This document shows, piece by piece, positions 1 to 64,000 of a stretch of 64,000 nucleotides of DNA. This DNA is from Frankiaceae bacterium (GTDB lineage: Bacteria; Actinomycetota; Actinomycetes; BP-191), in NCBI GenBank assembly GCA_035556555.1, contig DATMES010000001.1:62001-126000 (forward strand). The letters run 5' to 3'. Each line of letters opens with the position of its first letter. Within the stretch, counting starts at the first letter, position 1. The notes under the pieces are model-generated. The model was given only the letters and a program-made list of their open reading frames with translations, was not told the origin of the DNA and ran no database searches. The translations under genes were made by a program, and so were the position numbers.

Positions 1-67
1 GTTCGGCATGTGCACGGACAGGTTCGGGCTGCCGTGGATGGTGAACATCGCCGGATCGTCGGGCTGA
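1..67 (+). CDS. C-terminal tail of a VOC/PhnB-like protein (partial)
   Basis: The window opens inside a reading frame that starts at base 2 and ends with TGA at 65-67. Its last 21 residues include DRFGLPWMVNI, which matches the C-terminal signature of PhnB/3-demethylubiquinone methyltransferase-like members of the vicinal oxygen chelate (glyoxalase) superfamily, where a DRFG.xWM.N. segment forms the last strand. Only this tail is visible, so substrate and start cannot be judged. The stop directly abuts the stop of the convergent methyltransferase gene, with no intergenic bases. The family call rests on about a dozen residues. Confidence 0.5.
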   Translation, partial: FGMCTDRFGLPWMVNIAGSSG

Positions 68-808
68 CTACTTCTCGAAGACCGCGACCTGGCTCGCGCT
101 GTCCGACGTGAACGGCTCCCTGTGCCAGTCCGCCCAGCGGTCACGGAGCCGTAGCCCGGCGAGGCGCGCCATCAGCACGAGCTCCGACGGCCAGACGTAG
201 CGGTACGGCGCGGAGCTCTGCCTGAGCCGCCCGTCGACCGCCGTCCAGTGGTGCGACGAGGCGATCTGGCCGACGAGGTCGTCGAACGTCTCGATGCCGA
301 CGTGGTCGCGTTCCATGGTGAAGACGTGGCTCGTCGTCCCCAGCGGCACGCGGCGCAGCTGCGGCACGATCACCTCGACGACGAAGCACCCGCCGGGCTC
401 GAGGTGCGCGGCGGCGTTGGCGAAGACCGCGAGCTGCTCGTCCTGCGTGGTGACGTTCATGATCGTGTTGGCGACGAGGTAGACGAGGCTGAACGTCCCC
501 GGCACCGTCGCGTCCTTCATGTCCCCGATGGTCACGGGTACGGATTCCGCGCCGGGCTTGGCGCGCAGCCGCGCGGCCATCGGCTCCGAGAGCTCGATGC
601 CGCTCACGGGCACGCCGCGCGCGCTCAACGGCAACGCGACCCGGCCCGTTCCGACCGCGAATTCCAGCGCGCGGCCGTCGCCTGCCAGCTCGGCCAGCAG
701 GTCGACGATCGGGTCGAGGACCGCCGGCTGCGCTTCGTCGCGGTACGTCTCGTCGTAGCCGTCGGCGATCTCCTGACCCCACGTCACCGAGCCCATGCCG
801 CGCAGCAT
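68..808 (-). CDS. Class I SAM-dependent methyltransferase
   Basis: A 246-residue cytoplasmic protein with a Rossmann-fold methyltransferase core. Motif I is ALEFAVGTGRVALPL (about residues 48-62), followed by the acidic end of strand 2 (GIELSEPMAARL), a GDM segment and LEPGGCFVVEV after strand 4. This is the usual order for class I small-molecule methyltransferases. No substrate-specific domain is recognisable. An in-frame ATG four codons downstream (MGSVTW) is an alternative start. The gene is convergent with the partial VOC gene and diverges from the peptide gene at 903. Family is secure, the methyl acceptor is unknown. Confidence 0.85.
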   Translation of the reverse strand: MLRGMGSVTWGQEIADGYDETYRDEAQPAVLDPIVDLLAELAGDGRALEFAVGTGRVALPLSARGVPVSGIELSEPMAARLRAKPGAESVPVTIGDMKDATVPGTFSLVYLVANTIMNVTTQDEQLAVFANAAAHLEPGGCFVVEVIVPQLRRVPLGTTSHVFTMERDHVGIETFDDLVGQIASSHHWTAVDGRLRQSSAPYRYVWPSELVLMARLAGLRLRDRWADWHREPFTSDSASQVAVFEK

Positions 809-877
809 GGCGCAGCCATCCGGACGCCGCGACCCATTTCGGGCAGGCCTCGGGCAGGACGACGGCGAAGGTCTCCC

Positions 878-2212
878 CTACCCCTCTCGGAAGGCACCCC
901 TCATGAAGCGCAGCCTCAACCTCCGGCGCGAGACCCTCGCGGAGCTGACGACGAGCGAGCTGACGGCGGTCGCCGGCGGCGCCAGCGGCCCCGCCTGCCC
1001 GGTGTGGGAGATCGCGGAGAAGGCGTTCGACGACCCGACGATCATCTGGTGCCGCACGGTCTGACCACTCACGGGGGTCGCGAACGGCGCCCCGAACACC
1101 GAGACCTCCCTGGGCCAGCACGTACCGACGTCGAGGCGCACGTAGCGCACGGGGACGGCGGGGCTGCCCGTGTAGACCTGCCGTTCCTTCGACTCGACGC
1201 TCACGTCGAGGTACACGACGCCCTCGACGGACCCGGCGACGGCGCGTACCTCGCAGCCTCGGACGACGTACGCCTCCGGGCGCGACAGCCTGCCCAGGTC
1301 CACGACGACGCTCCTGTCGGCGTCCGTGACGTCGCTCCGCTCGCCCAACCGGCCATCGGTCAGCTCGCAGCGGGGCGGCTCCGCCGGCGGGACGAGGCGG
1401 TGGACGTAGCAGCCCTTGCCGCGCGACATCGGCCGCACGGCCTTCGTGACCGGACGGACCCCGGAGCGGTACGTCACGTACCGGGAACCGATCTTCGTCG
1501 TCACCCTGGTCTGAGTCCCCGTCGTGCCGGTCTCCACGACGCGGGTGTCGACGGTACGGACGCCACCGACGACGTCGCCGTACGACCACGCGGTCTTCGA
1601 GCCCTGGACCAGCGCGACGTTCACGGGAGAGGCGGGGGTGCCGAGCACCGCCGGCACCTTCGCGCGGATCCTGCGGTGGGTCGTGCTGACCTTGTCGACC
1701 GACGCGCCACGCAGCCAGAGGCGGATGGTCGGCAACGTCCGCTCGCCGCGGTACCGCACGCTCGTGGTCGTCCTCGGCGGCAGCGTGCCGCGGATCAGCG
1801 CGGGGCGGGTGACCGCGACGTCGTCGAACACCTGCTCCTCGACCCGCAGCCCGGAGCCGAAGGCGTAGGCCCAGCGACCGCTCGCGTCCGTCCTGGCGTT
1901 GACGGTGACCCGCCAGGCCTCCGGCTCGTCGTCGTCCATGAGGTCACAGCCGAACCCGAACGAGAACGCGCAGAACAGCCCCCTGGCGAACAGGCTGAAC
2001 GCGTCCCCGAGGTCGTCCGCCAGGCTGCTGGGCGGCGGGTCCTTCCGCACCTCGACGCTGAACCGGACCGTCGCGGTCGCGACGCCACGGCCGTTCTCGT
2101 CCAGCACCCGGCCGGACAGCGTGACCCGCGGGGCGGCGGCCGAGGCGGGAACGGCAGGGGCGAGCAGGCCGAGCAGGGTGGCCGCCGTGACGGCAGCCGC
2201 GCGTCTTCTCAT
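878..2212 (-). CDS. Secreted protein with N-terminal CarboxypepD-reg-like region
   Basis: A 444-residue protein with a signal peptide (MRRRAAAV then a hydrophobic run ending PASAAAP). It continues with VTLSGRVLDENGRGVATATVRF, typical of a carboxypeptidase regulatory-like/Ig beta-sandwich domain. The middle is beta-rich with no motif I recognise. The last ~60 residues are low in structure and are encoded opposite the precursor peptide gene at 903-1064, so the original C-terminus may have ended earlier and been extended by loss of a stop. Function unknown. It is an exported or cell-surface protein by its N-terminus. Confidence 0.7.
   Translation of the reverse strand: MRRRAAAVTAATLLGLLAPAVPASAAAPRVTLSGRVLDENGRGVATATVRFSVEVRKDPPPSSLADDLGDAFSLFARGLFCAFSFGFGCDLMDDDEPEAWRVTVNARTDASGRWAYAFGSGLRVEEQVFDDVAVTRPALIRGTLPPRTTTSVRYRGERTLPTIRLWLRGASVDKVSTTHRRIRAKVPAVLGTPASPVNVALVQGSKTAWSYGDVVGGVRTVDTRVVETGTTGTQTRVTTKIGSRYVTYRSGVRPVTKAVRPMSRGKGCYVHRLVPPAEPPRCELTDGRLGERSDVTDADRSVVVDLGRLSRPEAYVVRGCEVRAVAGSVEGVVYLDVSVESKERQVYTGSPAVPVRYVRLDVGTCWPREVSVFGAPFATPVSGQTVRHQMIVGSSNAFSAISHTGQAGPLAPPATAVSSLVVSSARVSRRRLRLRFMRGAFREG
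903..1064 (+). CDS. Putative RiPP precursor peptide with GG-type leader
   Basis: A 53-residue peptide starting at an ATG preceded by a purine-rich stretch (ggaagg). The N-terminal half carries LRRETLAELTTSEL followed by VAGG. This fits the widespread pattern LxLxxETLxxLTxxELxxVxGG seen in double-glycine leaders of lanthipeptides and other bacteriocins. Cleavage after GG would release a 27-residue core, ASGPACPVWEI...IIWCRTV, with two Cys and few Thr/Ser, so a disulfide or thioether ring is possible. No modifying enzyme is adjacent; the nearest lanthionine synthetase lies about 12.7 kb downstream and has its own non-GG precursor. The gene lies wholly antisense to the 3' end of the secreted-protein gene at 878-2212. 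It could be an orphan precursor or a remnant. Confidence 0.6.
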   Translation: MKRSLNLRRETLAELTTSELTAVAGGASGPACPVWEIAEKAFDDPTIIWCRTV

Positions 2213-2302
2213 GCCGCGTGAGACCTGTCCGATGTGTGACGGTTACACCGCGGACCAAACCCACACATCATCCGGAACGACGGCGGGTCGGACCGCCTCA
2301 CG

Positions 2303-2641
2303 GTGTCGCCCATCCACTTCAAGAACAACCGAGGCGACGACTGGTCCAGCAACTTCATCGTCCAGGTACTCAGCTTCGACCAGCCGGACGCCGGGGCGTC
2401 GTACATCGGCAGCTCCACCGGTCACTGGTCGCCGGTGAGCGAGGCGATCGGAATCCCGCCGAGCATCACCGTCAACCCGACCGCAACGCTCATCAGCTCG
2501 TTCTGCTCCCTCGACACGGTGCGCTACTCATTCGGGTCGACATCGCGGATTGACGGGTTCCAGCTCAACGTCGATGTGCTCATGGGCGTCACCACCGGCA
2601 GCTCGTTCACGTACGGCATCGGCTACTGCGCCGTCGCCTAG
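2303..2641 (+). CDS. Hypothetical protein, possibly N-terminally truncated
   Basis: A 112-residue frame with GTG as first available start. The frame is open back to base 2240 with no ATG, and the upstream residues (HIIRNDGGSDRLTV) look like a continuation of the same protein. A signal peptide would be expected by analogy with the next two genes but is absent, so this may be the remnant of a longer secreted protein cut at a rearrangement point near 2240. It contains two Cys that could form a disulfide. No family recognised. Confidence 0.45.
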   Translation: MSPIHFKNNRGDDWSSNFIVQVLSFDQPDAGASYIGSSTGHWSPVSEAIGIPPSITVNPTATLISSFCSLDTVRYSFGSTSRIDGFQLNVDVLMGVTTGSSFTYGIGYCAVA

Positions 2642-2674
2642 ACCGGACACCTACCCAGACGGGAAGAACACAAC

Positions 2675-3217
2675 GTGAAGAAGATCGCACTCTCGCTCGT
2701 CGCGCTCGCCGCGGCGATGCTCCCTCTCGCGGCGCCTGCCCAGGCTGACAGCTATGTCGACCTGGGATACGAGTTCACCAACGACGGCGACACCGAAGGC
2801 GCTGATCTCGTCCTCGACACCGTGGTCGAGTCCCTCGCCGGTGACTTCCAGATGCTCCCTGCGCGGTGCACGCCGCGGAGCAACGTGGTCAAGCAGTCCG
2901 TGATCACCTACTACGACGCGGCGGGCCTGCCGACGTACGCGTTCCACCACGACATGACGTTCTCGTACAACTGCAAGGTCGTGACCAAGCTCACGCACCG
3001 CCCGTGGTACGAGATCTTCCAGCCGCAGTACAGTTTCAACGGCTACGTCGCGAACAGCGTCAGCCCCACCGGCCACAAGAAGGGCACGGCAACGGCGCAG
3101 GGACGATTCGGGATCTGCCAGACCACGGTCGGCAGCGTCTGTCTGCTCGAGCGGGATCCCAGTATCGTCTGGCACGTGGACTTCACGGGAAAGGCGTATG
3201 CAAAGGCTACGCCCTAG
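2675..3217 (+). CDS. Secreted hypothetical protein
   Basis: A 180-residue protein starting at GTG, with gggaag about 10 bases upstream. Residues 1-24 (MKKIALSLVALAAAMLPLAA then PAQA) form a clean Sec signal peptide with an AQA cleavage site. The mature protein is beta-rich and has four cysteines (PARCTP, YNCK, GICQ, SVCLL), suggesting two disulfides. No known domain recognised. It overlaps the next secreted protein gene by 20 bases, so the two are probably co-translated. Confidence 0.65.
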   Translation: MKKIALSLVALAAAMLPLAAPAQADSYVDLGYEFTNDGDTEGADLVLDTVVESLAGDFQMLPARCTPRSNVVKQSVITYYDAAGLPTYAFHHDMTFSYNCKVVTKLTHRPWYEIFQPQYSFNGYVANSVSPTGHKKGTATAQGRFGICQTTVGSVCLLERDPSIVWHVDFTGKAYAKATP

Positions 3218-3797
3218 TTTTGGGCACCTCCGCCCCGCCACCGTGATCGCGGTGGCGGGGCTGGTGCTGTCCGCAGGCACCCCCGCGAACGCTGTGAGCG
3301 CGCCGACCCTGGTCCGCGCCACGACGATCGCGGGCACCGCGACCGAGCCGCTCGTCACGGGCGACTGGGTCGCCACCAAGGGGGTCTGGGGCCTCGACCT
3401 CGACAGCGTTGCGCCTCTCGGCGGCGCCACGACGATCACGTCGGCCTGGCGATCCCCGACGTTCACGGCGCGCGCAGGCCAGGTGGTGTTCGCGAGCCGT
3501 ATCGCGGTGAAGCAGGAGCCTCTTCCCGGCCCGTACGAGTACGTCAACGAAGCCCGCCTGTGCATCGGTCGCACGTGTTACCAGTGGATGAGCGAGACGA
3601 ACGACGCGGTACCCGCTTGGGTGAGTCCCTCGACGCTGCCGTACCAGATCGAGTTCGGTCATGGCCTGACCGTTACGTGGCGGGCACGAACGATGCCTCT
3701 GCGCGTCGAGTGGCGTTATCGCCAGCACCAACGTGACGGCAACTACGCCCGGACGACGTTGCGCGTCGCCGCCGGCGCCGCCGCGAAGTCGGTGTGA
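3198..3797 (+). CDS. Secreted hypothetical protein
   Basis: A 199-residue protein with an N-terminal signal peptide (hydrophobic ATVIAVAGLVLSAG, then PANA|V). The mature part is beta-rich and has a paired Cys motif, LCIGRTCYQW. The ATG lies inside the end of the preceding gene, and the stop overlaps the GTG of the next gene by four bases, so this is the middle gene of a three-gene operon (2675-4156). No recognised family; likely extracytoplasmic. Confidence 0.65.
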   Translation: MQRLRPSFGHLRPATVIAVAGLVLSAGTPANAVSAPTLVRATTIAGTATEPLVTGDWVATKGVWGLDLDSVAPLGGATTITSAWRSPTFTARAGQVVFASRIAVKQEPLPGPYEYVNEARLCIGRTCYQWMSETNDAVPAWVSPSTLPYQIEFGHGLTVTWRARTMPLRVEWRYRQHQRDGNYARTTLRVAAGAAAKSV

Positions 3798-4156
3798 CGC
3801 CGACGACGGAGCCGATGCCACGCCCGCTCGGCGTCCTCGTCGCGGTCCACGCGATGGCGGCGGTCGTATCGGTCCTGCTCGTCGCGGCGCTGGTGTCGGG
3901 AGACGGTGACGTACGCCGCCCTGACTGGCTCGAGCCGACCGGTCGCGCGGTCGCCGCGGCGCTCGTGCTCCTGGCGGCGTACGGAACGGCGGCGTGGCTG
4001 CTGTACCGGCGCAGGCGGGCCGGGCTGGCGCTCGCGGCGCTGCTCGCGGCGGCGGGCCTCATCGCCGGTGTCGTCGGCCTGCGAGGTCCGCTGCTCGTCA
4101 ACGTCGCGATCCTCGCGCTCGTGGCGCTCCCGTCAGTTCGCGCCGCCGCGCACTGA
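3794..4156 (+). CDS. Small integral membrane protein
   Basis: A 120-residue protein starting with GTG in a GTGA overlap with the preceding gene. It has three or four hydrophobic segments (about residues 12-33, 50-68, 75-95 and 98-113) separated by short loops, including an arginine cluster YRRRRAG after the second helix. No conserved motif beyond this. It is translationally coupled to two secreted proteins and may assist or sense them, but that is inference. Confidence 0.6.
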   Translation: MTPTTEPMPRPLGVLVAVHAMAAVVSVLLVAALVSGDGDVRRPDWLEPTGRAVAAALVLLAAYGTAAWLLYRRRRAGLALAALLAAAGLIAGVVGLRGPLLVNVAILALVALPSVRAAAH

Positions 4157-4600
4157 CCTCGTGCGCAACGCCACGCGGCGCGAGGGCGCGCAGCTCCGCG
4201 GCGTACTCCAGCTGTACGCCACGAGGTCGGCATACGCCGCGCACGCGTGCGCGCACCGGACGTCGGCGTGGGTGACGGTGCTCACCTCGATCGCCTCCGC
4301 CCGCCGGCGCGCGGGGCGCCGCGCACGGGGCCTGTGGCGAGGGCGCGCATGAGGGCACCGTTGCCCGCGGCGTGCGCCTCGCCCGCCCGCTCGGCCGCGT
4401 CGGCGCGGCATTGGCGAGGGTCCATGCCATGGCGGTACGCCGTGGGCGCGAGCGAAGGCGGGCCCGCCGACGTCGGGGGGTCGGTGTCGTACCGGGCGAG
4501 GAACGAGCTCGCGGCCGCGTCGAGGCCGTACCCCTCGGCGTACGTGCGCGAGCTCGACGGACAGGTCGGGCGCGGGCAAATGTCGGTCGCCGCCGGCGCC
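4133..4600 (-). pseudogene. Decayed ADP-ribosylglycohydrolase (DraG-like) fragment
   Basis: On the minus strand two overlapping frames together read like the middle of an ADP-ribosylglycohydrolase. The first frame (about 4600 to 4282) contains TYAEGYGLDAAASSFLARYD and then GNGALMRALATGPV, matching the conserved GNGxLMR substrate loop of DraG/ARH proteins. It ends in a stop at 4282-4284. A second frame resumes near 4306 with EAIEVSTVTHADVRCAHACA, corresponding to the family's STHxDxR...A..YA helix. The join needs a frameshift around 4285-4320, and both ends of the family are missing. No intact frame explains this 470-base gap between genes, so I read it as a pseudogene. Confidence 0.6.
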
Positions 4601-4623
4601 GCTCCCCTCTAGGGTCGTGCGCC

Positions 4624-5547
4624 GTGGAGGCGTACGTCACGGCGCGCGGGCTGACGAAGACGTTCGGGGAGTTCACCGCCGTCGACGGGATCGACTTCTC
4701 CGTCGCGCGCGGTGAGGCGTTCGGCTTCCTCGGCCCCAACGGCGCGGGCAAGAGCTCGACGATGCGGATGATCGGCTGCGTCTCGCCCGTGTCGTCCGGC
4801 GAGCTGCGGGTGCTCGGCATGGACCCCGCGACGCAGGGCTCCGAGATCAAGGCGCGGCTCGGCGTGGCGCCGCAGGAGGACACGCTCGACACCGAGCTGA
4901 CGGTCCGCGAGAACCTCGTCCTGTACGCGCGCTACTTCGGCATCTCCCGCGCCACCGCGAAGGAGAAGGCCGACAGGCTGCTCGACTTCGTCCAGCTCAC
5001 GGAGCGGGCCGACGACAAGGTGGAGCCGCTCTCGGGCGGCATGAAGCGCCGGCTCACGATCGCGCGCTCGCTCGTCAACGACCCCGAGGTGCTGCTGCTC
5101 GACGAGCCGACGACCGGCCTCGACCCGCAGGCCCGCCACGTCGTGTGGGACCGCCTCTACCGGCTCAAGCAGCAGGGCGTGACGCTCGTCCTCACCACGC
5201 ACTACATGGACGAGGCCGAGCAGCTCTGCGACCGGCTGGTCATCATGGACCGCGGCAAGATCGTCGCCGAGGGCTCGCCGTGGGAGCTCATCGCGACGCA
5301 CTCGAGCCGCGAGGTCCTGGAGGTACGCCTCGCCGACGGCGACGCCCCCGACCTCGCCGCGATGCTCGACGGCGTCGCGGGCCGCGTCGAGGACCTGCCG
5401 GACCGCGTCCTCGTCTACACGGACAACGGCGAGCGCGCGGCCGAGGTGCTGCACGACCGCGGCGTACGACCGGTCGCCACGCTGGTGCGCCGTTCGACCC
5501 TCGAGGACGTCTTCCTCCGGCTCACGGGCCGGACGCTGGTGGACTGA
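4624..5547 (+). CDS. ABC-2 type transporter ATP-binding protein (NodI/DrrA-like)
   Basis: A 307-residue nucleotide-binding subunit. Walker A is GPNGAGKSST, the Q-loop is APQED, the signature is LSGGMKRRL and Walker B is LLLDEPTTGLDP, followed by the switch His in TTHYMDEAEQL. The LSGGMKRR and DEPTTGLDP forms and a C-terminal extension of about 90 residues are typical of ATPases that pair with ABC-2 permeases (NodI, DrrA). I chose the GTG at 4624 because the protein then begins MEAYVTARGLTKTF, the normal family start. Two ABC-2 permeases follow immediately. Substrate unknown (drug, lipid or polysaccharide). Confidence 0.92.
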   Translation: MEAYVTARGLTKTFGEFTAVDGIDFSVARGEAFGFLGPNGAGKSSTMRMIGCVSPVSSGELRVLGMDPATQGSEIKARLGVAPQEDTLDTELTVRENLVLYARYFGISRATAKEKADRLLDFVQLTERADDKVEPLSGGMKRRLTIARSLVNDPEVLLLDEPTTGLDPQARHVVWDRLYRLKQQGVTLVLTTHYMDEAEQLCDRLVIMDRGKIVAEGSPWELIATHSSREVLEVRLADGDAPDLAAMLDGVAGRVEDLPDRVLVYTDNGERAAEVLHDRGVRPVATLVRRSTLEDVFLRLTGRTLVD

Positions 5548-5548
5548 C

Positions 5549-6328
5549 GTGGCGTCGACGTCGTACGCGCTGCGGGCGTACGAGCTCTGGTTCCTGCGGT
5601 TCAAGCGGGTGTGGCGCGGGACGGGGACGTACACGCTGTTCGGTCCGCTGCTCTATCTCGGCGCGATGGGCGCCGGCGTCGGCTCGCTCGTGACGCGGCA
5701 GGACGCGGCGAGCCTCGGCGGGGTGTCGTACCTCGCGTACATCGCCCCCGGGATGATCGCGGCCACCGCGATGCAGACCGCCGCGGGCGAGGCGTCGTGG
5801 CCGGTCATGGGCGCGATGCGCTGGATGCGCGTCTACCACGCGCAGGCCGCGACGCCGCTCGGCGTGGCGGACGTGTTCCACGGCCATCTGCTCTGGATGC
5901 TCTCCCGCGTCGCGATGACGAGCGCCGCGATGCTGCTCGCCGCGACGATCCTCGGCGTCACCGACAGCCTGCTCGCGCCGCTCGTCATGCCCGCCGCGGT
6001 GCTCACGGGGGCGGCGTTCGCGGCGCCGATCGCCGCGTGGTCGGTGACGCAGGAGGGCGACGGCCTGTTCTCGGTGCTGTTCCGGCTCGTCATCACGCCG
6101 ATGTTCCTGTTCTCCGGCACGTTCTTCCCCGTCGAGACGCTGCCCGTCGTGCTGCGCGGCATCGCGTACGTCACGCCGATGTGGCACGGCGCGGACCTCT
6201 GCCGCGACCTGGTGCTCGGCGGCGCGACGCCGCTGATGTCGCTGGTGCACGTGGCGTACCTCTCCGCCTGGACCCTCGTCGGTCTCGTCGCGGGCCGGCG
6301 CACGTACGCGAAGCGGCTCGTGCCGTGA
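5549..6328 (+). CDS. ABC-2 type permease (NodJ-like), first copy
   Basis: A 259-residue membrane protein with about six transmembrane helices, starting at GTG one base after the ATPase stop. It has the ABC-2 features: an N-terminal amphipathic segment (YELWFLRFKRVW), a GPLLYLGAMGAGVG helix, and the late motif FLFSGTFFPVETLP...YVTPMWHGADL, which corresponds to the family's FlfsGtffPv.xlP..l....p.t... consensus. Its stop overlaps the GTG of a second, related permease, so the transporter is probably a heterodimer of permeases with the ATPase at 4624. Confidence 0.88.
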   Translation: MASTSYALRAYELWFLRFKRVWRGTGTYTLFGPLLYLGAMGAGVGSLVTRQDAASLGGVSYLAYIAPGMIAATAMQTAAGEASWPVMGAMRWMRVYHAQAATPLGVADVFHGHLLWMLSRVAMTSAAMLLAATILGVTDSLLAPLVMPAAVLTGAAFAAPIAAWSVTQEGDGLFSVLFRLVITPMFLFSGTFFPVETLPVVLRGIAYVTPMWHGADLCRDLVLGGATPLMSLVHVAYLSAWTLVGLVAGRRTYAKRLVP

Positions 6329-7095
6329 TCGCCACCGGGCAGGCCGCGCGGCTCGTCGAGCGCAACTACATGACCTACCGGCACCACTGGTGGATCGTCG
6401 TGACCGGCGCGGTGGAGCCGCTGTTCTTCCTGCTCGGCGCGCGGCTCGGCATCGGCTCGCTCGTCGGCGGCATCCCCGTCGGCGACGGGCTCGTGGTGTC
6501 GTACGCCACGTTCGTCGCCCCCGCCCTCCTCGCGACCAGCGCCGCGAACGGCGTCGTCTACGACACGACGTTCAACTTCTTCGACAAGCTCAAGTACCAG
6601 AAGACGTACGACGCCATGCTCGCGACGCCGATGTCGGTCTCCGCGATCTCGCTCGGCGAGCTGACGTGGGCGATGCTGCGCAGCGCGGTGCACTCGGCGT
6701 TCTTCGTCGCGACGATGCTCGCCCTCGGCCTGCTCGAGTCGTGGTGGTCGCTGCTGGCGCTGCCCGCGGTGCTGGTCGTCGCGTGGGGCTTCGCGGGGCT
6801 GGGGCTCGCGGCGACGACGTACGTGAAGTCGTGGCAGGACTTCGACTGGCACCAGCTCGCGTGGCTGCCGATGTTCCTGCTGTCGGCGAGCTTCTTCCCG
6901 CTGTCGGTCTACCCGGAGGCGGTGCGCTGGATCGTGCAGGTGACGCCGATGTACCAGGGTGTCGCGCTGCTGCGGCAGCTCACCCTCGGCACGGTCGACG
7001 CGAGCGCGGCGCTGCACGTGGCGTACCTCCTCGCCATGGGGTGGTGGGGCCTGCGTCACGCGGGCCGGCGGATGGACTCGCTGCTTCTCCGCTGA
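6325..7095 (+). CDS. ABC-2 type permease (NodJ-like), second copy
   Basis: A 256-residue permease related to the preceding one, starting in a GTGA overlap. It keeps the hallmark late motif FLLSASFFPLSVYPEA...VTPMYQGVALLR and about six hydrophobic segments. The cytosolic loop KLKYQKTYDAMLATPMS is the coupling-helix region of ABC-2 proteins, which contacts the ATPase. A tandem pair of permeases behind one ATPase is an established arrangement. The three genes run without gaps as one operon. Confidence 0.88.
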   Translation: MIATGQAARLVERNYMTYRHHWWIVVTGAVEPLFFLLGARLGIGSLVGGIPVGDGLVVSYATFVAPALLATSAANGVVYDTTFNFFDKLKYQKTYDAMLATPMSVSAISLGELTWAMLRSAVHSAFFVATMLALGLLESWWSLLALPAVLVVAWGFAGLGLAATTYVKSWQDFDWHQLAWLPMFLLSASFFPLSVYPEAVRWIVQVTPMYQGVALLRQLTLGTVDASAALHVAYLLAMGWWGLRHAGRRMDSLLLR

Positions 7096-7144
7096 GCATC
7101 GATCGGCGTAGGTTGCGGGCATCCGACACGAAGAGGTGATGGAC

Positions 7145-7741
7145 TTGTTCATCCAGGTGATCCAGGGCACGACGAACGACGCCGAAGGACTCCGCCGCCA
7201 GTTCGACCGCTGGCAGGACGACGTACGCCCGGGCGCGACCGGCTACCTCGGCACCACGGCAGGCGTGACCGGCGACGGCCAGGTCTTCGTGCTCGCCCGC
7301 TTCGAGAGCGAGGACGCCGCGCGCGCCAACAGCGGCCGCAGCGAGCAGGACTCGTGGTGGAACGAGACGGCCAAGTACTTCGAGGGCACGCCGACGTTCA
7401 AGGACTACACGGACGTCGACGTCTCGCGCGGCGGTGGCTCCAACGACGCCGGCTTCGTCCAGGTCATGCAGGGTCGCGTCCGCGACGCCGCTCGCGTCCG
7501 CGAGATGGAGGCGGAGTTCATGCCGAAGATGGAGGCCATGCGGCCCGACGTCATCGGCAGCATCCGCGGCTGGGACGGCAACGAGTACACCGAGGCCATC
7601 TACTTCACCAGCGAGGCCGAGGCGCGCAAGGGCGAGGCGAACATGGCCGACGCCGGCAAGAACGAGCCCGGGTTCGACGAGTACATGGGCCTCATCGAGA
7701 GCGTCGAGTACATCGACATCAAGGAGCCCTGGCTGCGTTAG
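7145..7741 (+). CDS. Tandem dimeric alpha-beta-barrel protein (ABM-like)
   Basis: A 198-residue protein made of two ferredoxin-like halves, each beginning with the same strand pattern (FIQVIQG near residue 1, FVQVMQG near 100), suggesting duplication of a dimeric alpha-beta barrel domain related to antibiotic-biosynthesis-monooxygenase/EthD-like proteins. The catalytic residues of the monooxygenases are not evident, so enzyme activity is uncertain. GTG 7136 and ATG 7139 also lie in frame, but the purine-rich gaagagg sits at the right distance only for TTG 7145, which also gives a start at the first strand. Confidence 0.65.
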   Translation: MFIQVIQGTTNDAEGLRRQFDRWQDDVRPGATGYLGTTAGVTGDGQVFVLARFESEDAARANSGRSEQDSWWNETAKYFEGTPTFKDYTDVDVSRGGGSNDAGFVQVMQGRVRDAARVREMEAEFMPKMEAMRPDVIGSIRGWDGNEYTEAIYFTSEAEARKGEANMADAGKNEPGFDEYMGLIESVEYIDIKEPWLR

Positions 7742-7802
7742 GCATGTCTCTCGGCTCGTGATCGTCGCGAGCGGCGTCCGGGACGGCGCATCGCAAGGCG
7801 GA

Positions 7803-7835
7803 GGGGGCTCCGACAGCAGCGCTGTCGGAGCCCCC
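7803..7835. terminator. Perfect 15-bp hairpin, probable terminator
   Basis: GGGGGCTCCGACAGC at 7803-7817 pairs perfectly with 7821-7835 around an AGC loop, 61 bases after the stop of the alpha-beta-barrel gene. There is no T-tract, as is common for terminators in high-GC actinobacteria. The stem stability and position after a plus-strand operon make a terminator the simplest reading. Confidence 0.7.
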
Positions 7836-7910
7836 GACAACGCGGCGAGGTGCCGTGCCGGGCGTCGCGCGGCAGATCGACGAGTTGGGAGACACGCCTT
7901 GGGCGGTCGA

Positions 7911-7945
7911 TCGACGCGCGGAAGGAACTCCCTTCCGCGCGTCGA
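7911..7945. repeat. Second perfect 15-bp hairpin just upstream of a start codon
   Basis: TCGACGCGCGGAAGG at 7911-7925 is the exact reverse complement of 7931-7945, with a 5-base loop AACTC. It ends 11 bases before the ATG of the secreted-protein gene at 7957. If transcribed with that gene it would compete with or mask the ribosome binding site; alternatively it is a second terminator of the upstream unit with transcription starting after it. No SD-like sequence is visible between the hairpin and the ATG. Confidence 0.6.
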
Positions 7946-7956
7946 ATCCCCGCTCC

Positions 7957-8769
7957 ATGACACGGGGGACTCTCGCCTTGCTCTTGGTCGCCGCGACGTT
8001 CGGCGCCCAGCCCGCCGCACCCGCCGCCGAGCCCGCGATGGTGGTCTACGAGATCACGCGAGCGCGCAGCGGCGGCCCGAGCTCCGTACCGCTGTACGTG
8101 GTCACCGAGAGCGACGGCACGCCCGGTGTCATGTCGTTCCTGCAGCTCGCCCCGCGCAAGGGCGGCGGCTGGACCCGTACTCGGTTCATGGTCGGCATGT
8201 ACAACCCGAGCGACACCCGCACGACGGTCTACGGCGGCCCGGTGAAGACCCCGCCGCTGACCTGTCCGGTGGCCTCCGACGTGTGCGGCCAGAAGGGCGA
8301 CCCGTCGGTGCACCTCTTCTACAACGAGTTCCGTCCCGGCGCCGGCAACCGGTACTTCGTCGCCCTCCAGCGCGGCACCGGCATGATCTTCACGACGCAG
8401 CACTGGCGCGTCCGTCAGACCTCGCTGGGCGCGCGCGTCGTGAGCGGGCCTGGGGGCGCCGCGGCCGCGGCCGGCGTCGACTCCACCGGACGCTGGGTCG
8501 AGTCGTTCGTGTCCGCGACGGCACCCGGCGGCAAGTACGGCAGCGGCGTCTTCGCGATGGCACCCTGCAAGGGCGACACCTCCGTCGGCACCGCGACGGT
8601 GAAGTCCGACGGCAGCGACCGGGCGGCCGAGATCACCTGCGAGCCCGGCGGCTACCACGCGGCGTTCTCGGGCACGCTCGACGGCAGGACGTGGACGATG
8701 CAGGGGCCGGTTGTCGGCGAGACCGAGTACCCCAACCGCCTCCTCGTCTTCGACTACCCCAAGCGGTAA
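7957..8769 (+). CDS. Secreted hypothetical protein
   Basis: A 270-residue protein. I start it at ATG 7957 because this gives a standard signal peptide (MTRGTLALLLVAATFGAQPA then APAAEPA) and the upstream codons run through the hairpin. The mature protein is beta-rich with conserved-looking Cys pairs (LTCPVASDVCGQ, APCKGDTS, ITCEPGG). No domain recognised. It is flanked by a hairpin on each side and appears monocistronic. Confidence 0.65.
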   Translation: MTRGTLALLLVAATFGAQPAAPAAEPAMVVYEITRARSGGPSSVPLYVVTESDGTPGVMSFLQLAPRKGGGWTRTRFMVGMYNPSDTRTTVYGGPVKTPPLTCPVASDVCGQKGDPSVHLFYNEFRPGAGNRYFVALQRGTGMIFTTQHWRVRQTSLGARVVSGPGGAAAAAGVDSTGRWVESFVSATAPGGKYGSGVFAMAPCKGDTSVGTATVKSDGSDRAAEITCEPGGYHAAFSGTLDGRTWTMQGPVVGETEYPNRLLVFDYPKR

Positions 8770-8813
8770 GGCGCATCCGGCCGAGCGTGGCGTACGCCGA
8801 CGACGAGCCGGAC

Positions 8814-8844
8814 CGCCCCGATCCCCCCGCGAAGGATCGGGGCG
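8814..8844. terminator. 11-bp hairpin, probable terminator
   Basis: CGCCCCGATCC at 8814-8824 pairs with GGATCGGGGCG at 8834-8844 around a 9-base loop, 45 bases after the stop of the secreted protein and 62 bases before the next operon starts. No T-tract. Position between two same-strand units supports a terminator. Confidence 0.65.
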
Positions 8845-8906
8845 ACGCGCGCGTATGACCCTGTGACTCCCCGCCGAACGCGGCGGAACCGATCCAGGGG
8901 GACCTC

Positions 8907-9923
8907 GTGGCTGCGCCGAACCGGGACGGCCTGCGCCCGACGCTGGGCGCCGTCGTCGCGTCGATCAGCACGCTCCGGATCGTGTGCGCGCCGCTCGGCC
9001 CGAACGTCCCCGTCGCCGACGTACGGCTCGCGGACGACGCAGCCGTGGGCAGGGACGACCTCGTCCTGGCCGGCACCGATGACGCACGGTCGCTCGTCCG
9101 CGTCGTCTCCACGTCCGCGGCAGCCGGCGCCGCCGCGGTCGCCGTGCCGCGGCACGCGACCACGCTGACACCCGCGGCGTACGACCTCGGCGTCGCCTTG
9201 CTGCAGGCCTCCGGCCCGTGGGGCGATCTGTACCGGACGACCACCAGGGCCGTCGCGCCCGCCCCGCTCCCGGAGCCGCCCGGGGCGGTCACGGTGGCGG
9301 CGTTCGAGCCCCTGCGGGCGGGCCAGGACCCCGAGGTCGTCCGCAACCTCGTGTGGTACCTCGCCACGCTGCGCAGGCCAGGCACGCGCGCCGTCGTCGA
9401 GGCCGGCGTCTGCTACGCCGTCGTCCCCGGCGACGACGTCGCGGGACTCGCGGCGACCGTCGCGCGCCGCGCGGGCATCGCGCTCGGCGCCGAGCTGCGC
9501 GCCGGCGTCGGCTCGACGCTCTCGGGACCCGGGCGCGCGGCCGCGTCGCGGGACGACGCGGACCGGGTGCTCGACGTGCTGCGCGACCGGCCGGACCTCG
9601 GGCCCGTGGCGTCGATCGACGACGTACGGCCGCAGGTCGCCGTCGCGTCGATCGGGTCGCTCGTCGCCCGGTGGCCGTTGCTGCGGCTGCCCCAGCTCGC
9701 GCTGCTGCGCGGCCACGACGAGGCGCACGACACCGGCTACGTCGCGACGCTCGCGGCGTACCTCGCGACGTTCGGCGACACGGCGCTCGCCGCGGCGCGA
9801 CTCGGCGTGCACCCCAACACGTTCCGGTACCGGCTGCGCCGCCTGGTCGAGCTCACCGGGCTCGACCTGGACGACCCGGGCCAGCGGCTGGCCTGCGAGC
9901 TCGAGCTCGCGGTCCGGGCATGA
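8907..9923 (+). CDS. PucR-family transcriptional regulator 1
   Basis: A 338-residue protein starting at GTG with ccaggggga upstream. The N-terminal region (LRPTLGAVVASISTLRIVCA...DVRLADDAA) resembles the PucR purine-catabolism-like sensor. The C-terminal 60 residues are the PucR helix-turn-helix: YVATLAAYLATFGDTALAAA then RLGVHPNTFRYRLRRLVELT. It is the first gene of a tight operon and overlaps a second PucR-like gene by four bases. Given its place ahead of the lanthipeptide genes, it probably controls that cluster, but no operator was recognised. Confidence 0.8.
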   Translation: MAAPNRDGLRPTLGAVVASISTLRIVCAPLGPNVPVADVRLADDAAVGRDDLVLAGTDDARSLVRVVSTSAAAGAAAVAVPRHATTLTPAAYDLGVALLQASGPWGDLYRTTTRAVAPAPLPEPPGAVTVAAFEPLRAGQDPEVVRNLVWYLATLRRPGTRAVVEAGVCYAVVPGDDVAGLAATVARRAGIALGAELRAGVGSTLSGPGRAAASRDDADRVLDVLRDRPDLGPVASIDDVRPQVAVASIGSLVARWPLLRLPQLALLRGHDEAHDTGYVATLAAYLATFGDTALAAARLGVHPNTFRYRLRRLVELTGLDLDDPGQRLACELELAVRA

Positions 9924-10900
9924 CGACACCGTCCGCCATCGCCGGCGCCCTCGCCGCGCTGACCGGTGGCGCCGCGGCGCTGCTCGACGCGGACGGCGGC
10001 GTCGTCGCGAGCGCGGGCGGGCCTGTGCCCTGCCTGCCGGGCCGCCGGGCGGCCGGCGCCGCGGTGGAGGCGGTGGACGCGTGCGGCAGGCCGGTACGGA
10101 TCGCGGCCGGCGTCCACGGGCCGCTCGGCTACGCCGGCGCCGTCGTCGCGCTGGCGACGACCGCGCCGCTGCCTGCCGACGCGCTACCCGCGGTCGCCGA
10201 GGCCGCGGAGGTCGCGGCCAGGTACCTGACGCCGTACCGCGAACCGGCCGGGGAGCCGGCCGTACCGGAGGCGCCGTACGTCGTCGTGGCATTCGCCGCG
10301 GACGTCGAGCCGCTGCTGCTCGCCGCGGCCGTGCGGACGGCGTGGTCCGCGCGCGGCGGGCCAGTCGGCAGCGCGGTGGCCGACGGCCAGGCGTACGTCC
10401 TCGCCGAGCCCGCCACCGCCGCGCGGACGGCGGAGTCGGTCGTGGCCGACGCGGAACGCGTCCTCCGGGTCGCCGTGCACGCCGGCGTAGGGCCGGTCGT
10501 CGAGGGCGCCGCGGCGCTCCCCGACGCGCGGCTGGTGGCGGCTCGCGTGGTGCGGGTCGGCCGCGAGCGTGGGGACCGCGTCGCGCGGCTGGACGGCGTC
10601 CGCCCCGACGTCCTCCTGCTCGCGCTCGGCGAGGCGGTGACCGAGCAGCGGGTCGCGCTCCCCGGCGTCCTCGCGCCGCTGCGCGCGCACGACGAGGCCC
10701 ACCAGACGGAGTACGTCAGGACGCTCGGGGCGTACCTCGACGCGTTCGGCGACGTGACGGCGGCAGCCGAGCGCATCCGCGTCCACCCCAGGACGTTCCG
10801 GCACCGGCTGCGCCGCATCGGCGAGCTGTCCGCGATCCGGCTCGACGACCCCGACGAGCGGCTGGCGGCGCACCTCGAGCTGCGGCTGGGGGACGCGTGA
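9920..10900 (+). CDS. PucR-family transcriptional regulator 2
   Basis: A 326-residue protein beginning with ATG in an ATGA overlap. It ends in the same HTH module as its neighbour: YVRTLGAYLDAFGDVTAAAE then RIRVHPRTFRHRLRRIGELS. Its N-terminal part (GGAAALLDADGGVVASAGG) looks like a GAF/PAS-like pocket rather than the PucR sensor. The shared C-terminus and adjacency suggest duplication followed by divergence of the sensor, or a heteromeric regulator pair. It overlaps the M16 peptidase gene by four bases. Confidence 0.78.
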   Translation: MTTPSAIAGALAALTGGAAALLDADGGVVASAGGPVPCLPGRRAAGAAVEAVDACGRPVRIAAGVHGPLGYAGAVVALATTAPLPADALPAVAEAAEVAARYLTPYREPAGEPAVPEAPYVVVAFAADVEPLLLAAAVRTAWSARGGPVGSAVADGQAYVLAEPATAARTAESVVADAERVLRVAVHAGVGPVVEGAAALPDARLVAARVVRVGRERGDRVARLDGVRPDVLLLALGEAVTEQRVALPGVLAPLRAHDEAHQTEYVRTLGAYLDAFGDVTAAAERIRVHPRTFRHRLRRIGELSAIRLDDPDERLAAHLELRLGDA

Positions 10901-12126
10901 TCGCCCTCGACGAACGGCTGCCCAACGGCCTGCGCCTGGTGGTCGACACCGACCGCGTCGCGCCGGTCGCGGCGGTCACCGTCGCGTACCGCGCCGGCAG
11001 CAGCGTGGAGGGGCCGGGCGAGGGCGAGCTGGCGCACCTGTTCGAGCACATGATGTTCGAGGGGTCGGCGCGGGTCGCGCCCGGCGAGCACGTCGCGCTG
11101 CTCACCGCGTACGGCGGCCTCGTCAACGGCAGGACGCAGCCCGACTGCGCGACGTACTCCTCGGTCGTCCCGAACCACCTCGTGGAGCTGGTGCTGTGGC
11201 TCGAGGCGGAGCGGCTCGCGAGCCTGCCCGCCGGTCTCACCCCCGCGTCACTCGACCGGCAGCGCGCGGTCGTGCGCAACGAGCACCGGCAGCGCCGCGC
11301 GGGAGTGCCGTACGGCAGCGCCTCCAGCGACCTCGCGGAACGCCTCTTCCCGCCGGGGCACCCGTACCACACGTCGATGGCGCGGCGCGCCGACCTCGAC
11401 GGGGCGTCGCTCGCGACGGTCGAGGCGTTCTTCCGCCTGCACTACACGGCGGCGAACGCCGTCGTGGCCGTGTGCGGCGACGTCGACGCGGCCGCCGTCC
11501 GCGAGTGGACGCACGCGTGCTTCGGGCCGCTGCCGCCTTCCGTCCCGCCCCCGCCGGTCACCGGCCCGCGTCCCGCCGGCGGCGCCCGCGAGACGGTCGC
11601 CGCGCCGGTCCCCCGGCCGCGGGTGTACGTCGCCTGGGCTGCCCCCGCCGACGGCACGCCCGAGCACGACGACCTCGTGCCGGCGATGGCGGTGCTCACC
11701 GGAGGCCAGCGCGCGCGGCTGCGGCGGCTCGCGGCGGAGTGCGACGCGGTCGCCGGCGCGTCGCTCGGCATCGACAGCCGGTCGGCCGGGCCGTCGTTCG
11801 TGTCCGGGTGGGTCGCGCCCGCCGACGGCGTGCCGCCGGCCGTGGCCGAGGAGGCGTTCGTCGCCGCGCTGCGCGACCTCGCCGCGCGGCCGCCGCGGGA
11901 GGAGGAGGTCGCCCGCGCGGCACGGCTGCTGGAGACCGCGACGCTGACCCGCGACGCGCCGCTCGGCGGCCGCGCGTACACGCGCGCCACCGGCGCCCTG
12001 CTGCACGGCGACCCCGCCCGCCGCCCTGCCGTGACGGCCTGCCCGGCGGCCGTGGCGCGCGCGGCCGGCAGCGTGTTCGGCACGGACCCGGTCAGCCTCA
12101 CGTACGTCCCCGCGGGTGCGCCGTGA
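10897..12126 (+). CDS. M16 zinc metallopeptidase, catalytic subunit
   Basis: A 409-residue M16 (pitrilysin/processing-peptidase) family protein starting at GTG. The inverted zinc motif HxxEH is intact as HLFEH (H47, E50, H51), and the distal ligand is E129 in VVRNEHRQR, 78 residues after H51, which is the family spacing. M16B enzymes work as dimers of an active and an inactive subunit, and the next gene encodes a related protein without the motif. Located two genes before a lanthipeptide precursor, the pair is a good candidate for leader-peptide removal; PqqF/PqqG is a known RiPP precedent for M16 proteins. Soluble, no signal peptide. Confidence 0.88.
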   Translation: MIALDERLPNGLRLVVDTDRVAPVAAVTVAYRAGSSVEGPGEGELAHLFEHMMFEGSARVAPGEHVALLTAYGGLVNGRTQPDCATYSSVVPNHLVELVLWLEAERLASLPAGLTPASLDRQRAVVRNEHRQRRAGVPYGSASSDLAERLFPPGHPYHTSMARRADLDGASLATVEAFFRLHYTAANAVVAVCGDVDAAAVREWTHACFGPLPPSVPPPPVTGPRPAGGARETVAAPVPRPRVYVAWAAPADGTPEHDDLVPAMAVLTGGQRARLRRLAAECDAVAGASLGIDSRSAGPSFVSGWVAPADGVPPAVAEEAFVAALRDLAARPPREEEVARAARLLETATLTRDAPLGGRAYTRATGALLHGDPARRPAVTACPAAVARAAGSVFGTDPVSLTYVPAGAP

Positions 12127-13373
12127 CCCGTCCCGCCGTCGGGCCGCCCGCGCCGTGGCGGTTCCCCGAGGTCCGCGCGGACCGGCTCGCGAACGGGCTC
12201 GCGGTGCGCGCCTGCCACGTCCCAGGGCAGGAGCTGGCGAGCGCGCGACTCGTGCTGCCCGGCGGCGCCGCCGCCGAGCCCGAGGGTGCGTACGGCGCCG
12301 CGTACGCCGCCGCCGCCGCGCTCCTCCTCGGCGGTGTCGCCTCGGCGGCGGAGGACCTCGGCGCCGTCGTGAACGCCGAGGTGAGCTGGGACGCACTGGC
12401 CGTCACGGTCACGGCGCCGGCGCGCGTCCTGGGCGACGCGCTCGCCCGCGCGGCCGCGGCAGTGGCCGCCGCCCAGCTCGACGCGGCCACGGTCGCCCGC
12501 GTGTGCCACGACCGGCTCGCCGCCCTCGCGCGCGAGCCCGCGCAGGCACGCGCCGAGGCGGCGCTGTGCGCGGCGGCGTTCGCCGGCACCCGCTACGCCG
12601 ACCCGCCGGGCGGCACGGAGCAGCAGGTCGCGGCGCTCGGCCACGCGACCGTCTCGGCGTACCTGCGGTCCGTGGCGACCCCGCAGGGGGCGACCCTCGT
12701 CGTCGCGGCCGACCCGGCCGCGGTCGACGCGGCGGCACTGGCCGACCGGGTGCTGGGCGGCTGGCGCGGCGGCCCCGCACCTGAGGCGCCGGCAGCGGTC
12801 ACACCTACGAGCCCGGAGGCGGCGGTCGTCGTCCCTGTGCCCGGCGCGGCGCAGTCGCACGTCGCGATCGGCTGCGTCACGCCGCCGCGCCGCGACCCCG
12901 CGTACCCCGCGCTGACCCTCGCCGCCGACTGCCTCGCCGGCACGTTCTCCGCGCGGCTCAACACGCGGCTGCGCGAGCGTGACGGCGTCGCCTACGCGGC
13001 GTTCGGCGCGGTCGAGGGGTGGCGCGCGACCGGCCGGTGGACGGCGTCGTTCGCGTGCGCGCGGGACGTCACGAGGGACGCCGTCCGCGCGGCGCTCGCC
13101 GAGGTGGCCGACGTCGCCGACGGCGGCCTCACGGCGGACGAGATCGCGGCCGCGCGCGGCCACCGTGTCGGCTCGCTGCCGTTACAGGTCCACACCACCC
13201 CGGCACTCGCCGCGGCGGTCGCGGAGAACGCCGCGCTCGGCCTCCCCGACGACGCGCAGGCCCGCCTCCGCGCGGCCTGCGCGGACTGCCCGGACGACGA
13301 CGTACGCGCCGCGGCGGCCACCTGGCTCCGCCCCGCAGCGATGGTCGTCGCCGTCGCCGGGGGCTTGTCGTGA
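12123..13373 (+). CDS. M16 family protein, non-catalytic partner
   Basis: A 416-residue M16-like protein starting in a GTGA overlap with the catalytic subunit. The fold is recognisable from RLANGLAVRACHVPGQELAS at the N-terminus and the late segment GTFSARLNTRLRERDGVAYA, which is the conserved SxLxxxLRExxGLaYs stretch of M16 C-terminal domains. The HxxEH zinc motif is missing: the equivalent region reads GAYGAAYAAAAALL. It therefore should be the inactive half of a heterodimer, providing substrate binding. A 183-base gap follows before the precursor gene. Confidence 0.85.
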   Translation: MTRPAVGPPAPWRFPEVRADRLANGLAVRACHVPGQELASARLVLPGGAAAEPEGAYGAAYAAAAALLLGGVASAAEDLGAVVNAEVSWDALAVTVTAPARVLGDALARAAAAVAAAQLDAATVARVCHDRLAALAREPAQARAEAALCAAAFAGTRYADPPGGTEQQVAALGHATVSAYLRSVATPQGATLVVAADPAAVDAAALADRVLGGWRGGPAPEAPAAVTPTSPEAAVVVPVPGAAQSHVAIGCVTPPRRDPAYPALTLAADCLAGTFSARLNTRLRERDGVAYAAFGAVEGWRATGRWTASFACARDVTRDAVRAALAEVADVADGGLTADEIAAARGHRVGSLPLQVHTTPALAAAVAENAALGLPDDAQARLRAACADCPDDDVRAAAATWLRPAAMVVAVAGGLS

Positions 13374-13556
13374 AGGGACAGCAGAGGCGCCGGATTCGTC
13401 CGTTCCGCCCGACGACCGGGCCGCCCCTCCGGCCGCACCATCGGACCCGGCGCCGCTCCGCGACGTCCGGGGAGGGTGGCCTCCCAGCGGTCCTGTACGA
13501 CACCCGGCCCCAGGCACCAAGGGGGGGTCAGACCACGAGGAAGGAGGTGTTGCCCC

Positions 13557-13703
13557 ATGCAGAACATCCTTGCGCTCCAGGCGCTCGAGCTCGACACCGT
13601 CTCGAACGCGTACGTGCTCGAGTCCTGGAGCACGATCAGCTACCAGTGCTGCACCCAGACGCACACGGCGGAGCTCATCAGCACGATCCAGACGTTCGGC
13701 TAG
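13557..13703 (+). CDS. Lanthipeptide precursor peptide (class III-like)
   Basis: A 48-residue peptide starting at ATG with a near-perfect SD (aaggagg, 13541-13547). The N-terminus MQNILALQALELD carries the ILxLQxLE-type leader helix of class III precursors such as labyrinthopeptin and SapB. The C-terminal part contains SWSTISYQCC: S25-x2-S28-x2-C31 fits the S-x2-S-x(2-5)-C pattern that class III enzymes convert to labionin or lanthionine rings, and C32 is a second thiol. Thr and Ser continue to the end (THTAELISTIQTFG). There is no GG cleavage site, fitting peptidase trimming rather than a C39 transporter. LanKC follows 77 bases downstream. Confidence 0.85.
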   Translation: MQNILALQALELDTVSNAYVLESWSTISYQCCTQTHTAELISTIQTFG

Positions 13704-13780
13704 CAGCCGGCGTCACCCCTGCACCATCGCGTCCGCTGGAGCCACCCTCCCCACCACCCCTTCGAAAGGGCCGACCCGCC

Positions 13781-16429
13781 GTGCCTGCCGACAACGGGAT
13801 CAATCTCCTGCTCCTCGCCAGCCCGGAGCACTACGAGTCGCTGGGCCGGTACGTGCCGACGCAGGAGTTCCTGTCGGTCGCGCGGGAGCTGGTGCCCCGC
13901 GACTGGCGGCTGGTCCGCTCCGACACGTGGTTCAACGTCGTCGCTCCGCGCCACGTCATGCCGCCGCAGGGCTGGAAGATCCACGTGTCGGCGTCGGTGG
14001 ACGAGGCCGCCGAGGTCCTCCGCAAGACGATCGCGGTGCTCGTGGACGAGCACGTGACGTTCAAGTTCGCGCTCGACCCCGGCCTGCTGCGCAACCTCAA
14101 CGGCAAGAACTGGCCGAGGGCGGGGTCCGGCAAGTTCGTCACGATCTACCCGCCGGACGACGCGGCGTTCGCCAGGATCGCGGAGCGGCTGCGGGTCGCG
14201 CTCGCCGGGCACACCGGCCCGTACGTCCTCTCCGACCGCCGGTACAAGGACTCCGGGGTCGTCCACTACCGGTACGGCGGCTTCGTGCGCACCGTCTCCC
14301 TGTCCGCCACGGGCGAACAGCAGGCGACGATCAGCGCCCCCGACGGCACCGCGGTCCCCGACGACCGGAGGCCGTACTTCTCGCTGCCGCCGTGGGTCTC
14401 CGACCCGTTCCCTCCCGAGCACCCCGCCGAGCCCGAGGAGCCCGTCCTGCGGGACGGCAGGTACGCCATCCTCCGCGTCCTGCACTTCTCCAACACCGGC
14501 GGCGTCTACCTCGCCGACGACACCGCGACCGGCCGGCGGGTCGTCGTCAAGGAGGCCCGCCCGCACAGCGGCGGCGACAGCGGCGAGGGCAACTCGCAGG
14601 ACCTCCTCACGAAGGAGCACGCGATCCTCGAGGCGCTGGAGCCGTACGGCATCGCGCCGCGGCCGGTCGAGCTGTTCCGCGAGTGGGAGCACCTGTTCCT
14701 CGTCGAGGAGTACGTCGAGGGCATCTCGCTGCTGTCGCTCTCCGCCGCCGAGAACAAGCTGCTCGTGCCGAACCTCGACCCGGACGGCGCGCGCGAGTTC
14801 CGCGACCGGCTGCGGGTGCTGTGGACCAACCTCGCGACGACGCTGGAGGCGGCGCACGCCGCCGGCGTCCTCCTGGGCGACTTCGCGCCGCGCAACGTGC
14901 TCGTCGACCCGCGGACGCTCGACCTCAAGCTCATCGACTTCGAGGCGACGGTCCGCGTCGGCGTCGATGCGCCGACACGGCTCGCCACCCCCGGCTTCGC
15001 GTCGCCGCAGCACCTCGCCGTCGGCATCGCGGGCCCTGCCGACGACTACTACGCGCTGGGCGCGCTGATGCTCGCCTCGCTGTTCCCGCTCAACACGATG
15101 TTCCTGATCGACCCGACCGCCCCGGCGCGCATCCTGCGCGCCGTCGCCCGCGACACGGCCATCCCCGAGGCCTGGCGCGACGTCATCGCCGCGCTCCTCG
15201 ACCACGACCCGGCGCGGCGGCCCGCCCCGGCGGCGGTCGTCGCGGCGTTGCGCGACGACACGCCTCCGGCGACCGCCGACGTCGTACTGCCCACCGACGA
15301 GGAGCTGCGCGCGACCGTCGACGGCGTCGTACGGCACGTCATCGGCTCCGCCGACTTCGCCCGGCGCGACCGGCTCTACCCCGCCGACGCCGCGGTGTTC
15401 ACGACCAACCCGCTCAACGTCGCCACCGGCGCGGCGGGCGTGGCGTACGCGCTGTTCAGGATCAACGGCGAGGTCCCCGGCCGCACGGTGGCCTGGATGC
15501 TCTCGCACGAGGTGTCGCCTGCGGCGTACCCGCCGGGCCTCTACACGGGGACCTCCGGCCTCGCGTGGGTCCTCGGCGAGCTCGGCGAGCCGGCCGCGGC
15601 GACCGCGCTGATGACCGACGTCCGGGCGCACCCTGGCCGGTTCGCCTCGCACACCGTGCACTCCGGCGCGGCGGGGTACGGCCTCGCCGCCCTGCGGCTC
15701 TGGCAGCTCACCGGCGACGAGGCGTTCCTGGCCGACGCCGTCGACGCGGGCGAGCACCTCCTGGCCTCCGGCACCGACGACGGCGAGACGCTGAGCTGGC
15801 CGGACGCGGCGGGCGTCGCGCGGATCGGCTACCCGCAGGGCGCCAGCGGCCCCGCCCTGTTCCTGCTCTACCTGAGCCTCGCCGCCGGCGCGCCGCGCTA
15901 CCTCGCCGCCGGCCGCCGCGCGCTGGCGTTCGACCTCGCGTTCGCGACCGAGCGCGACGGCGTGGTGTCGTTCCCCGGCAGGACCGACCAGCTCGGCACG
16001 CTGTTCCCCTACTGGGACAACGGCAGCGCGGGCGTGGGCACCGCCCTCGTCAGGTACTACGCGGTCACGGGCGACGAGGAGTACCGCAAGGCGCTCGACC
16101 CGCTGGCTCTCGACTGCTCCCGCAGGTACGCCTCGATGCCGAGCCTGTTCCGGGGCCTCGCCGGCCTCGGCGAGCTGCTGCTGGACTGCCACCAGCTCCT
16201 CGGCGAGCCGCAGTTCCGCGAGGAGGCGCGCGTGGTGGCCGACGGCATCCGGCTGTTCGCCGTCGACAGGCCCGGGGGGACGGCGTTCCCCGGCGAGCTG
16301 CTGCTGCGGCTGAGCACCGACCTCGGCACGGGCTCCGCGGGCGTCGCGCTCTTCCTGCACCGGCTGGCCACCGGCGGGCCGTCGTCGCACCTCCTGCTCG
16401 ACTCGCTGCTGCCGGACCCGGTGGGCTGA
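13781..16429 (+). CDS. lanKC: Class III lanthionine synthetase LanKC
   Basis: An 882-residue three-domain enzyme that phosphorylates and eliminates precursor Ser/Thr and then cyclises with Cys. Residues 1-220 are the phospho-Ser/Thr lyase-like region. The kinase domain spans about 225-515 with the ATP lysine in VVVKEA (K257), catalytic loop GDFAPRN (D367) and metal-binding DFE (D386). The C-terminal ~350 residues are a LanC-like alpha/alpha barrel with repeated G-x-x-G motifs (GAAGVAYAL, GASGPALFL, NGSAGVGTAL, GSAGVALFL). As in other class III enzymes the zinc ligands are absent: the CHG position reads DNGSAG. GTG 13781 is preceded by gaaaggg. It overlaps the next gene by one base (TGATG). 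Confidence 0.95.
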   Translation: MPADNGINLLLLASPEHYESLGRYVPTQEFLSVARELVPRDWRLVRSDTWFNVVAPRHVMPPQGWKIHVSASVDEAAEVLRKTIAVLVDEHVTFKFALDPGLLRNLNGKNWPRAGSGKFVTIYPPDDAAFARIAERLRVALAGHTGPYVLSDRRYKDSGVVHYRYGGFVRTVSLSATGEQQATISAPDGTAVPDDRRPYFSLPPWVSDPFPPEHPAEPEEPVLRDGRYAILRVLHFSNTGGVYLADDTATGRRVVVKEARPHSGGDSGEGNSQDLLTKEHAILEALEPYGIAPRPVELFREWEHLFLVEEYVEGISLLSLSAAENKLLVPNLDPDGAREFRDRLRVLWTNLATTLEAAHAAGVLLGDFAPRNVLVDPRTLDLKLIDFEATVRVGVDAPTRLATPGFASPQHLAVGIAGPADDYYALGALMLASLFPLNTMFLIDPTAPARILRAVARDTAIPEAWRDVIAALLDHDPARRPAPAAVVAALRDDTPPATADVVLPTDEELRATVDGVVRHVIGSADFARRDRLYPADAAVFTTNPLNVATGAAGVAYALFRINGEVPGRTVAWMLSHEVSPAAYPPGLYTGTSGLAWVLGELGEPAAATALMTDVRAHPGRFASHTVHSGAAGYGLAALRLWQLTGDEAFLADAVDAGEHLLASGTDDGETLSWPDAAGVARIGYPQGASGPALFLLYLSLAAGAPRYLAAGRRALAFDLAFATERDGVVSFPGRTDQLGTLFPYWDNGSAGVGTALVRYYAVTGDEEYRKALDPLALDCSRRYASMPSLFRGLAGLGELLLDCHQLLGEPQFREEARVVADGIRLFAVDRPGGTAFPGELLLRLSTDLGTGSAGVALFLHRLATGGPSSHLLLDSLLPDPVG

Positions 16430-17595
16430 TGGACGGCCTGGAGGCGGCGGCGGCGGTCGCGAGGTGGCTGCGCGGCCGCGCGGCCGGCGGCGCGTGGCCG
16501 TCGGACGGCGTCGCCGAGGGCGGTGCGGACGACACGACGCTCGCGTGGGGGCCCGCGGGCGTCGCGCTGTTCCTGCTGCGCGCGTACGAGACCCTCGCGG
16601 ACGAGACCCTGCTCGCCGCGGCGCGGCCCGGGCTCGCGACGGTCGCCGGGCAGCGTTCCGCGGGGCCGGCCGCGGGTCTCTACGGCGGCGCGGCCGGGCG
16701 GGCGTACGTCCTCGCCGAGGCCTACCGCGTCACCGGCGACCCCGCGTGGCACGCCGCGGCGGTCACGGCCGCCGAGGCGCTGCCGCTGCGTGGCGAGGCG
16801 GCCGAGCTGTTCGACGGCCTGGCCGGCACCGGGCTCGTCCTGCTCGACGTCGCCGCGACGCTGGACCGGCCGTCGTTCGCCGAGCGCGCTCGAGAGCTCG
16901 CCGCGCACCTCGCCGCCGTCGCGGAGCCCGCGGGCCCTGGGCTGCGCTGGATCCCGCCGGGCCGCGACGAGCTGCCGAACTTCGCGCACGGCACCGCGGG
17001 TGTCGCGTACTTCCTCGCCGTCGCGGGCGAGCCCGGCGCGGCCGCCGCGGCCGGCGACTACCTCGCCTCGCTCGCGCGGATCGGCGGCGGGCGGTGCGAG
17101 GTGCCGTTCTCCCCCGGCCGGCCCGGCACGTTCTGGGGCAACTGGTGCCACGGCCCTGCGGGGACCGTACGGCTGTGGTCGGCGCTGGCCGACGTCACCG
17201 GCGAGCCGCGGTGGTCGGCGTACCGCGACGGCGCGCGGAACGCGCTGCTCGCGACCCTGCTCCCCGGCGGGCTGATCCGCGACCTCGGCGACGACGCCAC
17301 GCTCTGCTGCGGCTCGGCCGGGATCCACGAGGCCCTGCTCGACGCCGTCGTCGGCACCGGCGAGGCGGCGTACGTCACGGGCGCCCGCCGCGCGCTCGCC
17401 CACCTCGAGCGCTGCGCGTCCGCCGACGCGACCGGGCTCTGCTGGCCGCAGGCGCGGCGGCGGCGGACGGGCTGGCTCGGCGGCGCCGCGGGCACCGGCT
17501 ACGCGCTGCTCAGGAGGGGGGCGTACGACCACGGCCTGCCGCTCCCCCGGCCGCTCCCCGACGCGCCGGCCCGGCGCGAGGCGGTGATCCGGTGA
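16429..17595 (+). CDS. Stand-alone LanC-like cyclase with CCC-type zinc site
   Basis: A 388-residue LanC-family alpha/alpha barrel. Unlike the LanKC domain upstream it keeps metal-site motifs: FAHG (H187, the catalytic His position of NisC-type cyclases), NWCHG (C240) and LCCGSAG (C293, C294). Canonical LanC proteins use Cys, Cys, His; a CCG motif giving three cysteine ligands is known from ProcM-type LanM enzymes, which are more reactive and tolerant. Its start overlaps the LanKC stop, and its end overlaps an ABC transporter gene by four bases, so it belongs to the same pathway. It may add or re-shape thioether rings that the zinc-free LanKC cannot, or modify another substrate. Confidence 0.85.
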   Translation: MDGLEAAAAVARWLRGRAAGGAWPSDGVAEGGADDTTLAWGPAGVALFLLRAYETLADETLLAAARPGLATVAGQRSAGPAAGLYGGAAGRAYVLAEAYRVTGDPAWHAAAVTAAEALPLRGEAAELFDGLAGTGLVLLDVAATLDRPSFAERARELAAHLAAVAEPAGPGLRWIPPGRDELPNFAHGTAGVAYFLAVAGEPGAAAAAGDYLASLARIGGGRCEVPFSPGRPGTFWGNWCHGPAGTVRLWSALADVTGEPRWSAYRDGARNALLATLLPGGLIRDLGDDATLCCGSAGIHEALLDAVVGTGEAAYVTGARRALAHLERCASADATGLCWPQARRRRTGWLGGAAGTGYALLRRGAYDHGLPLPRPLPDAPARREAVIR

Positions 17596-19400
17596 CCCGC
17601 ACCGTCCTCCTGCTGGCCCGCCGCGCCGCCGGCGCACGGGTCTGGCTGCTCGGCGCCCTCACGCTCGTGGGAGGCCTCGTCCCCACCGCGTCGGTGCTCG
17701 CCACGGGCGCGCTCGTCGGCGCCGTGCCCGCCGCGGTCACGGGCGGGCTCGGCTCGCCCGCCGGCCGCCCGCTGCTCGTCGCGCTCGCCGTCGTCGCCGG
17801 CCTCTACGTCGCCGCCCAGGCGCTGGCGCCGTTGACCGCCGCGCTGACCTGGTCGGTCGGGTCGCTGTACGCGCTCGCGGTGCGCGAGACCGTGTCGACC
17901 GCGACGCTCGGCCCGGCCGGCATCGCGCACCTCGAGGACCCGGAGCTCGCGGACGAGATCGCCGTCGTCGAAGGCACCGAGGCGCGGCCGTGGGTCAGGC
18001 AGGCGACGATCCCCGCGCTCGTGACGGTGACGACGACGTGGCTCACCGGGCTCGGCTCGGCCGTGGTGCTCGCACGGTTCCGCTGGTGGGCGCCGCTGCT
18101 GCTCGGCGCCGCCTGGGCCGTGACGCACCGCTGGGTGGGGCGCGAGGTGGAGACGTTCACGAAGTCGCTGCCCTCGGCCACCGCGGAGCTGCGCCGCGCG
18201 AGCTACTACCGGGACCTCGCGCTGCGCCCCGCCGCCGCGAAGGAGCTGCGCGTCTTCGGGCTCGGGACGTGGGCGGTCGACAGGTACGCCGGCGAGTGGC
18301 TCGGCGGCATGTCCGCGATCTGGCGCGAACGCCGCGGCCACCGGCTCCTCATGGTGCAGGCCGTCGGCGCCGTCGCGCTCGCGCACGTCGTCGTGCTCGC
18401 CTCGATCGGGCAGGCGGCGTACGACGGTGCGCTGTCGGTCGGCGGCCTCGCCGTCTACGCCCAGGCCGTCCTCGGCACGATGGCGCTGGGCGCGCAGGGC
18501 GACCCGCAGCGGACCTACCGCGAGGGCGCGGCGCTCGCGCAGCGCGCCGTCGCGCTCGCCACGCGTATCGGCCCGCCCGCCCCCGGGACCGGGCGGCACG
18601 ACCTCGCCGGCGCGCCGCGGCGTGGCATCCGCTTCGAGAACGTGTCGTTCCGCTACCCCGGCACCGAGCGCCTCGTCCTCGACGGGCTCGACCTCGACGT
18701 GCCGGCGGGGCGTTCGCTGGCGGTCGTCGGTCTCAACGGCGCCGGCAAGACGACCCTCGTCAAGCTGCTGACGCGGCTGTACGAGCCCACCTCCGGCCGC
18801 ATCACGGTGGACGGCGTCGACCTCGCCGAGGTGGACCCCGAGGTCTGGCGCGAACGCGTCGGCGCGGTCTTCCAGGACTTCCTCAGGCTGGAGCTCCCGG
18901 CGAGGGACAACGTCGGCGTGGGCTGCGCGCGGCTCGCCGGCGACGAGGCCGAGCTGGCCGCCGCCGCGCGCGACGTGGGCGCCGAGGCACTCGTCGAGGC
19001 GCTGCCGCGCGGCTGGGACACCGTCCTGTCGAGGGGCTACGAGGGCGGCGCCGACCTCTCCGGCGGGCAGTGGCAGCGCATCGCGCTGGCCCGCGCGCTC
19101 CTCGCGGTGCGCGGCGGCGCGTCGGTCCTGGTCCTCGACGAGCCGACCGCCAACCTCGACGTCCGCGCGGAGCAGGAGCTGTTCGACCGGGTGCTGGCGT
19201 CCGCCTCGGGGACCACGACGCTGCTCGTCTCGCACCGGCTGTCGAGCGTACGAAGGGTGGACCGCATCGTCGTCGTCGAGGACGGACGGGTCGCCGAGGA
19301 GGGCTCGCACGACGAGTTGATGCACCTCGGCGGGCGGTACGCCGCGCTGTTCGCCCTCCAGGCCGAACGCTTCGGAACGGAGGTCGGCGCCGATGCGTGA
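17592..19400 (+). CDS. ABC exporter (fused permease/ATPase) of the lanthipeptide cluster, 1
   Basis: A 602-residue half-transporter starting at GTG in a GTGA overlap. The first ~320 residues hold about six transmembrane helices; the ATPase follows with Walker A VGLNGAGKTTL, Q-loop VFQDF, signature DLSGGQWQR, Walker B LVLDEPTANLD and switch His in VSHRLS. There is no N-terminal C39 peptidase domain, which agrees with the precursor's lack of a GG site. It overlaps the second exporter gene by eight bases, so the two likely form one export or immunity complex for the modified peptide. Confidence 0.88.
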   Translation: MTRTVLLLARRAAGARVWLLGALTLVGGLVPTASVLATGALVGAVPAAVTGGLGSPAGRPLLVALAVVAGLYVAAQALAPLTAALTWSVGSLYALAVRETVSTATLGPAGIAHLEDPELADEIAVVEGTEARPWVRQATIPALVTVTTTWLTGLGSAVVLARFRWWAPLLLGAAWAVTHRWVGREVETFTKSLPSATAELRRASYYRDLALRPAAAKELRVFGLGTWAVDRYAGEWLGGMSAIWRERRGHRLLMVQAVGAVALAHVVVLASIGQAAYDGALSVGGLAVYAQAVLGTMALGAQGDPQRTYREGAALAQRAVALATRIGPPAPGTGRHDLAGAPRRGIRFENVSFRYPGTERLVLDGLDLDVPAGRSLAVVGLNGAGKTTLVKLLTRLYEPTSGRITVDGVDLAEVDPEVWRERVGAVFQDFLRLELPARDNVGVGCARLAGDEAELAAAARDVGAEALVEALPRGWDTVLSRGYEGGADLSGGQWQRIALARALLAVRGGASVLVLDEPTANLDVRAEQELFDRVLASASGTTTLLVSHRLSSVRRVDRIVVVEDGRVAEEGSHDELMHLGGRYAALFALQAERFGTEVGADA

Positions 19401-21165
19401 CTCGTTCCGCGCCTTGCGGCTCGTCGTCGCGACGACGCTGCGCGCCGACCCCCGGCGCGCGGTCGCGGTCCTGCTGCTCGAACCCGCGAGCGCGGCCGTG
19501 CAGCCGTTGTTCGCGCTGTGGCTGAAGCTCCTCGCCGACGGCGCGCTGGGTCACGACGCGGGGCTGGTCGCGACCGGCGCGGGTGCTCTCGCCTGCTCGA
19601 TGGCGCTGCTCTGGCTGGTCGGCGGGGCCGGCACCCGGATGCGCGTCACGCTCACCGAACGGGTCGGCTTCACGTTCGACCGCCGCATCGCGGAGATCAG
19701 CGCGACGCTGCCGACGCTCGAGCACCACGAGCGCGCCGACTACCAGGACCGGCTCGCGATGCTGCGCGAGCAGCAGGGGGTCCTCGGCAACACCGTCAAC
19801 ACCGTCGTCCAGACCGTCCGGGTCGTCGTGCCCGCCGCCGTCACGCTCACCCTGCTCGTGACGCTGCACCCCTCGCTCGTGCTGCTGCCCGCGTTCGCGG
19901 TGCCGTCGCTCCTCGTCGCGCTGCGCTCCCAGCGCTGGCAGCGGGACGCCGAGGAGCGCGCGGCCCCCGGCCGCCGGCTGTCCGGGCACCTCTACGAGCT
20001 GACCCTGCACGCGGGCCCGGCCAAGGAGCTGCGCGTGTTCCGGCTGCGCGACGAGGTCGCGCGCCGGCACCGGGCGGCGTGGCTCGAGGGCCACCGGATC
20101 CGCGCCGCGGCGCAGTGGCGTACGGCGCTGTGGTCGTCCCTCGCGTCGGTGGTGTTCGCGGCCGGCTTCGCCGCCGCCGTCGCGCTCGTCGTCCAGCGGG
20201 CCGTCCGCGGGAACGCCACGCCCGGCGACGTGCTGCTCGCCATCGGCCTCGCGCGCCAGGTCAACACCGCCGCCGCCCAGACCGTGTTCTCCGTCTCCTC
20301 GCTCCAGCAGTCGCTCCGCGCCGCCGGCCGCCTGCTCTGGCTCGTAGACCACGCCCGCGCCCAGGCCCGCCCCGCGGCGGTCGCCGTCCCGCCCGCCGTG
20401 CTGCGCGGGGGTATCGAGCTCGACGGGGTGTCGTTCCGCTATCCGGGCACCGCGGCCTGGGTGCTCCGCGACGTGTCGTTCCGGCTGGAGCCCGGCAGCG
20501 TCGTGGCGCTCGTCGGCGAGAACGGCGCCGGCAAGACCAGCCTCGTCAAGCTGCTGCTCGGCCTCTACGAGCCGACCGAGGGCCGGATCCTCGTCGACGG
20601 GACCGACCTGCGCGACATCGACCCGGGCGCGTGGCGCGCGCGGACGGCGGCGGCGTTCCAGGACTTCACCAGGCTGGAGCTGCGCGCGGACGAGGTCGTC
20701 GGCGTCGGCGACCTCGAGCACCTGACGGACGCCGGCGCCGTCGTCGACGCGCTCGCGCGGGCCGGGGCGAGCGACGTCGTCGCCGGGCTCCCGCGGGGGC
20801 TGCACACGCAGCTCGGCCGGTCGTGGCCCGGGGGCACCGACCTGTCCACCGGGCAGTGGCAGAAGCTCGCGGTCGCCCGGGCGCTCATGCGGCAGTCGCC
20901 GCTCGTGCTCGCCCTCGACGAGCCCACCGCGTCGCTCGACGCGACCACCGAGCACCGGCTGTTCGAGCGGTACGTGCACGCCGCGCGTGGCGGCGCCGGC
21001 GTCACGCTCCTCGTCTCGCACCGGTTCTCCACCGTGCGCGCCGCCGACGAGATCCTCGTCCTCGACGGCGGGCGAGTGGTCCAGCGCGGCCCCCACCGCG
21101 ACCTCGTCACGAGCAACGGCGTCTACGCCGAGCTCTACGAGCTGCAGGCCGCGTCCTACCGCTGA
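19393..21165 (+). CDS. ABC exporter (fused permease/ATPase) of the lanthipeptide cluster, 2
   Basis: A 590-residue partner half-transporter. The membrane domain occupies about residues 1-330. The ATPase has Walker A GENGAGKTSL, Q-loop AFQDFTRLEL, Walker B LALDEPTASLD and VSHRFS, but the signature reads DLSTGQWQK, with Thr for the first Gly. That single deviation suggests an asymmetric pair with the upstream protein. It is the last gene of the 8907-21165 unit. The 298 bases that follow up to 21463 contain no credible gene or clear hairpin. Confidence 0.88.
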   Translation: MRDSFRALRLVVATTLRADPRRAVAVLLLEPASAAVQPLFALWLKLLADGALGHDAGLVATGAGALACSMALLWLVGGAGTRMRVTLTERVGFTFDRRIAEISATLPTLEHHERADYQDRLAMLREQQGVLGNTVNTVVQTVRVVVPAAVTLTLLVTLHPSLVLLPAFAVPSLLVALRSQRWQRDAEERAAPGRRLSGHLYELTLHAGPAKELRVFRLRDEVARRHRAAWLEGHRIRAAAQWRTALWSSLASVVFAAGFAAAVALVVQRAVRGNATPGDVLLAIGLARQVNTAAAQTVFSVSSLQQSLRAAGRLLWLVDHARAQARPAAVAVPPAVLRGGIELDGVSFRYPGTAAWVLRDVSFRLEPGSVVALVGENGAGKTSLVKLLLGLYEPTEGRILVDGTDLRDIDPGAWRARTAAAFQDFTRLELRADEVVGVGDLEHLTDAGAVVDALARAGASDVVAGLPRGLHTQLGRSWPGGTDLSTGQWQKLAVARALMRQSPLVLALDEPTASLDATTEHRLFERYVHAARGGAGVTLLVSHRFSTVRAADEILVLDGGRVVQRGPHRDLVTSNGVYAELYELQAASYR

Positions 21166-21463
21166 GGCCGCGCCACGGGCCTCGCGCCTCGACGGCGTCC
21201 GTTCGTCCCCGGGCGTGCTTCGCTGCCCCTGGCTCCGCGCGGAGGTTACCGGTGGGTATGGACGGTCGTTCGTGCTCGAGTGGTGACTTTGACGGTCCGA
21301 ACTCACCGCTCGGCGCGGCGGTCGATCGGGCCACCCACGCCAGAACGGTAAGGGCTCCGGGTTGCCGACGTGACCGGCCGTGCCGTCACCGCGGGTGATC
21401 GCGGGCGGCGTTCGCCAAGCCCTAGGATCCGGGTCCAGGGGGACGACAACGAGGGAGCCCTAG

Positions 21464-21874
21464 ATGAGGCGAACCATCTCCGCCCTGGCGCTGGCCGGTG
21501 CCGCGCTGTTCTCCGCCGCGAGCCCGGCGGTGGCCCAGGACCCGATCCACGTCTCGGCGCACGCGTCGTTCGACACCGTCAGCCCAGGCGGCTTCCAGAG
21601 CGGCGAGTGCGCCGTCGAGAACACCAGCGGCGAGCGGCTGCTCGTCGTCCTCAGCCCGAGCGTGACCTACGCCGACGGCGAGGTGCAGCGCTTCCGCCTC
21701 AACCAGCCGCCGACGGTGCTCGGCCCCGGCGAGGCGTTCATCCTCTCGGTCGCGTTCGCGGTGCCGGAGGACGCGGCGCCGGGCACGGCGACGTTCACCT
21801 GCGAGGCCCGCGCGGTCGGCGCCGGGGGCGGCGGCTTCACGCAGACCGCCACCGACACGTTCGAGGTGACGTAA
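21464..21874 (+). CDS. Secreted hypothetical protein
   Basis: A 136-residue protein with a signal peptide (MRRTISALALAGAALFSAAS then PAVAQ) and an AVA|Q cleavage site. The mature ~110 residues are beta-strand rich with NTSGERLLVVLSPS, GPGEAFILSVAFAV and AAPGTATFTCEA, the pattern of an Ig-like/DUF11-type beta sandwich, and two Cys that could bridge. ATG 21464 has gagggagccc upstream. It is monocistronic by spacing. Function unknown. Confidence 0.6.
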   Translation: MRRTISALALAGAALFSAASPAVAQDPIHVSAHASFDTVSPGGFQSGECAVENTSGERLLVVLSPSVTYADGEVQRFRLNQPPTVLGPGEAFILSVAFAVPEDAAPGTATFTCEARAVGAGGGGFTQTATDTFEVT

Positions 21875-21886
21875 CACCTCCGGGTC

Positions 21887-21914
21887 TCAAGACCCGCCCC
21901 TTCGCTGCCGACAT
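21887..21914 (+). promoter_or_regulatory. Possible FliA/sigma-28-type promoter
   Basis: TCAAGACC at 21887-21894 followed after 12 bases by GCCGACAT at 21907-21914 resembles the flagellar sigma-28 consensus (TAAAGTTT-N11-GCCGATAA; actinobacterial forms begin TCAAG). It lies 33 bases before the GTG of the DNRLRE protein. One mismatch in the -10 and one extra spacer base make this tentative. Confidence 0.35.
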
Positions 21915-21947
21915 GTCCAGGGAGGCCAGGGGAAGGGGCGGTGAACG

Positions 21948-22775
21948 GTGCGGCGCAACGCCAACGGCGTGCTGCTCTCGGGCATCCTCCTCACGGTGCT
22001 CGCGTGCCTCGGCGTCGTCGTGCTTTTCCTCGCCGGCGCGCCCGTGACCGAGCACCTGCCCGGCTTCTCCGTCGCCGCCGACCGCGGCGGCCGCCGCCCG
22101 AACGTCACCGTCTCGGTCGAGCCCTCCCCCTCTCCCACGCCGACGGCGACCCGGACGACGCCCCCGCCGACGCGCACGCCCCTACGCCGCGAGCCCACGC
22201 GGACGACCGAGCCGACCGCCACGCGCACCGCGGCGAAGCCCCAGCCGAAGCCGACCGCCACGCGCACCGCCGCGGGCTGCCGCGCCGGGTCCGCGACGGT
22301 GCACGCGGTCGCCGACACGTACGTCGACCAGGCCGGCGCGCGGCAGAACTTCGGCCGCGACAACGACCTCCAGGTCACCAGCCGCGACAAGAGCCGCAAC
22401 CGCAGGGCGCTCGTACGCTTCGCGCTCCCGAGCGTCCCGAACGGCTGCACGCTGCGGTCCGCCACGCTCGCCATGACCGCGCGCGACGTCACGCAGCGCC
22501 GCGTCGTCGTCAGCCGCGCGGCGAGGGGCTGGAACGAGTACGGCGTCACGTGGGCGACGGCACCCGGCTCGACGGGCACCGCGACCGGCGCGACCGTGAG
22601 CCGTAGCCGCGTCGCGTGGGACGTCACCGCGCAGGTGCTGGGCATGCGCGCGTACGGCAACCACGGCTTCGTCCTCCGCGACGCCGCCGAGGGCGCGAAG
22701 GGCAGCGGCGAGCAGACCGCCTTCGCCGCGCGCACGTCGAAGACGCCGCCGACCCTCACCCTGCGCTGGTCGTAA
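21948..22775 (+). CDS. Membrane-anchored DNRLRE-domain surface protein
   Basis: A 275-residue protein with an N-terminal transmembrane segment (about residues 8-30, GVLLSGILLTVLACLGVVVL), then a ~75-residue Pro/Thr/Arg linker (PSPSPTPTATRTTPPPTRTP) that should span the wall. A C-terminal DNRLRE/CBM96-like domain follows, beginning ATVHAVADTYVDQ and continuing with NFGRDNDLQV, RALVRFALPSVP, LRSATLAM and WNEYGVTWATAP. These are the defining motifs of DNRLRE modules, often found on carbohydrate-binding or surface proteins. It lacks a catalytic domain. Start GTG 21948 is preceded by gggaaggggcgg. Confidence 0.82.
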   Translation: MRRNANGVLLSGILLTVLACLGVVVLFLAGAPVTEHLPGFSVAADRGGRRPNVTVSVEPSPSPTPTATRTTPPPTRTPLRREPTRTTEPTATRTAAKPQPKPTATRTAAGCRAGSATVHAVADTYVDQAGARQNFGRDNDLQVTSRDKSRNRRALVRFALPSVPNGCTLRSATLAMTARDVTQRRVVVSRAARGWNEYGVTWATAPGSTGTATGATVSRSRVAWDVTAQVLGMRAYGNHGFVLRDAAEGAKGSGEQTAFAARTSKTPPTLTLRWS

Positions 22776-22814
22776 CGCCGCAACTCGGGGCCTTCGTCCC
22801 TTGCGCCGGACGGC

Positions 22815-23906
22815 GTGGAGCGGTTGCGTAGCACCATGGCCGCCGACCCGATGGCGCTCGTACGGCCGCGCCACGACCCGCACGCGGTACGCCGCGCGCT
22901 CGCGGCCGCGCTCACCGCGGCGGTCGTCGTCGTCGCGTTCGCCGGGGTGCTTCCCCGGGTCGCCGACGCCGGCGCCGTCTGGGACCTCGTCTCGACGCTG
23001 CCCGCGGGTGCCGTCGCAGCGGTCGCGCTGCTCACGCTCGCCCACGTCGCGGCGTACCCGCTGCTGTCCATGGCCTCGCTGCCCGGCCTGCGGTTCTGGC
23101 CCGCCGTCGTCGTGACGCAGGCCAGCACCGCCGTCTCCCACACGGTGCCCGCGGGTGGCGGCGTGGGGGTCGGGGTGACGTACGCGATGTACGCCGGCTA
23201 CGGCTTCCCGCCCACCCCCATCGTGCTGTCCGTGACGACGACCGGTGTCGCGAACGTCGTCGTGAAGCTCACCATGCCGGCCGTCGCCGCCGTGCTCCTC
23301 GCCGTCTCGGGTGACGCGCCCGGCTGGGCGTGGCGCGCGGCGCAGCTCGGTCTGCTGCTGACGGCGGGGACGGTGTTCTTCGCGACCGGTGTGCTGACGC
23401 ACCGGCGCGACGCGGCGTACGTCGTCCGCGGCGTCGCGCGCGTCGTCGCGACGCTGCGCCGCAGGGACCCGGCCGCGGCAGCGGAGACCGCCGACCGCGC
23501 GCTCGACACCGCGCGCGAGCAGGCGCGGGCACTCTGCCGGCCGCGCGGGCTCGCCATCCTCGGCGCGGCGATCGGCAGCCACCTCGTCATGTACGCCCTC
23601 TTCGCCGCCTGCCTCTCGGCGGTCGGCGCGGGCGTCGGCGTGCCGCTGTCGTTCGCGGCGTTCGCCGTCGTGCGACTCGGCCTCGCCGTGCCGGTCACGC
23701 CGGGCGGCGTGGGCGTCGCCGAGGCCGGCTACGCCGCCGCGCTCGTCGCCTCCGGCGCCGCGGCCGAGCCTGCCGTCGCGGCCGTGCTGCTGTTCCGCGC
23801 GGCGACGTACCTCCTCCCCATCCCGCTCGGCTTCGCGTGCGGCGTCGCGTGGCGCAGGCGCGGGATGCGGAATACCCCTAGGGGGTATCGCGTTCGGAGC
23901 GCGTGA
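22815..23906 (+). CDS. Lysylphosphatidylglycerol synthase TM region-like (UPF0104) membrane protein
   Basis: A 363-residue protein with about eight transmembrane helices. It has the UPF0104/LPG-synthetase TM features: QASTAVSHTVPAGGGVGVGV near residue 100 and LAVPVTPGGVGVAEAGYAAA near 300 (family PxxpgGlGvrE). The catalytic GNAT-like domain of MprF is absent, so it is more likely a lipid flippase-type or uncharacterised membrane protein. GTG 22815 or ATG 22836 could be the start; neither has a strong SD. The last codons overlap a CsoR-like operator at 23872. Confidence 0.8.
   Translation: MERLRSTMAADPMALVRPRHDPHAVRRALAAALTAAVVVVAFAGVLPRVADAGAVWDLVSTLPAGAVAAVALLTLAHVAAYPLLSMASLPGLRFWPAVVVTQASTAVSHTVPAGGGVGVGVTYAMYAGYGFPPTPIVLSVTTTGVANVVVKLTMPAVAAVLLAVSGDAPGWAWRAAQLGLLLTAGTVFFATGVLTHRRDAAYVVRGVARVVATLRRRDPAAAAETADRALDTAREQARALCRPRGLAILGAAIGSHLVMYALFAACLSAVGAGVGVPLSFAAFAVVRLGLAVPVTPGGVGVAEAGYAAALVASGAAAEPAVAAVLLFRAATYLLPIPLGFACGVAWRRRGMRNTPRGYRVRSA
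23872..23888. promoter_or_regulatory. CsoR-type copper operator
   Basis: ATACCCCTAGGGGGTAT is a near-perfect palindrome matching the CsoR operator form TACCCC-N-GGGGTA (for example upstream of copZA). It lies 34 bases before the ATG of the copper ATPase and inside the last codons of the preceding gene. CsoR is a copper(I)-sensing repressor that releases its operator when loaded. No csoR gene is in the window, so the regulator would act in trans. Confidence 0.75.
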
Positions 23907-23921
23907 ACAGGGAGGTACGCC

Positions 23922-25982
23922 ATGACACCCGCCGCGACCGACGCGCACGCCCACCCGGCCGAGCACGCCGACCACGACTCCGCCGCGCCGAGCCACGAGG
24001 CCCACGACGCGCACGCCGGGCACGGCGGGGCGGCGGCGTTCGCCCGCCGCTTCTGGTGGAGCCTGGCCCTCACGCTCCCGGTCGTCGCGACCAGTCACAT
24101 GGTCATGGACTGGCTGGGCTACGACCTGTCGTTCCCCGGCATGGACTGGGTCGGGCCGGTGTTCGGCAGCGTCGTGTACGTCTGGGGCGGGTGGCCGTTC
24201 CTCACCGGCGGCGTCGCGGAGCTGCGCGCCCGCCGCCCCGGCATGATGCTGCTCGTCTCGCTGGCGATCACCGTGGCGTACGCCGCCTCCCTCGCGAACA
24301 CCGCCGGGGCGTTCGCCATGGAGTTCTGGTGGGAGCTGACGGCGCTCGTCACGATCATGCTGCTCGGCCACTGGCAGGAGACGAAGGCGCTCGGCCAGTC
24401 GCGCGACGCGCTCGGCGCGCTCGCCGCGCTGCTGCCCGACGAGGCCGAGCGGGTCGGCCACCACGGCACGGAGACCGTACGGCTCGACCAGCTCGCGCCC
24501 GGCGACGTCGTCCTCGTCCGCGCCGGGGCACGCGTGCCGGCGGACGGCGAGGTCGTCGCCGGGGCCGCCGAGGTGGACGAGTCGATGATCACCGGCGAGT
24601 CGCGGCCGGTGACCAAGCACACCGGCGACCGCGTCGTCGCGGGCACCGTCTCGACCGACTCCGCCATCCGCGTGCGGGTCGGCGCCGTCGGCAGGGACAC
24701 CGCGCTCGCCGGCATCCAGCGGCTCGTCGCCGAGGCGCAGGCGTCCGGCTCCCGCGCGCAGGCGCTGGCGGACAGGGCGGCGGCGGTGCTCGTCTACGTC
24801 GCGCTGGCCGCGGCGGTCGTGACGTTCGTCGCGTGGTCGGTCGCCGGCGACCCCAGCCAGGCCGTGCTGCTCACCGTCGGCGTCCTCGTCATCAGCTGCC
24901 CGCACGCGCTCGGCCTGGCGATCCCGCTCGTCGTCTCGCTGTCGTCCGCGACGGCCGCGCGCAACGGCATCCTCGTCAAGGACCGGCTCGCGCTGGAGCG
25001 GATGCGTACCGTCGACACCGTGCTGTTCGACAAGACCGGCACGCTGACGAAGGGCGAGCACGCCGTGACCGGCGTCTCCCCCGCCACCGGACTCGCCGAG
25101 GCCGACGTCCTGCGGCTCGCGGGCGCGGTGGAGGCCGACTCGGAGCACCCGCTGGCCCGCGCCATCGTCCGCGCCGCCGGTGACGTACCCGCCGCGCGCG
25201 GCTTCCGGTCGATCCCCGGCCGCGGCGTCGAGGCCACGGTGGACGGCACGGCGTACGCCGTCGGCGGCCCCGCCTTGCTCCGCGAGCGCTCCCTCGCCGA
25301 GCCGCCCGAGGTCGCGGCGACCGCGGACGGGTGGCGGGCGCGTGGCGCGGCGGTGCTGTACCTCGTCCGCGACGGCGCGGTCATCGGCGCGCTCGCACTG
25401 GAGGACGAGGTACGTCCCGAGGCCCGCGAGGCCGTCGACCGGCTGCACGCGCTGGGCCGCCGCGTCGTGATGATCACCGGCGACGCGCGGCAGGTCGCCG
25501 AGGCAGTCGGCAAGGCACTCGGCGTCGACGAGGTGCTGGCCGAGGTGCTGCCGGAGCAGAAGGACGCCACCGTCGCGGCGCTGCAGGCCCGCGGGCTGAC
25601 GGTCGCGATGGTCGGCGACGGCGTCAACGACGCCCCCGCGCTCGCCCGCGCGGACGTCGGCCTCGCGATCGGCGCCGGCACCGACGTCGCCGTCGAGTCG
25701 GCCGGCGTCGTGCTCGCGTCGTCCGACCCGCGCGCCGTCGTCTCCGTGATCCGCCTCTCGACGGCCGGGTACCGCAAGATGGTGCAGAACCTCGTCTGGG
25801 CGGCGGGCTACAACGTCGTCGCGATCCCGCTGGCGGCGGGCGCGCTGGCCTGGGCAGGGTTCACGTTGCCACCCGCGGTGGGCGCGGTGCTGATGAGCGT
25901 GTCCACGATCGTCGTGGCCGCCAACGCGCAGCTGCTCCGCCGCCTCGACCTCCGCCCCGACACCTCAGGGAGCCAGCAGTGA
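23922..25982 (+). CDS. copB: CPH-type copper-exporting P1B ATPase (CopB-like)
   Basis: A 686-residue P-type ATPase. The first 36 residues are His-rich (HAHPAEHADHD, HEAHDAHAGHGG), replacing the Cys-x-x-Cys domains of CopA. It has eight transmembrane helices, the actuator motif TGES (224-227), the ion-site motif CPH (C326-H328, ISCPHALGLAIP), the phosphorylation motif DKTGTLT (D370) and GDGVNDAP. CPH plus a His-rich N-terminus defines the P1B-3/CopB class, linked to copper or silver export. ATG 23922 follows ggaggtacgc. A CsoR-like site precedes it and a cupredoxin lipoprotein gene overlaps its stop by four bases. Confidence 0.93.
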   Translation: MTPAATDAHAHPAEHADHDSAAPSHEAHDAHAGHGGAAAFARRFWWSLALTLPVVATSHMVMDWLGYDLSFPGMDWVGPVFGSVVYVWGGWPFLTGGVAELRARRPGMMLLVSLAITVAYAASLANTAGAFAMEFWWELTALVTIMLLGHWQETKALGQSRDALGALAALLPDEAERVGHHGTETVRLDQLAPGDVVLVRAGARVPADGEVVAGAAEVDESMITGESRPVTKHTGDRVVAGTVSTDSAIRVRVGAVGRDTALAGIQRLVAEAQASGSRAQALADRAAAVLVYVALAAAVVTFVAWSVAGDPSQAVLLTVGVLVISCPHALGLAIPLVVSLSSATAARNGILVKDRLALERMRTVDTVLFDKTGTLTKGEHAVTGVSPATGLAEADVLRLAGAVEADSEHPLARAIVRAAGDVPAARGFRSIPGRGVEATVDGTAYAVGGPALLRERSLAEPPEVAATADGWRARGAAVLYLVRDGAVIGALALEDEVRPEAREAVDRLHALGRRVVMITGDARQVAEAVGKALGVDEVLAEVLPEQKDATVAALQARGLTVAMVGDGVNDAPALARADVGLAIGAGTDVAVESAGVVLASSDPRAVVSVIRLSTAGYRKMVQNLVWAAGYNVVAIPLAAGALAWAGFTLPPAVGAVLMSVSTIVVAANAQLLRRLDLRPDTSGSQQ

Positions 25983-26386
25983 GACGCCTCGCCCTCGCCC
26001 TTGCCGTCCTCGCCGTGACGGCGTGCTCCGACGGCGGCGAGCCCCAGGCCGCGCGCACGGTCGCCGTGACGATGAAGAACGTCGCGTTCTCCCCCGCGAC
26101 GCTGTCCGTCGCGAAGGGCGAGACGGTGACGTTCGAGTTCACGAACGAGGACTCCGTACGCCACGACGCGTTCGTCGGCGACGCCGCCGCGCAGGCCGAC
26201 CACGAGAAGGACATGCGCTCCGGCGACGGGCACGGCGGACACGGCGGCGACGACGCTGTCACGGTCGAGCCGGGCAAGACGGCGACGCTGACGCACACGT
26301 TCGACGAGGCGGGGACGGTCGAGATCGGCTGTCACGAGCCCGGCCACTACGGCGGCGGCATGAAGATCGTCGTCACCGTCACCTGA
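25979..26386 (+). CDS. Cupredoxin-domain lipoprotein
   Basis: A 135-residue protein starting in a GTGA overlap with copB. The signal ends in a lipobox, VTAC (C16), so it is probably a lipoprotein outside the membrane. The mature part is a plastocyanin/azurin-like cupredoxin: MKNVAFSPATLSVAKGETVTF, then DSVRHDAF (first His ligand) and EIGCHEPGHYGGGM (Cys, His and Met ligands). A His/Asp-rich insert (DHEKDMRSGDGHGGHGG) may bind extra metal. Its coupling to CopB suggests it takes up or buffers exported copper. Confidence 0.88.
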   Translation: MRRLALALAVLAVTACSDGGEPQAARTVAVTMKNVAFSPATLSVAKGETVTFEFTNEDSVRHDAFVGDAAAQADHEKDMRSGDGHGGHGGDDAVTVEPGKTATLTHTFDEAGTVEIGCHEPGHYGGGMKIVVTVT

Positions 26387-26400
26387 CCGGCGTGTCGGAC

Positions 26401-26431
26401 TTGCGCCGGTACGCGAGGCCGGGGCTAGAGT
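26401..26431 (+). promoter_or_regulatory. Possible promoter of the cobalamin riboswitch transcript
   Basis: TTGCGC at 26401-26406 and TAGAGT at 26426-26431 could serve as -35 and -10 with a longish 19-base spacer. Initiation would then fall a little before the aptamer at 26454. Assigned mainly by position; mismatches and spacing leave it tentative. Confidence 0.35.
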
Positions 26432-26453
26432 CCGCTCCCACAACCGAACATCG

Positions 26454-26550
26454 GCACGTACCGCAGGGGAAGCCGGTCCAAGTCCGGCGCTGACCCGCAA
26501 CCGTAGGCCGCTCTCGCGAGCGGCGAGCCGGGATACCTGCGTCGCGTGCG
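26454..26550 (+). promoter_or_regulatory. Cobalamin (AdoCbl) riboswitch aptamer
   Basis: The core shows the conserved B12-box elements in order: gggaagccggt near 26467, aagtccggcgctgacccgca, accgta, and after a variable hairpin (ccgctctcgcgagcgg) the gagccgggatacctgc segment at 26525-26540. The outer P1 stem is formed by gcacg/cgcagg near 26454-26467 and cctgcg/cgtgc near 26536-26550. Aptamers of this kind bind coenzyme B12 and repress downstream genes when B12 is plentiful. It precedes a secreted two-gene unit rather than the usual transport or biosynthesis genes. Confidence 0.93.
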
Positions 26551-26581
26551 TTGGCTCCCACGAAACACCGTCGTGGACTGC

Positions 26582-26634
26582 GGGCAGGAGCCGGGGTCGG
26601 ACGACCCTCACCTGCCCTCCGCACTTGCGGAGGG
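26582..26634 (+). terminator. Riboswitch expression platform: terminator with competing stem
   Basis: CCCTCCGC at 26615-26622 pairs with GCGGAGGG at 26627-26634 around ACTT, a compact terminator-like hairpin 43 bases before the ATG of the first gene. GGGCAGG at 26582-26588 is complementary to CCTGCCC at 26611-26617, which overlaps the terminator's left arm. The two stems are mutually exclusive, as expected for an antiterminator/terminator switch. The downstream bases (cttcgtcg) are only weakly T-rich. Confidence 0.65.
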
Positions 26635-26677
26635 CTTCGTCGTCTCCCGGTGCTGTGCGCGTCCGGGAAGGCTCCTC

Positions 26678-27745
26678 ATGCGCCGTACGCTCCTCGCCGT
26701 CCTGCTCGCGACCGCCCTGGCGGCGCCCGCCCACGCGGCCCCGCCCACCCGGGCGCGCTGGGCCGCTTCGTGGCTCGCCGGCCGCGTCACGCCCGCCGGC
26801 TACGTCACCGCTCTCGACGGCAAGCCGGACCTCGCGACGAGCGTCGTCATCGGCCTCGCGCTCGCCGCCGCCGGCACCGCGCCCAAGACGCTGGATGCGA
26901 TCGCGAGGTACGCCGCCGCGCACGCCGACGAGTACGCGACCGCCAACGGCACCGACCGGCCCGGCGCGCTCGGCCGCCTCGCGATGCTGGCGAAGGCGAG
27001 CGGGCGCGACCCGAACGCGTTCGGCGGCACGGAGCCTCGCCACCGGCTCGTCGACCGCATCCTCGCTACCCGCACGACGCTGGGGCCGAGCGCGGGGCTG
27101 CTGGCCGACCCCGTCTACAACGGCGTGTTCAGCCACTCGCTCGGCCTGCTCGGCGTCGCGGCCGCGCGTTCCCTCACCGACGAGCAGCGCGCCGGGCGGG
27201 ACGCCGCGCTCGACTACCTCGTCGCGCAGCAGTGCGCCGACGGCGGCTGGCAGAACAACCCCCGCGTCGTCGTCGCGGGCCTCGCGCTGACCCAGTGCGG
27301 CACCGGCCAGAACGGCCCCGACACCAACGTCGCGTCGTTCGCCGCGCAGGCGATCGCGGCGCACGGGCGGACCGCCACGCGGGACCCGCTGGCCTGGTGG
27401 GATGCCGCGCAGAACGCCGCCGGCGGCTGGGGCTACCTCCCCGGCGGCGCCACCGACGCCGACTCCACCGCGCTCGCGATCCAGGCGCTGGTCGCGTCCG
27501 GCGCGAGCCCGACGGACAAGCGCTTCACCGGCAAGGCCACGGCGTACGCCGCCCTCCTCGCGCTGCAGCTCGGCTGCGGCAGCGCGAAGGCCGAGCGCGG
27601 CGCGTTCGCCTACATGAAGCCGGCGTCCGGCCCGCCGCGGCCGAACGTCTACGCCACCGCCGAGGCGGTCCCCGCCGTGGCGCGGCTCGCCTTCCCCCTC
27701 CACCGTCCCGTCGCGACCGTCGCGCGGGCGTCCGTCCCCTGCTGA
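26678..27745 (+). CDS. Secreted squalene-cyclase-like alpha/alpha-barrel protein (transcobalamin alpha-domain-like)
   Basis: A 355-residue protein with a signal peptide (MRRTLLAVLLATALAAPAHA|A). The mature protein has repeated prenyltransferase/squalene-oxidase-type helices: CADGGWQNNP, NVASFAAQAIAA, NAAGGWGYLPGG and DADSTALAIQALVAS, the GGWGY...DxxSTAxAxQAL repeat. This fold is also the alpha-domain of intrinsic factor, haptocorrin and transcobalamin. Catalytic acids of terpene cyclases are not evident. A cobalamin riboswitch precedes it, and a DUF4430-like protein, the counterpart of the transcobalamin beta-domain, follows 11 bases later. I infer an extracellular B12-binding subunit. ATG 26678 follows gggaagg. 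Confidence 0.75.
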   Translation: MRRTLLAVLLATALAAPAHAAPPTRARWAASWLAGRVTPAGYVTALDGKPDLATSVVIGLALAAAGTAPKTLDAIARYAAAHADEYATANGTDRPGALGRLAMLAKASGRDPNAFGGTEPRHRLVDRILATRTTLGPSAGLLADPVYNGVFSHSLGLLGVAAARSLTDEQRAGRDAALDYLVAQQCADGGWQNNPRVVVAGLALTQCGTGQNGPDTNVASFAAQAIAAHGRTATRDPLAWWDAAQNAAGGWGYLPGGATDADSTALAIQALVASGASPTDKRFTGKATAYAALLALQLGCGSAKAERGAFAYMKPASGPPRPNVYATAEAVPAVARLAFPLHRPVATVARASVPC

Positions 27746-27756
27746 AGGAGCACACC

Positions 27757-28182
27757 GTGAAGATCCGCACGCTCGCCCTCGCCGCCGCCGTCGCGGCCGC
27801 CGTCGCCACGCCCGCGCACGCCGCCGACGTGACCGTCTCGCTCGCGCTCTCCGCCGGCCGTTACGCGCCCACCGGCGCTGCCTGCGCGCTGTCCGTCCCC
27901 GCCGGCGCCGACGGCGTCGCGGTGCTCGACGCGGCCGTCGCGAAGGGCTGCCTGGTGTCGTACGACACCGTGACGTACCCGGGCTTCGGGACGTTCGTGA
28001 CCTGCCTGAACGAGGTCTGCGGCCACGCCGGCACCGGCACCCTCGGCACCTACTGGAACATGTACGAGAACGGCGCCTCCACCTGGTACGGCGTGGACGG
28101 CTTCACCGCCGGCGCGGGCGACGAGCTCGGCTTCGCGTACCAGGCGTTCTGCTTCGAGGTGGTCTGCCCGCCCGTGGGCTGA
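27757..28182 (+). CDS. Secreted DUF4430-like protein (transcobalamin beta-domain-like)
   Basis: A 141-residue protein starting at GTG with aaggag seven bases upstream. A signal peptide (MKIRTLALAAAVAAAVATPA then HAAD) precedes about 118 mature residues. The pattern GTYWNMYENG...WYGVDGFTAGAGDELGFAY matches the DUF4430 core (sYW.yy.nG......g...y.l..GD.i.f.Y), the domain that caps cobalamin in intrinsic-factor-type proteins. Five cysteines (GAACAL, KGCLV, VTCLNEVCG, CFEVVC) include likely disulfides. It is the second and last gene of the riboswitch unit. Together with its neighbour it would reconstitute the two-domain vitamin B12 carrier from separate chains. Confidence 0.75.
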   Translation: MKIRTLALAAAVAAAVATPAHAADVTVSLALSAGRYAPTGAACALSVPAGADGVAVLDAAVAKGCLVSYDTVTYPGFGTFVTCLNEVCGHAGTGTLGTYWNMYENGASTWYGVDGFTAGAGDELGFAYQAFCFEVVCPPVG

Positions 28183-28230
28183 CCCGCCACCGGAGGTGTC
28201 GAACCCGCCGCGGGTGGACAAGAGGTGATC

Positions 28231-28956
28231 ATGACCACCGCCGAGCCGTCGGCCGACGTCACGGTCGAGCCGGTCGACCCCACGACGCTCCTCCTGCTGC
28301 TCGACGAGCGGGAGAGCGTTCAGGATGCCCTCGACCGGCTCGTGAAGTCGTGCCGTTCGGCGCTGCCCGTCTGCGACGACGCGAGCGTCACGCTGGTCCG
28401 CGACGACGGGCCGCGCACCGCCGCGGCGACGTCGGAGCGGGCGTTCCAGATCGACCAGTGGGAGTACGAGCACATGCTCGGCCCCTGCATCGACGCGCTG
28501 CGCGACGGCGAGGAGCACTACGTCGCGACCCCGGCCGACACGGCGACGTACGGCGACTTCGGCACCGTCATCGCGGAGGTCGGGATCTCGAGCGTGCTCG
28601 GGATCCCGCTCTCCGCCGGTGGCGAGACCGTGGGCGCACTCAACGTGTACGCCGGCGTGGAGCGGGCGTTCGACGACGACGCGAGCCGCGAGCTCGCGCG
28701 CTACGTCGCGCTCCAGGCGGCGACGACGCTGCACAACGTCCGCATCTACGACGCCACCCGCACGCTCGCGCAGCAGCTCGAGCAGGCCATGGCGTCGCGA
28801 GCCACCATCGAGCAGGCCAAGGGCGTCCTCGCCGCGCAGGCTGGCGTCTCCCCCGACGACGCGTTCACGCTGCTGCGCAACGCCTCCCAGCGCGAGAACG
28901 TCAAGCTGCGCGAGATCGCCGAACGCATCGTCGCGAGCGTGGCGCGGGGCCAGTAG
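28231..28956 (+). CDS. GAF-ANTAR RNA-binding antiterminator
   Basis: A 241-residue cytoplasmic regulator. Residues about 25-170 form a GAF sensor (SVLGIPLSAGGETVGALNVY near the end), and the last ~60 residues an ANTAR domain: LEQAMASRATIEQAKGVLAA...DDAFTLLRNASQRENVKLRE. ANTAR domains bind paired RNA hexaloop hairpins and prevent termination. I chose ATG 28231 over GTG 28225 because agagg then lies at normal SD distance. No target hairpins were recognised nearby. Confidence 0.9.
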   Translation: MTTAEPSADVTVEPVDPTTLLLLLDERESVQDALDRLVKSCRSALPVCDDASVTLVRDDGPRTAAATSERAFQIDQWEYEHMLGPCIDALRDGEEHYVATPADTATYGDFGTVIAEVGISSVLGIPLSAGGETVGALNVYAGVERAFDDDASRELARYVALQAATTLHNVRIYDATRTLAQQLEQAMASRATIEQAKGVLAAQAGVSPDDAFTLLRNASQRENVKLREIAERIVASVARGQ

Positions 28957-28983
28957 TAACGGCCTTCGCGGTACCGTTCGGCC

Positions 28984-29247
28984 ATGGCTTTCCGACTCCG
29001 TCCGCGCGGCAGCAAGAAGGGCGAGCCCGGCTCCAGCCGTTCGACCCAGCGGGACGTCGCCGACCCGCCGCAGGACGGCAGCGTCCACCCCGCGCCGCAG
29101 ATGTTCACGGGCACGACCATCGAGCCCGAGGAGGGCGCGGCGTCGCGCATCTCCAACGCCGGCGACGTCGACCCCAACATGAAGCGGCACGGCGTGCTCG
29201 GCCGCCCCGGCGGGGCCGGCGGCTACGGCGGCGCGGGCACCAAGTAG
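28984..29247 (+). CDS. Small disordered hypothetical protein
   Basis: An 87-residue hydrophilic protein with no hydrophobic segment. It is rich in Gly, Pro, Ser and charged residues and ends in a glycine-rich tail (RPGGAGGYGGAGTK). No domain recognised. It lies between two signalling genes on the same strand, 27 bases after the ANTAR gene, and could be co-transcribed. Composition suggests intrinsic disorder. It could be a non-coding GC-rich frame, but its codon bias and spacing favour a real gene. Confidence 0.5.
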   Translation: MAFRLRPRGSKKGEPGSSRSTQRDVADPPQDGSVHPAPQMFTGTTIEPEEGAASRISNAGDVDPNMKRHGVLGRPGGAGGYGGAGTK

Positions 29248-29298
29248 CCGCCTGACTACGCGCGTTTGCGCGCGGTTGCGTGCGGACACACAGAGCGC

Positions 29299-29745
29299 AT
29301 GGAGATCACCCTCGCGCTGAACCTGCCGCGTGACGAGCAGAGCGTTCCGGTCGCGCGCCGGATCGTCGACACCTCCATGCGTTCGGTCGGCGTCGAGGGC
29401 GAGTGCGTCGACGACGTGACGCTGGCGCTCACCGAGGCCTGCACGAACGTCCTCAAGCACTCCGGCCCCGGCGACGAGTACGAGGTCCGCGTCAAGCTCT
29501 GCGACAGCCTGTGCTCCATCGAGGTCGCGGACATCGGGCGCGGGTTCGACTTCTCGTCCCTGGCCGACGGCGACGCCGCCGACGACGCCGAGCGCGGCCG
29601 CGGCGTCCAGCTCATGCGGATGCTCGTCGACCGGGTGAGGTTCCAGTCGAAGCCGCAGGCGGGCAGCGTCGTGCACCTGGAGAAGACGCTGGCGTACGTC
29701 GACGGGTCGCTGCTCGACAAGGCCGTCGCCGCGTCGACCGCGTAG
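29299..29745 (+). CDS. Anti-sigma-factor-type serine kinase/ATPase (HATPase)
   Basis: A 148-residue GHKL ATPase of the RsbW/SpoIIAB type. The N-box is DDVTLALTEACTNVLKHSG, the G1 box DIGRGFDF and the G2 region GRGVQLMRMLVDRV. Proteins of this size bind and hold a sigma factor or phosphorylate an anti-anti-sigma partner. No partner STAS protein or sigma factor is adjacent, so the target is unknown. ATG 29299 gives the standard N-terminal strand MEITLALNLPRDEQSV; a TTG at 29266 is a less likely longer start. Convergent with prcA, 7 bases apart. Confidence 0.85.
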   Translation: MEITLALNLPRDEQSVPVARRIVDTSMRSVGVEGECVDDVTLALTEACTNVLKHSGPGDEYEVRVKLCDSLCSIEVADIGRGFDFSSLADGDAADDAERGRGVQLMRMLVDRVRFQSKPQAGSVVHLEKTLAYVDGSLLDKAVAASTA

Positions 29746-29752
29746 CCCTGGC

Positions 29753-30493
29753 TTACGGCGCCGGCGGGGGCTCCTGCGACGCGGCGTCCTGGGTCACCGG
29801 CGCGGCCTCGCGGACCGGCATCAGCTCGGCGAGCCGCCCGGCCAGCACGCGCTTGAACTTCCTGCGCGGCCGCGTCCTGTCGAGCACCGCGACCTCCAGC
29901 GAGTCCGGCTCGAAGTCACGGGCCTCCTGCCCGCCCAGCGCGCGTACCGCGACGTCCATCGCGTCCTTGAGCGACAGGCCCTCGCTGTGGTGCTCCTTGA
30001 GGTACGCCGTCAGCTCCTCCGCCTTGCCGCCCATCGCGACGTAGCCGTGCTCGTCGGCGACCGAGCCGTCGTACGTGAGCCGGTACATCTGGTCGCCGGC
30101 CGGCGTGTCGGCCACTTCGGCGACGACGATCTCGACCTCGTACGGCTTCGCCTCCTGCGTGAAGATCGTGCCGAGCGTCTGCGCGTACGCGTTGGCGAGG
30201 GCGCGGCCCGTGACGTCGGCGCGGTCGTACGCGTAGCCGCGCAGGTCGGCGAGGCGGACGCCGGCGACGCGGAGGTTCTCGAACTCGTTGTACTTGCCGA
30301 CCGCGGCGAACGCGATGCGGTCGTAGATCTCGCTGACCTTGTGCAGCGCCGTGGACGGGTTCTCCGCGACGAACAGGATGCCGTCGGCGTACGAGAGCAC
30401 GAGCACGCTGCGCCCGCGCGCGATGCCCTTGCGGGCGTACTCGGACTTGTCCCGCATGAACTGCTCGGGCGAGACGTAGAACGGGGTGGTCAT
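29753..30493 (-). CDS. prcA: Proteasome alpha subunit PrcA
   Basis: A 246-residue 20S proteasome alpha subunit, forming the outer gating rings. The start [20 protein letters not shown] is the actinobacterial gate sequence, followed by [20 protein letters not shown]. The C-terminus is extended and Pro/Ala-rich ([19 protein letters not shown]). It follows prcB by 6 bases and is the last gene of the pup-HNH-prcB-prcA unit. pafA, which lies near prcA in many actinobacteria, is not in this window. Confidence 0.97.
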
Positions 30494-30499
30494 CGGGGC

Positions 30500-31318
30500 T
30501 CAGCCTCCGGGGTTCTGGTGGCGCTCGGCAACGATGGCCTCGACGACCTCGCCGATCTCGGGGTCGGGGACGCGGCGGAAGCCGTCGCCCGTGACGACGG
30601 CGACCACCGGGTAGATCTTGCGGATGAGGTCGGGGCCGCCGGTGCCGGCGTCCTCGTCGGCGGCGTCGTACAGCGCGTCGACCGCGATGCGCACGGCCTC
30701 GGCGTCGGTGATGCCCTCGCGGTACTTCTTCTTGAGGGCGCCGCGCGCCGGCCCGCTGCCGGAGCCGACCGCGAAGTACGAGTGCTCCTCGTACTTCCCG
30801 CCCGTCACGTCGTAGCTGAAGATCCGGCCGAACTGCCCGTCGACGTCGTAACCCGCGAACAGCGGCACCACGGCGAGGCCCTGCATGGCGAGGGGAAGGT
30901 TGTTGCGGATCAGCGTGGAGAGACGGTTGGCCTTGCCCTCCAGCGACAGCGTGGAGCCCTCGAGCTTCTCGTAGTGCTCGAGCTCGACCTGGAACAGCCG
31001 CACCATCTCGATCGCCATGCCGGCCGTGCCGGCGATGCCGACGCAGGAGTACTCGTCGGCCTGGAACACCTTCTCGATGTCACGCTGCGCGATCTGCAGG
31101 CCCATCGTGGCGCGGCGGTCACCGGCCATGATGACGCCGGTGGCGCTCGTGACGGCGACGATCGTCGTGGCGTGCGGCACCTCGGTCACCGTCCCTGGCA
31201 GTACGCGGCGGCTCGGCAGCAGCTCCGGCGCCTGACCGGCCAGGAACTCCGTGAACGAGGAGATCCCCGGCGTCGTGAACGCGGCCGGCAGCCGCCCCCC
31301 GCCAAGCAGGTCGGTCAC
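30500..31318 (-). CDS. prcB: Proteasome beta subunit PrcB
   Basis: A 272-residue catalytic subunit made with a propeptide of about 50 residues (through [11 protein letters not shown]). Autocleavage would expose the N-terminal nucleophile Thr in [20 protein letters not shown]. Lys33-equivalent and Asp17-equivalent residues lie in the GDRRAT context, and the typical [14 protein letters not shown] segment is present. Its GTG start overlaps the stop of the HNH gene upstream by four bases, so the HNH gene is spliced into this operon in a translation-coupled way. Confidence 0.97.
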
Positions 31319-32019
31319 GAAGCCCTCCGGGAGATGAGGCGCAGGCGCGCGGCCACCCGTTCGACGGTGTCGGGGGTGGGTCGGGTCAGGTAGCGGTGTG
31401 CGAGGAGCAGGCGCTCGGGGTCGTCGCTGAAGTTGCCGAGGCCGACGTTGCAGGTGAAGCAGAGGATGCCGCGGACCTCACCGGTCTCGTGGTCGTGATC
31501 CACGTGCTCGGCGTCCTTGACCTTGCAGATAGCGCATTTCCCACCCTGCGCCTCGACCATCGCGGCGACGTCATCGTGGGTCAGGCCGTAACGGGCCTTC
31601 AGGTGAAAATTGCGCGTGCTACCGTGGTTGAGCTCGACATTCTCGCGAACGATCGCGTTGTGGCACGGCAGGCAGTAGCCACCGAGCTCACGATTCTTCG
31701 TCCGATTGATGACAAACTCTTCGAGTCGCTTGGTTTCGCCGCACTCCGGGCAGCGCTTCTCCACGGCGTGCGCGTGCAGCGTTCGCTTCGGCCGACGTCG
31801 CTCGATCCGCTCTCCCCGAGCCCGTCTGGCCTTCGACTCCGCGTTGCGTCGCGTCGTGCATGGCTTGCAGTAGCAGGTCTTTCCATCGCTCGCGCGGCGG
31901 TCCGTAAAGAAGTCAGCAACCGCCTTGAAGCGCTCGCACTCTGGGCACCACTTCATTCCAGGAATGCTTGGCAATATCAGCAATAACTCCTCCTTAGAAT
32001 GCAAGGGGTGAATACTCAC
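31315..32019 (-). CDS. Endonuclease VII-like HNH protein between pup and prcB
   Basis: A protein of up to 234 residues with two Cys4-type zinc knuckles in the N-terminal half (WCPECERF...CYCKPC and RCPECGETK...YCLPC). The C-terminal nuclease motif is [20 protein letters not shown] then [20 protein letters not shown], the recombination-endonuclease VII/HNH core. The GTG at 32019 overlaps the pup stop by four bases; an in-frame TTG (about residue 12) sits just after aaggaggag and may be the true start. The 5' end uses A/T-rich codons unlike its neighbours, suggesting acquisition. It may be a free-standing homing-type endonuclease or a domesticated operon member. Confidence 0.85.
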
Positions 32020-32228
32020 TCTCCGCCCTTCTGGACGAACGAGCGGACAAAGTCCTCGGCATTCTCTTCCAAGACGTCGTCAATCTCGTCCAACAGGGAA
32101 TCGACGTCGTCGGTCAATTTCTCGTGGCGTTCCTGGACGTCGTCGGAGGTCGTCGCCTCGACCTCGTCGACCTCGTCCGACTTCCGCGTGGCGCGCTGCT
32201 GACCGCCGCCGCTGTCCTTCGCTGCCAT
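32016..32228 (-). CDS. pup: Prokaryotic ubiquitin-like protein Pup
   Basis: A 70-residue, mostly disordered acidic protein. The central coiled-coil-forming segment SDDVQERHEKLTDDVDSLLD and the C-terminus [12 protein letters not shown] are diagnostic. The encoded last residue is Glu (GGE), not Gln as in Mycobacterium, so Pup should be ligatable by PafA without deamidation. It is attached to lysines of proteins to be degraded by ARC and the 20S core. It heads the unit continuing into the HNH gene, prcB and prcA; about 196 bases without a gene separate it from the RHS immunity gene and must hold its promoter. Confidence 0.97.
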   Translation of the reverse strand: MAAKDSGGGQQRATRKSDEVDEVEATTSDDVQERHEKLTDDVDSLLDEIDDVLEENAEDFVRSFVQKGGE

Positions 32229-32424
32229 CGTCGCCTCCGCTGGGATCCGTGCCTGGGCACGACCCTATCTCCGAGGTGGGACGTACCGCCGGGAAGCGCG
32301 AACACAGTCGCGGCGTGGTGATGGCATACGTCGCGGTCGCAGCCTGATCCTCGCGGACCGTGCCCCGACTGCGCGAGATCGATGTGTACAACGCGCTGCT
32401 CCGCTCGGCCGACGGAGCCGCCCT

Positions 32425-32904
32425 TCAGCGCACGGTGACGGTGAACACCAACCGGTCGAACGCAGGATCCGCGCCGCTGTCGTTGCACCGGTATTCGATC
32501 GTGCCGTCAGGGAGGTCCGTACGGAGCATGCCGGACGTGTACCCCTGGCTGTCCCAGGCCGCACCACCGGTCCCACGCCGATCCCACACGTTGTACAGCC
32601 GCAGGAGCCCGTCCTCGGTGGCGAGGACGGCAAGTTCCGCTGAACGTCGATCCGGACTCGTCCAGATGACGAACTGGGGGCGCTGGTCGCCGTCCAGGGA
32701 GAGCATCCCTTCGACCGCGATCCACACGCCTTGCGGCCACGGCGACGACTCGGAGACGAACTCGATGTGAACTACCGCACCCGGACTTACCTCCAGCACC
32801 TCGAAGAGGATGACGTCCTGGCCGGTCGACTCGGTGAGGTGCCGGTTGAACATCCGTTTCGATGGCAAGCGCATCCGCGGGCGCCGCTCATCGCGTCCAG
32901 CCAT
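32425..32904 (-). CDS. Candidate immunity protein for the RHS-HNH toxin
   Basis: A 159-residue soluble protein with no recognised family. ATG 32904 has gggag at ideal distance and lies 17 bases inside the end of the RHS gene, so the two are translationally linked. Content is mixed alpha/beta with many acidic residues (VLEVSPGAVVHIEFVSESS, SLDGDQRP, CNDSGADPAFD), as expected for a protein that blocks a basic nuclease. Assignment rests on position and size, the usual logic for polymorphic toxin immunity genes. It is the final gene of the inserted cassette before pup. Confidence 0.65.
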   Translation of the reverse strand: MAGRDERRPRMRLPSKRMFNRHLTESTGQDVILFEVLEVSPGAVVHIEFVSESSPWPQGVWIAVEGMLSLDGDQRPQFVIWTSPDRRSAELAVLATEDGLLRLYNVWDRRGTGGAAWDSQGYTSGMLRTDLPDGTIEYRCNDSGADPAFDRLVFTVTVR

Positions 32905-35900
32905 CTGGCACATCTCCCGTGTAGTGACGGTAGTCGTCCCAGTAATCATGCTCCCAGGGCCACAGCTCGCGCAGGTTCTCGATGTCGTGTCCGCCGCCAT
33001 CACGACGCGGGGTGATGTGGTCGAGCTCCTTCGAAACCGGAACCTCCTCGTGCAGTGGCGCCTTGCCCTTCCGCATCCGTTCGATGTTGGCCGGACCGAA
33101 CGTGTCGATCGCGCCGTCCTCCGCCGCCCGGTTCTTCCAGTGACGTCCACGGACGGTGGACCAGGCCGGTGCGTTGCCCGCGGCGGTGGGCGCGTCGATC
33201 GCGTCGCCGACCTGCCAGCGCTTGCCGCCGCTGCCCTTCCCGGCGCTGCCCTTCCCCGGACCACCAGCCTTGCCGGGGCCGCCCTTGCCCGGGCCTCCCC
33301 CGCCCTTCTTGCTGACCTTGTGGGCCCTGCGCGCGGTCTCGACAGGATCGCTCGCGACCTTGCCGCCGCCGCTGATGGCGTTCAGAGCGCGGCCGCCGTC
33401 ATTGGCGTCGTCCAGACCGTCGACGACCCTCGACGCCGTCGCGACGTCGCTCGCCTTGTCGAGGACGCGGACCGCCTTGACTCCGTTGGCCAGGCTGCCG
33501 GCGACCGGGATGGCCGCGCCGCAGCTGAGGGCGACGTCCACCAAGTCCCGGTCACTGGAGAACAGCCCGCCGACGCAGTCGTACAGGTCGACGAGGTCGC
33601 CGACGACCGGGATGAAGCCGATGCCCGCACGGAGCAGGCCACCGATGTTGCCGCCCGCGTTGAGGGGGAACCCGAACTGGAGCAGGCAGCCCTTCTCGAC
33701 GCGATCGGCTTGTTCCTCCGAGGTCGCGTACTTGCGCTCGACCTGGGTGCACATGTGCTCGAGCGCGCGGTCGGACAGCGGACCCGCGTCGTCGCCGCGA
33801 ACGTGGCCGGTGGGGTCGGTGTAGTTGACCGGGTCACCGTTGACGTACGAGTACCGGTTCGAGGTGAGCGGGTCGAAGCCGATGGTCGTGTCCGCCGCCG
33901 GGCCTCCGGTGTGGACGGCGTCCGGGGTCAGGAACGACGCCTTCGCCGGGTCGTACGTACGGCTGCCGAGCTGGTAGTTGCCCGTGGCGTTGTCGCGGCG
34001 GCCGCCGTTGAACCAGCGGTCGTTCGGCGTCGCCCCGTTCGCGCCGCAGGTCCACGTCGCCGTCGCGCCGGCGGCACCGACGGTCGCCCCGAACGCGTCG
34101 TACGCCGTCTGGCAGACGACCGCCGCGGTGCTCGATAGGACGGCGCCGATCGAACCCTGGCCGTTGTCGACGAGGTACTGCGTCGTGGACCCGTCTTCGA
34201 CGCCGACGGCCTGACCGGCGGCGTCGAGCGCGAAGTCGACGACCGAGGTGCCCTTCACCGTGCGGTCGGGGGCTGTGCCGAAGCCGACGTAGTGCAACGC
34301 CGTGGTGGTGCCACCGGAGACCTGCGACACCTGGCGGTCGAGCCCGTCGTACGCATAGGTCGACGTCTGGGCCGAGCAACCGGTCACGCCGGTGCGCGGC
34401 GTCACCTGCTTCAGCCGGTCGAGGCCGTCGTACTGGTACTGGGTGCACCGGTCGCCCGACACACCACCGAACGGCTCGTAGTCGTACGTGGTGGTCGTCC
34501 CGCCGGCCGTCTCCGACTTGATGGAGTTGTCGGCGCGGTAGGCGAAGGTCGACTTGTTCGGCCCGGTCGAGCCGACGAAGCCGTTACGGTCGCAGTCCTC
34601 GCCGTAACACGTGCGGTTGCCGTTGTGGTCCCAGTTCACGTACTTCGTGGCACCGGAGCCGTACGTGAACGACTCGAGGCGGCCGCCGGGCGTGTAGGTG
34701 TAGCTGGCGGTCACGTTGGCGACGCTGCTGCCGCCGTCCGTCCCGCTGAAGGCGCGCGACAGCACGTTGTACGACGCGTCGTACGTGTAGTCCCACCGGG
34801 CGAGATCGGTCGTCGCCGAGGCTGACTGCTTCACCACGCGCGACGTCAGCGTGTCGTCGTTCCGCCACGTGAACGTGCTCTGAGCGCCGTTCGGCGCCGT
34901 CTCGGAGAGCGGCCGCCCAGCGATGTCGTACTGGCGGCTGAACTTGCCCGACCCGAGGTCGCCCGTCTGTCCGGCGACCGCCGCGGCCTCCGACCAGAGC
35001 TCGACGGCGAACCCGCCGTCGTCGTATCGGGTCGCCGTCGTACCCGGGTCCCCCACCGCGTCGGCGGTCCGCGACAGGTCGTGCGCGACCTCCCGGCCGG
35101 CACCGTCGTACAGGTACGACGTACGACGACTGCGGGAGTCCACCGTGCGGGGCAGTCCGTCGAGGTAGTACGTCGCCGTGACGTCGGCCGTGCTGTTGTC
35201 CGACGCTGCCACCGAGGTGCGGTTGCCGGCGGCGTCGTACTTGGTCGTCACGACGGGCGTCCCGTTGCGGCCGGTCTGCGTCTTCAGCCGGTCGTTCTCG
35301 TAGTAGCCGAAACCGAGGGCGGACTCCGTCCCCGAGGTCGGCGTGAAGGCGTACGTCGTGGCGTCCACCGTGCCGGTGTCGACGGTGACCGCCGTCTTGC
35401 GGCCGCTCGCGTCGTACGTGTAGCGCTCGCGCCGCTGCGTTACGCCGTTCGAGCTCAGCGGCGTCAGCGTGGTGTCGAGCAGGTTGTCGTGCGTGTAGGT
35501 GCTGACTGTCGCGGTCCGCTGGCCAAGGGTGCCGTCGACGAACGGACTCGTCGGGGTGGCGGCCTCGTTCGCGCTCGGCGAGTAGATCGCCGTGACGTTC
35601 CCGGCACCGTCGTACTTGTACGTCGTGACGTCGGCGGTGTCGTAGCCGTACGTCGTCGGCGTCGGCCGCCCGTAGCGCGAGCTCGGCGTCTGGACGCTCT
35701 CCAGCCGGCCGTCGGAGTAGTACGTCTGCGTGGTCGTGCGTCCCGACGGGTCCGTGTAGGAGATCGGGTTCCCGTTGGCGTCGTAGCCGAACGCCTCGAG
35801 GTGCGTCGCCGGCGGAGTTCCTCCCGGGTTGCCGGCGGGCGCCGTGCGCGACGCGATCTGGCCGTCGCCGGAGTACGTCGTCGTCGTCAGGTCCAGTGGG

Positions 35901-38900
35901 ACGGAGGCCGACGGGTCGAACCTCGGACCGCCCTCGGCGACGACAGCGCCGGAGCCGTCGTAGTACCGCCGGGTGATCGCGCGGCGGCCGTTGCCGTTCG
36001 TGTCGGCCGGGGCCGGGGCGTCGATCGTCGCGACGAGACCATCGGGCGTGTAGGTGAAGTCGACGTACCTCGCCGCGTCGCCGGTCGTCGCCTTGGTGGT
36101 CGGTACGACGCCGTCGCTGCCGACACCAGCCGTCGGGAGCCACTGGGTGACGAGGCGGCCGGCGGCGTCGTACTGGAACGCTGTCGTGCAGACACGAAGC
36201 CCGCTGCTCGCGGGGCAGTCGTCGGTCCCCGTGATCGCGCCGCCGCCCGGCAACGTCAGCGCCGGCTCGGACGCCACCGCGCTGTCGCTGCGCGGCGTCG
36301 ACCGCCACGCGAGGCGACCGGCGTCGTCGTACTCCATCGACGTCGCGAACAGCGTCGTGGCATCGGTCGGCGCGTTGGGTGCGAACGCGCGCGGCTCGAT
36401 GATCTTGTCGATGTTGCCGGCGTCGTCGTACTCGTAGTCGGTGCGAACACTGCCACCGCCGTCAGCGGCCGACGGACCGTCGGGCGCGTCGACGATCGAC
36501 GTGACGCGGTGCGCGGCGTCGAAGGTCCACGTGGTGCTGCGGCTGGCGGTGACCGCCTCGCCCTCGGCTTCGCACTTGCCGTCGATCGGCCTCGAGCGCA
36601 GCGTGACGTTCCCTGCCGCGTCGTACTGCGTCACGACGTGGCTCCAGCTGGAGCCGGTCCCTCGCGGCGTCTCACGGCAGTAGGCCCGGTCGAGCGAGTC
36701 GTACCTCGTCGTGGCCTTGGGCCGGTCGGCCACCGGGGACGTGGCGTCGGTCTGGTTGCCGCTCACGTCGTACTCGAACGACGTCGTGTAGGTCTCAGCA
36801 GCACCGCCCGCGGACGGTGCGCGCCGCACGGTCGTCGAGAGCAGGTGGCCACCCGTGGAGTACGCGAGGTCGACGGCAAACGCACTGGACGTGGAGTCGC
36901 AGTCGGTCCAGCCGACCTCGACGCTCTCCGGGGCGCACTCGCGCGTCATGTTGCCGTCGAGGTCGTACCGGTACTGCGTGAACGCATCGACGACCCGCGG
37001 GTCGCGCGCCGTGAGCAGCCGGCCGACACCGTCGTACGTCCGGTGCCCGGTGAAGCCGCTGCCCGTCGTGTACGAGACCGGTCGGTCGACGCCGTCGTAT
37101 CCGATGGTCCCGCCGGGGGCGCACACGCGCTTGTCCGCGGGCATCCCGATCATCGCGCTCGTCGACGTGGTGCAGCCCGGCGCCGCGAACGTGGTGTCGT
37201 CGCGAAGCTCGTAGGTCGCCAGGGGCCGGTGCACCGCGTCGTAGACGTGGCTCGTGACACCGCCGCCGGGTGCCTCCTCCGTGACGAGGCGGCTGTAGTC
37301 GTCGTAGAAGAACTCGACCTCGGTGGAGGCGGTGGACGCGACCCCCGCCGACCGCGGATCGGTCCGTGTCTTCAGGTTGTCGGCCGCGTCGAACGTGTTG
37401 GTCGTCGTGCCACGACCAGCGGGCGTGATGGTGAGCGGGTTGCCGTTGTCGTCGACCGTCCGGGTCGAGGTGGTGCCGAGCTGGTCACGGTGGCTGACCG
37501 CGTAGCGCCATGGTGCGCTGAGGTTGGTCGCGCCGGTGACCGGCAGCTTCTCCCAGAGGTCCTCGGTGTAGTCGGAGCTCGCGGGCGATCCGGCGCTGCC
37601 GGGGTAGTCCGACTGCGGCTTGCCCGACTTCGCCGTCGCGACGCGGTCCCACGTCCTGGCGACGTTGCCCGCGGCGTCGTAGCCGAACGCCACGAACTTG
37701 TCCTTGGGGTCCGTGACGGAGCGCAGCCAGCCCGCGGCCGGGGTCGTTCCGGAGAGGTCCCTCGTCGTTCCGGTGAAGTAGGAGTAGCGGTAGGTGCGGT
37801 TACCGGGCCGGATCTCCTGCGTCCGCTGTCCGTAGACGTCGTACTGGTACTTCGTCGTGACCTTCGTGGCGCCGTTGTGCGGCGCCTCGACGGAGCAGAC
37901 GAGGCCGGTGTTCCGGCGCGGCGGGGACGAGGCGTCGTCGCAGAACGGGTCCTGGTCCTGTGTCGAGGTCGGTGCGTCGTGCGCGACGTTGGGTTGTTCC
38001 GTCGAGTCGTTGTCGACCGTGTAGGTCGTCAGGTACTTGCGCCAGTCGGTACTGGTGTCACCGTTCCCCCGGGGGGTGAGCGACTCGACGAGGTCGCTCA
38101 GGACGAAGATCGTCGACGAGTCGTAGCGCTCCTTGGCGTTGACCGCCGAGGCACCCGTGCAGACGGACTGCGCCGACGAGACCATCCCGGGCGACAGCTT
38201 CTCGTCCCAGCAGTACACGCCGTCGTGCCGGACGTACTGGGCTCGGTAGCCGCTCGAGTGCTCGATCCACTTCCCGGTGGCGACGCCGTAGTTGGTCCCT
38301 GCGCGGCGACGGGTGAGCCCGCCCTCCGGCGTGTAGGAGAACTCGGCGACCTCGTCGGGGCTGTACTCGGAGCCTTGAGTCGCGGCCGTCGCGGGGTTCA
38401 GCGCCTTGCGGGTACGGGTGCAGAGCACGTTCGGGCGAGTGTTCATCGTGAGGGACGTGCAGTAGCCCCACTGGAAGCTCGTGGAGCGCAGCGCGTCGAT
38501 GCCCGTCGTGGCGTTCGGGGTGCCCTCGTCGATCTGCCAGACGCTGCCGACGCTGTCGATCGACGAGTACCGGACACGCGTCGTGGAGCGGGTCGTCCCG
38601 TCGGCCTTCTTGTCGGAACGGTCGACCGAGACGTGCTGCACCTGCTCGTCGTACGCATAGTCGTACGTGGTCGCCTTGAGCCGGCGGTCGGTGACCGACG
38701 CGACCTGCGGCGGTCCGGCTGAGATCCCGTAGCCCGGGCTCGCCGTGGTGTAGGTGAGCGCGGTCGCGTGGTCGAGGGCGTCGGTCACCTCGCAGAGACG
38801 GCCCGCGGTCCCGCAGTCGACGGCCGTCCCGCCGTCAGCACGCGCGACGGTCGAGTACCGGTAGTCGATCTTGCTGCCGTCGGGGTTGACGACCCTCGTC

Positions 38901-41900
38901 AGGTACGTCGATGCGTTCGCCGCGTGGAGGGTCTGGCAGTACTTCGTCTCCCGCTTCGCGGCATCGGTCAGGGTCATCACGGCCGTCGCCGAGGCACCGC
39001 AGTCATGCGTCTGTCCGGGGACTGGCACGATCGGGACTGCCGTGGACAGCGTCATCTTCCGCGCCGACATGCCAGGACGTGACTCGGTCACGGTGAGCCC
39101 GGTCACGGCGCTGTGGGAGTAGCCCAGCCCGTTGCCCGCGCCGTCGACCATGCTGACGAGCCGCCCGGTGGCGTCGAACTCGCTCCGGAACCGGTCGGGC
39201 CGGAGGGTCGCGTAGCCGACCACCGTGCCCGCGGCGATGGCGCTCGCGCTCGCGCACGGCGTCGTGGACGTCCCACCGTTGACCGCGATGTACCGCCACA
39301 TGGACAGGTGGACCCCGGCAGGAGCCAGGTACGCCTGGTCCACGCAGATGTCGGTCGACCCGCTCGGAATGGCGATCGCGACCGGGGCAAGCATCCGGAG
39401 CTGGTCGGGGCCGCTCCACTCGAACGAGGTGGTGCTCTTCACGCGCAGCGTGTGCTTCACATGGCGCGGGCTGAACGAGTGCCTGGTGCCGTCGCGGTCG
39501 ATCAGCGTGATGGAGCCGTGCACGACGGGCGACTCGTGTTCGGGGACGAGGACCCCCGACCCGACGACGCTGCTGGCGCCGGCCATGGCCGACACCTCGC
39601 CGAGGTTGAGGATCCAGCCCTTGCCGATCTCCCCGGGCAGCGTGGTGACGCCGACGTCCTGCGAGTTGTACGTACGGCGCGCCACGAGGGAGAGGTCGCC
39701 GCGGACGCGCATCGGGGTCGAGTCCAGCTGCTGGACGACCGCGTTGCCGTTCGCGATGTTGACCGCGATCCGGCCGCCGGGGCCGGTCGCGTGCTCGTGG
39801 TACGACCACCACGACTCCATCCCGAGCCCTCCGTCGCACACGGTGTACGTGAGGTCGCTCGGCACCGTGGTGAAGAAGTCCGCGCCGTCGGCGTACGTGG
39901 CGTGCACGTCAGCCGTCGAGCCGTGGAGGGTCGACTCGATGCAGCCACGCGTAGACAGCACGCGCAGCGGAGCGAGCAGCGTCTTGGTGCCGCCGGCTGG
40001 GATGGGGACGTCGCCGAAGGCGAACTCGTCGCTGAACGTCCCGGAGCGCCCGCACGTCACCGGCGCCACGCACGGAACGTCGTCGACGAGCCCGTTGAGG
40101 CCGGGGGTCGCGGTACCCGGCACCGGGAAGGACGTGCTGAAGTCGATGGCGTCGTCGGGGTCGCGGTTGGTCACCGTGAGCTCGACGGTGAGCGTGGAGC
40201 CGGCGGCGTACCCGAACGTCGGCTGGGCCTCGACGATCTTCCAGGTGACCTCCGGCGCTTCCCGCGGCTCGTCGAAGTACCCGACGACGTCGACGAGGAC
40301 GTCGGTGGACAGGTTGACGGTGCGGACGCGTATCCGGCCGAGACTGCTCGGTTTGACGAAGACGAGGTTGTGCCGGGTCTGCGCGGCGATCGTGCGGACC
40401 GACGTCACGCCGGACGGCTGGGCCGCGTCCGCGTCGTAGACGATGATCGAGCCGGAGGCGGAGCTGTTGAGCGTGTGCACGACAAGCGCGACGACGCCGA
40501 CGTCGCTCGACGGCACGCCCCCCTTGCCGAGCACCGTGAAGTCACGCGTCGTGTTGCTGGGGATCGCGCCGGTCGTGCCGCCGACGACGTTGAGGCCGCT
40601 TCGGGTGTCGCCGATCCGGGCGCCGTTCAGCGGGTGGTACGGCGCGAACCCCGTCGACGAGCCGAGCGGCGTGAAGTAGCCGACGACGTCGACGAGGAAG
40701 TCCAGCGTCCCCGCGGAGTTGTGCACGACGATCTCGCCGCTCGTACCCACCTTCGACACGACGAGCTGGCTCATCGCCGACGACGTCTCGATGCTGGTCG
40801 GCGTCGTCGGCCGGCTGGTGCCCTTCGCGTAGACCGTGAGCGCCGTCTTCTCCGTCGGCACGGTGACGATGCTGACGACCACCGACGACATCTCCGACGC
40901 CGCCGGCAGATCACCCTCGTTGGCGACCATCACATCGCGCGTTCCGCCCGCCCCGACACTGCCGCCGCCGTTGGTCCAGCGCGTGTCGAGGATGCGGCTC
41001 GGCTCGACCAGGCGAAGCACGCCACCGGACTCGATCGAGTCGTTCAGCGTGGAGAACCAGCCCTGGACGTCGATCTGCACGTCCATCGCCACGGAACTGC
41101 TGTTGTAGACGGTGATCTGACCGCTGGTGCCGACCTTGACGATGACCGTGTTGCTGATGGACTGGTTCGTCAGGAAGTTGACGGAGGACACCGCCGGGCG
41201 TGTCACGCCGGCCGGGTACAGCGTCAGCGAGCCGGAGCCCCCCGGGGTGACCGGGTGGACGTCGACCATGACGGCGGACACGTAGTTCTGCGGGATCCCG
41301 GCGCGCCCGGTGACGTCGAAGCTGAGAGATCCCAGGCTCGGGACCTTCTGCGCGCTGCTGAGCCCAGTGCCGGTGACGGTGTTGAGGGTCCGCGCCGGCG
41401 TGACCGGGGTGAAGCGCCCACCCGAGGTGGTGTAGATGTTGCCGCTCGAGTAGTCGGGGTCGAGCACGATCGGATAGCGGTGCCTGGTGGCCCAGCGGCG
41501 GTCGACGGAGCTGCGGACGACGTACCCGCCGTCCTCCTGCACCACCGTCTGCGACGCGCTCCTGGGGTCCTTGACGTGACCGTGGGCGCCCCGCCGCTCC
41601 TCGTACGCGTAGGCGGGGGTGACCGACAGCCGCTGCTGCTCGCCCGAGCCCAGGTCGTGGCCGTCGTGGGTTTCGGTGAGCCCGGTCAGGGCGCCGTCGG
41701 GATCGGAGACGAAGATCTCGACGGCGTGCAGCGCGCGCGCCGAGCGCAGCACGAGCCGCTGCGTGACCCCGGCCGGGCCGACGTCGAACCTGAGGTCCGT
41801 GTCGGGCGCGACCTCGTAGAAGACGACGCCGTTCCCGTCGATGACCGGGTTGCCGATCTTCAGGCGGCTCTTGGCCTGGAGAACGGCGCGTCCCTCCGGC

Positions 41901-42244
41901 ATCGCGATCTCGACGAGCCGCTCACGCGCGTTGCCGAACCGCACCACGACCCGCCCGCCGTCGGCGATGACCGGCCACCGCGGGTCGTCGTTCGGACGGA
42001 TCCCGACGCTGTCGTCGGCGGGCGCCGGCGGCTCGGCCGGTGGCGCGGGGAGCGCCGTGGGCACGCCCTTCGCCTGGGGCGGGACGTTGGGCGACGCCGT
42101 CGCGCGGGGCCCCTTCGGGGTCTTCGCCACGGGAGCGGCGACGACCTCTCCGACGGGCCGGGGCTCCGCCGCGGCCGGGGCCACCGGCGCGATCAGCGTG
42201 CCGGTGACGGTGGCGGCGACGAGCAAGGCAAAGCGGCGCAGCAT
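32888..42244 (-). CDS. Secreted RHS/YD-repeat polymorphic toxin with C-terminal HNH nuclease
   Basis: About 3118 residues. I start at ATG 42244, which gives a signal peptide (MLRRFALLVAATVTGTLIAP then VAPAAAEP) and has ggggag upstream. Residues ~278-658 are three tandem beta domains, each ending DV(Q/V)G(W/Y)F. After a long beta region come dozens of YD repeats (YDAAGNV, YDYAYD, YTYDASG forms) that build the RHS cocoon, ending in the core motif RTYDPAKASFLTPD...NRYSYVNGDPVNYTDPTGH. A Gly/Lys/Pro linker then leads to a ~111-residue tip (32891-33223) with ELDHITPRRDGGGHDIENLR and WPWEHDYWD, an HNH nuclease. Delivery is probably Sec-dependent. The immunity gene overlaps its end. Confidence 0.93.
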   Translation of the reverse strand: MLRRFALLVAATVTGTLIAPVAPAAAEPRPVGEVVAAPVAKTPKGPRATASPNVPPQAKGVPTALPAPPAEPPAPADDSVGIRPNDDPRWPVIADGGRVVVRFGNARERLVEIAMPEGRAVLQAKSRLKIGNPVIDGNGVVFYEVAPDTDLRFDVGPAGVTQRLVLRSARALHAVEIFVSDPDGALTGLTETHDGHDLGSGEQQRLSVTPAYAYEERRGAHGHVKDPRSASQTVVQEDGGYVVRSSVDRRWATRHRYPIVLDPDYSSGNIYTTSGGRFTPVTPARTLNTVTGTGLSSAQKVPSLGSLSFDVTGRAGIPQNYVSAVMVDVHPVTPGGSGSLTLYPAGVTRPAVSSVNFLTNQSISNTVIVKVGTSGQITVYNSSSVAMDVQIDVQGWFSTLNDSIESGGVLRLVEPSRILDTRWTNGGGSVGAGGTRDVMVANEGDLPAASEMSSVVVSIVTVPTEKTALTVYAKGTSRPTTPTSIETSSAMSQLVVSKVGTSGEIVVHNSAGTLDFLVDVVGYFTPLGSSTGFAPYHPLNGARIGDTRSGLNVVGGTTGAIPSNTTRDFTVLGKGGVPSSDVGVVALVVHTLNSSASGSIIVYDADAAQPSGVTSVRTIAAQTRHNLVFVKPSSLGRIRVRTVNLSTDVLVDVVGYFDEPREAPEVTWKIVEAQPTFGYAAGSTLTVELTVTNRDPDDAIDFSTSFPVPGTATPGLNGLVDDVPCVAPVTCGRSGTFSDEFAFGDVPIPAGGTKTLLAPLRVLSTRGCIESTLHGSTADVHATYADGADFFTTVPSDLTYTVCDGGLGMESWWSYHEHATGPGGRIAVNIANGNAVVQQLDSTPMRVRGDLSLVARRTYNSQDVGVTTLPGEIGKGWILNLGEVSAMAGASSVVGSGVLVPEHESPVVHGSITLIDRDGTRHSFSPRHVKHTLRVKSTTSFEWSGPDQLRMLAPVAIAIPSGSTDICVDQAYLAPAGVHLSMWRYIAVNGGTSTTPCASASAIAAGTVVGYATLRPDRFRSEFDATGRLVSMVDGAGNGLGYSHSAVTGLTVTESRPGMSARKMTLSTAVPIVPVPGQTHDCGASATAVMTLTDAAKRETKYCQTLHAANASTYLTRVVNPDGSKIDYRYSTVARADGGTAVDCGTAGRLCEVTDALDHATALTYTTASPGYGISAGPPQVASVTDRRLKATTYDYAYDEQVQHVSVDRSDKKADGTTRSTTRVRYSSIDSVGSVWQIDEGTPNATTGIDALRSTSFQWGYCTSLTMNTRPNVLCTRTRKALNPATAATQGSEYSPDEVAEFSYTPEGGLTRRRAGTNYGVATGKWIEHSSGYRAQYVRHDGVYCWDEKLSPGMVSSAQSVCTGASAVNAKERYDSSTIFVLSDLVESLTPRGNGDTSTDWRKYLTTYTVDNDSTEQPNVAHDAPTSTQDQDPFCDDASSPPRRNTGLVCSVEAPHNGATKVTTKYQYDVYGQRTQEIRPGNRTYRYSYFTGTTRDLSGTTPAAGWLRSVTDPKDKFVAFGYDAAGNVARTWDRVATAKSGKPQSDYPGSAGSPASSDYTEDLWEKLPVTGATNLSAPWRYAVSHRDQLGTTSTRTVDDNGNPLTITPAGRGTTTNTFDAADNLKTRTDPRSAGVASTASTEVEFFYDDYSRLVTEEAPGGGVTSHVYDAVHRPLATYELRDDTTFAAPGCTTSTSAMIGMPADKRVCAPGGTIGYDGVDRPVSYTTGSGFTGHRTYDGVGRLLTARDPRVVDAFTQYRYDLDGNMTRECAPESVEVGWTDCDSTSSAFAVDLAYSTGGHLLSTTVRRAPSAGGAAETYTTSFEYDVSGNQTDATSPVADRPKATTRYDSLDRAYCRETPRGTGSSWSHVVTQYDAAGNVTLRSRPIDGKCEAEGEAVTASRSTTWTFDAAHRVTSIVDAPDGPSAADGGGSVRTDYEYDDAGNIDKIIEPRAFAPNAPTDATTLFATSMEYDDAGRLAWRSTPRSDSAVASEPALTLPGGGAITGTDDCPASSGLRVCTTAFQYDAAGRLVTQWLPTAGVGSDGVVPTTKATTGDAARYVDFTYTPDGLVATIDAPAPADTNGNGRRAITRRYYDGSGAVVAEGGPRFDPSASVPLDLTTTTYSGDGQIASRTAPAGNPGGTPPATHLEAFGYDANGNPISYTDPSGRTTTQTYYSDGRLESVQTPSSRYGRPTPTTYGYDTADVTTYKYDGAGNVTAIYSPSANEAATPTSPFVDGTLGQRTATVSTYTHDNLLDTTLTPLSSNGVTQRRERYTYDASGRKTAVTVDTGTVDATTYAFTPTSGTESALGFGYYENDRLKTQTGRNGTPVVTTKYDAAGNRTSVAASDNSTADVTATYYLDGLPRTVDSRSRRTSYLYDGAGREVAHDLSRTADAVGDPGTTATRYDDGGFAVELWSEAAAVAGQTGDLGSGKFSRQYDIAGRPLSETAPNGAQSTFTWRNDDTLTSRVVKQSASATTDLARWDYTYDASYNVLSRAFSGTDGGSSVANVTASYTYTPGGRLESFTYGSGATKYVNWDHNGNRTCYGEDCDRNGFVGSTGPNKSTFAYRADNSIKSETAGGTTTTYDYEPFGGVSGDRCTQYQYDGLDRLKQVTPRTGVTGCSAQTSTYAYDGLDRQVSQVSGGTTTALHYVGFGTAPDRTVKGTSVVDFALDAAGQAVGVEDGSTTQYLVDNGQGSIGAVLSSTAAVVCQTAYDAFGATVGAAGATATWTCGANGATPNDRWFNGGRRDNATGNYQLGSRTYDPAKASFLTPDAVHTGGPAADTTIGFDPLTSNRYSYVNGDPVNYTDPTGHVRGDDAGPLSDRALEHMCTQVERKYATSEEQADRVEKGCLLQFGFPLNAGGNIGGLLRAGIGFIPVVGDLVDLYDCVGGLFSSDRDLVDVALSCGAAIPVAGSLANGVKAVRVLDKASDVATASRVVDGLDDANDGGRALNAISGGGKVASDPVETARRAHKVSKKGGGGPGKGGPGKAGGPGKGSAGKGSGGKRWQVGDAIDAPTAAGNAPAWSTVRGRHWKNRAAEDGAIDTFGPANIERMRKGKAPLHEEVPVSKELDHITPRRDGGGHDIENLRELWPWEHDYWDDYRHYTGDVPDGWTR
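40271..41413 (-). repeat. Three tandem ~120-residue beta domains inside the RHS protein
   Basis: Residues ~278-398, 412-526 and 536-658 of the RHS protein share an order of elements: a start like FTPVTPARTLNTV / RLVEPSRILDTRW / YHPLNGARIGDTR, a middle GxxxxxVxxVxVxVxxxxP, a T-S pair before N/Q-xx(V/L)VxK, and an end DVQGWF or DVVGYF. This is the PxRxxDTR...DVxGYF module found in many secreted actinobacterial proteins; its ligand is unknown. It is a protein-level repeat; DNA identity between copies is low. Confidence 0.75.
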
Positions 42245-42369
42245 GAGAAACGGGGCTCCCCACGTCCAGGAAAAGGCGGTAGGAGCAGCCAACCTGGCGG
42301 GCGTTATGTCCTCAATGGCACAGAAGGGCCATATTGCGGCTAGTCCGTAACTTGCCGGTATGTCCGGAC

Positions 42370-43869
42370 TTACCGCCCGCCGGAGATCCTGTCGACGAGC
42401 TCGGCCGCGGTGTCGCAGACGTCGAGGAGCTCGCCGACGTGCGCCTTCGTGCCGCGCAACGGCTCCATGGTCGGCACGCGCTGCAACGAGTCGCGCCCCA
42501 CGTCGAAGATCACCGAGTCCCACGACGCGGCGGCGACCTCGCCTGCGTACTTCTCCAGGCACCGCCCCCGGAAGTACGCCCTGGTGTCCTCGGGCGGCGC
42601 CGTCATCGCGCGCGTCACGACGTCCTCGGTGACGAGCAGCTCGACGGAGCCGCGCGCGGCGAGGCGGTTGTAGAGGCCCTTGTCGGGGCGTACGTCGTGG
42701 TACTGCAGGTCGACGAGCTGCAGCTTGTGGCTCGACCAGTCGAGCGACTCGCGCTCGCGGTAGCCGTCGAGGATCGCCAGCTTGGCGACCCAGTCGACCT
42801 CGCGGGAGCACGTACGCGGGTCGTCCTCGAGCCGCGTCAGCACGCTCTCCCAGCGCCCCAGCACGTCGCGGGTCTGCTCGTCGGCGTCGTCGCCGAGCGT
42901 CGACTCGACGAACTTCCGCGCCAGCTCGAGGTACTCCATCTGCAGCTGTACGGCCGTGAGCTTGCGTCCGTCCCGCAGCGTCACGAGGTGCTTCAACGAC
43001 GCGTCGTGCGACACGGCCCGCAACGACGACACCGGCTGCTCGACGGACAGGTCGCGGTCTATGAACCCCGCCTCGATCATCGCGAGGACCAGCGAGGTGG
43101 TGCCCGCCTTGAGGTACGTCGCGACCTCGTTGAGGTTGGCGTCACCGATGATGACGTGCAGCCGCCGGTACTTCTCCGGGTCGGCGTGCGGCTCGTCGCG
43201 GGTGTTGATGATCGGCCGCTTCAACGTCGTCTCGAGGCCGACCTCGACCTCGAAGAAGTCCGCGCGCTGGCTGATCTGGAAGCCGTTCCCCCTGCCGTCC
43301 TGGCCCGTCCCCACGCGCCCCGCGCCGGCGAACACCTGCCGCGACACGAAGAACGGCGTCAGGTGCCGCACGATCTCCGCGAACGGCGTCGAGCGGGCCA
43401 TGAGGTAGTTCTCGTGGCAGCCGTACGAGACGCCCTTGTTGTCGGTGTTGTTCTTGTAGAGCTGCACGGGCGCGGTGCCGGGGACGGCGAGCGCGCGGCG
43501 CGCGGCCTCGGCCATGACCCGCTCCCCCGCCTTGTCCCAGAGCACGCAGTCGCGCGGCGTCGTGACCTCGGGGGTGGAGTACTCGGGGTGCGCGTGGTCG
43601 ACGTAGAGGCGGGCGCCGTTGGTGAGGATGACGTTGGCGAGGCCGAGCTCGTCGTCGGACGGCGGCTCGGACACCTCGTGCGCCAGGTCGAACCCGCGCG
43701 CGTCGCGCAGCGGGCTCTCCTCCTCGAAGTCCCAGCGGGTACGCCGGTCGCGCTGCGGGGCGTACGCGTTGACGACGAGCGACGACGACACCATCGCGTT
43801 GAAGCCAGGCTGCCCGGGGACCGAGATGCCGTACTCGGTCTCCGTGCCCATCACCCGTCGCACGGTCAT
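42370..43869 (-). CDS. dop: Depupylase/deamidase of Pup, Dop
   Basis: A 499-residue carboxylate-amine-ligase-fold enzyme that removes Pup from proteins (and deamidates Pup-Gln where needed). The start [15 protein letters not shown] is the Dop form; PafA has IFGIETEFGV instead. Further family marks are [40 protein letters not shown] and [16 protein letters not shown] 43869 is chosen for the VMGTETEYG alignment. In most relatives dop is followed directly by pup; here a ~9.8-kb RHS cassette separates them. 125 bases with no gene lie between its stop and the RHS start and likely carry the RHS promoter. Confidence 0.95.
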
Positions 43870-43891
43870 GGGCACAAGCCTAGACGGCTGG

Positions 43892-45622
43892 CTACGTCGC
43901 GACAGCGATGGTGAAGCGGTAGTCGTGCTTCGGCAGGCCGTTGTGCGCGACGTACATGGCGACGTACGTCCCCGTCTCCGGCGCCTCGACGTCCTTCGGC
44001 GGCTCGTTGACGCCGGCGCTGTCGCACTCGATCTGGAACATCGGCACGGTCCCCCGCTCGGGGTCCATCGACCTGCCGTCCGGCGAGATGAGGAACCAGC
44101 AGCCGACGGCCGCGCCGATGTCCACGGGGACGGCGGCGTCGACCATCGACGTCGACGCGATGCTGATCTTCTGGCCGGCCTTGGCGCGGAACGCGTACGA
44201 GTCGCGCATGTCGCCGCCGAGGACGTACGGCTCGATGGTGCCCGTGTACTCACGCCCGGCGGCGACGGGCAGCGCGGCGCGGCGGTCCGCGCCGGCGTCC
44301 CTCTTCGTGCCGGCGTCGTCCTGCGGGCCCGGCGTGAACGGCCGCGCGTCGTTGGACGTCCCGCGGACCTCCTGGCGGGTGGCGTTCCACTCCGTCGCCG
44401 CGGCCGACTTCTTCGGGCAGGCGCCGCCGCGTACGCAGCTCACGATCGCCGGCGTGACGGTGCCGTCGAGCCAGCCGTACCCCCAGAAGACGTGCTCCGC
44501 GCCCGGGGGCAGCGGGAACACGCGGCCGTAGATGCTGCTGCTGACCGTGCACATGACGTACTCGTCGCAGAGCGTTCCGGCCTTCGGGAACTTGTCCTTC
44601 GGCGAGTAGGTCGCCGCGTCGCGCATCGCCTGGACGAACTTCGCGCGCGTCACGGTCCTGCTCATCTGCTTGGCGGTGTTGCGGCCCGTGTAGCCCTCCT
44701 GGCGGCGCAGGCGCAGCAGCGCCTCGGCGGCCGCTCCCGCCGCCGTCGGCGACGAGAAGCTGGTGCCGCAGTGCTCGTCGGTGCCCTTCACCGCCTTGTG
44801 CAGGGCGACCGGACGGCAGAACCACGATGCGAAGTCGAACGTGCTCCAGCTCGCCGGCGTCCAGTGCCCCGGGTAGCCGCCGCCGACGATCTGGATGGCC
44901 TCTGGCTGCCGGTCGCAGTCGAGGATCGCGGGCCACGGCACCTCGTTGCCGGCGGCGATGAAGAACAGCGAGGCGGGGTTGCGCTCGGCGGCGGAGCAGG
45001 GCTCGAAGTCCTGCGTCACCGGCTTCGCGAGGTGCAGCGGCAGCGGCGCCGGCGGGCCCCACGAGTGCGTCTGCACGTCGGCGACGACGGGCGCGGACGG
45101 GAGGTCGTTCGCCGCGCTGTTGCCCTCGTGGACGAGCAGCAGCGCGTCCGGCGACTCGGAGATGACGCTCGACGCGGTGCCGGTGCCGTGGCCGTTCTCG
45201 TCGAGGATGCAGACCTTCGGGTCGAGGCTGACGTCGGTCGGGCTCGTCGCGTCGCCGTCGCAGACCGCGCCGATGATGTTCGTCTTCGGGATCCAGTACC
45301 AGACGTGCGCCTCGACGCTCGCCCAGAGCTTCTTGTCCGCCTCGACGGCCTTGTCGTAGTCCTTGAACTTGCCCACCGACAGCGGCAGCGCGCGGATCGA
45401 GCAGTCCTTGAAGCCCACGACGTACGTGCAGGGGTGCGCCGTGTTCTTCGGGCGGTAGAACGCCTCGTGGTACGGGTTGATCCCGCTGTCCGCGACGGCG
45501 ACCACGACGGTCGGGCGCGGGGCGGAGCCGGGCCGCGGTCGGGCAGGCGAGGCGACCGCGACGGTGGCGGCGGCAACGGTGACGGCGAGAGCGAGCGGGA
45601 GCACGCGTCGGGGCATCGACAT
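43892..45622 (-). CDS. Secreted subtilisin-like (S8) serine protease
   Basis: A 576-residue exported protease. ATG 45622 gives a signal peptide ([20 protein letters not shown] then VAVASPA). The full catalytic set is visible: D45 in [11 protein letters not shown]145 in NGHGTGTAS, oxyanion N226 in FIAAGNE and S288 in [11 protein letters not shown]. The C-terminal ~150 residues are a beta-sandwich with a [15 protein letters not shown] segment, resembling pre-peptidase C-terminal or P-type domains. Several Cys pairs suit an extracellular protein. It sits between the ARC ATPase and dop, 22 bases before dop, an unusual companion for the cytoplasmic Pup system. Its substrate is unknown. Confidence 0.9.
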
Positions 45623-45690
45623 GTAGGAGAAGAGCCGCGACCCTCGCGGGTGGTTCGGCGGCACGCGCGCGGCCGGCGGGGCGCCGTACC

Positions 45691-45748
45691 TCGTGATCTT
45701 GGTTGCGTTCGTGTCGCCCGGGCAGCACGAACGCAACCAAGATCACGA
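45691..45748. terminator. Long perfect inverted repeat (23-bp arms), family member 1
   Basis: Bases 45691-45713 (tcgtgatcttggttgcg...) are the exact reverse complement of 45726-45748, with a 12-base loop tcgcccgggcag. It lies after the stop of the ARC gene (minus strand) and before the S8 protease start, fitting a terminator of the ARC transcript. A second copy at 48042 has the same arms with one compensated base pair and an equally long loop. Confidence 0.75.
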
Positions 45749-45861
45749 AAATCCGACCGGAGCGCGGGGGTGCGGCGGGGCCGCGGCGAGTGGGGGCAGA
45801 CGTGCGCGGCGCCTGGTACGTGCGCCCCGGCGGCGACCGTGCGCCGCCGGGGTCCTGCTCG

Positions 45862-47634
45862 CTAGAGGTACTGGCCGGTGTTGGAGATCGTGTCGATGGA
45901 CCGGCCGGCCTCGTTGCCCTTGGCGCCGGAGATGAGCGTGCGGATGTAGACGATCCGCTCGCCCTTCTTGCCCGAGATCCGCGCCCAGTCGTCGGGGTTG
46001 GTCGTGTTGGGCAGGTCCTCGTTCTCCTTGAACTCGTCGACGATCGCGCCCATGAGGTGCGAGAGGCGGATGCCCTTCGCGCCGATGTCGAGGAAGTCCT
46101 TGATGGCGTTCTTCTTGGCGCGGGCGACGATGTTCTCGATCATCGCGCCGGAGTTGAAGTCCTTGAAGTACAGGACCTCCTTGTCGCCGTTGGCGTACGT
46201 CACCTCGAGGAAGCGGTTGGAGTCGTCGTCGGAGTACATCCGCTCGACGGTCGCCTGGATCATCGCCTGGCACGCGCCCTCGCGGCTGCCGCCGTGCTCG
46301 CGCAGGTCGTCCTCGTGGATGGGGAGCGAGGGGGTGATGTACTTGCTGAAGATGTCCTTCGCGCCCTCCGCGTCGGGGCGTTCGATCTTGATCTTCACGT
46401 CGAGGCGGCCGGGTCGCAGGATGGCCGGGTCGATCATGTCCTCGCGGTTGCTGGCGCCGATGACGACGACGTTCTTCAACGACTCCACGCCGTCGATCTC
46501 CGACAGGAGCTGCGGGACGATGGTGTTCTCGACGTCGCTCGACACACCCGAGCCGCGGACGCGGAAGATCGAGTCCATCTCGTCGAAGAACACGATGACG
46601 GGCGTCCCCTCCTCCGCCTTCTCCCTGGCGCGCTGGAAGATGAGCCGGATCTGCCGCTCGGTCTCGCCGACGTACTTGTTGAGCAGCTCGGGGCCCTTGA
46701 TGTTGAGGAAGAACGAGCGCCCCTCGCCCTTGCCGGTGACCTCGGCGACCTTCTTGGCCAGCGAGTTGGCGACGGCCTTGGCGATGAGCGTCTTGCCGCA
46801 GCCGGGCGGGCCGTAGAGCAGGACGCCCTTCGGCGGGCGCAGCTCGTGCTCCTTGAACAGCTCGGCGTGGAGGAACGGCAGCTCGACGGCGTCGCGGATC
46901 GACTCGATCTGCGCCATGAGGCCGCCGATCTGCGAGTAGTCGACGTCCGGGACCTCTTCGAGAACGAGCTCCTCGACCTCGCTCTTCGGGACGCGCTCGT
47001 ACGCCCAGCCTGACCTCGGCTCGACGAGCAGCGAGTCGCCGGGCTTGATCGGGCCGTCCATGAGCGGCTCGGCGAGCATGACGACGCGCTCCTCGTCGGT
47101 GTGGCCGACGACCAGCGCGCGGTCACCGCCTTCGAGGACCTCCTTGAGGAGGACGACGTCGCCCTGGCGCTCGAACTTCAGGGCGCGCACGACGTTCAGC
47201 GCCTCGTTGAGCATGACCTCCTGCCCCTTGCGGAGCTCGGTCACCTCGACGGTGGGACTGACGGTGACGCGGATCTTGCGGCCGCCGTGGAACACGTCGA
47301 CGGTGTCGTCGTCGTTGGCGGACAGGAAGATGCCGTAGCCGCTCGGCGGCTGCGCGAGGCGGTCGACCTCCTCCTTCAGCGCGAGGATCTGCTCCTGCGC
47401 CTCCTTGAGGGTCGCGACGAGGCGCTCGTTGCGGCCGGTCAGCTGGGCCATCATCGCCTGCGCCTCGGTGAGGCGTTCCTCGAGCGCCTTGGCCTGGCGC
47501 GGCGAGTCGGTCAGCTTGCGGCGCAGCAGCCCGACCTCCTCCTCGAGGAAGCCGACCTGAGTCTGGAGGTCGGCGACCTCCTTCTCGTACCGCGCGGCGC
47601 GCGTCTCGGCGTCGTCCTTGCGGGACCCGGACAC
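45862..47634 (-). CDS. arc: Proteasome-activating AAA ATPase ARC/Mpa
   Basis: A 590-residue hexameric unfoldase that captures pupylated proteins and feeds them to the 20S core. The N-terminal ~60 residues are coiled coil ([20 protein letters not shown]) that binds Pup; two OB-type domains follow (about 90-230). The AAA module has Walker A GPPGCGKT, Walker [13 protein letters not shown] and the arginine-finger region [18 protein letters not shown]. The C-terminus NTGQYL is the GQYL docking motif for the alpha ring. Start is GTG 47634 with ggaggtgagg upstream. Divergent from a ferredoxin gene across 90 bases. Confidence 0.97.
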
Positions 47635-47724
47635 CGCCTCACCTCCCCTTCTCAGGAGCAGTGTTCAGCCTATATCCGCAGCCCTGCCGCGCGAGGGTGA
47701 AACGGCGCGATGTAGCGTCGCGTC

Positions 47725-48000
47725 GTGGACGAGACGCTGCTGGTCAGGGTGGACCAGGACCTCTGCACGGGCGACGGGCTCTGCGTGCAGCTGGCGCCGG
47801 CGGTGTTCGAGTTCGACGTCGACGGGCTGGCGTACGTGAAGTCACCGGATGGCGAGCTGCTCACGGCGCCGGGTGCGTCGGTGCCCGTTCCGTCCCGGTG
47901 TGTGAAGGACGTCATCGAGTCCGCGGAGGGCTGCCCGGGCGACTGCATCTTCGTGGAGAAGCCCGACGGCACCCAGGTCGCGGGCCCGCCCGGCGACTAG
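47725..48000 (+). CDS. Small ferredoxin (3Fe-4S type)
   Basis: A 91-residue ferredoxin starting at GTG. The N-terminal VDQDLCTGDGLCVQLAPAVF has Cys-x5-Cys, and SAEGCPGDCIFVE supplies the C-terminal cysteines. This spacing matches the single-cluster ferredoxins that feed electrons to P450s and oxygenases in actinobacteria. A ferredoxin near the proteasome ATPase is a common actinobacterial neighbour, though no functional link is established. It is convergent with the gene at 48122, with a long hairpin between. Confidence 0.85.
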   Translation: MDETLLVRVDQDLCTGDGLCVQLAPAVFEFDVDGLAYVKSPDGELLTAPGASVPVPSRCVKDVIESAEGCPGDCIFVEKPDGTQVAGPPGD

Positions 48001-48041
48001 CGACCCGCGCGGTCCGGCCCGGGGTCGCCCCTTCAGCTTTC

Positions 48042-48095
48042 GTGATCTTGGCTGCGTTCGTGCAAGCCGAGCAGCACGAACGCAGCCAAGATCAC
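48042..48095. terminator. Long perfect inverted repeat (21-bp arms), family member 2
   Basis: Bases 48042-48062 (gtgatcttggctgcgttcgtg less the last base) pair exactly with 48075-48095 across a 12-base loop caagccgagcag. It lies between the convergent ferredoxin and zinc-finger-like genes, the place for a bidirectional terminator. Relative to the copy at 45691, a T in the left arm is C and the paired A is G, so pairing is preserved by a compensatory change. Confidence 0.78.
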
Positions 48096-48121
48096 CAAGA
48101 ACGGACCGCGTCGCAGACCTG

Positions 48122-48388
48122 CTAGCGAACGTGCGGCGCGCACCGCTCGCACGGACGCAGGCCGATGTCGAGAGCCTCGGCGACCGTCAGCGGCGCGGGT
48201 TCGTTGTCCGGGATGTCACGGACGAGGTTCGCCTCGTGCACGGCGTCGAACATGTAGCAGTCGCGCTCGTGGAACACCTCGCTCGTCGGCAGGACCCACA
48301 CCCTCCGATCGGGAGGTGCGACCGGCGTCGGACGGCACAGTGAGCACTGCTCGCGCATCAGGTCGTGCACGCAGCGTTCCTCGGCCAT
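48122..48388 (-). CDS. Small Cys/His-rich hypothetical protein
   Basis: An 88-residue cytoplasmic protein. The N-terminus RCVHDLMREQCSLCRP and the C-terminus LRPCERCAPHV contain possible metal-binding Cys-x-x-Cys pairs, with further His/Cys in the middle (FHERDCYMFDAVHEA). It may be a small zinc-binding protein. No family recognised. It lies at the minus-strand end of the region between ARC and trmI and is followed by the long hairpin at 48042. Confidence 0.6.
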   Translation of the reverse strand: MAEERCVHDLMREQCSLCRPTPVAPPDRRVWVLPTSEVFHERDCYMFDAVHEANLVRDIPDNEPAPLTVAEALDIGLRPCERCAPHVR

Positions 48389-48418
48389 GGTGTTCTCCCC
48401 CGGTTGGCTGACCCGAGC

Positions 48419-49231
48419 CTACCCGCCGAACGTGATGGCGAACGCCAGCATCTCGACCGGCGCCGTGACCCCCGGGGCGCTCTGGATGTACTGGACCTCC
48501 TGCTCCCCCGACGGCGGCAGCGCGCCGGCGCCGAAGTGCCACCACTCGGCCGCCCAGCCGCCGCCCTTCCCCGTTCCGTGCGACCACCCGCGCCCGTTCA
48601 CCGGACACGGCACGCTCGAACCCTCGTGGGTGAGGCAGATGCTCGAGGTCGTCGACAGAGCGTCCGGCGCGTCGATCCACGCGCCGACGGTCGTCCTGGA
48701 GCCCTGGCGGACGCGGAACGACAGGTACTTCTCCCCAGCGTGGTCGGCCGGCGTCGTCCGTACGTCCACGACGCGCCCCCAGGAAGGCACGGCGCGCCGC
48801 GGCGTCAGCGTGAGGCCGCGCGGGAGGCCGTCGACGCGGACGCGGACCTCGCTGGCGCCGTCGGTGACGAGATGGATCCGGTACCGCCCGGGCCCGAAGC
48901 GCTTCGCGTACGCGTCGAAGCCCATAACGTGGCGCTTGCCCTGCGGCGTGTCGGTGGCGGGGATCGTGTAGAAGCCGGTCGCCTCGTGCGGCTCGCCGAT
49001 CGGCTCGATCCAGACGCCGGCGTACGTCCCCCGCGTCGTCACGCGCGGCGCGGTGAACGTCGACTCGAAGACGCCCATATGGGCGACGAACGTGCTCTTG
49101 ATCGTGACGTCCACGGACGCCGACGAGGAGCCACGCACGACGAGCATCCCCTGGGGCGGGGCGGCCTCGGCGGCCATCGGTGCGAGGCCGAGCACCAGCA
49201 GCAGTCCCCCGAGGAGCGCGCGTAGCCGCAC
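48419..49231 (-). CDS. Secreted hypothetical protein
   Basis: A 270-residue protein. I prefer the GTG at 49231 over the ATG at 49255 because cgagagggg then sits at proper SD distance and the product begins directly with the signal peptide (RLRALLGGLLLVLGLAPM...AAEAAP). The mature part is beta-rich with one Cys pair (ICLTHEGSSVPCPV) and many Trp/Gly in the final third. No domain recognised. It is separated from the next minus-strand gene by 96 bases. Confidence 0.62.
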   Translation of the reverse strand: MRLRALLGGLLLVLGLAPMAAEAAPPQGMLVVRGSSSASVDVTIKSTFVAHMGVFESTFTAPRVTTRGTYAGVWIEPIGEPHEATGFYTIPATDTPQGKRHVMGFDAYAKRFGPGRYRIHLVTDGASEVRVRVDGLPRGLTLTPRRAVPSWGRVVDVRTTPADHAGEKYLSFRVRQGSRTTVGAWIDAPDALSTTSSICLTHEGSSVPCPVNGRGWSHGTGKGGGWAAEWWHFGAGALPPSGEQEVQYIQSAPGVTAPVEMLAFAITFGG

Positions 49232-49327
49232 GTCGTACCCCTCTCGTCCCGGCATGCGTTCGACGGGCGCGGCGTCCGCGCCTGCCTAGGAGAGAGCCCG
49301 GGCGCGACCGCGGGGTTCGGGACCGGG

Positions 49328-49837
49328 CTAGAGCGTCCGCGTGAACTGGATCGGCGCGGACCACACCGACGTGTTCGCCCCGGCGTCCACGGACAAGGCG
49401 AGCACGCACGGCACGCCGGAGTACATGTCGAACGTGTTGGTCCTCGCGTCGAAGTAGTACCGGGTGGACGTCGTCGCACTCTCCACCGTGAGCATCGTGC
49501 AGACGTAGTAGTCCCCATCCGGCGCCGTCGAGTAGGAAGCGGGGGCTGGTCCGATGCTCGCGACCGGTCCGCTCGCGCTGGAGATCGCGAACTTTCCTGA
49601 CGCGTCCGCGTGCGTGGGATCACCCCCGCCGATCCAGCACGTGATCGCGACCTTGATCCCGGCGGCGAGGGACGGCGCGTCGGAGACCGCGACGGGGCCG
49701 GCGGTGACCGTGCCCGCGGGCGAGCTGGTCGACGGCCAGTCCATGGCGCAGGTCCGCCCGGTGACCGTCGTCGTCGCCGCGGACGCGGGCAGGGCGGTGG
49801 CCGCCACGAGCGCGGCGGTGAGCAGGACGAGACGCAT
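49328..49837 (-). CDS. Secreted hypothetical protein
   Basis: A 169-residue protein with a signal peptide (MRLVLLTAALVAATALPASA|A). The mature ~150 residues are Ser/Thr/Ala-rich with four Cys (GRTCAMDW, ITCWIGG, YVCTML, VPCVLA), suggesting two disulfides in a small beta domain. No known family. It lies downstream of trmI on the same strand with 36 bases between, so it could be read from the same transcript, but its export signal makes a shared function unlikely. Confidence 0.62.
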   Translation of the reverse strand: MRLVLLTAALVAATALPASAATTTVTGRTCAMDWPSTSSPAGTVTAGPVAVSDAPSLAAGIKVAITCWIGGGDPTHADASGKFAISSASGPVASIGPAPASYSTAPDGDYYVCTMLTVESATTSTRYYFDARTNTFDMYSGVPCVLALSVDAGANTSVWSAPIQFTRTL

Positions 49838-49873
49838 GGTTCCCCCATGGCCGAAATGTCGGGTTCGCGGACC

Positions 49874-53569
<3,696 letters not shown>

Positions 53570-53573
<4 letters not shown>

Positions 53574-55402
53574 CCGCCGCGGCTCCCCCCGTCGAGGAGT
53601 GGCGCGGTGTCGGGACCGAGCGCGACGACGACGTCGCGTCCGACGTCTCGCTGCTGCTGCGTGACCGTTCGCGGCGGCTGCTGCGCTCGCTGCTGCGCCC
53701 GCACAAGCGCCGGATGTGGCTGCTCGCGCTCGTCATCCTCGTCGAGAACGCCGCCGCCATGGCCGGCCCGTACCTCGTCAAGGTCGGCATCGACGACGGC
53801 CTGCCCCCGGTGGTGGCGGGAGGCTCGGCGACGCGGCTGTTCGTCATCGTGGGGCTGTTCCTGGCGACGACCGCGGTGCAGGCGTGGATGCACCGGCAGT
53901 TCCTCGTCCTCACCGGGCGCACCGGCCAGGAGGTCCTGCGGGAGCTGCGGCGGCGGGTGTTCGACCACTTCCAGCGGCTGTCGCTGTCGTTCCACGAGTC
54001 GTACACCTCGGGTCGCGTCATCTCCCGCCTGACGTCCGACGTCGACGCCATCAACGAGCTGCTCGACACCGGTCTCAACGGCCTCGTCCGCGCCGTCCTC
54101 TCCGTCGTCAGCATCGGCGTCATCCTGCTGCTGCTCGACCTGCCGCTCGGCGTCGTGACGCTGCTCTGCTTCCCCGCGCTGTGGTGGCTGACGCGGTGGT
54201 TCCGCAAGCACTCGGCGGCGGCGTACCGGCGCACCCGCGAGGCCGTCGCGCTCGTCATCGTGCACTTCGTCGAGTCGCTGGGCGGCATCCGCGCGGTGCA
54301 CGCGTTCCGCCGCGAGCCGCGCAACCAGGCGATCTTCGAGGACGTCGACGACCAGTACCGCCTCGCCAACCTGCGGTCGTTCCAGCTCGTCGCGATCTAC
54401 GGCCCCACCATCAAGCTGCTCGGCAACGTCACCATCGCCGTCGTCCTCCTGTACGGCGGGTCGCGCGCCATGGACGGGCACGTGAAGGTCGGCGTGCTGG
54501 CGGCGTTCCTGCTGTACCTGCGGCGGTTCTTCGAGCCGATGCAGGAGCTGAGCCAGTTCTACAACTCGTTCCAGTCCGCGGCCGCCGCCCTGGAGAAGCT
54601 CGCGGGCGTCCTGGAGGAGCAGCCGTCCGTGCCCGAGCCCGCGGTGCCGGCATCGCTCCCGCCCGCGCGGGGGGCGGTGACGTTCAGCGGGGTGCGGTTC
54701 GGCTACCGCGGCGACACGGACGTCCTGCCGGCGCTCGACCTCGCCATCCCCGCGGGCCAGACCGTCGCTTTGGTCGGCGCCACGGGGGCAGGCAAGACGA
54801 CCATGGCGCGGCTGCTGGCCCGCTTCTACGACCCGCTCGAGGGCGAGGTGCTGCTCGACGGAGTCCCGCTGCACGCGCTCACCGAGGAACGCCTCCGCCG
54901 CGCCGTCGTCATGGTGACGCAGGAGTCGTTCCTGTTCTCGGGGACCGTCGCCGACAACATCCTGTTCGGACGTCCGGAGGCGACCCGCGCCGAGGTCGAG
55001 GCCGCCGCCTCGGCGATCGGCGCGCACGAGTTCATCACCCGGCTGCCCGACGGCTACGACACCGACGTGCGCAAGCGCGGCGGGCGGCTGTCCGCGGGGC
55101 AACGCCAGCTGGTGGCGTTCGCGCGGGCGTTCCTCGCGGACCCCGCGGTGCTGATCCTCGACGAGGCGACGTCGTCGCTGGACGTGCCCTCGGAACGACT
55201 GGTGCAGCGCGCGTTGCGCACCATCCTCGTCGACCGTACGGCGCTGATCATCGCCCACCGGCTCTCCACCGTGGAGATCGCCGACCGGGTCCTCGTGCTC
55301 GACGCGGGGCGGATCGTGGAGGACGGCTCGCCCCGCGAGCTCATCGCGAGCACAGGGGCGTACGCCGACCTCCACCAGGCCTGGCTCGACTCCCTCGTCT
55401 GA
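53570..55402 (+). CDS. Heterodimeric ABC exporter subunit with canonical catalytic site
   Basis: A 610-residue partner of the preceding subunit, starting in a GTGA overlap. Membrane helices span about 45-330. The ATPase has Walker A GATGAGKTT, Q-loop VTQESFLFSG, Walker B VLILDEATSSLD with the catalytic Glu, and H-loop IAHRLSTV, but the signature is RLSAGQRQL with Ala for Gly. A weakened signature here faces the Asp-containing site of the partner, so the two changes fall in the same composite ATP site, as in known asymmetric exporters. Confidence 0.9.
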
Positions 55403-55439
55403 CCCGCCCCGCCCCGGCTCCCCTCGCCTCCCCCCAGAA

Positions 55440-55519
55440 GGTGATCACCTGTGTCCCCTCAGCGGCTTTCGGCCGGGCACGGCCTTTCGGCCGCACGAGA
55501 GGGGACACAGGTGATCACC
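55440..55519. terminator. Long inverted repeat (21-bp arms) between convergent genes
   Basis: Bases 55440-55460 (ggtgatcacctgtgtcccct...) pair exactly with 55499-55519 across a 38-base loop that contains its own smaller GGCC-rich hairpins (cggctttcggccg, ggcctttcggccg). It sits between the stops of the ABC exporter and the TtuB-like gene, so it should end transcription in both directions. It shares the gtgatc base with the hairpins at 45691 and 48042 but not their arms. Confidence 0.75.
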
Positions 55520-55533
55520 AAGGGGGGGTGACG

Positions 55534-55728
55534 TCAGCCCCCCGAGATGACCGGCCTGACCTCGACTGTGTCGGTGTCCTCCACGGTGTCCTCCCGGGTC
55601 AGGAGCTCGCGGCCCCTGATCACCAGCACCGCGTCGGGGTGGAGGCCGACCTCGACCAGCAGGTCCCTCACGCGCTTGGGGCCGTCCACGGAGATCTCGC
55701 GGTCGGGGTTGCGGAGCTTGACGATCAC
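55534..55728 (-). CDS. ttuB: Ubiquitin-fold sulfur carrier (TtuB/MoaD-like)
   Basis: A 64-residue beta-grasp protein starting at GTG and ending VISGG. The C-terminal Gly-Gly is the site for adenylation and thiocarboxylation in ThiS, MoaD and TtuB. The sequence MIVKLRNPDREISVDGPKRV...RDLLVEVGL...VLVIRGRELLTREDTV has the beta-grasp pattern and resembles MoaD/TtuB more than ThiS. With a TtuA-like enzyme in the region the best guess is the sulfur donor for tRNA thiolation. It overlaps the site-2 protease gene by four bases. A MoeB-like activating enzyme is not in the window. Confidence 0.8.
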   Translation of the reverse strand: MIVKLRNPDREISVDGPKRVRDLLVEVGLHPDAVLVIRGRELLTREDTVEDTDTVEVRPVISGG

Positions 55729-56843
55729 GTGGCGTCCCTTCCGTCGAGCGCCCGCGCCACGTCGTGCGCGGAGAGAACGCCCTGCACCTCGCCGTCCGCC
55801 CCCGCCACCAGGTACTCCGTCGCCGGCGTCGCGCGCATCCGTTCCAGGAGCTGCTCGCCCGTCAGCACCGGCGGCAGCACGAGGCCTGGCTCGATGCCAC
55901 GGGTCACGTCCCCGACCGTCACCCAGGGCCGCCGCTGCTCCGGTACGGCCGCGAGCGCGTGGCCGGAGATGACGCCGGACGGCGCGCCGTACGCGTCCAC
56001 GACCACCAGCCGCTGCCCCGCCTCGACGGCACGCCGCAACGCCTCGGCCAGCGGCAGTGACGCGACCACCGGCAGCGCGGGGCGTACGAGCGCGCGGACG
56101 TCGATGCGCTCCAGCCGCTCCAGCACCTGCGCGCGACGGCCGAGGGCGGTGGCATTCGTCCAGAGGAACGCCGCGATGAGCAGCTCGAAGAACCCCATCT
56201 GGTCTCCGCCGCCGATCCGCAGCAGGCCGACCGCCGCCGCGAGCAGCGCGACCGACTGGCCGCCGCGTACGCCGGCGCGGGTGCCGGTGTGCCGGTTGCG
56301 GGTGACGTGCCAGACGCCGGCGCGCAGGATCCGGCCGCCGTCGAGCGGCAGGCCGGGGAGCAGGTTGAGGACGCCGAGGACGGCGTTGCTGACGGCGAGG
56401 TAGGCGGCGAGGCGGTACACGTAGCCGCCGTCGGGCGCGGCGGACGCCATCACTGCCGCACAGCCGGCCAGGAACACCGACACGAGCGGCCCCGCGACCG
56501 CGACGAGGTATTCACCGGCGGGCGTCGGCGGCTCGCGTTCCATCTCGGCCATCCCGCCGAACAGGAACAGCGTCACCCGCTTGATCGGGATGCCCAGCCA
56601 CAGGGAGATCGCCGAGTGGCCGAGCTCGTGCGCGAGCACCGACGCCGCGAGCAGCACGGCGGCGAGCGCGGCCATGGCGTAGTCCGGGGCCATCGGGGTG
56701 GAGGGGTACGAGAAGTACGGCGCCACGGCGAACGTGATGAGCACCCCCGCCGCGACCCAGCTCGGCGCGAGGAACACCGGGATGCCGAACGGGCGGCCGA
56801 GCGGCACGCCGGGGCGGCGTTCCGCGCGGCGCGTCTCGGACAT
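55725..56843 (-). CDS. Site-2-type intramembrane metalloprotease with CBS domains
   Basis: A 372-residue membrane protease. The zinc motif HELGH lies in SVLAHELGHSAISLWLGIPI, and the second ligand motif is NLLPGLPLDGGRILRAGVW (LDGG). Around these are about six transmembrane segments; the last ~140 residues hold a CBS pair (ALRRAVEAGQRLVVVDAYGA and ATPATEYLVAGADGEVQGVL). CBS domains usually sense adenine nucleotides and gate activity. It is the Rv2625c-like class rather than the PDZ-containing RseP class. Its stop overlaps the start of the TtuB-like gene, so the two are translationally linked. Confidence 0.92.
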   Translation of the reverse strand: MSETRRAERRPGVPLGRPFGIPVFLAPSWVAAGVLITFAVAPYFSYPSTPMAPDYAMAALAAVLLAASVLAHELGHSAISLWLGIPIKRVTLFLFGGMAEMEREPPTPAGEYLVAVAGPLVSVFLAGCAAVMASAAPDGGYVYRLAAYLAVSNAVLGVLNLLPGLPLDGGRILRAGVWHVTRNRHTGTRAGVRGGQSVALLAAAVGLLRIGGGDQMGFFELLIAAFLWTNATALGRRAQVLERLERIDVRALVRPALPVVASLPLAEALRRAVEAGQRLVVVDAYGAPSGVISGHALAAVPEQRRPWVTVGDVTRGIEPGLVLPPVLTGEQLLERMRATPATEYLVAGADGEVQGVLSAHDVARALDGRDAT

Positions 56844-56852
56844 GCCCCGATG

Positions 56853-57545
56853 CTACGTGCGGAGGGCGCTCGCGTAACGCACGAACGCCCCGGCGACCAC
56901 CGGACCGTTACCCAGGGCGGCGGCGACGCGCTTCACGTGCGTGGCCGCCACGCGCCCGCCGAACGACAGCCGCCACGCGGCGTACGCCTCCGCCGCGGGG
57001 AACGGCACCGCCACCGTCTCCTCGCTGGCGTGCTGCACCCGCAGCCCGGCCTCCGTGAGGAGCGCGCGCAGGTCGAGCATCCGTACGGCGCCCCCGCGCG
57101 CGACGCCGCGGACCGCGCGTTCGGCGTCGTCGTCGGCGAACGCGCCCCACGCGCACAGCGCCACCCGCCCGCCGGGGACGAGCACGCGTGCCCACTCGGC
57201 GAGCGCGGCCGGCACGTCGGCGACCCGATGGGAGGCGCCGCAGACGACCTTCGCCGCGCTCTCCCCGGCGAGCGGCAGGCGGGTGGGCGCGCCGCGTACC
57301 CAGCGGACGGCGGAGGGGCGGCGGTCGCGGGCGTACGTCAGCAGGCCCTCGTCGGCGTCGACGCCGTAGACCCGGCCCGTCTCCCCCGCCGCCGCGCCGA
57401 GCGGGTGGGTGAGCAGCCCGGCGCCGCAGCAGACGTCCACGACGGTCTCGCCCGTACGCACCCCGGCGAGCGCCAGCAGCGTCGCGGCGACGGGGAGGAG
57501 CGACGGGCTGACCAGCGCGGCGCGCGCGGCGGCTTCGGCCCGCAT
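56853..57545 (-). CDS. SAM-dependent methyltransferase
   Basis: A 230-residue class I methyltransferase starting at ATG 57545. Motif I is VVDVCCGAGLLTHPLG, strand 2 ends VYGVDADEGLL, and VLVPGGRVALCAWG follows strand 4. It looks like a UbiE/MenG-type small-molecule enzyme, but no specific substrate signature is seen. It lies 9 bases downstream of the site-2 protease gene's start side on the same strand and diverges from the FAH-family gene across 82 bases. Confidence 0.82.
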   Translation of the reverse strand: MRAEAAARAALVSPSLLPVAATLLALAGVRTGETVVDVCCGAGLLTHPLGAAAGETGRVYGVDADEGLLTYARDRRPSAVRWVRGAPTRLPLAGESAAKVVCGASHRVADVPAALAEWARVLVPGGRVALCAWGAFADDDAERAVRGVARGGAVRMLDLRALLTEAGLRVQHASEETVAVPFPAAEAYAAWRLSFGGRVAATHVKRVAAALGNGPVVAGAFVRYASALRT

Positions 57546-57627
57546 GTCCCTCCTCGCGTCGCGGCGCGCGGGTGCGCGCAGGTGACAGGATGCCGCCCCG
57601 GCGACGGCAGCGGGAGGTGACCGGCTC

Positions 57628-58545
57628 GTGCGGTGGTGTTCGTGGACCGGCGAGGAGGGCGGGACGGGGCGGCTCGGCGCGCTCCGTGAGCGCGACGGCG
57701 AGGAGTGGCTGCTCGACGTCGCGAGCTGGGCGGCGAGCCGCGAGGCGACCGCGCCGGCCGACCTCGTGGACCTGCTGGAGGCGAGCGAGGCGACCCAGCA
57801 GCGGGTCACCGAGCTGGTCGAGACCGCGAACGACGACTCCCCCGGCTGGCTCCGCCCGGCGTCCGTACGGATGCTGGCGCCGTTGCGCGCCCCGAACTCG
57901 CTGCGCGACTTCCTCGCGTTCCGCGACCACGTCGAGCGCGGCGCGGCCCGGCGCGGCACGACCGTCCCCGAGCCGTGGGACCGGCTGCCCGTCTACTACA
58001 AGGGCAACCGCCGCTCCATCTCCGGCGACGGCGACGAGGTGGCGTGGCCGTCGTACACCGAGCGCCTCGACTACGAGTGCGAGATCGCGGCGGTCGTCGG
58101 CCGCGGCGGGCGCGATCTGTCCGAGGACGACGCGCGGGCGGCGATCTTCGGCTACGTCGTCATGAACGACTGGTCCGCCCGCGACATCCAGCGCGACGAG
58201 ATGGCCTGCTGGCTGGGGCCGGCGAAGGCGAAGGACTTCAACACGTCGTTCGGCCCGGTGCTCGTCACCGCGGACGAGTGGGATCCCGAGGACGACCACG
58301 AGATGACCGTCACGGTGGACGCCGAGGTCTGGTCGCGCGGGACGACGGCAGGGCGGCGGTGGACGTTCGCGCAGATGCTCGCGCACGTCAGCCGCGACGA
58401 GGACGTCTACCCGACGGACGTGCTCGGGTCGGGCACGTTCGGCGGTGGGTGCGGCCTCGACATCGACCGCTGGCTCGCCCCGGGCCAGACGGTCACGCTC
58501 GCCGTCGAGGGCCTCGGCACCCTCACGAACCGCGTCGTCCGCTGA
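57628..58545 (+). CDS. Fumarylacetoacetate hydrolase family protein
   Basis: A 305-residue FAH-family enzyme starting at GTG with gggaggtga upstream. The N-terminal ~80 residues form a small domain; the FAH core shows VYYKGNRRSISG, LDYECEIAAVVGRGG with metal-binding Glu residues (Y-E-x-E), GYVVMNDWSARDIQ, and KDFNTSFGPVLVTADE. These are the metal and substrate loops of 2-hydroxyhepta-dienoate isomerase/FAH proteins. Convergent with homogentisate dioxygenase genes, so final cleavage of fumarylacetoacetate to fumarate and acetoacetate is the likely role. Confidence 0.9.
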   Translation: MRWCSWTGEEGGTGRLGALRERDGEEWLLDVASWAASREATAPADLVDLLEASEATQQRVTELVETANDDSPGWLRPASVRMLAPLRAPNSLRDFLAFRDHVERGAARRGTTVPEPWDRLPVYYKGNRRSISGDGDEVAWPSYTERLDYECEIAAVVGRGGRDLSEDDARAAIFGYVVMNDWSARDIQRDEMACWLGPAKAKDFNTSFGPVLVTADEWDPEDDHEMTVTVDAEVWSRGTTAGRRWTFAQMLAHVSRDEDVYPTDVLGSGTFGGGCGLDIDRWLAPGQTVTLAVEGLGTLTNRVVR

Positions 58546-58554
58546 CGGCGGCGG

Positions 58555-58965
58555 TCAGTACCGCTCGTACCGCCGCCGCGACGCGCTCCTGTCGGCGTGC
58601 TCGACGGTGCGGTAGTCGGTGAGCCGCCCGCCCCACCGCGCCATCGGCGTGTCCGCCACCACGGCCAGCGCGACAAGCGCGAGAACGAGCGCGAGCGGAA
58701 CGTAGACGCCCGGTCGCGGCCCCCAAGGCGGCACGACGGACGCGTAGAGGACGCCGAAGGCCACGGCCAGCGCGCCGACGACGACCGTCGTCCGTGTCCA
58801 CGACGGCGCGTATGCCGCGCTGACCACCGGCCGCGCCGCCACCAGCGCGAACACCACCGCCGCCGCGAACGCCCCGCCCCACCACGACGACGGCACGACG
58901 ACCGCCAGCACGCCGAAGGCCACCGCCGCGGTCACACCGGCCAGCCATCCCGCGTGCCGCGTCAC
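58555..58965 (-). CDS. Small membrane protein downstream of hmgA
   Basis: A 136-residue protein starting at GTG in a GTGA overlap with the hmgA stop. Four hydrophobic segments are visible (about residues 6-24, 29-46, 58-78 and 88-106), followed by an arginine-rich cytosolic tail (YRTVEHADRSASRRRYERY). No recognised family. Coupling to hmgA is probably incidental, though a role in aromatic uptake cannot be excluded. It ends 9 bases from the stop of the convergent FAH gene. Confidence 0.65.
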   Translation of the reverse strand: MTRHAGWLAGVTAAVAFGVLAVVVPSSWWGGAFAAAVVFALVAARPVVSAAYAPSWTRTTVVVGALAVAFGVLYASVVPPWGPRPGVYVPLALVLALVALAVVADTPMARWGGRLTDYRTVEHADRSASRRRYERY

Positions 58966-60074
58966 CCGTCGACCAGGCCCATCCCGCGCGCCCACGAGGT
59001 CGTGTACGCCGGGTCCTCCGCCTCCTTCGCCTCGTTGCTCACGGACAGCGGCGCCGTGCACTCGACCATGACGGCCAGCTCCTCGGCCGTCTCCTTCGCC
59101 GCCGCCCGCTCCGCCGCGCCGGGCTGCGGCCCGTGCGGCGCGCCCTGCGGGTGCAGCGACAGCCACCCCTCGCCGATCCCCTTGCGCGAGAAGAAGTCGC
59201 CGCGGCTGTAGAAGATCACCTCGTCGTTGTCGACGTTGGCGTGGAAGAACGGCACCCGCAGCGACTCCGGGTCGGTCTCGAACGGCCGCGGGACGAACGT
59301 CGCCACGTCGAAGCGCCCGCACCGGAACGTCGTGTGCACCGACGGCGGCAGGTGGTACCGCGCCGACACCACCGGCCGGATGTCGGAGGTGTGCAGCCGG
59401 AACGGCGCCAGGTCGCCCGCCCACCCGACCGCCGTGAACGGGTTGTGCGGGTAGGTGAACGTCGTCCACGCGTGCAGCCGCTTCACACGTACGCGCCAGC
59501 TCCCGTCGCCGTCACCCGTCCAGTCCGCGGGCGGCTCGTCCCACGGCGTCGGCGTGACCAGCACCTTCGGGTCCACGACGGCGTGCCGTCCCATGAGCCC
59601 GAAGTCCGGCATCGTCACCGCGGCCGCCGACTCGATGACGAGGAGGAACGACTCCCCGCCGGACGGCACCCAGCGGTGCACCGTGCCCTTGGGGATGACG
59701 AGGTAGTCGCCGGCGTCGTACGGCAGCGGGCCGTAGTCGGTCTGCAGCACGCCCGAGCCGTGGTGCACGAACGCGATCTCGTCGCCGTCGGCGTTGCGCG
59801 AGGCGTACGGCACCGCCTCGGCCCGCCGGTCGACCCGGATGCGCAGGTCGTCGTTGTAGAGGACCTCGGTCTCCTCGCCGGAGAGGCGGTTGAGGTCGTA
59901 CGCGCTCGGGCGCAGAGGCCCGTCCACGTCGACCCACGCTGTCGCGGGGATCGTGCGGTAGAGGTGCGACACCGGCCCCGCGAACGCCGCGCGGCCGTGC
60001 TCCTCCTCCGTCAGGTCCGCCGGGATGCCGACGTGGGTCGCCTTCGCGACGCGGCCCTTGCTCTCCATCACCAT
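58962..60074 (-). CDS. hmgA: Homogentisate 1,2-dioxygenase family protein
   Basis: A 370-residue cupin-type ring-cleaving dioxygenase (short bacterial form). The start MVMESKGRVAKATHVGIPAD is chosen over a GTG/ATG further upstream. Family marks are FVHHGSGVLQTDYGPLPYDA, YLVIPKGTVHRW, HANVDNDEVIFYSRGDF and LHPQGAPHGPQPGAAE, the last containing the His/Glu iron ligands. It converts homogentisate to maleylacetoacetate in tyrosine breakdown. With the FAH-family gene next door it supplies most of that pathway; hppD and the isomerase are not in the window. Confidence 0.9.
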   Translation of the reverse strand: MVMESKGRVAKATHVGIPADLTEEEHGRAAFAGPVSHLYRTIPATAWVDVDGPLRPSAYDLNRLSGEETEVLYNDDLRIRVDRRAEAVPYASRNADGDEIAFVHHGSGVLQTDYGPLPYDAGDYLVIPKGTVHRWVPSGGESFLLVIESAAAVTMPDFGLMGRHAVVDPKVLVTPTPWDEPPADWTGDGDGSWRVRVKRLHAWTTFTYPHNPFTAVGWAGDLAPFRLHTSDIRPVVSARYHLPPSVHTTFRCGRFDVATFVPRPFETDPESLRVPFFHANVDNDEVIFYSRGDFFSRKGIGEGWLSLHPQGAPHGPQPGAAERAAAKETAEELAVMVECTAPLSVSNEAKEAEDPAYTTSWARGMGLVDG

Positions 60075-60128
60075 GCCGCGAATCGTACGGCGGCCCAGGG
60101 ACAGGAAAGCCAGACCCTTCCGCCGATC

Positions 60129-60165
60129 TGTGGACAACAGCCGCCGATCGACACGGCCGTCCACA
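60129..60165. promoter_or_regulatory. Pair of inverted DnaA boxes in a divergent promoter
   Basis: TGTGGACAA at 60129-60137 is the reverse complement of TTGTCCACA, the actinobacterial (Streptomyces) DnaA box. CCGTCCACA at 60157-60165 fits the same degenerate consensus in the other orientation. They belong to a 12-bp inverted repeat (60124-60135 and 60159-60170, CGATCTGTGGAC) with a 23-base spacer. The site lies between divergent hmgA and the RecB-like gene. Two boxes are too few for an origin; a DnaA-controlled promoter or titration site is more likely. Confidence 0.55.
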
Positions 60166-60216
60166 GATCGCGCGGCGGTCACTGTTTTTGTCACACCCCC
60201 TCTTTATGGTGATCCC

Positions 60217-61089
60217 ATGACCGCGATCGACGAGCGTCCGGCGCTCGCCACCCTCAGCCCGTCACGGGGCAGCGACTTCAAGTCGTGCCCTCTGAAGTAC
60301 CGGCTGCGCGTGGTGGACCGGCTGCCCGAGGCCCCCACGCGCGACGCCACGCGCGGGACGGTCGTGCACGCGGTCCTGGAGCAGCTGTTCGACCTGCCGG
60401 CGTCCGAGCGCACGATCGAGCGGGCGGGCGACCTCCTCGCACCCGCGTGGGAACGCATCGCGGCCGCCGAGCCCGACGTCGCCGCGCTGTTCGAGGCGGA
60501 CGACCCCGACCTGGTCGCCTGGCTCGAGTCGGCGCGGGTGCTCCTCGGCAACTACTTCGCCCTCGAGGACCCGGCCCGCCTCGAGCCCGCGGAACGGGAG
60601 CTCTACGTCACCCACGAACTGCCCGAGCTGGGCGTACGCCTGCACGGCTACGTCGACCGCCTCGACCGATCGCCCACCGGGCGCGTCCGGGTCGTCGACT
60701 ACAAGACGGGCAAGGCGCCCGGGGTGGCGTACGAGGCGAGCGCGCTGTTCCAGCTCAAGTTCTACGCGCTGCTGCTGTGGCGCTCCGAGGGGGTCATCCC
60801 CGAGGCGCTGCGGCTGATCTACCTGGGCGACGTCGTCACGGTCGACTACCGGCCCGACGAGGACGAGCTGCGCCGGTTCGAGCGCACGCTGGTCGCGCTG
60901 TGGCAGGCGATCAAGCGGGCCAACGACACCGGCGACTGGCGGCCGCGGCGGTCCGCGCTCTGCGGCTGGTGCAGCTTCCAGGCGTACTGCCCCGAGTTCG
61001 GCGGCACGATCCCCGACCTGCCACCGCCGCGGGCGGAGCCGGTCGCCGAGCCGGTGGCTCAGACAGGTCCGGAGAACGTCCCCGCGTAA
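60217..61089 (+). CDS. RecB/Cas4-like PD-(D/E)XK nuclease with Fe-S cysteines
   Basis: A 290-residue nuclease starting at ATG 60217. The active site is GYVDRLDR (D147), VVDYKTGK (D161, K163) and the later QLKFYALLLW helix with Gln. Cysteines C24, C249, C252 and C258 (FKSCPLKYRL and CGWCSFQAYC) match the 4Fe-4S staple of AddB/Cas4-type nucleases. It corresponds to the Rv2119-like RecB family gene that flanks trmI in mycobacteria. No CRISPR array or cas genes are present, so a repair role is more likely than Cas4. The C-terminal tail is Pro/Glu-rich. Confidence 0.9.
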   Translation: MTAIDERPALATLSPSRGSDFKSCPLKYRLRVVDRLPEAPTRDATRGTVVHAVLEQLFDLPASERTIERAGDLLAPAWERIAAAEPDVAALFEADDPDLVAWLESARVLLGNYFALEDPARLEPAERELYVTHELPELGVRLHGYVDRLDRSPTGRVRVVDYKTGKAPGVAYEASALFQLKFYALLLWRSEGVIPEALRLIYLGDVVTVDYRPDEDELRRFERTLVALWQAIKRANDTGDWRPRRSALCGWCSFQAYCPEFGGTIPDLPPPRAEPVAEPVAQTGPENVPA

Positions 61090-61225
61090 GGCGTGACCTT
61101 CGTCACGACTTGTCGCGAGGGCTGCCCGGTGCACCCGGGTTCGCCCTGCTATGCCCGGCCGTCGCCGTGACGGACGGGAGGTATCGAAGGCGACGCCGTT
61201 CGACGCGCCGCCTACGCTCGGCGCC

Positions 61226-62005
61226 ATGAGACGAGGAGGCACGACGATCGACGCGACCGCGACCCCAGGGACGACCACGACGAGCGCCGCCGCGCGCGCC
61301 GTCGGCGCGTCGAAGGTGTACGGCCACGGCGACACCCAGGTCACGGCGCTGCACGACGTGACGGTCGACTTCGAGCGCGGCCGCTTCACCGCGATCATGG
61401 GCCCGTCCGGCTCCGGCAAGTCGACGCTCATGCACTGCCTCGCCGGCCTCGACGACCTCAGCGCCGGCAAGGTCTACGTCGGCGACGTCGACCTCACGAC
61501 CCTCGACGAACGCCGCCTCACGACGCTGCGCCGCGACAAGATCGGCTTCGTCTTCCAGGCGTTCAACCTCATCCCCACGCTGTCCGCGCTGGAGAACATC
61601 ACGCTCCCCGCCGCCCTCGCGGGCCGCGAGCCGGACCGCGCCTGGCTCGACACGGTCATCGCGACCGTCGGCCTCGGCGACCGGCTCACCCACCGCCCCA
61701 GCGAGCTGTCGGGCGGCCAGCAGCAGCGCGTCGCCGTCGCGCGGGCGCTGGCCGGGCGGCCCGATATCGTGTTCGCCGACGAGCCCACCGGCAACCTCGA
61801 CTCCCGCTCCGGCGCGGAGATCCTCAGCTTCGCGCGCCAGGCCGTCGACGACCTCGGCCAGACGATCGTCATGGTCACGCACGACCCGGGCGCGGCGGCG
61901 TACGCCGACCGCGTCGTCTTCCTCGCCGACGGCCGCATCGTCGACGAGCTGGCCGACCCCACGGCCGAGCGCGTCCTCGACCGGATGAAGAGCCTCGAGG
62001 GCTGA
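61226..62005 (+). CDS. MacB/LolD-type ABC transporter ATP-binding protein
   Basis: A 259-residue ATPase. Walker A is GPSGSGKSTL, Q-loop FVFQAFNL, signature ELSGGQQQRVA, Walker B IVFADEPTGNLDS and switch His in MVTHDPG. The forms SGSGKSTLMHCLAGLD and DEPTGNLDSxSG are diagnostic of the MacB/LolD/FtsE group that works with FtsX-type permeases, which are mechanotransmitters rather than classical pumps. ATG 61226 is chosen because the extra upstream codons are not conserved-looking; an N-terminal Thr/Ala-rich extension of about 25 residues remains. It is followed after 5 bases by the permease. Confidence 0.93.
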   Translation: MRRGGTTIDATATPGTTTTSAAARAVGASKVYGHGDTQVTALHDVTVDFERGRFTAIMGPSGSGKSTLMHCLAGLDDLSAGKVYVGDVDLTTLDERRLTTLRRDKIGFVFQAFNLIPTLSALENITLPAALAGREPDRAWLDTVIATVGLGDRLTHRPSELSGGQQQRVAVARALAGRPDIVFADEPTGNLDSRSGAEILSFARQAVDDLGQTIVMVTHDPGAAAYADRVVFLADGRIVDELADPTAERVLDRMKSLEG

Positions 62006-62010
62006 TCCCG

Positions 62011-64000
62011 ATGTTCCGGATCGCGCTCAAGGGCCTGCTGGCCCGCAAGCTACGGCTGTTCACGACGTCGCTCGCCGTCCTGCTCGGCGTCGCGTTCATG
62101 GCCGGCACGCTCGTGCTCACCGACACCATCGGCCGTACGTTCGACTCGATCTTCGCCGAGGCCACCGCCGGCACCGACGCCGTCGTCCGCGGCAAGTCCG
62201 CGATCAGTCTCGACTTCGGCACGCAGCGCGCCCGGGTCCCCGCGACCATCGTCGACACGGTGCGCGGCGTCGACGGCGTGGCCGACGCCGAGGGGCTGGT
62301 CGAGGGGTACGCCCAGATCGTCGGCCGCGACGGCAAGGCCGTGGGCGACCCGGGTCAGGGCGCGCCGACGTTCGGCCGCAACTGGCTGACCGTCCCCGCG
62401 CTCAACCCGTTCCGCCTCGTGGAGGGCGACCCCCCTGCCGCCGACGACGAGGTCGTGCTCGACCGGTTCACCGCGGGCGAGGCGGGCGTCGGCATCGGTG
62501 ACACCGCGACCGTGCTCGTGGAGAAGGGCCCGCAGCGGGTCAGGGTGGTCGGCATCGCGACGTTCGGCGACGCCGACGGCAGCGGCGGCCCGACGCACGT
62601 CATGTGGACCGGCGCCGCCGCGCAGCGTCTCGTCGGCGAGCCCGGTTCGTACGACTCCGTCGCCGCGGTCGCCGACCCCGGCGTCAGCCAGGAGGCGCTG
62701 CGCGACAGGCTCGCCGCCGCGGTGCCCGGCGACACCGAGGTCATCACCGGCGAGGAGCTCACCGAGGAGAACCAGTCGATCGTCCGCAAGGCGCTCGGCT
62801 TCTTCAGCACGTTCCTGCTGACGTTCGCGATCGTCGCGCTGCTCGTCGGGTCGTTCATGATCCACAACACGTTCACGATCATCGTGGCGCAGCGCGGCCG
62901 CGAGATGGCGCTCATGCGCGCCGTCGGCGCCAGCCGCCGCCAGGTGCTCACCGGCGTGCTCATGGAGGCCGTCGCGGTCGGGCTGCTGGCGTCGGTGCTC
63001 GGCATGTTCGCGGGCATCGGCATCGCCGCCGGGCTCAAGGGCGTGCTGGCGGGGTTCGGCATCGACATTCCCGCGGGCGGCATCGTGTTCACCGCCAAGA
63101 CGGCGGTCATGTCGCTCATCGCCGGTCTCGGCGTCAGCGTGGCGTCGGCGTACTTCCCCGCGCGCCGCGCGTCCAAGGTGCCGCCGGTCGCGGCCATGCG
63201 CGACCTCGCGTTCGAGCACACCGGCGGCTCCCGGCGGCGCACGATCGTCGGCGCGACGATCACCGCGATCGGGGCGCTGCTGCTCTTCAACGGCCTGTTC
63301 GGCGACGCAGGCAACGCCCTCGCCAACGTCGGCGCCGGCGCGGTCGTCATCTTCTTCGGCGTCGCCGTGCTCGGGCCGGTGTTCGCCAGGCCGGTCAGCA
63401 GGCTCATCGGCGCGCCGCTCCCCCGCCTGCGCGGCGTCACGGGCCGCCTCGCCCGCGAGAACGCCATGCGCAACCCCAAGCGCACGGCCTCCACCGCCGC
63501 CGCGCTCATGATCGGCGTCGGGCTCGTCGGGTTCATCACGATCTTCGCCGCGTCGGCCAAGACCTCGATCAACGAGAGCATCGACAAGGCGTTCACCGGC
63601 GACTTCGTCGTCGACAGCGGGACGTTCGGGTTCGGCGGCCTCAGCCCCGAGCTGGCCGCCTCGCTCAAGAAGCTGCCCGAGGTACGCGCCGCGGCCGGGT
63701 TCCGCATGGGCCAGGCGAAGATCGACGGCGGCACGCGCTACCTCGGCGCCGTCGACCCGGAGGAGTTCGGGCAGATCATCGACCTCGACATCGCCGAGGG
63801 CAGCTTCGAGGACCTGCGCGGCGACACATTTGCCGTCGACACCGCCACCGCGCGCGACCAGAAGTGGAAGGTCGGCACCGAGGTCCCCGCGCAGTTCGCG
63901 CACACCGGCGACAAGACGTTGCGGCTCGCCGCGATCTACCGGCGGGTCGACGCGGGCGGGCAGTACCTCCTGCCGCTGGAGACGTACGCCGCCAACTTCG
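62011..64000 (+). CDS. FtsX/MacB-type permease, truncated by the window end
   Basis: An open frame from ATG 62011 to the last base (663 codons) with no stop, so the C-terminus lies outside the window. The start MFRIALKGLLARKLRLFTTS is typical of large FtsX-like permeases, with a first helix (LAVLLGVAFMAGTLVLTDT), a long extracellular domain, then three helices with MALMRAVGASRRQVLTGVL, the conserved FtsX coupling segment. A second copy starts near residue 485 (GRLARENAMRNPKRTASTAA), giving the doubled layout of ~830-850-residue permeases. Works with the ATPase at 61226. Confidence 0.92.
   Translation, partial: MFRIALKGLLARKLRLFTTSLAVLLGVAFMAGTLVLTDTIGRTFDSIFAEATAGTDAVVRGKSAISLDFGTQRARVPATIVDTVRGVDGVADAEGLVEGYAQIVGRDGKAVGDPGQGAPTFGRNWLTVPALNPFRLVEGDPPAADDEVVLDRFTAGEAGVGIGDTATVLVEKGPQRVRVVGIATFGDADGSGGPTHVMWTGAAAQRLVGEPGSYDSVAAVADPGVSQEALRDRLAAAVPGDTEVITGEELTEENQSIVRKALGFFSTFLLTFAIVALLVGSFMIHNTFTIIVAQRGREMALMRAVGASRRQVLTGVLMEAVAVGLLASVLGMFAGIGIAAGLKGVLAGFGIDIPAGGIVFTAKTAVMSLIAGLGVSVASAYFPARRASKVPPVAAMRDLAFEHTGGSRRRTIVGATITAIGALLLFNGLFGDAGNALANVGAGAVVIFFGVAVLGPVFARPVSRLIGAPLPRLRGVTGRLARENAMRNPKRTASTAAALMIGVGLVGFITIFAASAKTSINESIDKAFTGDFVVDSGTFGFGGLSPELAASLKKLPEVRAAAGFRMGQAKIDGGTRYLGAVDPEEFGQIIDLDIAEGSFEDLRGDTFAVDTATARDQKWKVGTEVPAQFAHTGDKTLRLAAIYRRVDAGGQYLLPLETYAANF

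Follow-up and report, generated by a model that had tools for sequence, protein, structure and literature searches.

A cobalamin riboswitch-controlled actinobacterial gene pair that probably encodes a secreted, two-chain cobalamin-binding protein

Introduction

Transcobalamin, intrinsic factor and haptocorrin (PF01122 and PF14478), the B12 carriers of animals, are exported proteins in which an alpha/alpha toroid and a beta-grasp domain are joined in one chain. When the alpha and beta domains of human transcobalamin are expressed separately they assemble on addition of cobalamin (PMC5599065), which makes a naturally split version of the architecture mechanistically reasonable. Burroughs et al. 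2007 (PMC1796856) defined the SLBB superfamily and reported bacterial transcobalamin-type domains fused to toroids on either side, with export signals and Gram-positive anchors, in hosts that usually lack B12 synthesis and within operons containing CbiO and CbiQ; a role in B12 scavenging was predicted. These proteins are fused or multidomain, and come mainly from low-GC Gram-positives, planctomycetes and euryarchaea.

Two further systems are relevant. The accessible part of the report on ECF-CbrT (PMC5997447) describes ECF-type cobalamin uptake in which the S component captures cobalamin, and that of a study of acI actinobacteria describes a riboswitch-controlled ECF module for cobalamin (PMC5301498); a transcobalamin-like pair is described in neither part. 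In Streptomyces, SCO2321 and SCO2322 (NF053823 and NF040672) head an ECF operon, at several loci behind a cobalamin riboswitch, and we found no paper in the literature on the function of their products.

Here we describe two adjacent genes, A and B, in a 64 kb stretch (hereafter, the window) of an actinobacterial genome of 3.98 Mb in 71 contigs. Like the animal carriers, the pair combines an exported alpha/alpha toroid with an exported beta-grasp domain; unlike them, it consists of two chains with no linker, is controlled by a riboswitch, contains a toroid related at the level of the fold only, and has no known receptor. With the proteins of Burroughs et al. it shares both folds, export, ECF-type neighbours among its relatives and the predicted role, but its chains are split, it belongs to Actinobacteria and no transporter lies beside the window copy. 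SCO2321 and SCO2322 are homologous to A and B and stand in the same gene order, but are membrane anchored, and the sequence of each is a circular permutation of its window counterpart.

Results

Riboswitch leader and gene neighbourhood

The only Rfam match in the window is a cobalamin riboswitch aptamer (RF00174) at 26439-26558 on the forward strand, which spans the full model in cmscan (1-189 of 189) and scores 44.9 bits against a gathering score of 31.5 (E 5e-8). It is accompanied by a conserved expression-platform stem at 26553-26592 (+), GGCTCC and GGAGCC around ACCGTCGTGGA, which is nearly invariant in an alignment of five leaders, namely those of the window pair, of the pair in a second genome of the genus and of three ECF operons of the genus. 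Between the aptamer and the start codon, at 26614-26635 (+), lies a terminator-like hairpin with a 9 bp stem and a poor U tail, GCCCTCCGCACTTGCGGAGGGC. Its position is kept in the ECF-operon leaders of the genus, across which two of its pairs show compensatory change (U-A to C-G, and C-G to U-A). The near-invariant stem and the co-located hairpin with its compensatory changes indicate that the pair and the ECF operon share one regulatory module. Cobalamin-dependent termination would take place at this hairpin; in Streptomyces griseus, premature termination has been reported at a predicted cobalamin riboswitch (PMC8914203).

Downstream of B is a gene for a GAF-ANTAR regulator (28231-28956), and the 5' neighbours of the riboswitch encode a metal P-type ATPase and a cupredoxin; hence the riboswitch appears to serve A and B only. 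A preliminary description of this DNA had claimed a cobalamin riboswitch with an apparent terminator/antiterminator platform over just two genes, and all three elements are upheld by the full-length match, the conserved terminator-like hairpin and the genes on either side.

Several other features of the window were noted in passing. The metal P-type ATPase, followed by a small His-rich cupredoxin (23922-26386, +; Cupredoxin_1 at 4.6e-10, CopI-like), is likely to form a copper-handling pair. From the list of open reading frames, proteasome alpha and beta subunits, an HNH-type protein and Pup are encoded at 29753-32228 (-), and a very large RHS/YD-repeat surface protein at 32888-42811 (-), with an open reading frame of 3307 residues, an HNH-like nuclease motif at its end and a polymorphic-toxin-like architecture. 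A PADLOC search for defence systems gave no match.

The proteins encoded by A and B

Gene A (26678-27745, +; ATG start) encodes 355 residues and gene B (27757-28182, +; GTG start) encodes 141; they are separate genes, 11 bases apart, in place of the single chain of the transcobalamin and intrinsic factor family. Each has a Shine-Dalgarno-like site and a predicted Sec-type N-terminus ending in AHAA, read from the sequence as MRRTLLAVLLATALAAPAHAA in A (26678-26740, +), where the N-terminal pLDDT is also low, and as VKIRTLALAAAVAAAVATPAHAA in B (27757-27825, +). Both proteins stop shortly past the folded domain with no anchor, and A ends at residue 355 with no transmembrane segment to correspond to the membrane anchor of the SCO2321 family.

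Among Pfam models A matches only those for SQHop and Prenyltrans (SQHop_cyclase_N at E 1.1e-4, under the cut-off) and not PF01122 (Cobalamin_bind), which a human fragment used for comparison matches at E 4.9e-67. NCBIfam relates A to the SCO2321 family (NF053823) at E 1.6e-40, though with 139 bits against a curated cut-off of 300 and with its halves circularly permuted in order. The AlphaFold2 model of A (pLDDT 89, pTM 0.89) has thirteen helices in a single toroid; its closest structures in the PDB by Foldseek are squalene-hopene cyclases, drimenyl diphosphate synthase and prenyltransferase beta subunits, and the alpha domain of intrinsic factor or transcobalamin is absent among the 50 best structural matches listed. 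By these tests, the kinship of A with the alpha domain of intrinsic factor extends no further than the toroid fold.

Type II cyclases carry DXDD-T at a position where the A family has DADSTA or DxNST (D-x-[DN]-S-T); the DXDD motif is absent from A and from ten aligned homologues. A does have two QW motifs. It can thus be described as a toroid of cyclase and prenyltransferase type from which the cyclase acid motif is missing, and its assignment as a terpene cyclase was rejected on that ground. The preliminary description would have been contradicted by a structure search that grouped A with true terpene cyclases of intact active site; the nearest structures are indeed squalene-hopene cyclases and prenyltransferases, but the DXDD motif is missing.

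B matches DUF4430 at E 0.0057 with 17.5 bits, under the Pfam cut-off of 23.8; on the same scale the human beta domain scores 25.9 bits and a fused protein from Oscillospiraceae (see below) 46.9. Its AlphaFold2 model was built from six sequences (pLDDT 74, pTM 0.68), and the five models disagree (pLDDT from 74 to 49). The best Foldseek match in the PDB is 5no0, the beta domain of human transcobalamin (E 4.4e-6, TMt 0.77), and the 19 best matches, at E of 1e-3 or less, comprise 17 of transcobalamin, haptocorrin or intrinsic factor plus two chains of 3u7z, a Ruminococcus gnavus protein; beyond these 19, no match is better than E 0.2. As modelled, then, B has the fold of the transcobalamin and intrinsic factor beta domain, and is structurally closest to that of transcobalamin.

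Direct comparison of sequences was less informative. When A and B were compared with transcobalamin by hhalign, the probability was about 0.2%, with B placed in the right register; pairwise alignment of B with transcobalamin scored no better than shuffles; and sequence searches of the PDB with B and with the fused protein returned nothing useful. Since these comparisons are not significant, it is Pfam DUF4430, the structures and the gene context that support the link to transcobalamin; the assignments of A and B, weak from sequence, are made firm by NCBIfam (for A), by relatives and by predicted structures. An exported alpha/alpha barrel and an exported DUF4430-like domain had been described previously at this locus; the former is confirmed by a confident single-toroid model behind a Sec-type N-terminus, and the latter by structure search, with DUF4430 itself under the cut-off. 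The accompanying claim, that these are the two folds of intrinsic factor and transcobalamin, stands for B by structure search, and for A extends to the fold only.

An ECF operon with paralogues of A and B

The genome contains exactly two RF00174 matches, that of the window and another, below the gathering score, on contig C24. There, the riboswitch is followed by A2, B2, EcfT (CbiQ), EcfAA, an S component and CobT, in that order. A2 (428 residues; SCO2321 family at 3.5e-53) has a C-terminal transmembrane anchor, and B2 (274 residues; SCO2322 family at 1.4e-15) a proline-rich linker and a transmembrane anchor; EcfA is a fused pair, the S component matches PF12822 at 3.8e-10 and CobT matches DBI_PRT at 1.7e-36. 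Genes for EcfT, EcfA and S are absent at the window locus and present beside A2 and B2 on C24, so that the uptake system which had been expected elsewhere in the genome, for want of an adjacent transporter, is located. On the strength of the riboswitch and the adjacent cobT gene, we infer the substrate of the C24 S component. MetH is encoded in the genome (1439.5 bits), CobJ/CbiH is not found over the cut-off, and the one BtuC-type candidate is a single 31-bit FecCD match, which together fit a cobalamin-dependent organism that imports cobalamin; the riboswitch-controlled ECF operon is its only clear cobalamin importer.

Distribution and conservation

Of the 247 genomes sampled from the class, 61 encode a homologue of A. 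At 31 of 40 named loci taken from a survey of 84,980 species genomes, EcfT neighbours A and is accompanied by EcfA and, in most cases, S; several of the others stop at a contig edge. Across Actinobacteria, homologues of A and B together head an ECF operon at most loci sampled, and a cobalamin-type riboswitch exceeds the Rfam threshold at 14 of the 25 loci scanned (RF00174, AdoCbl or AdoCbl-II). In a metagenome-assembled genome (MAG) of Oscillospiraceae, a single open reading frame comprises a toroid, transmembrane segments and DUF4430 (3.8e-12; SQHop_C 4e-5) and directly precedes EcfT, EcfAA and S; through this fusion both folds are linked to a single function. The riboswitch-linked ECF-operon paralogues, in the same genome and across Actinobacteria, and this Firmicute fusion all lend support to the B12-scavenging role first suggested for the pair.

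The soluble type of pair seen in the window is rare. Close relatives of B were found in two of the 247 genomes of the class, both from the same genus, and the pair is present in two of the three genomes of that genus. In the second of these the pair and its riboswitch are kept at a protein identity of 71% for A and 69% for B, in different gene surroundings. The ratio dN/dS between the two genomes is 0.58 for A and 0.51 for B, which indicates some selection keeping both genes and no tight constraint.

Two observations concern individual loci. The aptamer class varies upstream of the same operon genes, in two genomes an AdoCbl-II (RF01689) or AdoCbl (RF01482) aptamer taking the place of RF00174 at L043:9533-9622 and L048:6235-6379. 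At L056:8899-12083, in the Frankiaceae MAG Chersky.28_11, an A homologue is directly followed by a cobT-like and an apparent cobS-like gene; B and the ECF genes were not found at this locus, and a gcvT-like gene is nearby, as it is near the ECF locus of the window's genome.

Circular permutation of both chains

Against a profile of window-type A, the Streptomyces-type protein shows two blocks swapped, with 136-350 first and about 20-130 thereafter, the second block matching at E values down to 1e-14. In Streptomyces-type B, the half containing YWSxW..GWRF precedes that containing VVDYGT..CAIDGYP, whereas in window-type B it follows, and transcobalamin, by its equivalent segments, has the window-type order. 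One permuted B aligned to B2 with a score of 121 (z 11.4) as it stands, and of 180.5 (z 18.6) once its halves were rejoined. By half-domain profiles, both chains are permuted at 33 loci, neither at 11, and they are discordant at none; since L037 and L052 are the same locus, these are counts of loci fetched and not of independent events. The permuted loci include L042-L048 and L060-L087, which are Streptomyces-type ECF operons. The tree of A, with its deep forks not resolved, is compatible with one origin, so the concordance of both chains may be plain shared ancestry.

Discussion

Reasoning from sequence, we consider it likely that the two genes form a cassette, repressed by cobalamin, whose products make up an exported cobalamin-binding protein of two chains that supplies an ECF importer. 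Under cobalamin shortage the riboswitch would permit transcription through the hairpin at 26614-26635, and A, an alpha/alpha toroid corresponding to the transcobalamin alpha domain, and B, a beta-grasp SLBB protein corresponding to its beta domain, would be exported. The two would close on the corrinoid from opposite sides, the ligand holding the chains together as in the separately made halves of human transcobalamin, and so raise cobalamin capture outside the cell; the ligand would then enter through the C24 ECF operon, whose first two genes are membrane-anchored versions of A and B. We infer that A and B bind cobalamin, associate as a heterodimer, leave the cell without being retained at the wall and hand their ligand to the ECF transporter. 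On this view the pair in the window, with neither anchor nor transporter of its own, probably serves to catch cobalamin outside the cell as two secreted chains. A bolder and tentative extension, which we regard as possible but doubtful, is that the bacterium releases a ligand-assembled two-chain cobalamin carrier in the manner of a siderophore, to be recaptured by the anchored ECF paralogues, both chains having been permuted together within the family with their partnership kept.

Alternatively, A and B may stay at the surface, on the wall or on the anchored ECF paralogues, as extra ECF subunits that raise capacity and do not diffuse; this is a serious contender, if somewhat short of probable, as ECF-linked A and B proteins of the same genome carry C-terminal transmembrane or LPXTG-like anchors, have their leader in common with the pair and could serve as a docking site for a soluble copy, but the window proteins are anchor-less and end soon past the folded domain. 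The ligand could also differ, being cobinamide, another cobamide, a lower-ligand base or cobalt. Riboswitch control shows no more than a response to cobalamin, and CobT, which acts in lower-ligand activation, follows the ECF operon and directly follows A at L056; we nevertheless judge another ligand unlikely, given that the beta-domain fold and toroid clamp whole cobalamin in animals and that the cobalamin-riboswitch ECF context is general. That the pair is a decaying duplicate of the first two genes of the ECF operon, with no present function, would accord with the lack of the pair in the third genome of the genus and with dN/dS values of 0.5-0.6, and yet seems improbable when reading frames, signal peptides, ribosome-binding sites and riboswitch are all intact in two genomes at 71% and 69% identity and in different surroundings. 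Scarcely credible, finally, is the reading of A as an exported enzyme of terpene cyclase or prenyltransferase-like kind whose link to the riboswitch is incidental, for which the two QW motifs and the best sequence and structure matches to squalene-hopene cyclases could be cited, but to which the missing DXDD in A and its ten homologues, the single exported barrel and the regular adjacency of homologues to DUF4430-type and ECF genes are opposed.

The idea of scavenging by such proteins is already published for fused forms in other phyla. What look new are the split actinobacterial form, the soluble copy with no transporter and the joint permutation; we found no description in the literature of split, soluble or permuted forms, nor any mention of permutation in both chains together.

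With the reading of the locus as a secreted cobalamin-binding pair, the SCO2321/SCO2322-ECF operon, whose first two products have no functional name in NCBIfam, gains a testable mechanism, that of a two-chain, transcobalamin-like clamp feeding an ECF importer. For expression work the soluble pair would be a good place to start, having neither anchors nor long linkers. Soluble, anchored, fused and permuted split versions of the intrinsic-factor architecture would together provide models for how cobalamin is gripped, and they bear on the origin of the animal B12 carriers.
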